DNA from: Halichondria panicea
Taxonomy: Eukaryota; Porifera; Demospongiae; Suberitida; Halichondriidae
DNA length: 64,000 nucleotides
Direction of reading: 5' to 3'
Assembly (NCBI RefSeq): GCF_963675165.1
Contig: NC_087383.1
Coordinates: forward strand, 4,432,979-4,496,978
Shown: piece by piece, positions 1-64,000 of the stretch
Numbering within the stretch: position 1 is the stretch's first letter
Layout of the letters: every line of letters begins with the position of its first letter
Made by a program: the position numbers and the translations under genes
The notes under the pieces: model-generated
Database searches by the model: none
Told to the model about the DNA's origin: nothing
The model's input: the letters and a program-made list of their open reading frames with translations, nothing else

Positions 1-2141
1 AGAAGGGGCGGATGACGCTGGTGGAGTCTTTGATGAAACTGTCACTCAGATGTGTGAGGTGAGACCCATGCTTATATACGAAATGTGCGAAAATTAATGT
101 GCTAGTTTAATAGCATGCTTGCTGAAAGCCATCGTCACATCAACCAGTCACAGTCAATTAACTCAATTAACTCAATTGACCGTTAATTTGTTCATTGCTG
201 TTCGATGCCATTGCTATCCCTTGATCTTCTGAATGTTACGTATGACTACCTCCTACAGGAAATGGAGAAGGGTGAAGTAAAAATATTTATCCAAACCCCC
301 AACGCCAGAAACAAGTGTGGCTTTAACACGGACAGATATGTCTTTGACCCTACATGCACTTTATCGAAAGACCTGAAACACCTCAAGTTCGTAGGCATAC
401 TGTTTGGTGTGGCAATGCGAACAAGAAAACCTCTAGATCTGCATCTGGCTCAACCAATGTGGAAGATGCTTGCTGGCATGACACTCACATCCGAAGACTT
501 GGAAGAGGTACTAGCATGACCATTCATTGATTCATTGAGTGCCCAGATTACAACTCAAAGGTGACATTTATTTACCAATAATATTAATGGAATTCGTCCT
601 GATTACCTTGGCTGTCACATATGAAGAGTGGATATATAGGGAGTGTCTAGGATTGAAGTTACTAATCTGCACGGTAGCCATAACTATGGCTTCTGTTAAA
701 GTATGTTTGTAATATTATAATTATGTCTGCAGATTGACATGATCTTTATCCAATCAATGAACGGAATTAAAGACATTCATAAGAGTGGAATGAAAGAGGA
801 GGATTTTGCTGAAGTAAGCAATTCCTAACTGCTAGTGTGTGACTCATGTATGCTTATAGTACAGACTAACTATAGTACCATTGTATTATTACTCTCTGTC
901 CTATACATGTAGATGATCCCCATTGAGTCGTTTGAAGCTCAGAGTATGAGTGGAAAGTTCGTACCTATTGTTCCTGGTGGAGGCAACATCAGACTCACAT
1001 TTCAAAACAGAAAAGAGTATGTGGAGAAAGCGTTCTACTTCCGTCTACATGAGCTTGACAAACAGGTTTGCAAAGCATGGTTGATTGTACCAAATCACTC
1101 TAGTGATTGTTTTGCTATATACAGTGCAATCGGTACTTGACTATTACGTAATAGTTTTGTGACTGTTGTTCCTTAGACTGACTGGCTGAAATTTGTAATG
1201 TCCTAGTTGGCAAAATTAATTTCATGGCTATAAGTATTAAGTGTCAGTTATTACTTGTAGATTGCGACTGTGCGTGAGGGTATGGCCACGATTGTCCCAG
1301 TGCCCCTTCTGTCTCTCTATACTGCCAACATGTTGGAGAGAGCTGTGTGTGGAAGTGAAGAGATCAACCTTCAGTTGCTCAAGAAAGTAGTTCGGTACGT
1401 GGACACCAAACGCGCTATTTTGTCTGCTTAGGCCAGGCGCACGCCAGCTAAATGTTGCTAACCCTGTGTAAAATTTGGCAGTTGTGATACAATTCATACG
1501 TACTTTTTCACATCAGGTATCGTGATGGAACGTCAGAGACAACGTCAGTAGTGGCGTGGCTATGGCAAACGCTCGAGTCTTTCACAAATGACGAAAGAGT
1601 CCTCTTTCTGAGGTTTGTGTCTGGAAGATCTCGTCTGCCAGTCAAAGTCAGTGAGATCAACCAGCGATTTCAGATCTCTGTTCAAAGACAGGTATGTACT
1701 AGCTCACACTGATACATGCAATCTAGCTACATATAATTATGTGCGTGACATACTACATTGTAGGAAGAAATGTGAAAGTTTTACTTCTTACTGACCTTGG
1801 GGTTTATTGACGCATTTCATTATCACCCTTCTTTCCGAATTGTGGTCTGAGAGCTCAAAAAAGCATGCTTATCTTTATTTTACCTTTAGTCACGACTGTA
1901 AGGTACATGAAAATTTCTACCTTTTTGTCTGCAGGTCAATGATCACAGTCTACCCACGTCTCAAACCTGCTTCTTTCAACTTCGACTCCCATCATACACC
2001 TCCCAGGACATTTTAGCTGAGCGACTTCGTTACGCTATAACACACTGCCGCAGTATTGACATGGACACGTACATGTTGAGAGGCGGAGATGACTATGATA
2101 CCTCCCCTCCTTATTCCGATGATGATGACATTTATACCTAG
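1..2141 (+). CDS. HERC1: HERC1-type HECT E3 ubiquitin ligase, C-terminal exons (5' truncated by window)
   Basis: This is the C-terminal HECT domain of a very large ubiquitin ligase, which carries ubiquitin on a cysteine thioester before passing it to substrate. Seven exons read in continuous phase: 1-58, 259-507, 733-813, 913-1065, 1261-1394, 1517-1691 and 1935-2141 (351 residues, then TAG). Diagnostic stretches are TPNARNKCGFN, FVGILFGVAMRT, KPLDLHLA, IPGGG-like PIVPGGGNIRLTF and RFVSGRSRLP. The catalytic cysteine sits in LPTSQTCFFQLRLP (codon 1968-1970). The tail RLRYAITHCRSIDMDTYML matches the HERC1 ending better than that of HERC2 or NEDD4-type ligases, from memory of those families. All introns are GT-AG and about 100-240 bp long. 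The protein ends in an acidic tail (DDDDIYT). The 5' part of the gene lies outside the window. Confidence 0.93.
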
Positions 2142-2255
2142 ATCTAGCTGATGGGGAAAGGTGTATATATATTTATACTTTTAGCTCACTGTGATATTAG
2201 TTTTAGACACATTATTATTTATTATTGTTGCAGTATATTTTCTGTCAGCTGCTTC

Positions 2256-2261
2256 ATTAAA
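2256..2261 (+). promoter_or_regulatory. Candidate poly(A) signal of the HERC1 gene
   Basis: ATTAAA lies 115 bp after the HERC1 stop codon and before the convergent gene that ends at 2471. It is the common variant of AATAAA. It is plausible by position only; no cleavage-site evidence is available. Confidence 0.4.
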
Positions 2262-2470
2262 GTATGCATGTTTTAGCTCTCAAATCGCTATAGTCTTGTT
2301 TTGATGAAGAGTGCATGTAACTGTTTATCAGTGTAGATATAAGTAAGGTTGGAGTGCAAACTATTATATTAAGATCATATGATACTCCGGTTCTCCATCG
2401 TTCCACTTTATAGTGTGTTCATAATGTACTCCAGGAACTTCTAAACAAATTGTGTACCTTAGCTCAAGGT

Positions 2471-3127
2471 TTAGGTCCTTAGATCTTTAGCATTGAGGGT
2501 GTACATAAGTTTCCGGCCAACCGATTCTCTATTGTCGTAGCTAGTAAACATGCGATACTCAGGATTTTTGTGTGCTTTTGGGCTAACCATTCGTACTATT
2601 CCTAATTCTCCTGCCACGATTTTTTCTTTGAGAAGGTGCCACAAGCACGGAAAATCCCAGTTTTCCTGCGAAACGATCGCCCAATAACCGTACTCTTCAA
2701 ATGGACTTGTTGTAACACAATCGAGAGGCCATTTGTCTACATCTTGGGATGGAGGTTCTCCTTTCCAGGTGAGCTGTTTTTCGTAAGTAGAGCCGTGGCT
2801 ATATGGTTTTTTGGATCCTTCTTGAGTCTTGTAGCGTATAGTGTCCTTAACCAATCTAAAAAGAACTTCCCCAGCTTCGTCTCTTTTTTCTTTAGTAGTG
2901 AATACAGATATGAAACCTTTAGTGACAGGTCCAAACCCTACGGAAGATGGGTTATAGTACGATGTGGTGCATCGAACACCCACAGCTAAAGCTGCCAAAC
3001 TACCGGCCATGACTTCTTTCCGTATGATATGCCATGTTTCATCAAGGAGAGAACGTGGTCGAAAAACTTTCCATTTACCGTAACAATGAAAGCACCGCAG
3101 GTGCTGATGCCTCGGTGAAGATGCCAA
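2471..3127 (-). CDS. DUF1917 / C11orf68 (BLES03)-like protein with two DUF1917-like units; 5' end uncertain
   Basis: The open frame runs from an upstream stop near 3155 to the stop at 2471. The first in-frame ATG is at 3010 (MAGSLAALAV). The conserved segment GKWKVF...LLDETWHIIRKEVMAGSLA lies upstream of that ATG, so a 5' exon or lost start is likely. The pattern GKW-x-LDxxW-x-V-x-G-x-L followed by an ISVFTT strand resembles DUF1917 proteins such as human C11orf68 (from memory). A second, shorter version follows near the C terminus (YGYWAIVSQENW...LWHLLKEKIVAGELG, then VRMVSPKAHKNPEYRMFTSY), so the protein looks like a tandem duplicate of the unit. The family's biochemical role is unknown to me. 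The first codons overlap a dispersed repeat (3085-3160), so it may be a 5'-truncated pseudogene. It is convergent with HERC1, 330 bp stop to stop. Confidence 0.6.
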   Translation of the reverse strand: MASSPRHQHLRCFHCYGKWKVFRPRSLLDETWHIIRKEVMAGSLAALAVGVRCTTSYYNPSSVGFGPVTKGFISVFTTKEKRDEAGEVLFRLVKDTIRYKTQEGSKKPYSHGSTYEKQLTWKGEPPSQDVDKWPLDCVTTSPFEEYGYWAIVSQENWDFPCLWHLLKEKIVAGELGIVRMVSPKAHKNPEYRMFTSYDNRESVGRKLMYTLNAKDLRT

Positions 3128-3160
3128 AGCTACATAACATAAAGCTACTGATAACTAGTG
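3085..3160. repeat. Dispersed repeat fragment, inverted copy at 63480-63559
   Basis: About 76 bp around GCAGGTGCTGATGCCTCGGT recurs on the opposite strand near the other end of the window (63480-63559) with a few substitutions. It is part of a longer dispersed element whose other portion occurs at 4181-4888 and 62945-63435. Confidence 0.8.
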
Positions 3161-3165
3161 TTCAA

Positions 3166-5700
3166 GCTGGCGCTGTGCTAATGCCTCTCGCCATGTTTTT
3201 GCTTTCGCTTAAAAGTATTAGAGTGTTATATTAGTATTAAAGTTAGCTTATCTATATAAAGTCACTGAGAAGAAAAGACTTATTTACATGCATCTATTGT
3301 TGTATTATGTGTAGTTCAGTGTATATAATATCTAAGACTAAGAAGAAAAGACCTGTGTACATGCATATTGTTATCTATATTGTTATATGGTAGTGTTTTG
3401 TGGCTTACCAGGCCCTCAAGACAAAGATCATCTGCCAGGAGGATCTTGGATATTATTTTCTCACACATGGGGGATGAGCGCGCATGCGCATTACATCCAC
3501 AGGAATAATTAAAGGGTGTGTCTAAAGATATCAATTTCACAAATGGCTACTGCTAGCCTCCTTCACAAGGCCTAAACAATTAGGCCTGCTACTGACTGCT
3601 TGCGCATGCGCAAAATTATTGGATAATATTCCCGTAATGTTTCCCATTAAACTGATTTTACCCGAATTATATCCTGAATAACATATACAAACAAAGAATA
3701 CTCTTCATAAAGTCAGACACAGAGCTATATAGCTAGCTATATAGCTAGCTAGCTAGAGACAGAGCTGTATTGGTTACAGCAGCAATTTCTTCCTGATAGA
3801 GTCGACTTTCACCAAGGTTAGTGTCAGATGGGCGTGGCCTATCCATATAGGCTATTGTCAGCCTTCCCCTCCGTTCAGAGGATTGTTATCCACACTGTTG
3901 CAGGCTGTGAGTCTTTTGTTAACATAGTAGGCTAAGGGTAGCTATTAGAATGCTATCACACGGGCTACAATCACACTTCTATCCCACTTTCTTCAATCCA
4001 CTTCCGTTCGTTGTGACGTCATTGTTTTACTGAGCAAAATACAATGGTATCCGAATTACCCACTTTCTGGGTAATAGGTGGCGCATGCGCAAACAGTCGA
4101 TACCAGGCCCTCTCTTAGCGGCCTGGAATCGAGGCTAGGCTACTGCTAGCTAGCTGTTTTAACATATATTTTCTGAGTATTGTAGCTAACAAAAAGCTAG
4201 CGCTTTAGTGCAAGGCTAACTCATATGTTGAATAGAAAGTTTGTGCGGACAGATGATGCTATGAAAGATTCTGAAGAGACTGCAACAGCCTTCAATGTGA
4301 GTCAAACCTAGCCATAACTCGAGAAAGAAGCTTTAGTTTGCTAATCCACGAATCAAAATCCAAGAGAACGTGGCTAGAGCCTATAGAAGCTGTTAGTTTT
4401 CGTTACATTGCAACCGTTGAGCAGTTATAGCTGGAATACACACACACACAGACAGACAGACACACACAGTCAGCTTTACCGTATCCCTCGTGCGGCTACG
4501 CCTCGAGGCATAATTATTTTGCTGCATGCAAAAACTCACAGAGTGGGTAATGATCGACCATTATTATTGTTAAAACCGATCTATGCCAAAAGTTCAAGTC
4601 TAAAATTAATGGCTGCATTAGCAGAGCCTTGCAGCTCTCTTCTCACTCTTGCAGCTACCAATAGCTAGGGTTTTAGTGCAGAGCTAACTACTAAGTAGAG
4701 TAGCAACACTCGGTAAACAAGTTTGGCTACGTGCTCTTCTGAAAAGGCTGCAATGGCATTCCAAGTAAGCAAAACTAGGTATAACTCGAGAACAAAGCAT
4801 TATTTTGCAAATCCACGAATTAAAATCCAAGTAAACATGACTAGAAGCCTATAGAAACTCTTACTTGCACTTGATTCATCCATAGATTGAAAAGGAAGGG
4901 GATTGGAAACGAAAATGTTTGCGTGAAACACTCCGCGTTATAGGGCGTGGCTAAAACTACAAAGGGATTATTTTATAGTCAGCATGCTCATTACCTGTCT
5001 TGGCTGCCATACAATGTGCTGTACATAGAAATGGTGAAATTGATCACTTTTATGCTATTTATTTTTCAGAAGATATTACTCTAACCAAATTACAGTGTAC
5101 CTAAAAACCAGATTATAGACACTGTGAACATAATATGTAAGACCCATAAAGGAATGGTCAGGATACCTAAACCATTGAATAATTATGTGATGAAGTCTAG
5201 GACCTTAGCTGTACAAGATTACTGTTTTATTACTCTAACCGATTACCCATGTCACTATAACAATGTGCTGTTGTTCTATTAATCACCACAAACCCAGGCC
5301 ACCACCTTATGTTTTCATGGAAACATTGTTGAGTATGTTGTAGCTAGCTTGGTCATTCACCTACACATTAATTGGTATCAACAACATTATTTTCTTAGAA
5401 ATGTTCCAATCGAAAGATGTTTACATTTAAGTACAGCTACTCACAAATTTTATACACGCTCGCGCCAGCCTTTTCTGAATATAATTATAGACACATAATT
5501 TTGACATTGTTTGCATGTGTCCATATAGAGCGATTAACTCTGCATGTCACTAGCTCAATCCGGTCATTAATTAAGGTATCCATATATAATTATTTATCTG
5601 CACAATAAAACAGTAAAAAATTATGGACAATTAATCCGTATACTGGGTATGATACTATGGTCTGTATTGCACAGGTACTTTAGATAATTCAGACACCGGC
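3166..5700. other. Gene-free stretch rich in repeat fragments
   Basis: I see no convincing coding exon here. It contains GCGCATGCGCA-type palindromes (about 3480-3490, 3600-3612, 4080-4092), an AGCTAGCTATATAGCTAGCT tract near 3725-3755, and a CGGCCTGGAATCGAGGCTAG repeat end near 4120. The same repeat end recurs near 14060, 47100 and 62320. The dispersed repeat at 4181-4888 is also here. Confidence 0.6.
4181..4888. repeat. Dispersed repeat in two tandem partial units with a CA/CAGA microsatellite; inverted copy at 62945-63435
   Basis: The segment GCTAGCGCTTTAGTGC...AATCCACGAATCAAAATCC (4190-4370) repeats in diverged form at 4660-4840. Between them is a (CA)/(CAGA) microsatellite at about 4437-4470, followed by CTCGAGGCATAATTATTTTGC. 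The reverse complement of the same series, including a long GT microsatellite, is at 62945-63435. The common order and opposite orientation show two copies of one transposable or processed element. I cannot assign a class. Confidence 0.75.
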
Positions 5701-5733
5701 CATTTATAATTATAATTATATTGCTGTCCTTAG

Positions 5734-6326
5734 TTTCTGTGAATTCTCTCAGCCTCTGCATGGGATAGTCTTCTTTGATGAGACACCGTCTGACATGAAG
5801 GTATATTTGTAAAACTTCATCTTCATCAAAATGGTATCCACCCTATAAAATCGGGCATGCACATCGGATCCTGCATGGTCCACTGGTCCTCCTCCTGCTT
5901 TCTTCTCAGGGTTCTTGCTCTAAAACCTTCCCATGCAGTCTCTCAAGGAGTACGCTGGTGCCATATGCATTCTTTCCTCGATCGTGCTCTAATCAGTCTA
6001 TGACTCTACAATTTAGTACCAACCTCATCACATCTTGATTTAGGTTCATCCTGCAGTCTGAAACGTTATGCAATTTAATTATACTAATTAAAAGCCGTGA
6101 TTTGATTGTACACGCCTCGAATGAATATTGTGTGACACAAAAGAATGCGATACGGTAGCCGCTATAGTAAACAGTATGATCGAGTGTCTAAAACCTCTAA
6201 CAACTCTAATAGACATGGTTTTAGGGTAGTCTCCTGGATCAGCCGGACCTAAAGGACCGTCTGAGCACTCTTGATGTACTTTTGTTGCTCACGCTGGAAT
6301 TCCAGCGGCTGATTTATTCTAGTCAG
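5734..6326 (+). pseudogene. Two orphan exons of an unrecognised gene
   Basis: Exon a (5734-5800) follows TGTCCTTAG and reads FCEFSQPLHGIVFFDETPSD then MK before GTATAT. Exon b (6225-6326) follows GGTTTTAG and reads GSLLDQPDLKDRLSTLDVLL then LLTLEFQRLIYSSQ before GTGATA. Exon a ends in phase 0 and exon b begins in phase 0, so they splice in frame. I found no start, no stop and no further exons on either side. The pair may be a transposed fragment of a gene elsewhere, or a gene whose other exons I missed. The family is not recognised. Confidence 0.45.
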
Positions 6327-6563
6327 GTGATATTATAGGAGGCAATAAAGAACTGCACATGGCTCAACGCATTTGGATAATCATTAACGCATGCATTATG
6401 CATGGTAAACGCTTCATACGTACATATAGACGCTGCTACGAAGCATATAAGCAAGCCCTCGCATTAGTTAGTATCACGCATTAATTTTTAGCACTATATA
6501 TACAGTATTATAACTTCTATAATAATAATTATGCTAAGATCTAGTCTGAATAAATCATTTGTA

Positions 6564-9500
6564 TTAGTCCTGCTGTTCCTTATAATACTGAGTGGTGTAC
6601 TTTAGATGTGGTCCTAACTGCCGATACAACACAATAACTCCTATCAAAAACGGAATGTTTAAACTACCTAACAAAATAGATAATAAAAAGATCCGCTTCT
6701 GTGTTGCTTCATATAGTGCATCAGCTGCATGAAATATGTGATTGTGAAGTTTATGTAGTATCACATTGTTTCCCGACACTTACCAATTACAGGTCCAATT
6801 GACAAACTGATAAAAGAAACAGCATTCAGAGCACCAAGTACAGTCTCCTGCAAGAAAACAATATTTCGTTTTTCTTAAACAATACTCACTTTTAATTATA
6901 ATAATTATACCAGTAATTTCTTATTGTGGGGTACTTGATTCGAAGTCATAGCTAACAGAGGGACCCATTCAAATGGACTTGTAAGGATCAGAATTGCTAA
7001 TCCAAGCACAAACTGCGCAAGTGACAATGTTTGGTGCTTTCCTCTACAAATCGGAGGACAGTCGACACAATTCTTGTGTGTGATAGTTGAGAACGGTATC
7101 CAATGACAATGTCCATCCAATGCATTTATACATGAGTTACTTGCCTTAGCATAAATATCGTCTGGTAACACCAGTAAGCTCTGAATATCAGCACTTGCCA
7201 ATGATACCGCTGAAGTCATTTTATCTTGAAGTAAATTAACACAAAACACTTGTTTGCTTCCTGTATCGTTGGCTTGAAAGCAGGAAAAACTTTGATAGAA
7301 TATCTCATTCTCGGTGTCCAGCTTACTAATAGAAGAATGACCAAAATGATTGTATTGGAAAGAAAAAGTGGGCCTGTCATTGTTATTTTCACTGCAAAAG
7401 GTGTCTTCCTTACAAATGTAGTGCACCCCTAATGGTATTATAAATTCTAACTTTATTCCATCACTGAATTCCAAGTCAACGTTTGAGAATATGTTTAGAA
7501 CGAACTTGGAAGACGTAATATTTAATTTTGTAGAGCTGTTACTGTCATTCGACTTGTTTGAAAGTATGCCTTGAGTTTGAAACAGTTTTGGATGATGAAA
7601 TGGGCTGTATTCTGTACAGGGGTCATATGAAATGGCCTGCCAGTCAGTAAGTAAGGCATAGCCAGTTATTGATAGCAAAAAACCGATGATCCTGATAGTT
7701 TGCGATGAAATATTGACCTTTTGAAGAACAGCTCTGCACATCACAGGAATGATAATTAAAAGCAGGAATGCATAATTATGAATTGATACGGATTACACTT
7801 ACACCAATATTGGCCCTAGAATACGAGGAATAGCCAGCCCCAAGTAGAAATAGGAAGAAACTTCCAGAGACAAGCCAAACGAGTCACTGAGAACTGGATT
7901 TAGTAGCACTTCGAAGTAAGACCATTTAAATGTTTCCACAAAGTTGAGGAGTAGAAAGCTGATAATAATGTAAATCCATATTAAGGCTCAATTAACATGT
8001 TTGAAAACAGCTGGTGCATGTGGTATGTAAGTGGCAGTTAGTGTTGGTTTACAGTCACTCAATGGCATATGTGGTGCTTTATAAAATTATGAGGATATGA
8101 AAACTTGTAGTGGTCCGGGGGTGTTTTGTGTGCACATTTCATTACTCTCACAAAAACTGCCACAGCTACTAATCTTCGTACTTTTCCACTCGCTCTCACC
8201 ACGGAAGAAAAAGGCAAACACTGCTAGTATAACCAGCCCACAAGCCACATTAAACCATGCCATGGACCGATATTGCTCAATATGGAGCTGAGCAAACAAA
8301 ACTCCTATAGCTGCAACACAGATAGAGAGCTATATTATGACAGTAATTTATTTAATGTACACATACCAGTGCCAATGATAAATCCAATGCCCTGTCCAAA
8401 TATGTGCGCAGTGTAGAGGTAGTTTCTGATCTTCACTTTCTCCTGTTCATTACCAATAGTGTCACCCTTTTTTTCAAGAGCCCCAACGTACTGGTTACTC
8501 AACTTGTTGGCATAGTTATTGGCAAGTGAACCTTCTGCACCCACATACAGTCCAATAGTTATCAAGCTTAACACAAGCACCCAGCTTTGATTTGAAATTC
8601 CATACAACACGGAACCAGCTATCAAAGCAGTGGTATATGCCAAGTATTGGTACCAGAATGGGACACATCTCACAAGTACACCAGACAAGAGTGCTGCAAA
8701 TGCAGCGATTCCATAAAATGTTGCCATTAACGTAGAGTAGAAAAATTCTGACTCTCCCAGTCCTGGTTCAGCCTGCATGTATGTAACCTCATGTTATGAG
8801 TTGGTTATACCGCTCAGCATAGACCTTTACCAAGGGTATTATCTCAATACATACAGTTCTAATTATTTTTAGCAACACCTATAACCCTAGTATATACGTC
8901 TATATAACAATGGCTGTATAATACTAAGCAGTGGCGTGCATGTGGCGTAGGAAGCAATTTCTCAATGGGGGGGGGGCTATAGTTTTTTAAATGGAAAAAA
9001 GTGCGGTTATCTACATATACTGATACAGAGCAGCTTGATAAGTCATCTCTACTTAATAGTAGTAAGATGGGGGGGGGGGCACTGCTAAGTTTCTATAAAG
9101 ACTAGAGTACAAGGGGATAATATGAGACCTCTGACCCCCCTGTCTTGCAGTAATCTTGAGGGAACTAAATAGCCTGTTCACTAACTACTATAGTGCTTTG
9201 CATACAAGCAAAAAAAATTTATGACAGTGCTTTGTTTGCAGCTAATGCTAGCATTTAGTGTTCAAAGTAGTTCAGGTATTACGAGACAGGGGGGGTATTA
9301 CGTGACACCATTGCAATTAACGCTAATTGGCTGTTCTAACATTATATGTGGAACTTTCTGATATTAAAATAATGATAGTGATTGTTCTGACTATAAAAAC
9401 AGTTACTCCTGTTGTAACATACACCTATATAATCAGTTATAGTGAATTTTATACAAACATTTGGCACCCACTTAGATGATCACTTAAAATGTTTTAAATT

Positions 9501-9830
9501 CTGTACTAAAACACTATTGTGGTATCTGTAATTATAGTGCTATCTAAATTAAGAATAGCTGAAGCACTCCTGTTTTAAACAGCTGTCTCATAATTGTTTC
9601 CGTCTTATAATACCCTCTACTACTCTACTATAGAGTCAATACTATCTTAGTACATCAAAACTGCTGTTGTTGATTTTCTTGTTGTCTCTTTTAGGATTAG
9701 TGACAAATCTGTGAAAGGACGACAGAAAGTCTGTAGTGCAGATAGAGAACAGCAATGCCATCAGGATTTGTGTAAGAAATCCGTTGATTCTCAGTTTCCA
9801 CAATTCTCTTGATAGCTTGTCTTTAGCCAT
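6564..9830 (-). CDS. MFS transporter of the CLN7/MFSD8 type, tandem copy A
   Basis: A multi-pass membrane protein predicted to sit in an endomembrane, by analogy with CLN7/MFSD8; its substrate is unknown. Exons: 9654-9830 (ATG at 9830), 8367-8772, 8310 to about 8095, 7803-7958, 6911-7733, 6784-6847 and 6564-6724. Exons 1, 2, 4, 5, 6 and 7 join in consistent phases that match copy C. The order is a first membrane segment (INGFLTQILMALLFSICTTD), an N-half with EPGLGESEFFYSTL, a C-half beginning with NPVLSDSFGLS, a large lumenal loop with N-glycosylation sites and a conserved CHWIPFSTITHKNCVDCPPI patch, and a closing DALYEATQKR helix. The exon 3 donor is odd: where copy C has TCCTG|GTTGAT, this copy has TCCTC|ATAATT. 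Either another donor is used (for example at AAT|GTGCAC) or splicing is impaired. Confidence 0.72.
8779..9640. other. Intron 1 of MFS copy A, with two poly-G runs
   Basis: I see no exon here. Runs of 9-11 G occur near 8966-8977 and 9069-9079, each beside a GTGC/GGCAC context, and a GGGGGTATTACGTGACACC stretch lies at about 9292. These look like low-complexity or repeat debris. Confidence 0.5.
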
Positions 9831-10532
9831 TGCTTTCTTTAAGCTAGTTCTAGTCTCTAGATCTATCTGATATCATGTGAGACATAATTTTATGTTGGGC
9901 AAAGTTTGTGTGCTGATAAATTTCTGTGTGCGGTGTGCGGCTAATTAAGGAGACTATCACATGTGCAAGCCCATGATGAGATCGGTACCAGAGAGATCTT
10001 CTGAGTAGTCTAAGAGGCCTAGCGCCTAAGCCTGTGAGCAATGTACAGGTATTAACCTGTATGTATGCATGACATGTAAGAATTACTGGTTACAACACTG
10101 AATCACTCACTTCAGTGAGTGAAGAGTGTCAGCCCTTAATCTCAAGAATCAATCCGTTTATAGAGTCCACTACGTCTAAAATAAATCATGTACTAGGTCT
10201 AGACGTTGAGTAACTTTACTACCTTGTACTAGCGGTAGCATTAAGCTGTCTTTTTCGTATGATTACACTGATCAGTAGCATGTTTGACTCTTAATACAAC
10301 TACCTTATTGTTACTATTATAAACGGGTACTAATTTTAGCGAATTTGTAATTAACGCTAAATTAAGTACGCGCTAATAATAAAACGCAATTATGAATCAT
10401 TAATGTGTTTTTTCTTTTTTTCTTTTTTTCTAATGTACTTTTGAGAGTATGCTAAGCAAGCTAGCCCTTTCTTCATCTGTATCTGACTCCAAACTTTCCA
10501 TTCAACCTTACTTGTACATTTTTTGAGATATA

Positions 10533-10729
10533 CCTTAAGGTGACATATTTTCACAGGTACGTTTGTTTGCAGTTTTGTACATTTTGCTGGTATAATTTTT
10601 GCGAAATGTCGATCTGCATACACTAAACAAGAGGGCGGCCAATTATTTGCGAGTCCTAATTTTTGCGATTTTACTCTCATTCGCAGAAATAGCAGAAATT
10701 AATACACGCGAAAATATGTCACCTTAAGG
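10533..10729. mobile_element. 197-bp MITE with CCTTAAGGTGACATATTTTC inverted ends, TA target duplication
   Basis: The left end (10533) and the reverse complement of the right end (10729) share CCTTAAGGTGACATATTTTC. TA dinucleotides flank both sides (10531-10532 and 10730-10731), as expected for Tc1/mariner-type insertion. A diverged relative lies at about 14605-14767 inside the copy B pseudogene. There is no coding capacity. Confidence 0.75.
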
Positions 10730-10765
10730 TATTGTGGTAATGAATTTGCTACAAATCCGTCAAAA

Positions 10766-11064
10766 CAGGAGTGTATGAAGAGGAGTATCCAACTGTAGCA
10801 GTTGTAGTGTAAACCATGTTACGGTACAAGTATGTCATACCACGTCACTATCAGACCGCATCTTAAGTGGGTGCGTAGATGTAGTGGTTAATTAGTTAAA
10901 AATGATATCAGCAATTCAGCATACACGCATGTGGTTTGTACCTCCAGCCTTAATTTTATTCATGGCTAACAGTTTACACAACTACAAGTGTTAGTGACGG
11001 ATTCAGTCGGAGTCATAGAATGGAATGTGCGTGGGAGTCGCATACTCCTCTTTATACACTCCTG
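10766..11064. mobile_element. MITE with CAGGAGTGTAT...ATACACTCCTG ends (uninterrupted copy)
   Basis: The ends CAGGAGTGTATGAAGAGGAG and the reverse complement of CTCCTCTTTATACACTCCTG form inverted repeats. The interior is the reverse complement of 22749-23269, where the same element is interrupted by a second element. This copy therefore serves as the empty site for that insertion. No coding capacity. Confidence 0.8.
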
Positions 11065-11278
11065 GCCAAAATTAGTACCCTAAAAAGAGAGAAAAATCTT
11101 AAAACGCTAAAATTACTACCCGTCTATAATAGTAACATTAAGGTATAGCAAAATATAAGTTTTCTATTCTATTGTACGTATGTAATACTGGCTACTGTAA
11201 CATAGTTTCGTTCTGAAGACTCCTCTAATTTTCTATAGGATACCCATATAAGCACCTAAGAAGTACCCTTTTCATTTT

Positions 11279-13582
11279 TTAGATGCCATGAAATAGCATA
11301 ACTAGATCTAGGCACAGAGTGGACCACGTGACAATTGGATGGCCAATGTCTTCTGTGGCACCATTCGAAGGGTTAAAAGCAAGTTTTTCGTAGAACTGGG
11401 ACTGCGATATTTTGAAGTTGCTACAAATGTTGATATTATCTGGAGCAGGATTTTGTTGACTCCTCACCTCATCAATCATAACAGACATTCCCTCTAAGAG
11501 ATCAGGCACAATGTGGCAGTGAAGGAGCCATAGTCCTGGGTTGTTGGATCGAAAATGAATCACCACATAACCCCCACCTGGAACGATCACTGTGTCTTTG
11601 AGGACAGTCTTGTCAGATGTTTTGAAAGATGGTCTGCTTCCAGGGGCCCAAGATGGATTACTACGGAGTGTGTCATCACAGATAATCCCATCTTCTGGAG
11701 CACTTAGAAAGCCTGTGCTCTCATTGTAGGACCCGAATCCGATGTAGACCACTTGAAATTGATGACCATGCAAGTGAAATGGATGGCTAACAGATTCACC
11801 ATTTAGCACAATTCGAATTGTCTTGTTGAAAGAAGTAATATTTCTCAAATGTGTGCAGCTACAAGGCTCGTTATTTGGGCACGGTTGTTGAACATTACAA
11901 AACTGATCGGATGGTAGATCATCTCTTTGTGTGAGTGGAGGTGCAGGCGGTAACTTCATGTTTCGACCATTTAGAGCGTCATTGTCTGAACCTATATTGA
12001 AGAAGATCTCACAATCCTCACAGTCAGGATCAACTTCAGCTTCAGGTAACTCTGCTAGTGGTAACGGCTCAAGCCTTCTTAACTCGTGTGCATGGATGCA
12101 ATGAATATTGTACAATGGATGAAACTCTCGAAACGGGCAGTTAATTGCTGTGCATCCACCTAATTTACCACATTGAACTGTGTCGAAAGGAATAGAGCTC
12201 TGCTTAATGGCTTCATAGTCAGAAGATTACGGAAGTTGTTCACCGTCCAATTGATAATGAAGTATTCCTTCAGCAAGATTTCCAACAGGTGTGTATGGTG
12301 GTCCAGCAGCGTTCAAATCCAATTCAAACGTTTCAGCTCTGATCCAGTAGTCATTTTTATCATTTCTCAGCTTTTCACCTCTCAAGACAAAGTCGTACCT
12401 TTCTCCAGTGTGTAGGATAATGAATTGTGTTTCAATTGGTTCTATGAGGTTGCCATCAGTTGCGATCACAGTCAAATTATGTTCATCAATGGAAAACTTA
12501 AGCATATAGATACTTTGCACTCCAATCAGTCGGAATCGATATAGTCGGCCATCATTACTTATACTGAAAATTTCCAACCGTGGTTTAATGTACGGAATCT
12601 CAATATGTTTTCCTCTGCCATTGATAAGACCAGACACAAATGGCAAGTCACCTACTTCTAAGCCATCTGGTCCCGAAAGTGCTTCATAAGATGTGTAGGC
12701 GGTACCATTTTGTTCGGTAAGAGGCAATGGAATTTCACCGTAAGGCTTTCCTGGAAAGAATCCCAAACCACCTTTGATCTTAATGAACTGATCCGATGTT
12801 GTGGCTTCAGCCCACTCATGCAAGTGCATTGTCTGCGTGCCGGGATTGTCGACTATATCGCTGCCAAGTACACTATTTAGCATGGCACGCCTCTCTGAAG
12901 ACTCTCGTACAATTAGTCCACCAAACAGACCGTCTACTCTTTGATCTACCCGATGGGCATGGTACCAGAATGTGCCAGTCGGTGCCGCTTCAAAGTAATA
13001 TTGGAATGTTTCAAAAGGGTCAATTGGACACTGTGTTACCAGAACAACACCATCCATTCAAGGAGTGTTTCTCATGTCCATCCCATGCCAATGGATTGAT
13101 GTGCTTTCGCTGATAAGTCGATTTACAACGTTGACAATCATTCGTTGTCCTTCATATACTATCAATATAGGACCTGGAGTAATTCCATTCACAGCAATAA
13201 AGGGACGATATGTTTTTCCATCAGCTGTGTACGGCACTGTACATTTGATGGAGTCAAAGTTTTCATTGTTTGCCACACAAACATGGTCACTATCGGTATT
13301 TAGTGGATTCAAGTGCCCAGTATCGTTGAAGTAGTATGAGCTTCCATCGTCTCCACGAAAATTCATCACACCGACAAGGTCATTATCAACTTCCTCGATT
13401 GTGTAACTGGTGAAAGTCTGTATCTTCTCTATCACAAGGGTAAACTCACACTCATCAGCATTTTCTCGACACTCGCAAACTTTTTGCTGGAGATCGCATC
13501 TCACGTTGTCTCTGTCAATGATCTGACTGAGGGCGCAGGCTGTCAACAGAAGAAGGGGGAGAAGAGCCAGAAACACATTCAT
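11279..13582 (-). pseudogene. Intronless multicopper oxidase (laccase-like) with two in-frame stop codons
   Basis: One uninterrupted frame of about 768 codons encodes a secreted three-domain copper oxidase, starting with a signal peptide (MNVFLALLPLLLLTACALS). Copper motifs in order are IHWHGMDMRNTP (L1), WYHAHRVDQRVDGLFGGLIV (L2), HPFHLHGHQF (L3) and LLHCHIVPDLLEGM (L4). The frame is broken twice without any frameshift. TGA at 13058-13060 replaces the tryptophan expected after RNTP (TGG to TGA), and TAA at 12227-12229 falls in the linker after DGEQLP. In L4 the type 1 copper histidine five residues after the cysteine is Asp (GAT at 11501-11503; CAT expected). The protein would oxidise phenols or metals using O2 if intact. 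Lack of introns, beside intron-rich neighbours, suggests retroposition or ancient transfer. It sits between MFS copies A and B. Confidence 0.85.
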
Positions 13583-14190
13583 AGTGAGTTCCTCAACTAT
13601 AGTTTATGTTTTTCAGATGACTAAAAGTAAGTAGGTTGCCCAATAATATAGTCTAACTGTGCAAATGTGGGACTCAATATGTAATCTGCCTTTGCAATGT
13701 GCTAAACCACAGCATAGTTGTTTGTCTGCGCCCAAAGGTGGAGTGCATAGCTGAATTAGTCAATAGACATGGCACTATTGACGAGAGCACTTAGCCTAGC
13801 TCAAACATCAAACGATTATTACCACTTGTACTCTACAACAATAGATTCGTCTACATATAGCATTTGTTGTGAAATCAATTATTAGTAACCTACTGTCCAT
13901 GCATTGCGATAATTACTATAATTATAATTCCACCATTACTGTAAACTAAATTGACTGCTTGCATGAACATCTCGATCTCCAGTACCAGTACGTAATCCAC
14001 CATAGAAGTCACTACTGCATGAGTAGGTCTTGTGAATGAATATACCTAAATTGCCCTGAATCGAGGCTAAGTCTATTAGCACTGTAAATTTCACACCACC
14101 ACCTGAGTTATCTCTATGACATTAAAATGCAAAATATTGTTATGAGTTCCTGATATAATAATTGCACAAATGTCCACTACTTCTTGTTTA
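13583..14190. other. Spacer upstream of the oxidase
   Basis: About 600 bp without a recognisable exon. It would contain the oxidase promoter, but I see no clear TATA box at a fixed distance. A short CTGAATCGAGGCTAAG repeat end lies near 14057. Confidence 0.4.
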
Positions 14191-15639
14191 GATTAGGTCT
14201 TAACATTCGATTTACTACTAAAATTTCTACTAAGAAAATGCAGTTCACACCCACTAGTAGAATAGATGATTGGAACGTTCGTTTCTGTGCTCCTTCGTAC
14301 AACAAATCCACTGTATGTGTGTGTGTATGCATTGTGTTGTTGCATGCTTACTAACATTGTATACTGAGTTACTAACCCACATCAGGCCATATGCATTACA
14401 TAATTATGTAGGACTGTAGCAACAAGCATTCCTTCAAAAATTGCTCTTCTGCATGTCTTATTATAGGGACAATGTATTGTTAACGCTCACCTAAAATTGG
14501 TCCAAAACTCTGTCCGATAGCGTTTACACAGTTAATATATAGTGCCAATCACAAGTTCCTGCCATTTGGAAAATTAGATACACACTCATCAGTATAACCT
14601 TACTTCAAGGTGACATATTTTCACATGTAGATATTTCTCGATTTTACTTAAAATGTTCTGGTATATATTTAGAACTGAAACGTTTGTAACTACTCGCGTT
14701 TTGTTTTTTAGCACAACATTTTGCTCTCATTTGCAGACATTTATACCCGCAAAAACATGTCACACTACAGTCAATCGTATAAAATATTAGGTGCATATAC
14801 GTTAAAGATTGAACGTACCTCGATACCTTTGGGTGTCTGATTGTTTGCAAGTGCTAGTATGGGAACCCACATAAATGGATTAGATAACACCAAAATTGCC
14901 ATGCCAAGTACAAATGGTGTGAATAGTAGGGTACGGTGCTTTCCTCCGGTCCGAGCTTGATATCTGATTTGCATTGGTGGCTGCTAGAACAGCAGCTGAC
15001 ACTTTTCCAACTTGATTCACCACGAAAAAAAATATGAATAAGATAACTAGAGCAATTCCCCAAGCTATGTTAAACCAGGCAATTGATCGATACTGCTCAA
15101 TAGGAAGATGAGAAAAGGTAACACCCACACCTGTAAAAAAAACGGTACAATCAGCAATTTTATTTATTATACACCTATAGATTTACCTGTGCCAATTACG
15201 AATGCAATACCGTACCCAACTGTATGAAGAGTATAGAGAAAATTGCGAACTTCGACAGCTTTAGTCTTGTCACAATCAAAGGTTTCTCCGCTGTCTTTTA
15301 GTAGCTCCACATACATAACACTCATATTAGTGGCGTAGTTAAAACCCAAAGTAACTTCAGCACCCAGATAAAACCATACCAGAAGTATCGTTGGCAAGAG
15401 CACCCATCCTTGCGTAGCAGTACCGTACAGCAAAAATTAAGCCGAGAATATGAGTGCAAAGGAAGAAGATGAACTGATAATGGGACCCATTTGATGAGAA
15501 TCAGATAGTTCCACCTGCATGCATGGAAAGCATAAATAGAGTCTATATAGTGTGGCCCCCTAAAGAATTGAATGTACTAATGGAATCAAGCATTCCCACC
15601 TTCTAATGTGTAATAATAATACAAAAAAATGTGGATTAT

Positions 15640-15843
15640 CCGATAGCGCAACATTTTCGCTATATATTTGCTATTTTCGTGGGTTTGTGCCACGAAAATT
15701 GTTCAGAATTATATGCTATAACGTAAATATTAAAGGCGTGGTTTCTGGTAAGCAGTCAACCCACGACATTTATTCAACGAAATGCTTTAAATTAGAGGCC
15801 GATCCACGACATTTAAGTGCCTCAAAAATTTCATGCTATACGA
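15640..15843. mobile_element. MITE with ATAGCG...CGCTAT-type ends, copy 1
   Basis: CCGATAGCGCAACATTTTCG at the left and an inverted version at the right (AAATTTCATGCTATACG) flank an interior that matches 34342-34543 (CAGTCAAC.CACGA, TTAAAGGCGTGG). It lies in an intron of the copy B pseudogene. Confidence 0.6.
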
Positions 15844-16264
15844 TATATATCCTTACACTTTGACCCTTGCCCTGCATAATTATTGTTCAATAACAACATT
15901 CAATTTTTTTTGAGTAAAACTGCTTTGTTCACAGCTATATAAGCTCTGACAAAAGATGAATCAACAATGCAATTCATTAAAATAATACTGGTATATCTCC
16001 TCCCGTACAATAAATACAGTCATTCTTCTGTCAATTGTGTTCTGTTAATTAAATTGTACAATCAAGATCTTCATCAGTAGAACATTCAGTCACCCCGTGC
16101 GTTGAGCTTCATCGCACAACGGCAAAATAGATACGATAACTTTATTACCTTATAACATCGGGAATAGGGAATCGGGAATGATCGTGAATCATAAAGCAAC
16201 GATAATCGATTAAAAAAACAGTGTTTTTTGTTGCCTTTGAATTTCCAACAAGTTTCATCTACAT

Positions 16265-16445
16265 AATATCCGGGGAGCAATTCGTGGTTTTCGTGGTTGA
16301 ATACTGGACCACGAATTTTTTACCCACGAACGTATACTGCAGTGCAAGGGGGGCGCATCATCACGAAAATAGGATCCACAAACAATATTGTTCCACCACA
16401 AATATTTTGCCCCCCCTCCCTGAAAATTACCCGCTATACAACCGT
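16265..16445. mobile_element. MITE fragment with TTCGTGGTTGAA / CCACGAATTTTTTACCC motifs
   Basis: Inverted stretches of GGGxAATTTTCGTGG type flank this segment. The interior (ACCACGAATxTTTTACCCAC, CTGCAGTGCAAG, ATCCACAAA) matches 25461-25690. No coding capacity. Confidence 0.55.
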
Positions 16446-17221
16446 TACAGATAATAATCAGTACTAATTTGTGTTATGACTGGTAGCAACACTTCCCAGA
16501 AATTGCACATGCTGGATTGCGCAGTTCCTGATATACATCAGGTCAGTGCTACAAACCACAGACCACAGTTTACTCAACAACACTCGAAATGTGACGACAG
16601 CGAATACGTTCCAGCAGTTCAACACTCTTACTCTTCAATCACTGTATCATTAGCATTCCAGGAAATTTGCTCCTCACAGATATCATAAACTAACTAAGTA
16701 TCTAGCTCTTCGCTCAAACAGCTTATTTTTGTTTCCACACACACGCACACACTTAAACTGACACACATGCACACTAATCACTCCACCCTTGCTGCGCGCT
16801 ACGCACGCACCGGTTTGTATATCTCTGTCAACACAAGCATACAACTCCAAATTTATTTTGTAGAGAAGTATAGATCTCACAATATCCTCTTCTATACTCT
16901 CAAGACAAATTACCGTCCTCTATAACTGCAGGCTAAGTATACCTTAAATTATGTACATGTTTGAACACTCCATTTTAAGATGTATGTTTCGTAAATCAAT
17001 GGAAAATCATACCTCACTGATGCTATGGATGCTTGTTCCATTCATGTTCTCTTCCCTGGGATTGGTGACAAATCTGTGGCATGATGACAAATGGGCTGTG
17101 GTGCTGACAGAGTAAAGTATTGGAGTTAAAATCTGTGTGAGGACAGCGTTGATTCTCAATCGCCACAGCTCTTTCTTCTTCACTCTGTCGGCAGTCATAC
17201 CCATAGTACTAAGACACAGAT

Positions 17222-20147
17222 CATAAGAATCCTTTGGCAATAGTGATTTGCTGCTACTTTGACACTTATAAAGTTAGGAGAAGATTATTATTCAATTATT
17301 ATAATGCATAGGCTTGCTGATAGCTTGAACCTGTGTATTGACAGTAATACTTTGTGAGCATGCAGTCTATAGACTTATATTGCTATGCTAAGAATTTACT
17401 ACGATTTAGCACCATAGATCTACTATCAAATTGCGATACCATCCCACTGTATAATTATAGATCATAACAGAAAAGTCAATGATTCGTATCCACAGGGCCA
17501 GGACTCACAAAAAACAAAATGCTCATACACAAGTTATACGATTTCCAGTACCAATATTTAAATATTGGCCCGTACTGGAGTGATATAAAGCCTAAGGGCT
17601 GCATGCCCGGGGGCATGCATTTATTACATTGCTTCAGTGGAAATTTTGGGACATGATTATTGCACGAGGGCCGGCCCATGCATGCAATAACTATTTTGTG
17701 GTATGGCAAAATTATCCTTGTATTCTTGCAGTGCATTATAATTATGTCATTAGTTACAACATGGCAATGACTTGTGGCAAACTTGTTTGGAGCTATACGT
17801 AGCTTAGAGCACACAACTCAATTTTAAAGTGCCATACTGAGACTGATACAGTGCCTACTTAGAGCCTTTGGCATACTGACAGTGCCATATGTCAGTGCTA
17901 TGCATGTAGCAATCAAAATAATACTGGCATACTGAAGCTTTCATCTTTTACCCGGTATGGTTGCCATGGTTTTGTGTTGTTGTGTAAACTGTTGTAGTTA
18001 GTGCTGTGGAGTGAATAATTGATCATCATTCTTGGCACCATTTTCATCTGTCAATGTATATTGATTGTACACTGTAGTCTAGAGAGGATACACAGCACCG
18101 ATCTCTAATCAGACCTTAGCTAACCCTAACCTCATTCGTTTTCCACGCCTACTCAGTATAATCCGGTTGCCCTGTATCCGACTTCCATGGATGCATGTAT
18201 AGAGCTTCACAAGTACATGTATAATGAGTGCACCGGTCGCTGTCATGTCTGCGTTGCTGCATGTGTCTAAATGTAGACAAGCAAATGGAATGTATATAGC
18301 ACCATTCTAGATGGAGTTGTTGGCAACCACTCCCTGATTTCACCTGCATAATTGTATATCTATGATGAAAAGTTGTCCTTGCACTACCATAATAGTGACT
18401 TAAATTTTTTGTCATCATCAGTATAATTAGGAGCTCTTAATTGTTATTACAATAGAGATAAATAAATTCTCATATAGCTTTGATCATCAAAATAATACCT
18501 GGGAGTCAGCTGATCTATAAAACAATTCCAGAATGATATAGTATTAAACTGTGTATTGTATGTGATAGTATTAAACTATTCCTCATTATTAGTTGTACAA
18601 AATTAATGGCTAAGAGTGCTATTAATATTGCAATGAGTATAACCAACAGAACTGGTTGCTATTGATTTTTAATCGTAGTTCTCTGCAGTTTTTATTAATC
18701 TTTTCGGCCTTAGCCGTGGCCGTTCTTTGAACAATACTGGACAGATATAAATTGCCAAATGATGTCCGACATGATCACATGATCCAGTTTTTAATTACAT
18801 TCCTGTTACATTGTTACATTCATTTTCCCATGTAAATAAAATTATGTTGTTTGATAGTGCTTATCAAAATAAAATCATGCTACAAAACTTGAAGACATAA
18901 TAATTTGGCTCTAGACCTTTCATATATTCGATAGGTATCGGGGTGAACTGACGAGATATTCCTGACTATTTACTTTTGTCACTGTGTTCAGCCAATTAGA
19001 GAAGCTACAAAAACTTTACACCTTGCTACTTGTACAATATTATATCTGTAGTGCTTGCTTTCTTCCGTCTGCATGTGATACCTAGAGTTTTCTAGTGCTA
19101 CGTCACTATCAATGATCTTGTGGTAACCACATGCGGTCTAGCCACTTGAGTTGCCACAAATATCGTGGCAAACGTTGCACGAGTCTCTACGGAGTTTGAC
19201 TAGTCTACTGTTCGCCTGCAACAGTGACGGCTTGCGAGTCTACATGTATACAGCAAACAGACTATAATTATACTGACAGGCCCAGATCTAGGGGTTGGGT
19301 TTCAGGGGTTGCAACCCCCCAAACACTCACTAAAACTAGCTCATCCTACACTTGTGTTGCTTGTGGCTAAATGAGCAATGCGGTTAACTTACAAGCTGTG
19401 AACTAGTATCTGTTGACATGAGTACAAGTCCAGGACACACTAAGTAGTAAAAAATACACAATAATTTTCCACATACCATTCACATGTATTATGTATACAT
19501 GTACATGACAAGGCACCTAGCTGTAGTAGACAGAATATAGATTTGTAAGTATACTTTGTGCACGTTTACTATGATGTCAATTTCAATTAAGTGGGCGTGA
19601 AAGGGGACGTGGTCAAACATTTTACGTGCGCGCGCTTTTGTTTTATAACCCCCCTATACATTTTTGGCTGGATCTGCCCATAATTATATACACTATATAA
19701 TCATATGATGTGTTATTAGCGACTGGAGAGTGTACAGCAATTAATCCCGTATCACATTGGATCTGGTCCAGTAATTGCACATTGGTCCAGAGGATGTACG
19801 ACAGGTAATTACGTTTACATTCCATAAAGAGCACTTAGCTTCGAATCTAAGTCGCCCTTTAGTTCAGTATAGATCCAGTACTGAATGTAGTTAGTTTATG
19901 ATATCTGTGCAATGATGTAGTATACCGACGTCACGAAAACCGCAGCCACTTAGCATCTTATCTGATATGCTGACTGTGCAACACGACTTTCTACACGGAG
20001 TTTGACCAGTCTACACTGTTCGCCGTGCAACAGTGACGGCTTGTGAGTCTACTATTATACATGTAGCAACGCTGCTTTATGCTTAATTGATAACATGCAT
20101 GTTGTATATATAATATTACGAGTTCCTTAGTTTTGTAATTCTATTTG
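17222..20147. other. Gene-free spacer between MFS copies B and C
   Basis: No convincing exons on either strand. It holds a GCATGCCCGGGGGCATGC palindrome at about 17602 and a diverged direct duplication of about 87 bp (19172-19258 and 19977-20063) around CTACGGAGTTTGACTAGTCT. The rest is AT-rich unique sequence. Confidence 0.5.
19172..20063. repeat. Direct duplication of about 87 bp, copies 800 bp apart
   Basis: GTTGCACGAGTCTCTACGGA at 19172 and its diverged counterpart at 19977 are followed by the shared GCAACAGTGACGGCTTG block and TGAGTCTAC. The copies differ by small substitutions and indels. Their function is unknown. Confidence 0.65.
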
Positions 20148-20167
20148 CTAATCCACTCTATGGCACC

Positions 20168-23100
20168 TCATGTGTTTAGATTCGGTCCTAACTTTCGATT
20201 TAATACTAAAATTTCTACTAAGAAAATACAGTGTATACTCGCTAGTAGAATAGATGATTGGAACGTTCGCTTCTGTGCTCCTTCGTACAATAAATCCACT
20301 GTATGTATGCATGTGCGTATTAATGTGAGCATTGTGTTGTGGTCGTGTGACGACTGTAATGTATGCATGCTGTGTTACTAAGTAACACGCATGTATATAG
20401 TAAGAAGCATTTTCATGTTTAATGTACACTCACTTAAAATTGGTCCAAAACTCTGTCCAATAGCATTCACACAGTTAATAGTGCCAATCACAATTTCCTG
20501 CCGTCGGAAATAATGGAATAACATGTGAAGTGTTGTAAATGTATACATTGCTATAGACTAACCTGTATGCTTTTGGGTGTCTGATTGGTTGCAAGCGCTA
20601 TTGTGGGAACCCACATAAATGGATTAGATAACACCAAAATTGCCATGCCAAGTACAAATGGTGTGAATAGTAGGGTACGGTGCTTTCCTCTGCAAATCGG
20701 AGGACAGTCGACACATTTCTTGTGTGTGATAGTTGAGAACGGTATCCAATGACATTGTCCATCCAATGCGTTCATGCACGAATTGCTCGCTACATCATTA
20801 ACTTCGTCTGAAAGTACTGGTAGACTCTGAATTTCCTTTTCTGGCATGTGTGCAACTGTTGTACTCTCATACTGGTTACTGTTGTGAATATTAACGCAAA
20901 GTAACTGCTGTTGCAAGGTGCAAGATAAAGTTAGTGGATTTTCAATGCTGCCAGTTTTAGGGAAAAAATTGTCAGCACCAGTAAGTGTGAGACACGGTGG
21001 GCTGTCGGAAATGATACCAACGCTCAGCCTATTTTCATTGCATATATGAGGACAGCTTGTACTTTTCTGACAAACTAGACTTAGGCTATTCGAAGTTTTT
21101 GTCGAAAATATTTCACCATCATCGAAGTGAAGATCAATTTCAGAATAAGTTATGAAAGATATGGGAAGTGATGAATGTGTGTTGGGGAGGAATAATTGAG
21201 TTCCATTACTGTGAGCATAGATGCTACCATTTCGGATCAGTTCTGGGTGATGGAATGGACTGTACTCTGTGCATTGGTCATACGGAATGGCCTGCCAGTC
21301 TGACACAAGCAGGTAGCCAGCTATCGACACTAAAAGACCAACAACCATGATCATTTGAGTATTCAGCTTCATCTTCTGTATAATTATCCTACAAATGAAT
21401 ATAGGGGTACCAATTAAGTATTATAATTATTGAGCATGATCATTATGTGGCTCAGTTGTTTGAAGTGTCCGACTCTTTCTTAATTATACTGACTGTTAAT
21501 CTATTATAGGCTACATCTGATGTGTATTCACTCACAGTAAAACTGCTCCTAGAATTCGAGGAACAGCTAACCCCAAGTAGAAGTAGGAAGACACGCCCAT
21601 AGACAGACCAAACGAATCACTGAGAACTGGATTCAACAGAGTGTTCACATAGGCCCACTTTATCATTTCAACGAAAGAAAGAATGTGTAAACTGATAAGG
21701 ATGTGGGAATGACTGTTAAGGGCAGACAGTGCATATAATTATACAATAACATTCATCCATGCATGCATGCATGTACGCACATTCAACTCTAAGCTATATC
21801 AACCAGGATATGAATATTTGAAGAAGTCCTCGCTTGATATCTGATTTGTTCTTAAGTCCGAGCTTGATATCTGATTTGTTCTTAAGTCCGAGCTTGATAT
21901 CTGATTTGTTCTTAAGTCCGAGCTTGATATCTGATTTGTTCTTAAGTCCGAGCTTGATATCTGATTTGCTCTTAGTGCATTGGTGGCTGCTAGAACAGTG
22001 GCTGACACCTTTCCAACTCGATTCACCACGAAAAAGAAATATAAATAAGATAACTAGAGCAATTCCGCACGCTATGTTGAACCAGGCAATTGATTGATAC
22101 TGCTCAATAGGAAGATGAGAAAAGATAACACCCACAACTGCAAAAAAAGAGGTTACAATCAGCACCTTAATTGTATAAATTATATAGATCTACCTGTGCC
22201 AATTACGAATCCAGTACTGTACCCAACTGTATGAAGGGCATAGAGAAGATTGCGAACTTCGACAGCTTTAGTCTTGTCACAATCAAAGGTTTCTCCGCTG
22301 TCTTTTAGTAGCTCCACATACATAACACTCATATTAGTGGCGTAGTTAAAACCCAAAGTAACTTCAGCACCCAGAAAAAACCCTACCAGAAGCATCGCTG
22401 GCAAGAGTACCCATCCTTGTGTAGCAGTACCATACAGCACGAAGCCAAGAATATGAGTGCAAAGGAAAAATATGAACTGATACCAATATGGGACCCATTT
22501 GATGAGAATGGCTGATAAGAATCCTCCAATGATGGAGCTGAATTGTAGGGAACCGATAACCAAAGAGTAGAATAACTCTGATTTTCCCAGTCCAGGTTCC
22601 ACCTGTATAACGTGTATAGATCTACACTATAGGTATATAGTGTTGCCATCTATAGAAGGGCTAAAAATGAATTAGGTATCCACCCTTATGATAACATCTT
22701 TCAAGGCAAGAAACCTAAATGCATAAAGGTATCTATAATAATTATTATCAGGAGTACATAAAGAGGATCAGGAGTATAACTCCCACGCACATTCCATTCT
22801 ACATCTAGGATTGAATCCCATCACTAACACTTGTACCGGTAGTTGTGTAAACTGTTAGCCATGAATAAAATGTGGGCTAGCAGTACAAACTACACGTGTG
22901 TGTGCTGATACCGTATTACTAGAATATTTTGCGGGTGGAAAAAACCTTTGCGAATGAGCCAAATCAGCAGAAAATTTGACCTTTGCGATCAACTATTGAT
23001 TGATCAACTATTGCGTTCTGGCAAGGTAATAATTTAGATTTTGCGGATTTTATTGTTGCGAATTGATCAACCATCGCAAAGTTCGCAAATGTTTGATGCT

Positions 23101-23621
23101 TGCAAAACATTCTAGTAATACGGTATCATTTTAAACTAATTAACCACTACACCTATGCACCCACTTAAGATGCGGTCTGATAGTGACGTGGTATGACATA
23201 CTCGTACCGTAACGTGGTTTACACTACAACTGCATGCTACAGTTGGATACTCCTCTTTATATACTCCTGATATTATTATATAGAAGTAAGAGACATGTGA
23301 AATAGATATCCACCCTTTTAATTATGGTATTAACATCTATCAAGGCAAGAAACCTTGCATGCAGGCCAGGCTACATGTATATATAGAGTAAGAGACATAC
23401 ATGATCACCATTTCGTAAATCCAGGATAATCATACCTTATTGATGCTTGTTCCATTGATGTTCTCTTCCCTGGGATTGGTGACAAATCTGTGGCATGATG
23501 ATAAATATGCTGTGGTGCTGATGGAGTACAGTATTGAAGTTAAAATCTGTGTGAGGACAGCGTTGATTCTCAATCGCCACAGCTCTTTCTTCTTGTTCAC
23601 TTTGTCACCAGTCATACCCAT
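20168..23621 (-). CDS. MFS transporter of the CLN7/MFSD8 type, tandem copy C (intact)
   Basis: Seven exons: 23436-23621, 22194-22602, 21804-22137, 21536-21691, 20563-21388, 20434-20497 and 20168-20298. Their lengths sum to 2106 nt (701 aa from the ATG at 23621; a second ATG lies at 23615), and every junction is in phase with GT-AG ends. It shares with copy A the segments PGLG, VRNxLYxxHxxG, LPIEQYQSIAWFNIACG, NPVLSDSFGLS, SDWQAIPYDQCTEYSPFHHP and CVDCPPICRGKHRTL. The helix pattern suggests an MFS fold with a large lumenal loop in the C-half, resembling lysosomal CLN7/MFSD8; the transport substrate cannot be told. The central loop between the two halves carries a 30-bp in-frame tandem repeat (SDIKLGLKNK units). 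It is the only clearly intact member of the three. Confidence 0.82.
21829..21974. repeat. 30-bp coding minisatellite in MFS copy C
   Basis: About 4.8 copies of a 30-bp unit (CGAGCTTGATATCTGATTTG plus TTCTTAAGTC). The first four are essentially identical and the outer edges are degenerate. The unit length is a multiple of three, so it encodes a 10-residue repeat (SDIKLGLKNK) in the cytoplasmic linker of the transporter. Copy A lacks it, and copy B retains one partial unit at its deletion junction. Confidence 0.95.
22749..23269. mobile_element. MITE with CAGGAGTA...TACTCCTG ends, interrupted by a second MITE
   Basis: Outer ends CAGGAGTACATAAAGAGGA and CTCTTTATATACTCCTG are inverted repeats. 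The interior corresponds to the reverse complement of 10766-11064, except that 22911-23123 is extra. It lies in intron 1 of MFS copy C. Confidence 0.8.
22911..23123. mobile_element. 213-bp MITE, ends CCGTATTACTAGAATATTTTGC, inserted at TA
   Basis: The ends CCGTATTACTAGAATATTTT and AACATTCTAGTAATACGG are inverted repeats, flanked by TA at 22909-22910 and 23124-23125. The uninterrupted host element at 10766-11064 (reverse complement) reads GCTGATATCATTT across this point, with one TA, so a TA target duplication is shown directly. A second copy lies at 42184-42394 inside TP53BP1 intron 5. The TA target suggests Tc1/mariner-type mobilisation. Confidence 0.9.
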
Positions 23622-25460
23622 TATATCTATAATTATGACACAGATGACAGCGAGTATCAAATAGTTAAATTGTATAATTATAGCTATAGTTTGATAGATC
23701 TAGCTCTGCGATCTTTGTCAGTCAACATTAGTGATACTATAATTATATAGATCTCAGTATCCACTGTAACAACTCAATAATGGAATAGATCTATAGGCTA
23801 TAGCTATAGACTTGCAGGCATTGCTGATACTATAATTATACTAAGCTTGAAACATGATGGTATTGACAGCACTTAGGTCCAGTGTTGCTATACCAGTTAA
23901 GTAATTGTTATAGATCTTAGGTTACTGGTATGCTAACAATTTTACTATCAATTATGACATGCATAATCTTAGCACCATAATTAGCTAATGTGATGCAATC
24001 TGAGAATTAAGGGACCACTCTAAAAAAGATAACACCTCTGCATGGGAGGCTAGGACCCTGGCAGTCGAATTCCTTCAAAGGAAGAAACAATTTTGCGAAG
24101 GAATGTCTGGACGAAAATTAAATCATAAATCATAATAATAATATCCTCTGGAGCCACTCAGGATCAGCCATAATTATACATGCATGCATGTACATGAATT
24201 TCAAGGAAATATGTCTGATTGTAAGGAAATAATTATTATGGTTGATCCTGAGTGTTTCTTGATATTGGAATTATGATTATTAAACCCCTTTACCTTCCAT
24301 CATGACTCGATTTTGAGTCAAACGCGTGTGCCCAGCACAAAATTGATTAAATTCACAGGGAAAATATTAAATTTCCTGCTACAGTGCTGCTACAGTGCAG
24401 CCCTTAAAATCTGCACATTTCCTGAAAAATGGCAGGTGTCCTGCAACCTATATACTTACAAAGGATAGTGCAATGTTTCCTGTATAGTTTCCTTTATTAT
24501 TCCTGAAGAAATTCAGGACATGTGTAAGATTCATAAAGGAAAGTCTACAGGACATTTTGCACTATCCTGAATTAAAGTATAGGAAATTTAGATACTTTTC
24601 CTGTGATTGTCACATGCATGTATAGTAAAGCGTAATTTTCGCCCGTGTTTTGGCATGTCCCCCGCCGAAAGGTATATGGGAGGATCTTAAGGGGGGGGGG
24701 CGCAAAACCTTGTACTTCGAGACTGTCGAAAACTGTCAAGAATTTTCAGCACGTTCCGACCATTAATTTCAAAAGGGGAGGGGATATAATAATTAACGTT
24801 TGACAAGGGTTCTGGATGTGTCTGGTTGCATGGGTTGGGTTACCAATGTGAAAAAAGGGGCCAAAATTGAGGGCCAGTGGGTGCGCAGAAATCTACACGT
24901 GAATCGGGCGAGGTGCGAGAATAATTACTTCGCAGCTGGTAAAAGTAATGGTTAATGTTTGTGATCATGATCTGTGACTGTATGTGGTGAACTGCATGAT
25001 GACATAATTATTGTATCACACCACTATAGCCTCCCTGCCATTGCAATTGACTCAATATTCATAAATACCTGACAAACATTTGCAGGATTGACCAAGAAAG
25101 AACATACCAAAGCGTACAAAAAAGTGACAAGAGAGACTTGTCACAACGTCATTAACCCATGCAGCCTCAGGTGTACGTAAACAATGAACTTTTTACAGAA
25201 ATTGTCGATTGATTCCACCTCTACACTATAAACGACTGTGAAAAAGAAAAAGAAAATTTCTCGAGGGACAGGCATGAGCGGGAAGATCAAGGGGCTGTCA
25301 ACAAAGTGAAATCTTCAACTTAAAATCAAGCATTCGTACGACATTGCTTCGATAGGTATACTATGTGGTTCTGCATGCATGCATGGAGACATACTACGAG
25401 TATAACTCTGCATCAGCCATGTGATCCATTACCAACAATTGTTATACCATATAAATACCG
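23622..25460. other. Gene-free stretch between MFS copy C and TP53BP1
   Basis: I see no exons. An inverted repeat (CACTCAGGATCAGCCATAAT at about 24155 against ATTATGGTTGATCCTGAGTG at about 24236) marks a small hairpin element of about 100 bp. A run of short TTTCCTG/CAGGAAA repeats lies at 24360-24600 and a G10 run at about 24693. Confidence 0.5.
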
Positions 25461-25690
25461 TATAGAGGGTAATTTTCGTGGGGCAAAATATTTGTGGTTT
25501 TTGTGGTTGAAGGTGGTATGACCACGAATATTTTACCCACGAATGAAGCAACCTTGCCTACCTTTACCTGCAGTGCAAGCAGCAACCACAAAAATAATAT
25601 CCACAAAATGACTAAAACTGCTCAACCACGAATATTTTGTCCCCCGAAAATTTTCTGCTCACGAATGCATGTAAGTGATATTCATTTATC
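25461..25690. mobile_element. MITE with TTTCGTGG / CCACGAA motifs, relative of 16265-16445
   Basis: TACCGTATAGAGGGTAATTT at the left and CCCCCGAAAATTTTCTGCTC at the right are partly inverted. Internal CCACGAATATTTTACCCACG and CTGCAGTGCAAGCAGC segments match the element near 16.3 kb. It lies about 80 bp beyond the TP53BP1 stop codon. Confidence 0.55.
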
Positions 25691-25767
25691 TCAACACAAC
25701 TGTTGCAATAATGTACACATAATGATGTCGATGATGCTAGACTATAAGTATGAAAGATCGAGGTTTC

Positions 25768-28700
25768 TCAACATTTGTTTATCCTAAATCTATCATACGA
25801 CAACAACTGTCCTTGAATCAGACACTGCACAATCCAGGTATGACTCAGAATACACAATGTGTCCAAGCTTGATTGGTGCTGTAGAGAGGGTGAGATTTGG
25901 TCCGGGTGCTCCGCTACTACCACAACACTGCCCGAATCTGTACAGAGCAGAGGAGGTGCCAGTGGGTGATGGTGAAACTCATACCAAGCATCATAATTTA
26001 TAGCTGTACTAGAATCAGAATTTGACAATAATAATTATCAGTTATGAAACAGCAAAGATATGTCTCAATGAAAGATTCGATCCAGTTATAATTATTTTGG
26101 GCACTTACTTGAACGTGAACGTGCAGTCATAGTTGGTAGCTTTGACAGAATGCTGGCCCCACAAGCCTCAGCAATAGAACCCCAATGCCTCTGTAGTATA
26201 CGAAGTAAGATCAATATTTTTGGTACTATTCAAAAGTGTCAAAGATGCAGGATGATTCTTTTAGAGTATCACAAATTATGTAATGTACAGCAGACTCTCG
26301 CTATTCCGGCTCTCTGAAGTACGGCCATATCGATAATATACCGGCCATTTGGTTTGGCACGGATTGCTAGCTATATAATTTTATGTATACTGCACAAAAC
26401 TCACCCTGAAGTACGGCCACTCGCTATTGCCATGGCAGGGCTGGCTGCCCCAAACTAGGTTTTCAATGTAATTTTATACGTTTCTTATGGCCGGATATGA
26501 CGTTTTGGGTGTGGTTTGGCAGATAAAATTGGATTACACTTAAATATAGAGCAGAATGACTCTTATCCTTAATTATCCTCGAGACAAGAACTGCAAAAGT
26601 ATAGTCATTTATTTTCCGAAATACAGCCACCTCGCTATTCCGGCCAAGATGCACTGTCCCAAGGGTGACCAGATTAACGAGAGTCTATTGTAGTAATTAC
26701 GGTTACCATAATTGATGTAATTACTACATTACATGCATGTATTATAATATCAAAAGCCATAATTATTATGTAGCTAGGGTTAGGATTAGGTACCTAAATG
26801 ATTGAAATTGAGGCTAAAAATAATTATACTACCTTGAAAGTCTCAATTCCGACGACATGAACAGTGCACTCTTTAAACATGATTGATCGACTACAGGGAG
26901 ACCTGCAAATACATTGCCATGGTAACATTCCATTGCACGGTCTCAAATACAAGTCACACATCATGACACATGTACGTAATTAACTCACCATGGTATGACA
27001 GTTCCATCAAAATTGTTAACGCCTGCCGGCAGTCTGTAGTCAGCATAGTCCAGCACCTTGCCCTAAAAAATCAAATAATTATAATATAGCTGGCGAAGCA
27101 AGAATTCATCGATATAAATAAAAGCACGTATTGAGTTACAAGTAGATTGTTGCTGATAAGCTGTCTAAGAAAATTCTTTTACTTGCACAACACCAACCAC
27201 ACAAACACTAGTCAACATTGCACCATGCACCCACCTGCTGAATACAGTCACTCAACCAAGAGTAGGTGATACAGGGAACATCCAATGCCAATCCTAGCAG
27301 GTACTTTTTAGTCTTACAAAAGCTATCAGATAAAACAAATGTTCTGCCATCAATCACCTGAGAGAGTAATATTTACGTAGATAAACAGATACTCATAATT
27401 ATAGGCTGTACCAAGAGTTCGTTAGGAAGAGTGCACAAGCACACAAAAGGTATTCCATATTAATTTTTTAATCATAACCACTTGAGATACAAGGCGTTGG
27501 CAATAACAACGCATGAACACATCAGTGACAATCCACCAATAAGGCATTCCATTTTAACCACAACCACTTGAGATACAAGGTGTTGGTAGTGACAATCATC
27601 ACTAATGAGCTAATACTTCACAGTTTATACAACAGCATAACTGTGGTTAGAACGGTTTCAAGTCGTTTTAAGTGGTTGCGTATTCTTCCTAATGAACTCT
27701 TGGCTGATTATGAACATGTGGTGCCATGAAAGAACAATCACTACGAATAATGCCATCACATCCACTAAACTGAGTGAGCACAGTAAAATTCCTACCTCTT
27801 GTTTGGTGAGGGTATCCGCAATTCTACCCGCCTTGCTCCTGATCTGCTTTACTGCGGTTTCCTTGTCGATCGATGTTTTCGGAGATGCTAAAAAAAAAAA
27901 TTAAACAGCAGCATGTTTATAGTATTATATGCAATGTTACCGGAAAATTGGCTGATTCAAAGATCGTCAAACCGTCAAATTAAAGTTTTTCAGTGGACAT
28001 AACATCATTGCTGTAGTAGCCACGCCAAAATCAGTGAAAATGGCTCATTCACCAAATATAATACCCGCCAAATTTTCCAGTTATACAGTAGGTGAACTAC
28101 ATGCAGCGTTTAGCTATACTATTCTGGAAGCACCAACATGATATATCACATGTCGTACGGTTAATTGATACAATAACTGAAGTGATCACCTGTTTGAGAG
28201 TCTTCCTTAGTTCTCTGAGTGAGCATGAAAACGTACCCCCTGAACATGTGCCCCTGACCTCTGGAGATGGCTGTATATAACATTTGATGTATAATAATTA
28301 TGATTATACCATCATGTAACTGTGTTTTGAAACACAGAATCTATTATACACAGTGTCAGTGCTAGTCAACTCAACTCCTATAATTATATAGAAGTGGTTC
28401 ATTTTGTATAAAATTATAATTCTATCATGCACACATGTGTGAAGGAGTTGTGTTGTGTACAAATACTTACCAGTTGTCGTTGTACCTGACGACAGCCTCT
28501 TTTTCTTAGTGCTTGACGGGAGAGTTACACCATCACTTTCTTTCACGGAGCGTCTCTTTCTCTTGCGGTTCACTATCCTCATAACAAAAACACAACAAAT
28601 ATTGTAACTACATCGTACTTGAGTTGATTGTACTATTATGAGATCAAGGACAGTAAGTATTTGCCTACTGTGCCAACAAGCAAGGTAGAAAGAAAGTGAA

Positions 28701-31700
28701 ACCTATCTCTTATTATTAGCGTACATTGAACCTATAATAATAATTATTCGTACGTGATGCAATGGACTCACCCATGGTCTTGTGTGGTATCTTGGAGTCC
28801 AGAGTGCAGCTCTTGATGGCATCTGATTGAACACAGAGACAAGCTGAAGAGAAGGTCTTCAATTCATTACCAGACCGAAGAATGAATGTTTCTTGAGCCT
28901 CATCTGAAAATCCCTCAAACACGCCTAAAAATAACATGGATTATATAATAAGTAAATGAAGATCGCGGTTATACTTAACATGTCATATGATTGATATTTC
29001 ATGCATTGTGCACACCATAAAATTATGAAATAGCCAAAAATTGTCTGTTAGCAATGTAGTGATTATCATAAAAATTAATATTCAACACAATATTATGGTT
29101 CAGTGCACCATAATAAACAATAATAATAATTATGGATAAGTAGAGGGAGCGAAACATCTACCATTTGTGACGACTCAGCCAAGAGACTATACTTACCAGT
29201 GACTGTAGTGTCAGGCTGTAATGTGTCACTCGATTGGCTTTGTGACAGTATCGGTACCGCTGACACTGACACACCCTCGCTTAAAAATTCCTGGAGAGGA
29301 ATTATTGGATGAAGTACATGGGGGACACATATATAAACTAAATACCATACCGTTAGAAGAACATTACTTGCAGTCACACTACCAGTATCTTCATCAGCGT
29401 ACTTGACACGCATCCTGGGGAACAGAATAGTAAACAGATCGTCAGAGTGACCTTCGACACATTTTAGCAAAGAAAATGCATCCACATGCACGTACGGTTT
29501 AAACTATAATCCATGCCTGTGTTTAATTAAACTGAAGTCAAAGCCATGAGACCAAAGTTCTATCTACATGTACATGTATAGTGTTCTCACCTTCCTTGCT
29601 TGTTTTTATCAGTGATGATTGTAGCCATGTACCAGCACTTGTCCTTCCATTTTGCAATGACCTTTGTACCCACCTCTAATGCAGCTGGTTTAGCGTCACA
29701 ACCGTCTGAATAAAGGGACACCCAACACATTCACCTCACAATGCAAGATTACCTTTTGTAGCACTTGTTGTTGGCTTGGGAACTTTTCTCGAGGTTTGTG
29801 CGCTATGTGTGGTGCTACTTCCAGCTTGTTTGCTTGCACTTCTAACACTTTCACACAAAGAATAAGTGGCATTAGGTGTTGCTCCAGGTAACCTACTCGC
29901 TCGTTTCCTAATTGTACTAGGCTCTTGAGTAGTTTTGACCGATGGACGAGTGTTAGCTTCTCTGTTAACAGTTCTACTTGTGCTATGATCATGGTCAATA
30001 CTTTCATGTGACGAAGCAGAACTATTAGTGTCTCTGTCTTCGCTGCTGGGGATTGGATACACTCTCCTAATCGGTGGGCGACTGTTACGATGTGATACAG
30101 TAGGTGTTGTCTCTCGACTGTTTCTATGGTTTTCTTGTCCGCAAAGTTGGGATGAAATGGGAGAATCAACCAGACTTGATTGGCTGGTAATAATATTCAT
30201 AGAAGATCCTACATTCGGTATCATGGTGGTGGATACTAACTGGGGTGACGTAGAGAAGCTGAATGAAGAATTAATTAAGGGATGTCTTGGGGCCATTTCC
30301 ACTTTCACTTCCTGGAACACTTCAGGCTCACAGGTTTCCTAATAGAGGGAATGTGGTCGCAATTACTACACACATCAGTGTGACATATTCTTGTCCGTGT
30401 AGAAATTAATAAAGCAGTTATGTATTAATGTACTGAGAACTTATAAGTACATATTAGCTTTCCGCTACTTTAGGCTTATAATGTACAATACATGTAGGTA
30501 TATAATTATTATCGTACTTACCGACCAAACTCGAGAGCTTCCATTCATCACTCGGTTATTCTTGATGACCTCAGAGCTGACTATCCGATGGTCTGTGACG
30601 GTCCGAATTGTTCTCACATGTCTCAACTCATAGCGATTCACCCCCTCTCTTCTGACCTGCTTCTTAAGCTCCTCCATACCCGAGGGTGAAATCATTGAGT
30701 AGGGGGACGTGAACTCTAGTGGCGTAGAAGGCACAGGGGACTGGAAGGATGCAGCACAAGATTGTGAGTTGGACAAGCCCCGACTAGATGAGGGGTGCTG
30801 TAGGCTAGTGATAATAGTCGGAGGATGGAGGATTTGTGAGTTTGTTGGAGTGATGAGATTTTGGCTAGAGGGATTGTTGACTTGTGAGTTGCGATTAGCT
30901 TCACTGAGTGTAGCTTCTTGAGAAGACGAATTAGTGCTATTATTGTCAGGGTGATTGCCTATAGAATTGTCTACCAATTGAATTGACTCCTGAATGATTG
31001 ATGGTGAGCCAAAAGAAGGAGGATCCACACACATTGGTTCAATCTCATTGCTTTGGTCTAAAGATCTAACAGTGGAGGTATGGGGTATTTGTTCTAAATT
31101 AGTTCCTTCCGTAGCTTGACTGCCACCAACCTCTACCGAGTCAAACACAGACCCCGGCATGTTTCTCTGCTTTCTTGGCCGTACAAATTGGACTTCACTA
31201 TATTGACTTTGTGGTTCATGCGGTTCTTTGCTCTGATTAAACAAACTCTCCGAAATGACACAACTGTCGGACACCTGTCTTCCTGTTACTCTAGATGTTG
31301 CATCAGATCTAAAACCAGAGAAAAGTGCTCCATGATTTTGATTTTCTGAAGCAAGTGCTTTGGCAGTGTCTACAGAGGCAGTGGAAGATGCTTCTTTAGG
31401 AAGGGCAATAGAGAAAGGCAAATTAAACGAGTCGGAACATTCAAGCTGGCTGTCTCCTAGCACAATAACTTTAGGGATCTGTGAGTCCACTTCAGATTGT
31501 TCGGAATTTTCAGATAGCACACCTAACACAAATCCAGGAACAGTAGTATTTTCAGGTTTCTGGCTTTCTTTTCCGGGACGTTTGGGGGTTCTTCTGTTCT
31601 TCAATGACAGTGACTTCCTAGGTGTTCTGGGAGAGCCTGTAGCCTCACGGGTAATACTTTGTACATCGGAACTGTTCTTTAGACACGTGGATACGGTTAC

Positions 31701-34700
31701 TGACTCTTCGGCAGCTTGACTATCTTCTGAACCATCTAAGTTTGTTGATTCAGCTGAGATTTTAACTTCTTCTTCATTCCTAGCAACACTTTGACGTTCA
31801 GTCGTATCACTAGTTGAGAGTGGCTGATCCACAACCGTTTGCAATGGGTCAGGAATTGAGTGATTGATTTCATCCTCTGAAATTTGTGATGATCCGGATG
31901 TAGCCGTGTCCAAGTGCAGACCAAATGAATCAGTATCACTTTGCCGAGTATTTCGATTTGACAAAACAGAGTCGGTATCTGTTGAGCTGAGCACAGAGAG
32001 AGGTGAAGCTGGGATTTGTAGAACTGTAGATTTGTCTCCAGTGGGCAACCTATCCGCATTACTAGTGGTACCGGCGACAGCTGGTGGTGCTGATTGCTGG
32101 ATTGTGTGGGCAGGTTGTGAGGGCGGTGTTATCGTTGTGAGAGGTTCGATCAGAGACCCTGAGGGAAGGTTCAGCCTAAAGGGTGCACCTGTACAAGAAA
32201 ATAAATTATTTTGACAAAAGTGGATACATACATGCACAAATAAGGTGCAATACAGGAGGGATCCCCCTAACATTTTGGTTCAGGAACCACTGTATAGAAA
32301 CTGGATTATTAGCGCATGTGCTAATGGGTCAATAGCAGACTTTTATACACTTATAGGTCAAGAATGCGCGTATAATGCCGTCCTTTTTGAGCCCCACCCA
32401 ATAATCGAATGTCTCAGTGACAGAGATGATGGCTCGACAGCTACATGTAGCTAGAAAGTAAGCAAACTTCCCAAGCAGGCAACTCTACTTGATGTATGTT
32501 ACTATGATATTATCCTATGGATACTGAAGATTATCACGAGTCTGTGCCAGTAACTGCACGAGTGCCTGCAAGGCACGAGTGACAGTTACTAGGCACGGAC
32601 GAGTGATAATCATCAGTATCCATGGGATAATGCATTTATTGCTTGGCAACCAAAATGCAGGTTGAATCTGCGCATGCGCAACATGCGGTTGCTTTATCAA
32701 CCAGAAGAATGCGTAGCAACAAAATTGATTTCTCCCAGTTGAAGACGAGTTTAAGAGAAAGAAAACAGCTAGAAAGACAAAGAAATAAGACTCTAGAACA
32801 CCAAGAGAGCTTGCAGAAGGCTACTTAAAGATTTTGTAGAGAACAGACAAGAAAAAAGACAAGAAAAACGTTGACAACCAGCAACCCGTTTTGAAAATGG
32901 ATAGTTCTGAAGGATAAACAGCATGTGCTTGCTTTCTATCATGCTCCAGTGTATCAGAAGAGGAAACATGCACCGCTATAACTGAAGAAAAGTGTGACAA
33001 CCGTTTTTGAAGCCAAAACGACTTTATACAAGCCTGAACAGGCTTATATGGTGGTGCAGTACACTTCTACATGTGCAATACTCCGCTCAAAGCACCCACT
33101 TCCAACACTGATGCCTGTTTGATGCGTTAAATATGAACACTGACAACCTCCTGACCCTCAGCTTCACTGCAAAAAGAGCACAGAAGTGATACAGAGCATC
33201 AGAAAAAAGAAAAGAGACTGATAAGCATTGCAATGCATGATTATAAGTGTGTAAACTATGTTTTTCTTGTTCTCTCACTGCTGAAAACGTTTTATTCCAA
33301 ATAAGAATCACTTCCTAGTGTGCAATAACAAGTGTGCAATAATACTTCCGGGTGTGCAATATGGAAAAATATCTGCACAGTCGGTGATGAGTCGCTTCCT
33401 GTGCAATTTGAATGTAAAACGCTGATGTCAGCACTTATTAAAAAGCAATAAAGTTCATTACGGTTCGTTTTACAATGTTTATTATAAAGGGTCCAAGAGT
33501 CAACTTCATCTATGTTTCACATTCTCATAACAGCTAGCCCAGAGTGTACTTACAGATGGATATCACTAGCTATAATCCCTACCATGCCAGGGGCGGATAC
33601 AGGGGGGGCTTTGAGCGCTGTAGCCCCCCCCCAGCTACACGGACTATAGCAGCGAGCAGCTTGGTCTCTGGATTGGGTGTGGCTTAGAGCAGCAATCATG
33701 TCACGTACTATGCCTCAGCAATCAATTCTTGCATAGCATGCAGAATAGCAGACCATTTAGTTGTAGACTGTTGAAGCTGAAGAGCAAGCTGACTGCCATG
33801 CAGTCTGAATCAGTGCAAATCTTGATGTGCGTTGCTAGCTAGTCTACTCTGATAAGGGATCATACAGAACCACAAAAACGGTTGAGGGTTTTAGTAAAAT
33901 TGCTACACTAGAAAAACAGTTGACCCTTTTTTAGCAACATTTTCTGGTGATTAGCTCCTCCCTCCTTTCAATATTCCTGTATTCACCCCTGGTATTTGCC
34001 CCTGCATGCACTGTACAAGCTAGCTAGCTCATATTTAAACGAAACTAACTGATAAAATTTTCACTAATATCATTCACATAATTGGGTATGAAAACCTGCA
34101 GTTAAGCATGCGCTTAAAAATAAAAATACAATTATAATTGAGTAAGGCGCTAATAATCCAGTTTCTACGGTAGTTGTACATGTACATAATTATGACAGAA
34201 TTCAAAGGCAACCACAAAACCCACCCAAATTCACTTAATTAACTAGGGGGGCAGCCCCTGGGTTCCTCTAGCCAGCGAAACACTCTGCGTGTCCCCCTCT
34301 ATTTCAAAATCCTGTATGACACGTCACCCCGACACATTATACCGCATAGCGAAAAATTTTCGCTATTTTCGTGTCCTACACAAAAACTAATTTGTCAGAA
34401 TTATCTGCTATAACGTGCAAAGATTAAAGGCGTGGCCTGGGAGTGCTTCCAGTAAGCAGTCAACGCACGAAATATATTCAGCGAAATGCTTTTAGAGGCT
34501 ATTTCACGCAATACAAATGCCTCGGAAATTTTGCGCTATACGGTATACCAATACCAGGAGTGCGTATAACTGTATAGCGCAATATAAAATCAATCATGTA
34601 CATTTTCGAAGTACTGCACCAGCTGCATATTCTAAAGTACGTATCACATTACATGTACGCCTACTTGTAGGTGTGTGAGCAGGTGACTCGTGTTGTTGTA

Positions 34701-37700
34701 CGCCATGTGTCACTTCCGTAGGCATCAGAGCTGTGACTGATCGGCTCTTAATGGAACCTTGAATGGATTCTGAAGAATTGTCCAACAAAAGACTTTCATA
34801 CAAAGGACTTTGAGTCCTTGAAACAATAGCAGTGGGGGACAAGTTTTGTAATGACTTCGAATCGTCAGCTTTTAACGTTTGAGAGTTATCTACTTCAATG
34901 TTCAGTAAATTTCTTTTGCATGAAGAAGCCGGGTTCATTGTATTTTGCAAACTAAACTCCTCTGACTCCATAGAGTTTAGGGGTGTGGTTTCTTTACTAG
35001 CGGCCGGAGAAGTCTCTCGAATGGGATGACTCTGAGAAGGGCTATAATGTAGACAAAATGAGTCCTGACTGGCTGTGTCAGTATCCATTGCTTCATCATC
35101 TCTAAGTAGATCTTCCATCTCCTCTGTACCCTTTTCGACCGACACATGAAGTATGTCAGGAGAACACAGGGTTTCTATCAACGACGTCGATTTATCACAT
35201 TCTTGATTTTCCCCTTCACCCAACGATTGAGACTGACAAGTGAGATCTATCATTATTGGTGACTCCATTTCAAGCGTTACAGTGTTGTCATCATCTTCAG
35301 AATGATTCTCTTTCACTTGGTCATCTTCCTTCCCTGATTTTGTTACTGGATTTTGAGAAGACGGGTTTGTATCCATTGCTTCTTGTTCATCATTAGAGCG
35401 TACTGAGATGGACTGCTGGTGAGTGGAGTTACTAGAATCACTGCTAGTATTTGAGCTGATGACAGAGCCTGGATCATTTGAGCTACATGTACTTGATGAG
35501 GTAGGCAAGCTTGATTTAGAACTGTTTGACGAGGAGCTTGAAGTGCTCGGTCCTTGACTACCGGTAAAGCTGCTATCCTTACTAGCCGGGGAACAAGATG
35601 TGCTGCTATTAGGGTTTTTAAAGAAAGGCTGGGACTGAGATTTGCTTTGGGGTGATGAGGTGATCTTGCTTTTAGCTGAGGGTTGAGCTTGCTCCAACCT
35701 CTGTATCTACATAGTAATAAAAAGCATTATGACTTCAGACAAGTAAAAAGCATGCATAAAATGAACTTGCCACCACTACAACAACATTGCAGTGTTACAA
35801 TAATTATGATTGAGGTACATAGTTGAAAATTATTCTTGACTAAAGCCAGTCAATATAAGACTGACCTTGTCTCCGGTCTTCTTCCCATCATCAGCTGGGT
35901 CCATAACCTGTGTTTCGTCCATCATCTTAGCATACCAAGCCGGTTTCTAGGGGAAAAGGACCGATGATGACATTCAATCACAAAAATATAACATGCAGGA
36001 TAATCATAAACCCACGCCCTTTTTTGGACTAGATGACTATCAACAACTTTTGTTCATTGTGTACTGCATTTGCGGAAGTGGTTTAGGGAAAAGGGTGTGA
36101 TTTCTTGGTGTGAACTTGAAAGCAGAACAGATAGATCTACCAAGGCCACCATACAGCTACAACACAGACATGAAAGAAAAGGTAAAAGGTCAAGAGCCTA
36201 ATGTAAACATTGAATATCACACATTTCATTGCCGTGTTACTGATGACGCATGTCCTGCTTTCTCTGAGAGTAGACTTAGTGCATGGGTCCCCTGCACTAA
36301 GTCTATTTGCTCAACCCCGGAAGTTATGTGGTCAATTATGGCTTCATTTATGCTTTATGTGGTGGACAAGTATGCCTGGGACTTCTACATGGAAAATGCT
36401 AACTTTTAGTTGGTTGGAGCTTACCAGCTCTACAGCATATAGACAGAAGCGCTTTTTAACAAGGAATCCAATGGTATATGAAACTTTGAATTTCAGTGAA
36501 GTATGACAAAGTTATGACAACTCAAACTCAACACAAATAGACTTTAGAACTGTTATGTAGCATGCAATTAATTTGGGTGGGCATAATCACAACAAAGTAC
36601 GGTACAACCAAAGTAGCTGTGTCCACATGGTACATGGTGAGCAACAACATTGCATGCATGCACACCTCATTTGCTAGCTCCTCTTGTGAGTCCCGCACAA
36701 TACCCAGATTGTGGAAAATATTTTGAGAGCTGTCGTCCAGTGGCTGTGTTTCAATCTCACTCTGCAGAGAGGAGGGAGCCCCCACCTCGTCGCTCTGTGG
36801 GGGAGCTGGGTCATGCCTAAGGGGGTAGAAGAAGTTATATAAAGTGTCTATAATGCAATAATATTAATACCAACAAGAATTATAATGAAAACCACGAAAG
36901 GAATATATATTAAGGACCATAAATATATGTTTCACTAATGCACTTGTCAATCTAATGCCCCACCCCCCCCCATACCGGGGATAGGTGGGGATTAGACCAA
37001 TCACCTGATCTAATACCCCTACCTTTGGGCATGTTATTTGGTCTAATCCCTGGTAGCCCCTAGTACAACATGGGGGTGATGTGGGGATTAGACCTGTATC
37101 ACACTATAGCGAGAAGATAAACAGATTATTTGAAGTATCAGAATTACTATATAAATATTGACAGCTATACTCCTATAGAGCTAGTGAAGTCAAGAAGGCA
37201 CAGATTGCTCAGGATAAAAAAAAATGTAAATTTTGCTCTCACTGTACTCAGCATGTGTTAGAAGGAAGAGTGTGGCAGACATCATGTGATCTTTAATTGA
37301 CCTTTGACCCAATGCATGCATCAGGTGATCTGTCTAATTCCCCTAGGTAGGGGAGCAACTTCAAGTCTAATCCCCAACTAATCCCCACTTATCCCCGGTA
37401 GGGGGGAGGTGGGGCATTACTTTGACAAGTGCATAATCCTGCCAAAACGTCAGAAGTGTTTATACAGTAGAACCTCCATTATCCGGCACCTCGATTATCC
37501 GGCTTGGCAGTTTTCTCGTTATCAGATCAGAAAATGGGCGTGTCCCTCAAACGCACATGCGCGTTGCAGCTGTTACCATGGAGACATGCCTGCTTATCTT
37601 CTGCGCATGCGCAGACAACCATGTGGCACTGCTGTTTATCAATAAAGTGGGTGGATCAAGGCGTGGTTTATCTATTCGTTTATCCGGCATATTCACTTAT

Positions 37701-40700
37701 CCGGCCTGCTTCTGGAACCAAGGTGTCCGGATAATCGAGGTTCTACTGTACCATACCCAAGTTTTTACTATCAAAATGTAGCTTTTAGAATACTCTGTTA
37801 AGTGTGCTTAACACAAACATATAACTCGTACAGTAGGGGGGGAGTTACAAGGTATGTTTCAAAATGACTTGGGTACATTTTTCTTACTGGATACACAATT
37901 GAAACAAAATTAAAATTCCTCACAATTTACCACATAGAGTACTATCTAGATTATTTTTTACACCACCACAACTGTCAAAGATAAAAATCACAAATCAGAA
38001 CTATTTTGTTCCGTGATTTTTATCTCGGAAAGTTGTGGTGTAAAAATAATAATCGTTTACCGTGGACAAGAATACCGTGGCCACTACCTCATGCCCAGCT
38101 CCAAGATATAGACTCTAAACACTCTGTTGGGTATGGCATCGGTGCAACCCTGTCACTGCTATCAAGTGAACTGTAATTCATACATTTGTAGATAGTACTT
38201 GTCTATGGTTGTGGTAAATTGTGAGGAATTTTAATTTTGTTTCAATTGGGTATCCAGTAAGAAAAATGTACCCAAGTCTTTTTGAAACATACCTTGTAAC
38301 TTCCCCTCTACTGTACGAGTTATAATATTATGTTTGTGTTAAGCACACTTAACAGAGTATTCCAAAAGCTACATTTTGATGGTAAAAACTTGGGTATGGT
38401 ATAAACACTTCTGACGTTTTGGCAGGATTAGTGAAACATATATTTATGGTCCATTCCCCCCTTAAGATGCTTTGCACTATAATAATGTCAACTAAATAAT
38501 GATGCACATGCATTCATCTTTCTATAATTATAACTTACATTTCTGCGCTCAATGTTTGCAAAGCTAGTGGAACCTCAAAACTCCCCAGACTTTCTTCTTG
38601 GGTCCGCTGAGAGTGAATCTGTGTGCGCCTGCATAAAGGCGTAAAGTTTTAAGAGCAAACATGTAGATTAGAAATGATAGTTATAGACCCCAACACAATG
38701 ATAGCCAGGGAAGCACGTCATGCTGTGTACATGTAGCTCACCTATTAGCTCTGATCTTCTCAATATCTCCCCCACTGCTGGAGCTGCGGGTGGTCGTAGT
38801 TGAGGAGGAGGTTTCATTCGATAGCTGCTTCTTACATATCTTGTACAGTCCGAGGAGTCTATATAGGAGGTGCATATGGGAAATGGGTTGGGAAAGTACA
38901 TGCACAAGGTTTATTATGGTGAGCACTAGCAAATGGTTTGATAATAACTTTCCTCACTGGTAAGTGGCAGCCAACACAAGTATACGTATTGTGATTCATC
39001 AAAATTAATTACACGTACCCAGGGAGGGCAGTAGTGACATCGTCTTCATAGGGGGTGGAGCTAACGAGGGGCAGGGTTTGGGGTACAGTAGCCTGACTTC
39101 CGTCCACACTACAGGAGCTGCCAGAACTGGGTGTGGCTTTATCAGAGCCACTGCTCGTGGTTTGGGTTCCTGGGTACTCAGTGCTGGCATCAGTCTCCGC
39201 CCCCCAAGAGGGAGGGGCTGTAAGAGGACAATGCAAAAAAGGTAGTTCATGGAAAGCTAATGTATTACTCTCGTAGGGAAATTCCTTTTGATGAAAATCA
39301 CTTGAAATTAAGTCATAAAAACAATGGCTACTTAATCTTACACACTCAACAGGGTCTGACAACACTCCTAAATCCAAGCATACCATGTCTAGTATACAAT
39401 TTTGTAAATGCAGACACCTAATTTTATACCGGCAGTAATGACTGGTGGTGGTTCGATGTCTTGTGTCTCTTCATCAGTAGTGGAGTCATCAGAGAGAGTC
39501 TCATCCCTTCTCGTCTCATCCTCCTCTGGACTAGGCGTGGTGGGAGCTCTAGTGACCTCAACCGTTGAGGGCATAGTTTTGTGCTGGGTCTGGACTGCAT
39601 ACAAACACAATGTTTATACTAGTTAATCTGTGAATGCATTTTTCAGACGCAAACAATTTCAAGCATTTTCGTCCCCGCATGTTTGTACAATTTAGTTTTA
39701 AAATTATAAGCTTCAACAAAACCTGTGTAGTTTTCAAGTGCAACACATGTGATACTTTTAAAGAAAAACAGATGGTGTCAATTAAAGCTGCGTATAGTTC
39801 TCAAAGAAAACCAATACCCAACCAACATGCTTGGGCAGGGTTTAAGTGTGGGTTGGCGGGTGATTTTTCATTCGCTTGGAGTTAGTAAGTTTCCTACTTA
39901 CAACTGTAAATCACCCGCTTGTACAAAATCCAAATATCATCATGCAGTAACACTTACCACTCTTTTTCTTGGGGACACGCCGCCCACTCTCACTGGAGGA
40001 GAGACCAGACTCGCTGGCACCTGTCACCACCACTATCTGGTTGTCTGCATGAGGGTGGAGCTAGGTGTTACATGACGGACTTATATGTACATAATAATTA
40101 TTACAATATCAAAGATTCTCACAAAGAGTACACTATTGGTAACTACGAAAAGGAACCTGATAGTAATGACGAACAATGTATGCGACAACTGTGTGTGAGT
40201 GTTACAACACAATTGTCCAGTTAAGGCTACGTCTATAATGCTGCATTGTGAGCCTGCAATCATACGATCATCAGCATGATCTACTCATGTGATAAGTAAC
40301 TAACTAATACAGCTAGACATAAATACTGAGTGAAGAATTGTGCAATAACTTTTGTTCGAGAACTGCAACGTTAATTGCTGCAATGACTTACACCACGAAC
40401 CCTAAGCTGTTTGTGCTTCAAGCCATCACCTTTGCAGTGCTTTTCACCATTCTTGGCAGCTTGACCTTCACTGTCTGGAATCAAGGGAGAGAAATCCAAA
40501 CTCTGCGTGAAGAGGTTCAGACGTCGAAACTCAACACAGAAGAAGTTTCTATCTCCTCTATCATTGGATCACTCAATCGAAACAGAAGAGATGCTTCCCA
40601 GAGTTCTATAGACATTCTAGCTAATGCACTGACTGATATTATCGAAAAGAAACTCTACTCTATTATAGATTGCAACAGAAACGAGAACAATGGGACGGAC

Positions 40701-43700
40701 TGCACACTCAAACCAGGACCAAAGGGTGAAAAGGGGAACAACGGTGAACAAGGCAAAGAAGGACCTCGAGGAGTCCACGGAGACCCTGGTGTGACAGGCA
40801 TTAAAGGACAGCTCGGTTACCCTGGATACAAAGGAGAAATAGGGCCTCAAGGTTCTAACAGCACACGAGGCCCTAAAGGAGATACTGGAGCAGGACTTAA
40901 AGGAGACATGGGGCCAACTGGAGTTCAAGGAACTCCCGGAGAAATCGGAGGACGAGGCCAACCCGGTGTGAAAGGAGACAAAGGAGAACTTGGTGCTCAA
41001 GGTATCAACGGTAGTGTCGGTCCATTGGGGCCAGTTGGACGAAATGGCGCTGTGGGAGTTAATTAAAGGACAACCTGGTAATACTGGAAACAAGGGGGAG
41101 AAAGGAATGACTGGATCACAAGGCCCCCCTGGACCAAAGGGCAGTACTACCTCAAGTGACTTCATAAAGATTGGAATCTTAAGCAATCCAGCAACATCAT
41201 GCGGTGCACTATACGCTAGCAATTATCAGTCTGACAACTATTGGATAACAGGGGCTAACAACCAGCCAGTGAATGTGTACTGTAATATGGAGAGATCGTG
41301 TTGCAGTAATGGAGCGAGAGGCTGGATGAAGGTGGCTGATGTTGACATGACTGACTCTAACCAACAGTGCCCAAATGGATTCAAACTGAATAGCAGGACA
41401 ACAGCACCACTGCGTACGTGTGGTAGACCTGACAGAGGATGTGTGTCAACAACATTTCCAGTAAATGGAGTTCAATACTCTCGTGTGTGTGGGAGAATTG
41501 TTGCATATCAAGTTGGCTCACCTAGCGCATTTGGTTTTATTACGACTAACAATCCCATCAATGGCATTATTCTCACCCACGGGGAGTCCTCTAGACAGCA
41601 TATTTGGTCTTTTGTGAATGGAGCAAGGGAAACTTACGGCAGTTCAGAAAGATGTCCCTGTAGCGGCGGCTCCAGGACTGCACCATCATTCATTGGACAG
41701 GACTACTTCTGTGACTCAGCTGTTAGAGGTAGCAATGTAACTGATGGTGTGTTGTACCCTGGCGATCCACTCTGGGACGGTCAAGGATGTGGGAGTACCA
41801 GTACTTGCTGTGCGTTCAACAACCCACCGTGGTTCTGCAAGCAACTACCTCAGCCGACAACAGATGATATTGAGTTGAGGCTTTGTGAAAACAGTCCACC
41901 AAGTAATGATGACTCACCTTTTGAGATTGTAGAAATATATGTACGAATAGACAAATTTTAGAGCTAGATAATCGTCCTGTTTGTTACGCATGTCATAACA
42001 CGCATGCGTACGAACTATGGTACACTGGTGTGAAGATTATACAATAAATTATTTTAATTGTCTCATGCAGGGCTTACATTACTGCAAGTACCTCAAAGAT
42101 ATGTAGAGGTTATAATTATTATTACTTATGCATGGCTAAAAATTAATAACCTACGAACTGCATGCAGTTGCTGTAACTAGGAACCGGCAGAATGTTTTGC
42201 GAGCATCAAACATTTGCGAACTTTGCGAGGGTTGATCAATTCGCAACAATTAAATCCGCAAAACCTAAATTATTACTAGTAAATACACATGATCCTTTCC
42301 AGAACGCAATAGTTAGATCGCAAAGGGTCAAATTTTCTGCTGATTTGGCTCACTCGCAAAGGTTTTTCACTCGCAAAATATTCTAGTAATACGGTAGCAA
42401 GCACATCTCCTAACTGAACAGTGGTTCTGACTTTACCAGGGTTCAGCGACAGAAACAATAATTATCTTCTAATGTAGGTCTAAATTTAGACTTTGAATTA
42501 GAAAAGCGCTACTCACAGAGTTATTGTGGGGAACACACGACATTGAAAACCAATGACAAAAAGATCGGGATGCGATTAGAAGAGAGATAACGAGACGCAC
42601 GTCGTACCTCCGCTAGACAATGGAGTCCAGGAATGTTATTAATTAAGCGTGGTGTCTGACCTCTGACCTCTTGTGAATCAGCAGTTGCTACGTAGTACAC
42701 ATTAATTAAGCTGTGCCAAATAATTATCATAAAAACACCGTGTGACCGGAAGTGGGTGTAACTCCAAACATTTTCGCGCTGTATGCGACTTTCACTACTA
42801 GTGTTGCGCGCTCGTTAGTTTGGAACCTCCCTTTCATTTTTCCTGTATCTGCCACTGACAAACACTTTCGAACACTTGAGACTAATCACTGCTACATACA
42901 GTCTTAGCTAGAATGCATGGCCATAATTATAGCTGTTTACTATTTTCTAAATCTACGCTGTGGACAAGTAAAGTTTAATCACAACAAACACTTTCGGACA
43001 CTTCAGACTACTACACCCCATACATCAGACACGATTGAACATGGTGATACTTACTTCGTAGTGATTTAATTGTAAAGTCAATGAAGTATCGTTTGTCAGT
43101 TGGTTAGTGGATGGAGAAGACGTTAGACGTCTGAGAACTGAAGGTTTCACGGAGAACAGCATACTGTTTAATGCTACACTAGTACCAGAGTTTCATCTCA
43201 GATCCAAAATTTGGGGGTTACATGTACGTGCGCCGCCAAAATGTTTGGCTACGCCCACTTTTGTTGATTACGTACTTAACGCATCACAGTAGATCTACCT
43301 TATAGTCAACATAATATTATTAACCAAAGTATGATGTCTAGTACTAATGTGACAATGTCATTATTCCTACAAAATGTTTGGGGAGGAAGGTTTACTCCTG
43401 CCCCCCCCCCCCCACTAGCCTGGCTACACTGCTACTAAGCGAGCATTTTCATAGTGGGATGGCCTTACAGTGTTGCAGGAATGGCAAAACTTGCTCAGAA
43501 AAGCTACAATCAAGTAAAATAAACATGTCAGTGTGTACCTGGACACAATATAAAAGCCTTGAACATGACTTTCCTGAGGAAGGCTGTTATAATCAAGATG
43601 GTGAATCACCAAACGAAAACAGTAAAGACAGTGGACAAGGACATTTGCAAGTATTGGTACAACAATTTTGATAGCATACAGTTTGGCTTTGTATATCATT

Positions 43701-46700
43701 CGGTAACATATTCAAACATAATTATCAGAATAATTACGCATGCTAACTCTGTACCTGTATGCAATAAACTATTATGATACATCACTAGAGGTTAATACAA
43801 CCATGTGCCCAATAGAAACACTGTATACAAGGGCCAGATATCCAGGGTTTTTCTGAGCAATCTTCATCATTGGGAAACGACATTCAAAGGCATGAGGCAT
43901 GTGCTGCTGCTGCAACATGCATAATCAATGAAGGGATTTTGTAATGGATAGAGTCAAGCTAAATCAATGATGTAAAAACAGACTTAGTCACCAAAGATAC
44001 ATGTATATGCATGTATAGGATATACCACACCTAAGAGGAGGATATATAGGGTGCATATCCTCCGAGTAGGTGTGGCATATCTGACTTATACCACGTGACC
44101 GCAGCACTATAAAAGGACCTCCCCCTAGCAACAATTCAATCCACGATGCAGACTACAAAAAAGAACAAGACTATGCCGGATTTTGCAGCCGTCAAAGAGC
44201 TAGTTGAGCAACATGTTGACTCCTACAGATGCTCAAGAGCTTCCTTGGTCCAAGCGTTGACCATTCGACGTCCCCTACTGGAGTTGCAAGCTCTTCTTGG
44301 ATAAAATGTATCTATACCGCGCCCATGGAAGCTTAGCCATCTTGTTGGAGAGCACCTTCCGTGTTTCTGCCGTCGCTTTGAGTCTTAGTACTGTCAAGCA
44401 TGGCTCTTTTCTTTTTGCTTACTTTCTTGAACAATGAAAAAACTAAAAAACAACTTGAAAAACTGTGCATGCCTGGGGCTGTATGCTAATATTCTATATA
44501 TCCTACAGCTGTTGACCAATGAGATCAATTAGTGGTGACGTAAGTGTGGTATAAATACCTATGTCCCATGTATACGTGTGTATACGTGTACTACAGTAGG
44601 CCAAGCAAACCTAAGCTGTTTGTATTTCAAGCCATCACTTTTGCAGTGCTTTTCACCATTCTTGGCAGCTTGACCTTCACTGTCTGGAATCAAGGGAGAG
44701 AAATCCAAACTCTGCGTAAAGAAGTTCAGACTTTGAAACTCAACACAGAAGAAGTTTCTATCTCCTCTATCATTGGATCACTCAATCGAGACAGAAGAGA
44801 TACTTCCCAGAGTTCTATAGATATTCTAGCTAATGCACTGACCGAGGTTATCGACAAGAAGCTCTACTCTATTATAGATTGCAACAGAAACGAGAACAAT
44901 GGGACGGACTGCACACTTAAACCAGGACCAAAGGGTGAAAAGGGGAACAACGGTGAACAAGGCAAAGAAGGATCTCAAGGGATCCACGGAGACCCAGGTG
45001 TGACAGGCATTAAAGGACAGCTCGGTTACCCTGGATACAAAGGAGAAATAGGGCCTCAGGGTTCTGAAGGCAGAAGAGGCCCTAAAGGAGACATTGGAGC
45101 AGGACTTAAAGGAGACATTGGTCCAATTGGAATTCCCGGAGAAATGGGAGGACGAGGTCAACCCGGTGTGAAAGGAGACAAAGGAGAACTTGGTGCTCAA
45201 GGTATCAACGGTAGTGTTGGTCCAGTTGGACAAAATGGCACTGTGGGAGCTAAAGGACAACTTGGTAATCCTGGAAACAAGGGGGAGAAGGGAACAAGAG
45301 GCCCTCCAGGACCAAAAGGCCAACCAGAAGTAAATAGTACCATAGATGTAGGAGAGAGGGATTGGAAACGGAAGTAGATTTCAATGTACTTCACATATGA
45401 CCTCGATAAACATCCGCGCCTCGCTTAATGAGGGCTAATCTATTCCCCAGGAACTTCGCGGGTAACTGAGATTATTGCAAATCTAGGATTTTATGAGTTG
45501 TCACTAGTATTCTGTCAAGTTTTCCAGTATCCAGTGCAACTGTGCTTTATATAGATAGTGAATAACCACTATTTAAGCTCTATTTACCGTTGCAACTATC
45601 TTCTTCATTGAATTTAGGTAAGTTTAATCTTGTATTGTACACATTTATCCCTTTTTCTCTGAAATGATTAATGTTTAGGTCGTATACTTCAATATGCTTG
45701 TTGGTAAATCATGTGGTATCACCCCAAGCCAAAGAAAATTAGTCATACATCAGCTGGTAGAATTTAGTGCTAGAAAAACGTTGAATTAAAGAGCACCACT
45801 AAAGATCCCTTTTTTGGGAATACGCTAAGCGTTACAGAAATTTTAATTTTAGGCATACATTCCCTTATGATTGGTGATCACCCCAAGAGCATTAGTTTTG
45901 AATCAGGTGGATGTATAGCTTTTGTGTGCATGAATGTGTAGTCACCTATTTTTACCTCATAATTGTTATTGGGCCAGTAGTAGATTGTGGTGAAGGGCCT
46001 GTAGGCCCGAGATATTTAACTACTACAAATGCTGTTTCATCTATATTTTATATAGCAATACCTCGCAAGCCAAAACTTACTGAGTACGCTGAAGAAAAGA
46101 AGACAGAAGAATACCCCTCCTCTCTACATCCCTACACGTCACCGCCCTCGTAAATGTTATCGGCTGTTCCGGCTATATATACACCCTTGTATACCTCACC
46201 AGCTTCTCTCCATCTAAGACTGTCTGATTAGAGTGCTAAACTAATCATAATTATAGCTGTAATAATCATTTTTATCGTGTAAGTTTTTGTTAATGTTGTT
46301 CGGTTTGATCCCACTCGTTTTACACTTAGAAAGCAACTGGCAGTGCTGTGGAGTGTTTTGCTGTCTCCAAGTGTATGTAATTATACTTAATGAATTGGAA
46401 ATTGAAATGTACGCTCACCATGCAGCCTATATAGTATATATAGAAACTTCGTACAATTGATTCATCAAAAGTGAAAACAATTATTAAGAAAGTTACATGG
46501 TATATTATGTATCTTGTCGTATGAATGATCATGGTTATTGCCTCAAACTAGTGGACTTCTTGATGGTTTTCTTTTTCATTTAATTAAGTTGGCAGCAAAA
46601 GAGAAGCCTCTGACAGTCACAAATACATTCACAATTTCAGGGAGCTAAGCATCCTCTGATGATTTTATATCTACTGTGAAACAAGTATCCAATACCACTA

Positions 46701-49700
46701 GCTCTGCACATGCTCCTTACTATTACCATGTACCAATGCACTGTTGATTGTGTCTCTTTCCCTCTTCTTTCACCGCTTATGCAATGAGTTTTCCTCATTT
46801 GAGGCAAGAAAAGAAGACAAGAAAGCGAGGCGCGGATGTTTTCCGAGGCCCACTTCCGTTTCCAATCCCTCTCTCCTACATCTATGATAGTACCTGCAAT
46901 GACCTAGCTGATACGCACAAATTTGGAAGTTTTAGCAATCCAGCTACATCATGCGGTGAACGAAGCAAGAGAAGTTCAAGAAGAGAAGACAGGACTGGAA
47001 TTCAGTTGCTTCTTGATGTTCCTCATAGGTATTTCACTTTCATTATTGAGAAAAGAAGGCCGGTGAAAGAGGCTAACTCCTCAATTCCCTGAGTGAAGTG
47101 CGGCCTGGGATCGAGACTATTGAAGAGTATAATATAATTCTGTCCAACGACCACTTATATATTATCTTCAACAAAATTACAGGACGATGACAAATTAATC
47201 AACGTCACATTAATTTTATCTTACCATTAATGTACTACTGTATGAAAAAAGAAAGGGAATCAAAACTAAAAAACATTTGCAATGTGAACGTTGCTAGGAT
47301 TGCCAGGAAAAGAAAAGCGCGAAAAAGCGAAGAAACAAGAAATTCGGCGAGTGCATAACTCTAATCCGTTACAACGTCATGAACATGTACAGTCGAGTGG
47401 CCTACTGTTGATAAGGAATTTTAAAATCGAAATACAGGTTGGGTAAGTACACAGTCATTGGTCTTTATCTGCTGGTCATGAATAACTTGGAATACTTCCA
47501 CCCACACATCCAACACTTGCGTGTTTGCTCAACACTGTAATGGAGTCATAAACATGTAACTATAGCCTGCAAAAAATGCACATAATTAACATCACTATAA
47601 TTATTACTTGCAATGTGAAAGGATTGGCCAGGAAAAGTACCAAAACAAAAATAATAATTATAACTTATTGAAACAGTACATGTGAATGACGTTGTAACGG
47701 ATTGGAGTTATGTACTCGCCGAATTTCTTGTTTCTTCGCTTTTTCGCGCTTTTCTTTTCCTGGCAATCCTAGCAACGTTCACATTGCAAATGTTTTTTAG
47801 TTTTGATTGAGTTAAGGCTTTGTGAAAACACTACACCAAGTAATGATGACTCACCTTTTGAGATTGTAGAAATATACGTACATTGAATAGATGGAGCTTT
47901 TAGAGCTAGAAAATTAATTTTCACATGCATTTCATGTGAGTATGAATTATAATTATGGTACACCGGTGAACAATGTAGTCTCAGCGCATAACGTACTGCA
48001 CGTAGCTCAAAGATACAATAATGAAAGCATTGTATCAAGGTGTTACAGTAGAGTTCTCGTTAATCCGGGGACAGAAGTTTGGCGGCGGCTTTCAACTGTA
48101 GATAATATGCGGGCCTACTACAAGTCCAATAGCTGGATAATGAATCATTAATTTTATGTTCTCTATTCGAATCATTGGCCAAACCACACCCAAAACGTCA
48201 TATCTGGCCGTATTATACGTATAACAGTAAATTAAGAATCTGGTCTGTGGCTGTCAGAAGTGACCAGTACACAGAACAGCAAGGTGGCCGCATTTCAGAG
48301 CAAGTTTGTGCACAGTAATGATCTATATAGCAATCATTGCCAAATGAAACGGCCGAGGTGCCGTAATTCAGAAGAAAGGATAGCGAGAGTCTACTGTATA
48401 CCGTATATATTTCGAGGGTATATATTTTTGCAGAAATGCCTTTAGAAAGGTTTTCGCGGATTTATTTTCTTGGAATAGTAGCCTTTTTGCAGCATGCACG
48501 CATGCGAATTTAATTCGCGGTACATGCTTAATCCGCGTAAACCATGAACATTTATACCCTCGAAATATACCCGCTATACGATAGCCAAACCCTATAACGA
48601 GGAGTGTTTCAAGCAACTATTTTTGTTTTGTTTCCAATCCCTTTTACTGTTCTATCTATGGTTCGGGATACTCTTTGGGCTTCTAAATCATGTATATAGA
48701 AACTTCCTAAACAGTGTCTAACTATTATTTATATACGTGTACTAGTTTTTGAACTTTTTATCACGTCTATTCTAAGGATTCAGCTCGTAAAATGCTTAAA
48801 ACAGTAAGTGACCTTAGGAGTAAAGGTCAATCTTTTCAGATCTCCTAGTTTATACTTTCATGACCAGGCAATGTAGTCTAGGAATGCCGATTAGTCAAAG
48901 GTGGTGTCCAGCCTCTTCTGAACCATTATTCATTATAAGCTGTGCGAAATATATTCATCCAAGGGAATACCCAGGGAAGATTTGCAAAAAACTGCGTGTA
49001 TAGCACACAGATGAAGTGCTGGAGAATTAGCTAGATCATTACAGCCTGCGTGACTAATATAGTGCATTACAGCCTAACTAGAATGGCCATAGTTAGCTTT
49101 CTCCATAAATTTTTTAGACCAAATCTACGTTGTGAGTAAAGAGTTACACTATATACAGTAAACTGTGGCACTCTATAGTTACTGTACCCAAAGAAGGAAT
49201 GAAGTCTATAGTCATGCTGAAAATAATGCTAGTGAGTTTATTCGCTGCTCACGTGGCAAGTTCCCCCATTCCAGAACTAGACATCAGGTCACAATCGGAA
49301 CCAAGTTCGGAAACTTCAGACTACTACACTCCATACATCACAGACACGGTTGAACATGGTGATACGTACTTTGTAGTGACTTGTCAAGCCAATAAAGTAT
49401 CGTTTGTCAGTTGGTTAGTGGATGGAGAGGACGTTAGACGTCTGAGAACTGAAGGTTTCACGGAGAACAGTACGCTGTTTAATGCTACACTGCACAGTTA
49501 CTTAAGAATACCACGGAAACATTTTCATTGTGGGATGGCTTTACAGTGTTGCGGGGATGGCACAACTTGCTCAGAAAAGCTACAATCAGGTAAGATAAAC
49601 ATGTCAATGTGTACGTGCACACAATACACGCATATGAATTTCCCAGGGAAACTATTGGAAGGCTGTGAGGAACAAGACGGTGAATTACTCAAAGACAGTG

Positions 49701-52700
49701 CACTAGGGGGCTTTGCAAGTGTTGCTACTACAACTTTGATAGCAGTTTTGGCCGCTTTGTATATCATGTACATGTAGTCATAATCGGTACACAAACATGA
49801 CTGTAATAATCAAAATCTGTGTGCTAACTCGCCGTATGTAATGCATGGCTAATTGCCTACAATTATAGATATGTACATGCTGAATACTCTTGACTGCATG
49901 CGTAATACAGGGGGATGGGATAACCAGGTTTTTTTTCTAGGCCATGGGGAAACGATATTCAAAGGGTGAAAGGCATGAGCTGTTGCAACTTGAGTACTGG
50001 ATAGAGTCAAGCTAAACATGTTTTACCTACATGTACTGATGTAAGACAAATATCACACAACACATTAGTATCTGAGATGCATGGAAGTGCATTACATCAG
50101 GCCAACCATGGCTGCTACCACCCACACAACATTCACATACCCGGTACACAATTTAAACATAGCTCAAGCAGAGTTTTCGTTAAAAGGGCATTAAGGGGCA
50201 TGACGCCCTGCTTCAATTATTGGGCACCCTCTTAACGCCCCCTTATATTGACCACATGTAGCTCTAACATTTTTTTTAAGGTGGCTAAAAGACCCAATTC
50301 TGTTCCAAGTCAACATGAGTCCAGTAGTGAAGCTGCTATTGAACACACTGCTACTAAAGTAAGTCTGATGTGAAGTACTGTGTTGAGGACTGAGGTACAG
50401 ATCCAGGTATTTCTCTCAGTCTGCTCATCATTGTGCTTTGTCAGCTTATCAAATCCCCCCCCCCCTGAGCTGGGGTATGTAATCACTGACCTAGTGCTTT
50501 AGAGGCTCTGGAGTGAGTGGAAAGGGTGCTCTCAGGGACTCCACTAGTAATTCTGTGCTCCATTTTGAGTTTGGCAGCTCTCAGGGAGGCAGCCTTTCCC
50601 TCATCAGAACTCCGACTGCTCTCTGTGCCTGTGTGGGGGTTACAGTGAACACAGTATTACCCTGCTCTGTGTGGAGCGTCACAATGAACACACTATTGCC
50701 CTACTCTGTGTGGGGGGTCACAGTGAACACACTATTGCCCTACTCTGTGTGGGGGGTCACAGTGAACACATTATTGCCCTACTCTGTAAGAACAGTTTTT
50801 TCTTTACAGTGAGCTGTTTAGAGGTGCTGTACATTCTAACGATTTAATTAAGAAAAGCAATAGAATCAGTGCACTGTCGAGGTACACCTATCTTTATAAC
50901 TAATTTTAGAGTACGTGTTACCCAGCTGACCATGATCACAGTACGTGACTCACCTGGCACCACAGGTGTTCCCTTGAGCCTGTCCCTGAGGCGCTTGATG
51001 CGACGGTTGGCCCTTTGAGTTAGCTCATTACTGTAGGGGGGAAGGGCTGGCTGGTCTGTAGAGGGGTAATAAACACACAATCTATAATGAACAAGCTACC
51101 ATATACACAATGTACGTGTAGCATAATTTTTGGCCAAACCGCAAACATTTCAACCATTAAACATTTGTAACAGCTACATGTAGCTAGTGTACATAATATT
51201 AATGTCAGACCACTGGGCAAGAGGTGAGCACCAACCCATAAACCGATAACTTGGGCCTGGATACAAGGCAATGTAAAGCCACCACCCATTCAGTAGCGTG
51301 CATAGGCGTATGAAGCCATGCCACCTGAAAGGGTAACCTAAGAGGCTATGCCTCACCTAAAGATCACAAAGAGGGGGGAACCCCCTCACGCAATAAATGC
51401 TGTGCTCAAGCCCGAGCTGGTGGTGTGAGAAAAAGGGATACCTCCAGAGGCCCAGAGGTGAGAGGGGTGGGAAGGGGGGAAAGACGCTATTCACAGCTAT
51501 ACTTGCCGCTGTCCAACACGCGAATGACTACCACGCGGTAGGATCCCCTACTGTGCATGCGCAGCCACGCCTACTGGTATTAATCCCAAGAGTACTTGCC
51601 CCTGGCTGCCATTAACCATTGTTTTGTCCTCACACACAAAACCCACTCATTTGACGCGAAATGCCCAGAAATTGGCAATTCACAATGCGGCCCTCAAAAA
51701 ATTACTTGCAAACTCAGCATGAATACATTTTGTCAGTGTCATGGATACCTTGACTGCCGCTGTCAGATTGTGATGCAGGAGTCACCGTTTCCTCATTGCC
51801 TCGTAGAGGATAGCTCCTCCCACCTAAAGCAATACAAATATCAGTAAAATGATTAATTTATCAACCTCAACTTAGGTATAAGATTCCCTGTTGCACATGT
51901 CAACACAATCCATCGACACAAATGCAGAGGTTCAAAATACAAGCAATGATCAGTCGTTAAGACTTTACCTCCACCCCACTTACCAAACTGAAGGTCAGAG
52001 CTCCTCCCCTCCTCTGCTAAGACCCTGGCCAGTACTTCCCGCCCTTCCTTCTCCAGCTGACTCCGCCTCACGTCCTCCGCCATTTGTCGCTGTTCATCAG
52101 CACGGATTAGTGCTCGCATGTCAGGCGGGGTAAAGTCGTACCCTAGTGGGGGCCCAGGGGGGAGCGATTGGATAGAAGCATCTAAAATAATGTGATCAAT
52201 CAACAAGCATTAATACTAAAGATAGAGAATCGTTCTCAGAGTACCTCGTTCTCAGAGTACCATAAATCTTTTGGATAAAACTTGGCCAGTTTATCATGGA
52301 ACGATTGTTTTTAATTAAGCACACTTTTGTATATACATGTATAAGGTTTTTGTCTAAAGCACCAATTTATTTGCACGTACCTAGTATGGATATGGCAATA
52401 ACCACTGACTCTAAAACGTACCTACTGACTGGCTTTCCCCAAGTCCCAGTGATAAGTCATTTGATCCGGCCAAAATATCTTGTGAGAGTGGAATTTGAAA
52501 AATATTCGAATTGGTACTTCCACCTCCAGTAGCTCCGCTACTCCCTACAGTTGTGGGTGTGGCACCTCGTCTAACAGCAGCAGCTGGGCTTGCAGTAGGA
52601 CCAGTGATTTGTCCTCTGCCACCATCTCTATTAGTAACAGCAGATTGAATGGTTCTTGCACTGGCCTGTGTTTGAGCTGAAATACTATTTCCAGTTTGGG

Positions 52701-53135
52701 CAGCACTGTGGTTTTGAGCTGAGCTTGACAAAGTGGTGGTTGCCGTCTGGTGTTGATTTGATGCTGCCAGGTGCAGACGATTAATGGTGGCTGCCAGCTG
52801 GTATTGGTTGCTGGTTGAGATCTGTGGCTGATTAGGAGTGATGTCTGGTTGCGGTGGTGATAGGAGAGAGATGATGCCGCTGGGTCCAGGAGGGGGGCTC
52901 AGGGACTGGGATGGCTCAGTGAAGGGGAGGGATGACGAGACATGAGCCACGTGTCTGGAGAGAAATAAATACAGTGTGGGAATAAATCTGCCGGATACAG
53001 GTACATGTGGCTAGATATTTATAAATAGTAGGATAAGATAGATGAAACGCCATGAAATAAGGAGTGTGTATCACTGATAATCGTAAAATGCTACCTGGGT
53101 GAAAGATCAGACTCCATATTATCATCTGGTTCCAT
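25768..53135 (-). CDS. TP53BP1: TP53BP1 orthologue: tandem Tudor plus tandem BRCT DNA-damage mediator, 26 exons
   Basis: Nuclear scaffold that reads methylated and ubiquitylated nucleosomes at DNA breaks. Exons, 5' to 3': 53095-53135, 52422-52954, 51984-52181, 51749-51823, 50954-51055, 39958-40044, 39430-39594, 39019-39217, 38742-38858, 38539-38628, 36666-36816, 35866-35946, 34665-35706, 30522-32188, 29753-30338, 29591-29705, 29351-29414, 29197-29290, 28772-28924, 28471-28572, 27796-27887, 27235-27357, 26989-27062, 26833-26902, 26109-26190, 25768-26003. They total 6339 nt (2112 aa), all phase-consistent. The N terminus (MEPDDNMESDLSPR) and a long Ser/SQ/TQ-rich region suit ATM/ATR targeting. 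TIRTVTDHRIVSSEVI precedes the Tudor pair (about 1715-1855; VGTKVIAKWKDKCWYMATII). NRKRKRRS is a likely NLS at the site of the ubiquitin-dependent recruitment region. BRCTs (about 1925-2112) show KTKKYLLGLALDVPCITYSW, DYRLPAGVNNFDGTVIPW and SHTWIVQCLIQG. The human protein has 1972 aa. Confidence 0.93.
26288..26690. mobile_element. Pogo/Tigger-like MITE in the last intron region of TP53BP1
   Basis: Ends CAGCAGACTCTCG and CGAGAGTCTATTG are inverted, and TA flanks both (26286-26287, 26691-26692). Repeated CGCTATTCCGGC and AAGTACGGCCA motifs fill the interior. The CAG...AC/TCTCG ends resemble pogo-type elements. A related element is at 48046-48396. Confidence 0.75.
32511..32630. repeat. 120-bp hairpin in the TP53BP1 intron between exons 13 and 14
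   Basis: Left arm TATCCTATGGATACTGAAGA through CAGTAACTG and right arm CAGTTACTAGGCACGG through CAGTATCCATGGGATA are near-perfect inverted repeats, with a CACGAGTGCCTGCAAGGCAC centre that is itself palindromic. This looks like a small foldback element or the fused ends of a transposon. Confidence 0.8.
32640..34340. other. Remainder of TP53BP1 intron 13
   Basis: No TP53BP1 exon or gene on the other strand can be supported here. A short lysine/glutamine-rich + strand frame at 32643-32828 (DFSQLKTSLRERKQLERQRN) may be transposase debris. GTGTGCAATA repeats occur near 33320-33360 and a C9 run near 33625. Confidence 0.45.
34342..34543. mobile_element. 202-bp MITE with CCGCATAGCG...CGCTATACGG ends, copy 2
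   Basis: CCGCATAGCGAAAAATTTTC and AAATTTTGCGCTATACGG are inverted ends. TA flanks both (34340-34341 and 34544-34545). The interior shares TTAAAGGCGTGG and CAGTCAAC.CACGA with 15640-15843. Confidence 0.75.
36939..37433. mobile_element. 495-bp Harbinger-like MITE inserted in the foldback element (TAA target duplication)
   Basis: Ends TGCACTTGTCAA...GCCCCACC and GGTGGGGC...TTGACAAGTGCA are inverted and bounded by TAA on both sides (36936-36938, 37434-37436). The other arm of the host element reads CACTAATCCTGCC across the point with a single TAA, proving insertion with a 3-bp duplication, typical of PIF/Harbinger. GGGGATTAG/CTAATCCCC motifs fill the interior. Confidence 0.87.
37465..37748. mobile_element. 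284-bp pogo/Tigger-like MITE inserted in the foldback element (TA target duplication)
   Basis: Ends CAGTAGAACCTCCATTATCC and GGATAATCGAGGTTCTACTG are inverted and flanked by TA (37463-37464, 37749-37750). The other host arm reads GTGTTTATACCATACC across the site with a single TA. TATCCGG repeats and CAGT ends are typical of pogo/Tigger-type MITEs. Confidence 0.88.
40383..41961 (+). pseudogene. Type II membrane collagen-like protein with Cys-rich C-terminal domain, copy 1 (frameshifted)
   Basis: Intronless frame nested antisense in TP53BP1 intron 5. From the ATG at 40383: a short cytoplasmic tail, a membrane anchor (LFVLQAITFAVLFTILGSLT, about residues 9-31), a stalk with a RNRRD basic site, then Gly-X-Y repeats from about 40711 to 41140. 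Next comes a globular Cys-rich domain (GWMKVADVDMTDSNQQCPNG, TCGRPDRGC, YSRVCGRIVAYQ) ending at 41961. This C-terminal domain recurs in invertebrate collagen- and fibrinogen-type proteins, from memory. The frame breaks at about 41055-41066: GGAGTTAATTAAAGG here against GGAGCTAAAGG in copy 2, a 4-bp gain that ends translation at 41064-41066 while the rest stays open in another frame. The break could be a real mutation or a consensus error. Confidence 0.8.
42043..42048 (+). promoter_or_regulatory. Candidate poly(A) signal of collagen-like copy 1
   Basis: AATAAA lies 82 bp after the TAG at 41959-41961 on the same strand. It is supported by position and exact consensus only. Confidence 0.5.
42184..42394. 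mobile_element. MITE, second copy of the CCGTATTACTAG family
   Basis: This is the reverse complement of 22911-23123 along most of its length (TGCGAACTTTGCGA, AATCCGCAAAACC, GCTGATTTGGCTCA). The right end ATTCTAGTAATACGG with TA is intact, while the left end is eroded (CCGG.CAGAATGTTTTGC). Confidence 0.85.
42990..43690 (+). pseudogene. Decayed copy of the small secreted cysteine protein
   Basis: Collinear with the intact gene at 49199-49777: CTTCAGACTACTACACC, GAACATGGTGATAC.TAC, the SWLVDGEDVRRLRTEGF coding block (43107-43170) and GGGATGGC.TTACAGTGTTGC (from about 43457). The signal peptide region is missing and TGACTTGTCAAGCC is replaced by TGATTTAATTG, creating a stop. About 230 bp of unrelated sequence with a C13 run interrupts it between 43205 and 43440, and the 3' part is frameshifted. 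It is the first-unit partner in the duplicated gene pair. Confidence 0.85.
44021..44083. repeat. Inverted repeat upstream of a small TATA-box frame
   Basis: GGATATACCACACCTAAGAG and CTCCGAGTAGGTGTGGCATAT form an imperfect hairpin of about 60 bp. A further GTGTGGTATA sequence at 44545 is inverted relative to it, so 44021-44555 may be one element with a short internal frame. Confidence 0.5.
44108..44116 (+). promoter_or_regulatory. TATA box
   Basis: TATAAAAGG lies 30 bp upstream of the ATG of a 52-codon frame and just after CACGTG. It is the clearest TATA box I noticed in the window. Confidence 0.5.
44146..44304 (+). CDS. Possible 52-aa peptide (hypothetical)
   Basis: ATG at 44146 to TAA at 44302-44304. 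The peptide begins MQTTKKNKTMPDFAAVKELV and ends LLELQALLG; it is basic and probably helical. It follows the TATAAAAGG at 44108, with only 30 bp between that box and the ATG. It lies between the two units of the duplicated gene pair in TP53BP1 intron 5, perhaps inside an inverted-repeat element. I do not recognise it; chance or transposon debris are both possible. Confidence 0.3.
   Translation: MQTTKKNKTMPDFAAVKELVEQHVDSYRCSRASLVQALTIRRPLLELQALLG
45341..46886. mobile_element. 1546-bp transposon with 35-bp perfect inverted ends and 7-bp target duplication
   Basis: The left end (45341-45375, CATAGATGTAGGAGAGAGGG then ATTGGAAACGGAAGT) equals the reverse complement of the right end (46852-46886). 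The 7-bp ATAGTAC flanks both sides (45334-45340, 46887-46893). Removing element and one repeat restores a continuous coding frame across the host collagen-like gene. No transposase is recognisable; the longest internal frame (45911-46153, 80 aa) is unremarkable. A GGATTGGAAACG.AA fragment near 4900 hints at further copies. The 7-bp duplication does not fit Tc1/mariner or Harbinger. Confidence 0.93.
47258..47808. mobile_element. 551-bp element with about 120-bp inverted ends
   Basis: AATCAAAACTAAAAAACATT through GTTACAACGTCAT on the left is the reverse complement of ATGACGTTGTAACGG through TTTTTTAGTTTTGATT on the right, almost identical over about 120 bp. It lies directly before the surviving 3' end of collagen-like copy 2. 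I see no clear target duplication. Confidence 0.85.
48046..48396. mobile_element. Pogo/Tigger-like MITE with CAGTAGAGTTCTCG...CGAGAGTCTACTG ends
   Basis: Inverted CAGTAGA.T.CTCG ends flanked by TA (48044-48045, 48397-48398). GGCCGTATT and CCAAACCACACCCAAAACG motifs match the reverse strand of 26288-26690. It abuts another element starting at 48401. Confidence 0.75.
48401..48580. mobile_element. 180-bp MITE with CCGTATATATTTCGAGGGTA ends
   Basis: The left end CCGTATATATTTCGAGGG and right end CCCTCGAAATATACCCGCTATACG are inverted; TA precedes the left end. It sits within 5 bp of the preceding MITE, so two independent insertions are back to back. Confidence 0.65.
49199..49777 (+). CDS. Small secreted or membrane-anchored cysteine protein (Ig-like?), intact copy
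   Basis: Intronless 192-aa protein nested antisense in TP53BP1 intron 5. It starts with a signal peptide (MLVSLFAAHVASS). The ectodomain is acidic, has N-glycosylation sites (NSTLF, NATL, NMSM) and cysteines in VTCQ, FHCGMALQCC, TTCSEKL and MCTCTQY. It ends in a hydrophobic tail (SVATTTLIAVLAALYIMYM) fitting a C-terminal membrane or GPI anchor. The VTCxANxxSFVSWLVDG pattern recalls the C-strand tryptophan of an immunoglobulin fold, but I cannot confirm that. A decayed duplicate lies at 42990-43690. Its recurring neighbour is a membrane collagen-like gene, so both may act at the cell surface; this is inference from proximity. Confidence 0.72.
   Translation: MKSIVMLKIMLVSLFAAHVASSPIPELDIRSQSEPSSETSDYYTPYITDTVEHGDTYFVVTCQANKVSFVSWLVDGEDVRRLRTEGFTENSTLFNATLHSYLRIPRKHFHCGMALQCCGDGTTCSEKLQSGKINMSMCTCTQYTHMNFPGKLLEGCEEQDGELLKDSALGGFASVATTTLIAVLAALYIMYM
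50625..50790. repeat. 39-bp minisatellite, about four copies
   Basis: The unit CCCTACTCTGTGTGGGGGGT plus CACAGTGAACACACTATTG repeats in tandem. The last two copies are near identical, the first ones more diverged. The unit is a multiple of three and open on the + strand (VNTLLPYSVWGVT), but the surrounding frame looks non-coding and it lies in the TP53BP1 intron. Confidence 0.9.
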
Positions 53136-53434
53136 GGTGTATCTATGGAGACTTCCTAGACGTAGCAGTAGCTGTATTAAAGTGTTCTCAGTGCAGTAGA
53201 GCTGGCTAGAGCTAGAGCCAGTTGTTGACGTTTTAAATGTTGACAATCTGTGCGCCACGTGGCTAAGATAAATACGGTAAAACTCTGCCCCCTGGTAATT
53301 CTATTACAGCAACTATCTACATGTAATAGAATTACATCAAACAACACGAGGTTTGATCTATGGTTTGATCTGCGTATTAAAAATATAAATTTAATTATAA
53401 ATCTATCCGTTATTTTTGTAGCTATAATTAAAGA
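53136..53434. promoter_or_regulatory. Probable bidirectional promoter of TP53BP1 and the 258-aa gene
   Basis: The start codons of two divergent genes are 299 bp apart and nothing else lies between. I see no TATA box near either start. Shared regulation is inferred from the head-to-head arrangement only. Confidence 0.6.
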
Positions 53435-54211
53435 ATGGCTGCACTAACAGCAGAAGATATTGAAGTCCTTTATGAAACGTTGGAAAAAGTCAAAAATTGC
53501 ATTTTGAACGATTCAAATGCATTGAAGTCCCTGACAGACACTGATCACCTAGCAATTAAATGTCACGAAGTTGCCACTCTAATGGATAAGAAATGCAATG
53601 CAATTGAGCTAGAATCTGACAGTGATTCTGAAGATACGTCCACGGTACGCGGTACTACTATGGCGGTACCAATGCTCTCGGCCACCAGTTCTATCTCTGA
53701 CTCTGGTAATCAAGAAGTCGAGGACGAAGAGGAAACTAAGCCAATCTTGAATGCTGGAACATTTCAATCTTCATCTGCGACACAGCAGCAATCTCTATTT
53801 CATTTTGTGAATAGTCAGCCGCAGCAGTCAACTAGTGGGCCACTAGCAACTGCGACACCCATACAGCGAGTGCCAACACCTCCTGCTCCTCAAACCACTT
53901 TACCAGTATTGAAGAATCGTTTTGGGAGCCAGAATCCACCAGTTATTGATCAACAAGCTAGAAAGCGTCAACTTGAGGCAGAAAAAATGGTGAAAAGCTT
54001 ATCAAAACGCACAACCTTTACTTGCGGTATCAGTTACAATGGTGATGAGAGTGAGAAAAAATTCAGTGATGGAATTAAGAAAGATCTCCGGGAAGCCTTA
54101 CCAGCTCTGAAAACTCATCAGCATATTTTTCGCTACATGGCTTGGGCCACAACTGAGCGTCTGGAGTGCTCTCACTGTCGCCTCTGCAAGAATGAGTACC
54201 CTTCAAGCTGA
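53435..54211 (+). CDS. Unrecognised intronless 258-aa protein
   Basis: ATG at 53435, stop at 54211. The N-terminal 60 residues are probably helical (MAALTAEDIEVLYETLEKVK). An acidic serine stretch follows (ESDSDSEDTS), then a low-complexity Q/S/P linker (residues about 100-165), a basic segment (QQARKRQLEAEKMVKSLSKR), and a C-terminal block with a Cys cluster (LECSHCRLCKNEYPSS) that could bind a metal. It is divergent with TP53BP1 across 299 bp. I do not recognise the family. Residue composition suggests a nuclear or cytoplasmic regulatory protein, which is inference. No repeats interrupt it and the frame is clean, so it is probably real. Confidence 0.65.
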   Translation: MAALTAEDIEVLYETLEKVKNCILNDSNALKSLTDTDHLAIKCHEVATLMDKKCNAIELESDSDSEDTSTVRGTTMAVPMLSATSSISDSGNQEVEDEEETKPILNAGTFQSSSATQQQSLFHFVNSQPQQSTSGPLATATPIQRVPTPPAPQTTLPVLKNRFGSQNPPVIDQQARKRQLEAEKMVKSLSKRTTFTCGISYNGDESEKKFSDGIKKDLREALPALKTHQHIFRYMAWATTERLECSHCRLCKNEYPSS

Positions 54212-54520
54212 TGTTAGCCATCACTATAGAATCTAGGCACCATATGTAACTAGAGGAGAGATATATCTACTCGTAAAACTATCTAGATCTAGATCTACAC
54301 TTATACCCTTATTACAGTCATGTAGTTCCCCGATATTTTGCTTGCAGAGGGTACTAATTAACTGTTCCATTAGTAGAGAAAAATCGGCCTGGAATGCAGG
54401 GTGGGGCTCTATAATTATAGCCATGCCCTAGGTCACTTTGTTAGGGGTTTATCTCTATACACGTCGACACAGGTACAGGTTTGTTGCTCTAGTGTATTCT
54501 TGATCTTCAATGTTCTAACA

Positions 54521-57500
54521 ATGAGCAAGTCATCAACTGATGAAGGAGAGGACCATGAGCAGCTCATCTCAGAGAAAAGACCACCTTGCTGCTGTGATGC
54601 CTATCAATCTGACGACCCTGAGAAGAGAGTCAGTCCATTTGCAGTGGTCATCCTGCTGGTACTGTTTCTCATCTATGTACTGAATCAAGCTGACCGACTA
54701 GTGCTACCAGTGAGCATCCCAGCTGGACTGAGGTGTCATGCGTCAGTAGCCTCACAATGCAACAATACGAACTTTTCCAACTCAGCGCTTGAAATTAATC
54801 TGATGAATCTTCCAGCAAGTAACAAATCTGAGGATTGCATTGAATTCAATGACGAGCAACAAGGATTACTCACAGGCTAGTGTAACATCTGTGTATGCCT
54901 AAGAAATAATCTGTGGTGTCTTACAAAACGTGGCTTCGTACAAATGCTAGCTGAGCACTTCATTAACTGAAGCCTTTCAAAGTGCATATCAGCTAGTAGG
55001 TTCAAGTTACCTCTATTGTACACAGTGGTAGTTGTACATAGTGATAGGTACTTGTATAGCAGACGTGGATAAAAAACAATCATTTTGTAGCCTTTGTATC
55101 CTCCACCAAATGTGATTGTGTTATCTCTATACAGGTCCAGCATTTACAGTGATTTACGTTGTGGCAGGCCTCCCCCTAGCTAGACTGGCTGACACCAGGT
55201 CTCGTTCAGTGGTGCTCATCCTGGGGCTGTTGTTCTGGTCCGCCATGGTTCTACTGACAGGGTTTGTGAAAGAGTTCTGGCAACTCGTTGTACTCCGAGT
55301 ACTGCTAGGAGTGGGAGAGGTAAGGATAATTGCATGACTGTAGAGAATGTTATCGTCTTTTTTCTAATTACAGCGCCAACTTAATAGAAATGCCAAGTAA
55401 AAACAATTATTTTACTCCAATTGAGCGTCAGGTATAGCCTGGAATTTTGTTGCTGGCGCTTAGGTAACGCGGCCTTAAATCGAGGCTTTAAATTATGTAC
55501 GATTGATCTATGATAGCTTCGTGGAAACAGCTACTAGACTAAGTACTCTACGTTCTATTGCTAAGCACCAAACTAGAAATCCTATTTGTGCGCCACTGGA
55601 AAATAGTTTTGAAGCGCTGTAATTATAAAAAGAGAGTATAAGTATTCTTTTATCTACGATTCTATCAATTGTTGCAGACTTACATTGTATGACATGGAGT
55701 GAATTAACACAATGCTATTACTGTAAGTCATTATCATTCATTGTTTCTGTTGGATCTTAGGCATCTTGCAATCCAGTGGCATACTCTCTCGTGGCTGATT
55801 TCTTTCCGTCCAATCACAGAGCGTTTGCGCTCTCTATCTATCATTATGGAGTCTATCTAGGTGAGGTTGGTTAGGAGCTACATGTACAGAGAGAGGAATT
55901 AGGGGACATCTGAGCCATCAGAACTCTTTGACTCATTTATTGGTCTCCTCAGTTACATGACCTTCATTGTCAATCATATAATTATTTGAGCAACGCATTC
56001 TCAGGAGTAGGTACACAGTTGTTAACCCGAGTCGCGCCGCGGGTTATAGTAGTCAGTCTGTCTGTCTGTCTGTGTATTCTGAGTCTACTCACCTGGATGC
56101 GATAGCACTGTGTTTATGCCATGGATAGCCTTAACACAACAAGGTAGTAGTTTTAAATTTGGCAGATTTTGATGTTAAAGCTTCGTTGTCGAATAAAAGC
56201 GAGCAAAAGCTAAAAATTTTGAACGTACACGTTGGCAGCTAGCTAGCTAGCTAACTACAGTGCCTTCAGCTTTGAGAGTAAATTTAACCACAGAGTGAGT
56301 AGTTGTACTTAAATGTATCTCAAGATTGAAACATTTCTAAGAAATTGTGCTGATACCATTGTGTAGGTAAATAAATAAGCTACAACCTTATTTGAAAATA
56401 TTTCCCCAAAAGTTGTTGTAGTGGGAAATCATTTTAGGTAAAAATGGGGGTGATCGTAAAATATATGTGTAACATGAAATATCTCCGGAACTAAAGTATT
56501 TCTGGACAATTTTTTGGTATCAAAAGATAGAAAATTTATATTTATTAATAATTAATGTGCAAAAACAATTAGACCTTAGCCGACAAATTTGCTTGAGTTC
56601 CATCGCTAAGCGAAAGGCACCTAAAATATCCCATAATTGAGTATTAATCAGTACGTGTACTTATGTAAGCTATACGTAACCATGCATATGTTAGCTAAAC
56701 TATTCAGGAATGTTGTGCCAAAGTTCCATACCTTAGCCGAAAACAATTGGTCTTTTCCATCGCTAAGCGATTGTCCACTATAGAAAAATGTTGGTGTTTT
56801 ATAAACCACCACATACCCACCACCTTTGGTTACCATGGAAATATTTTTGGATATGTTTTAGATAATTTGTTCACCAACACAACGGTATCATCATATTTTC
56901 TTAGAAATGTTCCAATCTCAAAATATTTACATTTATGTACTAACACGTACCAAATTGCGTTTATTTACTCTATAGACTAAAGGCACTGTACACACAGCCT
57001 TTATTCGAGGCACCCTACGTTTACAGCTGAAGTGATCCCGTACAAGGAACAATGGAAAAGAGTCGCTAAAATAGAATTGTGTCTGGCTTGCTGTCTCTGT
57101 AGCAGACTGCTAGGTCCTACTCCAGGACCATACTCCTCTGAGATTCCAAGCTTCTTTACTGTGATCCACAGTGCTTATATCTATGTACCACTAAAACTCA
57201 GCATCTATTTTTTATTGCTCCTGAGACAGCTCAGTCATACATCACTACATGCACTGCATTATATCACTCTTGGTTTCTTAATCATGTCACCAGCCGGCCG
57301 AGGGCTTGCACTTTAGTGCTCTAGTTAACCAATTAGAGCAATTCTATTGTTACTGAATTTAACGCGTCTACCGTAAAATTGATGTAATTACAGCGCCAGA
57401 AACAATTAGTTCCACTTCTGAGTGGCGCACGAAGGGGTTAGGAGATTGATTCATGTTGGAGTACAAATTCTGCTTGTAGCTGAGATACACACGTAGTGCA

Positions 57501-60110
57501 TTACTTCTACATTCTATATTTAATTTTGGTGACTCATACGATAATTATTTGCTGGCGACTCCACCTAGCTCCAGGAAAATTTATTAAAACACGGCAGTGT
57601 TAAATCACATGCTTCATAGCAAGAGTATATGATATAGAGAGAGTATCGAACGTAAGTATACTGTACATCAAATGTATGCGGAGAGTAACGTGACTTCCTG
57701 TATCTGTCACAAGCTTGGAATTTGCACACTGACCAATCCAAGTGTAGATGACCAATCTATCAAGAAAGTACATTACATCACAACCGCTTGGATTGGTCAG
57801 TGTGCAAATTCCAAGCTTGTGACAGATACAGGAAGTCACGTTACTCTCCGCATACATCTGATGTACAGTATACCTACGTTCCATACTCTCTTCTCTATCA
57901 TATACTCTTGTTCATAGTTAGTGTTTGCTCTAGTGTTTCCTATATACATGTAGGTGGTGCTTTGGGATGGATGAGTGGAGCTCTCAATGTGATACTAGAC
58001 TGGAGGTGGACCTTTCGTATTCTGGGCATAGCTGGTATAGTGATGGCACCCATCACGTTCATTGCTCTCTGGGAACCAAAAACTGTACGAAAGAGGAGGC
58101 TGGAAAGAAGGAAAGGAAAGAAAGTCTATTCAATCAAGGTTTGCTGTCAACGATTTCAATTTCCTTGGTAGTAGCGACGCTACTGAATGAAAAGTTACTC
58201 TGTTACAGTGTAGTAGAGCCTATGGTTTTTCAGAGCTAGAGACTAGATACAGAAATTTTCGTTGGTGCAAATTTTCGTACAAACCACCCATTTATTTCGT
58301 ACAGCTCAGGATAGTGACGTATTGCAGTTGAATAATTCCGTAGTTTTAATTCGAAAGATGCTCTTCAGTAGGAAATCTCTGAAAATTTCCACATACGAAA
58401 ATAACCCGCTATATGGTGATAAAACTGCAGCGCCAGAAATTAATGCATGATAGTAAACTATCATACTTATCATATTGTATCGCACACTTAATTCGAAGCC
58501 TGTAGAATCCCCATTGAAGTTGCGGCGTTTAATCGAGGAATTAAGTAAAATGTTTTCAGAGCCTTAAAATTGTCCAAAACACATGATTTTTGCTGGCATA
58601 ATTATTTCTAGCACTACAATACACTACGTATTATTATGAACGTTGTTTTAGACAGTGTCCAGTATAGTTAGAGTGGAACAGTCTGCTCTTAAAAGTTCTA
58701 TATTTTATCTTAATGCAGGAAGTGGTACTGTTTCTGTTGAAGTGCCCTCCATACTGGGTGCTGCTGATCGCAGGGTCAATTAGAAACATCCCTGGCTATG
58801 CCCTGGGGGCATGGCTGCCCACATTCTTCAGTCGTCAGTACGGAGTGGAAGCTAGTCACTATGCCATCCCTGTGGGGCTGGTGGTCCTATTTGGAGGAGG
58901 GGCTGGGTCCTTCATCGGAGGATTTCTGTCAGACAGGTATGCACTGAATGTGGGGGTAGCTCAAATTTAGTACAAGTTACTTTGTTTTGTGTAGAAAGCT
59001 TTGTTAGTGTGCCCAGAGTGTTGTCTATTGTGTTCTAATGAGCTTTAGATCCTACTATTCCCCATTCACTTTTTAATTACCACCCTTAAGTAAGTGAGAA
59101 TGATGATTTAGGATTTTTCAAACCCTCAAAGTCCGGAGTATTGTCTAGTTGTGTTCTTAGGAGTGTTATTTAGGATTTTCCACCAACCCTCAATGCAGAC
59201 TCTCCTCTCGCTGGGCGAATGCAAAGCCCTTTGTGATAGCAGCTGCCCAGTTGCTGGCAGCGCCATGCATAATGGGAGTGTTGCTAGCCCCCACACCCAC
59301 CATGTCTTATGGCTTCCTATTTCTGGCTTACCTCACGGCTGAGACATGGCTCGGACCAGCAGCTGCCATTGTGCAAGTAAGTAGGCAAATATAACAGTTG
59401 ATGGTACAAGGAAGTTAACAAAATGAATGAAACCAGCCTCTCCGTATTTCTAGAGCAAGCTTTAAACTTCAAGCAAATACATTCCCTCTTAATCGTAGTA
59501 CAAGCCTTCCCTTCTGAATTTAACCAACCCAACTGGGTCACTCAGTTTTCAATCGTTGTAGTAGTACATGTATGAGTATGGTTGATAGTATAGTATCTTA
59601 ATTGTTGCTTGCATGAATTGTGAGATGTTTGCTCGTGTGTGCAGGATATCTGTATGCCAGCCATGAGGTCACAGGCATCGGCCATCTACATAGGAGTCAT
59701 CACTGTCGTTGCCAGCTTGGGTCCTGTACTGGTGAGTATTAGTGAAGTATGTAATCCTATTGTCTTTACGGAACTATATACATTTCCGCTTTGAAAAGTA
59801 GTTGTATAACTTCATTTGCAAACATTGACAGTACTAAATGTGTGTTCAGCTTCGGTGAAAAATACGTTAATTGTTTACACAGGTGCCGGCACTCACAGAC
59901 CACATTCCACTGTTTGACCCCTGCACCGTGGGTGTAGGCTACGCTCTCCTAGTGATAGTTCCATTGTTCTATGTCACTTCGTCAGCTCTCTTTGTTGTCC
60001 TCGGACTAGTGATTCACTTTTGGAACAAGAGAATAGCTGCTGAGGAGATTTCGTACAGTGTACTGGACAGTGATAAACTAAGTGGCGATGATTCTGATAA
60101 GAGCAAATAG
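54521..60110 (+). CDS. Spinster-like MFS transporter (SPNS family), eight exons
   Basis: Spinster proteins export lysolipids or sphingosine-1-phosphate from lysosomes or cells; the substrate here is unknown. Exons: 54521-54875, 55135-55319, 55761-55860, 57954-58138, 58719-58936, 59199-59376, 59645-59731 and 59883-60110. They sum to 1536 nt (511 aa) in consistent phase. Helix 1 (SPFAVVILLVLFLIYVLNQADR) carries the family-like NxxDR motif. The cytoplasmic loop reads ARLADTRSRS, and LRVLLGVGEASCNPVAYSLV followed by ADFFPSNHRAFALSIYHYGV is the best match to Spinster. The C-half has YALGAWLPTFF and GGFLSDRLSSRWA. An unusual lumenal insert after helix 1 has Cys pairs and N-glycosylation sites. Intron 1 starts with GC rather than GT (54876-54877). 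The start ATG was taken at 54521 (MSKSSTDEGED). Confidence 0.85.
57370..57430. repeat. Fragment of the GCGCC-motif MITE family
   Basis: ATTGATGTAATTACAGCGCC and CTTCTGAGTGGCGCAC match the elements at 61290-61412 and 62400-62525 (inverted). It lies in intron 3 of the Spinster-like gene. Confidence 0.65.
57603..57905. repeat. Large near-perfect palindrome (arms about 130 bp, loop about 44 bp) in the Spinster gene intron
   Basis: The arm containing GTATGCGGAGAGTAACGTGA then CTTCCTGTATCTGTCACAAG and GCACACTGACCAATCCAAG is repeated inverted at 57780-57905. The inner 100 bp are essentially identical and the outer part slightly diverged. It lies 48 bp upstream of exon 4, so it could form a hairpin in the pre-mRNA. 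Confidence 0.93.
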
Positions 60111-60204
60111 TGTTTTATATTATTTCTATTCTCTATGCTTGTCTGTATGTGTTTTTATGAATAATTTATGGTAAAAATCGTTAGCTATCCCTGTGCAATT
60201 TCAT

Positions 60205-60210
60205 ATTAAA
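60205..60210 (+). promoter_or_regulatory. Candidate poly(A) signal of the Spinster-like gene
   Basis: ATTAAA lies 95 bp beyond the TAG at 60108-60110 and before the tandem duplication. Position-based call only. Confidence 0.4.
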
Positions 60211-60267
60211 TTGCTACACACACCAGCCAACAAGCGTGAGCCTGGCAAGGCCAAAGCCGAGGCGGCC

Positions 60268-61386
60268 AAAGCTATACAAAGCAGACATGACAGAACTCTA
60301 GTATAGGTCTACCTGTGCATTAGGAGAAGCAACAGAGCATGGTAATAGTCCATAACTATATAGTTGACTCATGTTATAGAACTTGATCTAGACTGTAGCT
60401 CGACATCTGCATACAGTACAATAACATTGTGTAGATCTGTATAGATCTATATAGATGTATATAATAATTATTATATAGTTTTAGCTATAATTATATAATA
60501 TATATACAATTTTTTGTGTAGGTTGTTGCAACTGTTTTATATGCTAGATCTATACAGTGATGTATATAGATCTGCATCCAGTATAAGTTGAACGGTTGAA
60601 CTCTCACCAAATCCTCGCAGCATGAAGGTAAGAACTGATAATAATAGCGTCTCTAACATTTAATGGTTTGACTGATTTAATATTAGGCCATGACCTTGTA
60701 ATTGCAAAATTAATGGACAATAATTATCGTAATTGATGTAATTACAGCGCCACCATAATTTAAGCGCCATGTCAGCATCAGCATAATTTGTTAGGTCCTG
60801 AAAGAGCACCAACCGTTGCTGGAATTATTTTTTTCTTCAAAGCTATACAAAGCAGACATGACAGAACTCTAGTATAGGTCTACCTGTGCATTAGGAGAAG
60901 CAACAGAGCATGGTAATAGTCCATAACTATATAGTTGGCTCATGTTATAGAACTAGATCTAGACTGTAGCTCGACATCTGCATACAGTACAATAACATTG
61001 TGTAGATCTGTATAGATCTATATAGATCTATATAATATTATATAGTTTTAGCTATAATTATATAATAATTATATATACAATTTTTTGTGTAGGTTGTTGC
61101 AACTGTTTTATATGCTAGATCTATACAGTGATGTATATAGATCTGCATCCAGTATAAGTTGAACGGTTGAACTCTCACCAAATCCTCGCAGCGTGAAGGT
61201 AAGAACTGATAATAATAGCGTCTCTGTAACATTTAATGATTTAATATTAGGCCATGACCTTGTAATTGCAAAATTAATGGACAATAATTATCGTAATTGA
61301 TGTAATTACAGCGCCACCATAATTTAAGCGCCATGTCCATGTCAGCATCAGCATAATTTGTTAGGTCCTGAAAGAGCGCCAACCGT
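60268..61386. repeat. 571-bp tandem duplication
   Basis: AAAGCTATACAAAGCAGACA at 60268 and again at 60839 begins two nearly identical units. They include CATTAGGAGAAGCAACAGAG, GATCTATATAGAT tracts, AAATCCTCGCAGC.TGAAGG and a GCGCC-type MITE. Differences are a few substitutions and small indels (for example GCATGAAGG against GCGTGAAGG), so the duplication is recent. No gene is visible in it. Confidence 0.95.
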
Positions 61387-61412
61387 TGCTGGAATTATTT
61401 TTTTCTGGCGCT
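61290..61412. mobile_element. MITE with GTAATTACAGCGCC ends
   Basis: It begins GTAATTGATGTAATTACAGC, contains GCGCCACCATAATTTAAGCG and GCGCCAACCGTTGCTGGAAT, and ends TTTCTGGCGCTTATAAAA. An inverted relative is at 62400-62525, and the copy in the first tandem unit (60731-60838) is truncated at the duplication junction. Confidence 0.65.
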
Positions 61413-61603
61413 TATAAAAAGGCTTGTTTGAGACATCAAGACAATCATCCTGCATCTTTGACTTCCTTCACTTCTAAACAGTTGTCTAACCCAGCTACAG
61501 TCAATGAATGTTGTTCACGAGTCGCTTAGCTCTGAAAAGTGCAGCTATAGCAATAGCCTCGACCCCCGGCCGATCCGTCTCCAATTGAACGCTAGGTCGC
61601 CTA

Positions 61604-62330
61604 CTAGGCCTGGTATTGATTGTATTTGGGCGTGATCTGGGCGTGGTTTTTTAATACGTGGTACAACAAAAAATGAATCCTCCAACAGTGGTCTTCAACA
61701 ACAGCCTCTGCATGGGGCAGTATACAGCAGGAAATACTTCCCAGAAGACACTTCTTTGGCAGTGGCAACCAAATCTTTGTCGATTCCTTTATTGCTACTG
61801 AGGATGGCAGCAGAAACACCTCTATTGTTTAGACTCCTGATCTGGTCAATCATGAGTCTCATGATGAGAGATACAAGGGGAGAGACAATTAACAAGAACA
61901 ACACTTTTGTCAACAGGAGGAGCCTTGGTCCTACCTAGCTTGTAGTCCATTAAAAAGGATAGCAACTGATATAGCAGAGAGACTTGCCATACCCCGTTGG
62001 GAACCAGATAAACACGTCCCTTCCCTCAAACAGGAGCTTGAGAGCCTGGGCCTGTTCTGCCATGAGAGTGAGGCCATCTTGCTTCAAACAAGACAACGCG
62101 TTGCATGCCATAGCTAGCTAACTATAAATTGAGAACATGACACGGAGCTAAATTACTGTAACTTTTACGGGAGTAAAATGCCTCTACGTACACCTTTAGT
62201 ATTACAGAAAAAAAGCAGGAAACAAAATGTAAAGAATCACTGCTTTTGTTTCCGGTTCCTGCCACGCCCAGATACAATCAATACCAGGCCGTATTTTTCA
62301 ACTTCGTTCTATTAAAAAAAAATCGGCCTG
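61604..62330. mobile_element. Inverted repeats flanking the helicase fragment
   Basis: CTGGTATTGATTGTATTTGG at about 61609 and CCAGATACAATCAATACCAG at about 62269 are inverted copies, extended by CGGCC.G.CCG and CGGCCTGGGACCGAGGCTAC ends. The helicase fragment lies between them, as expected for a transposon that has captured or carries it. No target duplication is evident. Confidence 0.65.
61670..62090 (-). pseudogene. RecQ-like DNA helicase fragment
   Basis: The minus strand reads KQDGLTLMAEQAQALKLLFE, then a Walker A (FIWFPTGYGKSLCY), a linker, and SPLVSLIMRLMIDQIRSLNN before RGVSAAILSSN. These are motifs 0, I and Ia of RecQ-family ATPases. Near 61720 the frame shifts: YTAPCRGCC ends in one frame while HAEAVVEDHCWRIHFL continues in the next. 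Nothing of motifs II-VI follows. It is a decayed N-terminal helicase fragment between inverted repeats, not a functional gene. RecQ-like genes are often amplified in invertebrate genomes, so this may be a transposed piece of one. Confidence 0.8.
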
Positions 62331-62399
62331 GGACCGAGGCTACTATAGCAAGTGAAACTGAGCTAAACCACGCCCATTTACAAATTCTATACTAGCTGT

Positions 62400-62525
62400 T
62401 AAACATAAGCGCCACCATAATTTAGGCGCCAGCTTGGGCTAAACGCAATTTTTTGTGTTCTAAAGATGCGCCACTCAGAAGTGGAATTAATTTTTTCTGC
62501 CTCTGTAATTACATCAATTACAGTA
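62400..62525. mobile_element. MITE of the GCGCC family, inverted copy
   Basis: GCGCCACCATAATTTAGGCG at the left and TGTAATTACATCAATTACAG at the right match the 61290-61412 element in part and the 57370 fragment in reverse orientation (GCGCCACTCAGAAGTGGAAT). Confidence 0.65.
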
Positions 62526-62940
62526 TTTGAAATCAATGTGTAATCTGGTAAACACACTGAATTGTGTATAGCCTCCTATACAATTATACACCAACAACGG
62601 CAGACTGAGAACCAAAAAGATTGTTTTTGTGGTTAAAATTATATAAACTACATGCAGCTAACCACAGTAATACATTTGACGTGCAGTGTGTTTTTTGATG
62701 TACTAGATCTAGTATCATTGTTACAGTACCCTCAACAGTATCTTTCCCGAATTGATAGTGCAAGATTCCCATATTGAGCGTGATTGAGAGCGTCAGCAAT
62801 ACTCCACCAGGTAATTCCATGCTTCTTGTTGTTTTTAGCGATAATTATAGCTAAATATAGCCATTTTTTACCATCAGTATATCGTATGTGTCAGGGAATT
62901 TTCCATTACACTTGAAGATTTCTGGTTTGCTTTTTCATGC
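62526..62940. other. Gene-free spacer
   Basis: No exon or repeat family is evident apart from AT-rich sequence. Confidence 0.4.
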
Positions 62941-62944
62941 ATTA

Positions 62945-63435
62945 TTATGCCTCGGTGCCCATGCGCAAGCGAGGTATACGGTAGTGTGTTTGTGTGTCTG
63001 TGTGTCTGTGTGTGTGTGTGTGTGTGTGGACTGTTTCAGCTGCTCAAGGATCAATAAAGTGCAAGTAAGAGTTTCTATAGACTTCTAGTCATGTTTTCTT
63101 GGCTTGGTATTTGTGGATTTGCAAAATAAAGCTTCGTTCTCGAGTTATGCCTAGTTTTGCTTACTTGGAATGCCATTGCAGCCTTTTCAGAAGAGTCCGT
63201 AGCAAAACTTGTTCACCGAGTGTTGCTATACTCTACTTAGTAGTTAGCTCTGCACTAAAACGCTATATATAGCTGCAAGAGTGAGAAGAGAGCTGCAAAG
63301 CTCTGCTGACTTGCAGCCATTAATTTTAAACTTGAACTTTGGCATCGATTGTTTTTAACAACGATCATGGTCGATCATTACCCACTCTTTGAGTTTCCCT
63401 GTGATTCTGGATTCTGCATGCAGCAAAATTAAAAA
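62945..63435. repeat. Inverted copy of the dispersed repeat at 4181-4888, with GT microsatellite
   Basis: It begins at GCCTCGGTGCCCATGCGCAA with GCGAGGTATACGG, then a (GT)n tract at about 62985-63028. It then gives the reverse complement of the 4.4-4.9 kb block (AATAAAGCTTCGTTCTCGAG, GGAATGCCATTGCAGCCTTT, GATCGACC context). Similarity is good enough to align throughout but with many substitutions. Confidence 0.8.
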
Positions 63436-63479
63436 TGTTCATCATGATAATTATAATCAATGTTTGTACATGTATAAAA

Positions 63480-63559
63480 GCTAGTTATTAGTAGTTTTAT
63501 GTTATGTAACTTTGGCACCTCCACCGAGGCATCAGCACCTGCGTTGCTTTCATTACAAT
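63480..63559. repeat. Inverted copy of the 3085-3160 repeat fragment
   Basis: ACCGAGGCATCAGCACCTGC and GTTATGTAACTTTGGCACCT match the reverse complement of 3085-3160. It is close to the repeat at 62945-63435 and probably belongs to the same element. Confidence 0.8.
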
Positions 63560-64000
63560 CAGTATACGTAATTATATATATAGGCCTATAGGTTAGGATC
63601 GGTTGTATGTATAGGTTATTACCCTGCATGTGCGTGCACAGCGCGCAGCAGGGGTAGAGTGATATGTGTGTGCATGTCGGTTTGTGTGTGTGTGTGTGTG
63701 TGGTGGACACAAAAATGAGCTGTTTGAGTGAACTAGACACTTTCATTGACTAACTTTAGACAGTAGTAGGCTATAGTTGAAACTTGTAGGCGATCTTCGA
63801 GGGCGACAAAAAACACTGTTTTCTATATATAGATTCACGATCATTCCCATAATGATAATAAGGTCATTATTATATATGCAGTAAATGTTTTGTATCCGTC
63901 GTCTTGCTGCTGTGCGTGTGCAATGAAGCTCAACGCACAAGGTGAATGCTCTGTGAACATCTTGTTACTCATGCAAAAGGGTTGTATCAGCAGTACAACA
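63560..64000. other. Window end without a recognised gene
   Basis: Contains a (GT)n microsatellite at about 63681-63700 and unique AT-rich sequence. No exon can be supported. Confidence 0.4.

Follow-up and report, generated by a model that had tools for sequence, protein, structure and literature searches.

In the sponge Halichondria panicea, a block of two surface-protein genes has probably been duplicated inside an intron of its host gene and is now decaying there, partly through transposon insertion. The block is approximately 3.7 kb long and is doubled in tandem in intron 5 of a predicted TP53BP1 gene. Its genes are on the plus strand, antisense to the host, and each copy holds a membrane collagen-like gene followed by a gene for a small cysteine protein. 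The window, i.e. the whole stretch of DNA that was analyzed, is 64,000 bp long (C7:4432979-4496978), and positions below refer to it unless a contig is named. The genome searched comprised 131.46 Mb in 39 contigs, and its many collagen-like genes are in keeping with a sponge.

The host gene was modelled on the minus strand with the following features:

53135-53095, minus strand, TP53BP1 predicted exon 1, with the ATG at 53135 and a GT donor
52954-52422, minus strand, TP53BP1 predicted exon 2, after AG and before GT
52181-51984, minus strand, TP53BP1 predicted exon 3, after AG and before GT
51823-51749, minus strand, TP53BP1 predicted exon 4, after AG and before GT
51055-50954, minus strand, TP53BP1 predicted exon 5, with an AG acceptor and a GT donor, either end being in phase 1
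40045-50953, minus strand, TP53BP1 predicted intron 5, 10,909 bp in the exon model
40044-39958, minus strand, TP53BP1 predicted exon 6, with an AG acceptor and a GT donor, joined to exon 5 in phase 1
39594-39431, minus strand, TP53BP1 predicted exon 7, after AG, with a provisional 3' end

The seven-exon model yields 400 stop-free residues from the ATG. Its introns measure, in order, 140, 240, 160, 693, 10909 and 363 bp, intron 5 being far longer than the other five (140-693 bp). The original prediction had joined exons 5 and 6 in phase across an intron of approximately 10.9 kb, and the predicted phase-1 join supports this; from the exon model we infer that TP53BP1 is spliced across intron 5. 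Profile searches placed BRCT_3 (34.0 bits, cut-off 26.1) and BRCT (24.5 bits, cut-off 21.3) on separate exons in the 3' part of the gene. For one of these BRCT pieces the top three solved-structure matches were all 53BP1, with E about 5e-07, and for the other the top three were again 53BP1, at weak E values of 0.15-0.17. In the Tudor region, generic Tudor models matched below their cut-offs. A search for PF09038, the Tudor family of 53BP1, gave no match here, but it was also silent on the controls, of which 0 of 14 matched. Judged by its sequence, the host gene looks like TP53BP1, with a tandem BRCT of the 53BP1 type, and we consider this identification good.

Beyond its donor, the exon 5 frame stays open for approximately 35 codons before it reaches a stop at 50844, as would be expected if the block lay between two genes, with exons 1-5 having a 3' exon of their own and exon 6 belonging to another gene. 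This arrangement is improbable, since the seven exons are in phase without a stop and exon 1 is, we assume, similar to the N-terminus of human 53BP1. On the predicted exon model, the blocks (40316-50092) lie wholly inside intron 5 and account for 85% of it. A sensitive alignment of the two units gave the following collinear matches:

40316-44012, plus strand, unit 1 of the duplicated block, with collinear matches to 44521-50092
44521-50092, plus strand, unit 2 of the duplicated block, with collinear matches to unit 1
40316-41185 and 44521-45376, collinear match between units 1 and 2
41163-41224 and 46916-46976, collinear match between units 1 and 2
41869-42030 and 47806-47968, collinear match between units 1 and 2
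42979-43180 and 49289-49491, collinear match between units 1 and 2
43433-44012 and 49509-50092, collinear match between units 1 and 2

The homology between the units spans the collagen-like gene together with its 3' flank, and the small gene together with approximately 300 bp beyond it, and the inter-gene spacer at 42031-42978 showed no match between units at E up to 0.01. Identity was 89.4% over 745 columns for the collagen-like gene, and 90% over 190 columns and 73.7% over 270 columns for the small gene. Since the collinear matches extend over both genes and their flanks, a single block of approximately 3.7 kb was duplicated in tandem. They also confirm that the intron holds two tandem antisense units, each with a collagen-like and a small gene, as had been proposed. 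Four more rows of the alignment were off-register matches among collagen repeats.

The offset between the units had been put at approximately 4.2 kb for the collagen gene and 6.3 kb for the small gene, with a difference close to the length of two insertions in unit 2. This agreement is partly a coincidence: the offset changes stepwise, by +1574, +185, +376 and -237, because approximately 660 bp of the collagen head domain are missing from unit 2 and unit 1 carries extra sequence.

Both collagen-like genes are broken, and the lesions in unit 2 include two inserted repeat elements:

40383-41961, plus strand, collagen-like gene 1, with a frame shift near 41060 that breaks it
41134-41958, plus strand, head domain of collagen-like gene 1
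44544-45341, plus strand, 5' part of collagen-like gene 2, broken, with head pieces at 46916-46976 and 47806-47914
45342-46885, plus strand, 1,544-bp repeat element bounded by terminal inverted repeats, with the flanking direct repeat ATAGTACC
47258-47808, plus strand, 551-bp fold-back repeat element with 136-nt arms

Collagen-like gene 1 encodes an N-terminal membrane segment, an RNRR site, Gly-X-Y repeats and the head domain, and has one frame disruption, the frame shift being accompanied by a stop. Collagen-like gene 2 is interrupted by both the 1,544-bp and the 551-bp element and is without most of its head domain. The Gly-X-Y repeats matched PF01391 with 60.7 and 71.4 bits (cut-off 27.2). 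Terminal inverted repeats and an 8-bp target duplication would mark a hAT-like DNA transposon; the longer element has inverted arms and is flanked on both sides by ATAGTACC, whose length comes to 7 or 8 bp according to how the ends of the element are placed. With 40 of 150 candidates scored, it has at least 30 other copies that span at least 1,500 of the 1,544 bases with 95-98% identity. For the fold-back element, at least 18 copies span more than 500 of the 551 bases with 93-98% identity (40 of 719 candidates scored). Both insertions in unit 2 are thus members of repeat families.

A third copy of the collagen-like gene, inverted and also broken by several disruptions, was found just beyond the end of the window (C7:4497740-4499263). 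Compared with copy 1, its N-terminal part is 90% identical and its head 78% identical. Neither small gene had a match around it at E up to 1 (positions 54000-72021 in coordinates extended past the window). This inverted, broken third copy without a detectable small partner is new here. In the N-terminal part, the three copies are nearly equidistant, with dS values of 0.108, 0.101 and 0.083 for copies 1-2, 1-3 and 2-3, respectively, and dN/dS values of 0.46, 0.41 and 0.61; for the head, copies 1 and 3 gave a dS of 0.24 and a dN/dS of 0.38. As the two tandem copies are not the pair closest to each other, the divergences give no order of the duplications. Among the private differences of copy 1, 10 of 15 were at third positions (p=0.009), as compared to 9 of 20 for copy 2 (p=0.19) and 4 of 15 for copy 3 (p=0.79). 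This excess suggests that copy 1 was constrained until recently and died late, a reading of few sites in a set in which all three copies are broken.

The small genes differ in their state of preservation:

42979-43710, plus strand, remains of small gene 1
49199-49777, plus strand, small gene 2, open, 192 aa, with both ends hydrophobic and eight cysteines

Small gene 1 contains frame-changing gaps and approximately 235 extra bases at 43181-43443. The frame shifts, insertions and gaps seen in the two units agree with the original prediction, in which the two collagen genes and one of the small genes are broken and the other small gene is open. Small gene 2 may be expressed. A wrong count of living copies is unlikely in our assessment. 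It would arise if small gene 2, although open, were not alive, or if the frame shift in collagen-like gene 1 reflected an error of assembly or an allele that is rare. The sequence comes from a single assembly, a single lesion breaks collagen-like gene 1, whose private differences look constrained, and the small protein matched no Pfam family above the cut-off, all of which would fit a miscount. Against this, the frame of small gene 2 is still recognisable in unit 1, and the small gene pair gave a dN/dS of 0.30 over 59 codons, although 0.77 over 77 codons. The stop-free runs seen in the blocks measured 329, 277, 247 and 213 codons, and no run of 213 codons or more was observed in 1,000 base shuffles of the intron (the longest was 211). 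However, a separate, earlier set of 200 base shuffles reached 223 codons, so the 213-codon frame alone is not beyond chance.

The product of the small gene is probably a secreted protein that stays attached by its tail, perhaps through a GPI anchor. It had no Pfam Ig match and no sequence match to a solved structure at E up to 10, and a structure model from the single sequence was of too low quality for a structure search (pLDDT 43). An Ig-like fold is our guess from the cysteine-tryptophan-cysteine spacing judged by eye. It is also conceivable, and in our view very improbable, that small gene 2 is all that remains of a fast-evolving, lineage-specific family of tail-anchored Ig-like surface proteins, which arose as the partner of a collagenous lectin-like receptor, and that the TP53BP1 intron has kept this gene alive while its partner decayed.

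The collagen-like protein probably formed a type II membrane trimer that carried a furin-like site, and its cysteine-rich head may have had a lectin-like role. The head cysteines are largely invariant across 13 aligned family members. Foldseek returned nothing at E up to 0.001 for a structure model of the head (pTM 0.69, pLDDT 63), and the head sequence had no solved-structure match at E up to 1. Comparison of the model with known folds, in which a fibrinogen-like head as in ficolins was considered, gave mixed weak matches to Eph ligand-binding domains, carbohydrate-binding modules, ficolins, intelectins and a procollagen propeptide, with Z scores up to 6.9 for ficolins and up to 7.5 for other folds. 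Type XIII and XXIII collagens and ficolins are membrane collagens or collagenous lectins. The protein resembles this group in its N-terminal membrane segment, RNRR site, Gly-X-Y repeats and cysteine-rich head. It differs in that the head scored 16.9 bits with the fibrillar collagen C-terminal domain COLFI, below the cut-off of 26.2 (one relative scored 16.0), and had no clear fold match. To call it a membrane collagenous lectin is a guess.

Searches of the genome gave contrasting results for the two genes. The collagen head domain had at least 143 matches, some genes yielding two, with 140 of 220 candidates scored; three of these were at this locus and 140 outside it. The collagen-like gene thus belongs to a large family, in which it is probably redundant. 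The small protein, on the other hand, had four matches, all within the TP53BP1 intron. A shorter small-protein query at E up to 10 gave one further weak match (C2:101265-101483, E=0.049), and none of the head-domain matches listed was within 900 kb of it. This C2 candidate and the small gene aligned with an E of 6e-07 in a single pairwise comparison, and a genome search with the candidate recovered the small gene weakly (E=0.07). The candidate matched no Pfam family, and seven of its other matches (L026-L032) showed, by eye, mostly membrane-tail similarity. The collagen-like arrays of C5 were read in two 9.9-kb stretches, which contain collagen-like genes in tandem, four of them open (488-516 aa) and the others broken or cut, with no small partner among frames of at least 90 residues.

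Thus, the pairing of the collagen-like and small genes is local within this genome, with no second pair at the sensitivity used, which divergent relatives of the small gene might escape. The absence of a conserved pairing elsewhere had been named as a refutation, and at that sensitivity this genome shows such an absence. A linked function had been proposed on the grounds that the two genes travel together. This proposal is not supported, given that the small gene is nearly confined to the intron and the collagen heads are widespread. It is very doubtful that selection kept the two together as a functionally linked pair, for instance a receptor with a partner that serves recognition or adhesion. 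Both look like surface proteins and they were duplicated jointly, but adjacency alone would account for the joint duplication. The lack of a second pair at the sensitivity used, the small gene's restriction to the intron bar one weak hit, the head matches elsewhere and the presence of an open small gene in an intron where neither collagen partner is intact all argue against it.

The locus looks like mostly ordinary gene birth and decay. In the duplication and decay that we favor, an adjacent pair of single-exon surface-protein genes would have ended up in intron 5 of TP53BP1, antisense to it, either by insertion or through growth of the intron around the pair, and the block was then copied in tandem as one piece. 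A collagen-only copy lies nearby in inverted orientation. After the duplication, frame shifts and transposon insertions would have destroyed the collagen copies, and one small gene would have died, leaving the other open. TP53BP1 would simply splice the block out. The locus offers a clear case of a nested block duplicating and decaying in a DNA-repair gene, with its copies at different stages of loss. The collagen-like surface family is probably more interesting than the nesting, its members being candidates for recognition or adhesion.

A literature search, with most subscription journals outside it, returned no publication that we recognised as dealing with this locus. The claim that a nested cassette of this kind is undescribed nevertheless overstated its novelty, as nested genes are ordinary in sponge annotations (PMC10282587). 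In that study, 2,432 nested genes were counted in Aphrocallistes vastus, 3,358 in Amphimedon queenslandica and 5,032 in Sycon ciliatum. Two further annotations of sponges had 83 and 0, a result that the authors ascribe largely to the annotation method; the usual range is given as 5-10% of genes (PMC10282587). The nested genes of sponges and other animals are, as here, single-exon genes in a large intron of another gene (PMC10282587), whereas the present locus holds two genes, in a tandem duplicate that is mostly broken. A second parallel is provided by the LRRTM genes, which lie antisense in alpha-catenin introns, where nesting arises and is lost (PMC3933685). As at the present locus, a large intron holds surface genes on the strand opposite to the host, those of the LRRTM group being adhesion genes. 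In the model put forward in the abstract of that study, nested gene and host were duplicated together into several pairs (PMC3933685), whereas here only the block was duplicated, within one host.

The cysteine-rich head of the collagen-like protein is common to a large family, with at least 143 matches in the Halichondria panicea genome (G000). Members of this family were read on contigs C5, C13, C15 and C17 (genome extracts L006-L014 and L018-L020). At the loci read, the stalks differ, with collagen repeats in some and other stalks in others, and several of the loci lie in tandem arrays. Two single loci were also located in G000:

C7:4497740-4499263, minus strand, collagen-like gene, the third of the close copies (extracts L016, L021)
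C2:101043-101537, minus strand, an exon whose predicted product is a single-pass membrane protein (extract L024, 744-1238)

The third copy, which is inverted and broken, lies just beyond the window end, and no small-gene partner was detectable for it. The C2 exon displays a weak small-gene-like pattern (a cysteine, a tryptophan and then a CC pair) and is a possible distant relative of the small gene.

The unit 1 spacer contains a repeat (42189-42405) with 86% identity to 22901-23113, inverted. It has inverted ends of its own and is probably a small transposable element. A 39-bp minisatellite of approximately four copies (50629-50787) is also located within the predicted TP53BP1 intron 5.

Other genes in the window were identified on the minus strand:

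11282-13603, minus strand, multicopper oxidase gene (Pfam Cu-oxidase, Cu-oxidase_2 and Cu-oxidase_3 above cut-offs)
6567-9872, 14774-17273 and 20554-23699, minus strand, a tandem set of three multi-exon genes that resemble one another and encode membrane proteins

The tandem genes appear transporter-like by eye; none of the four pieces tested matched a Pfam family above cut-off. Five copies of a 30-bp tandem repeat (21824-21974), inside an open frame at 21797-22189 (minus strand), would encode repeat units of 10 residues within a putative membrane protein.
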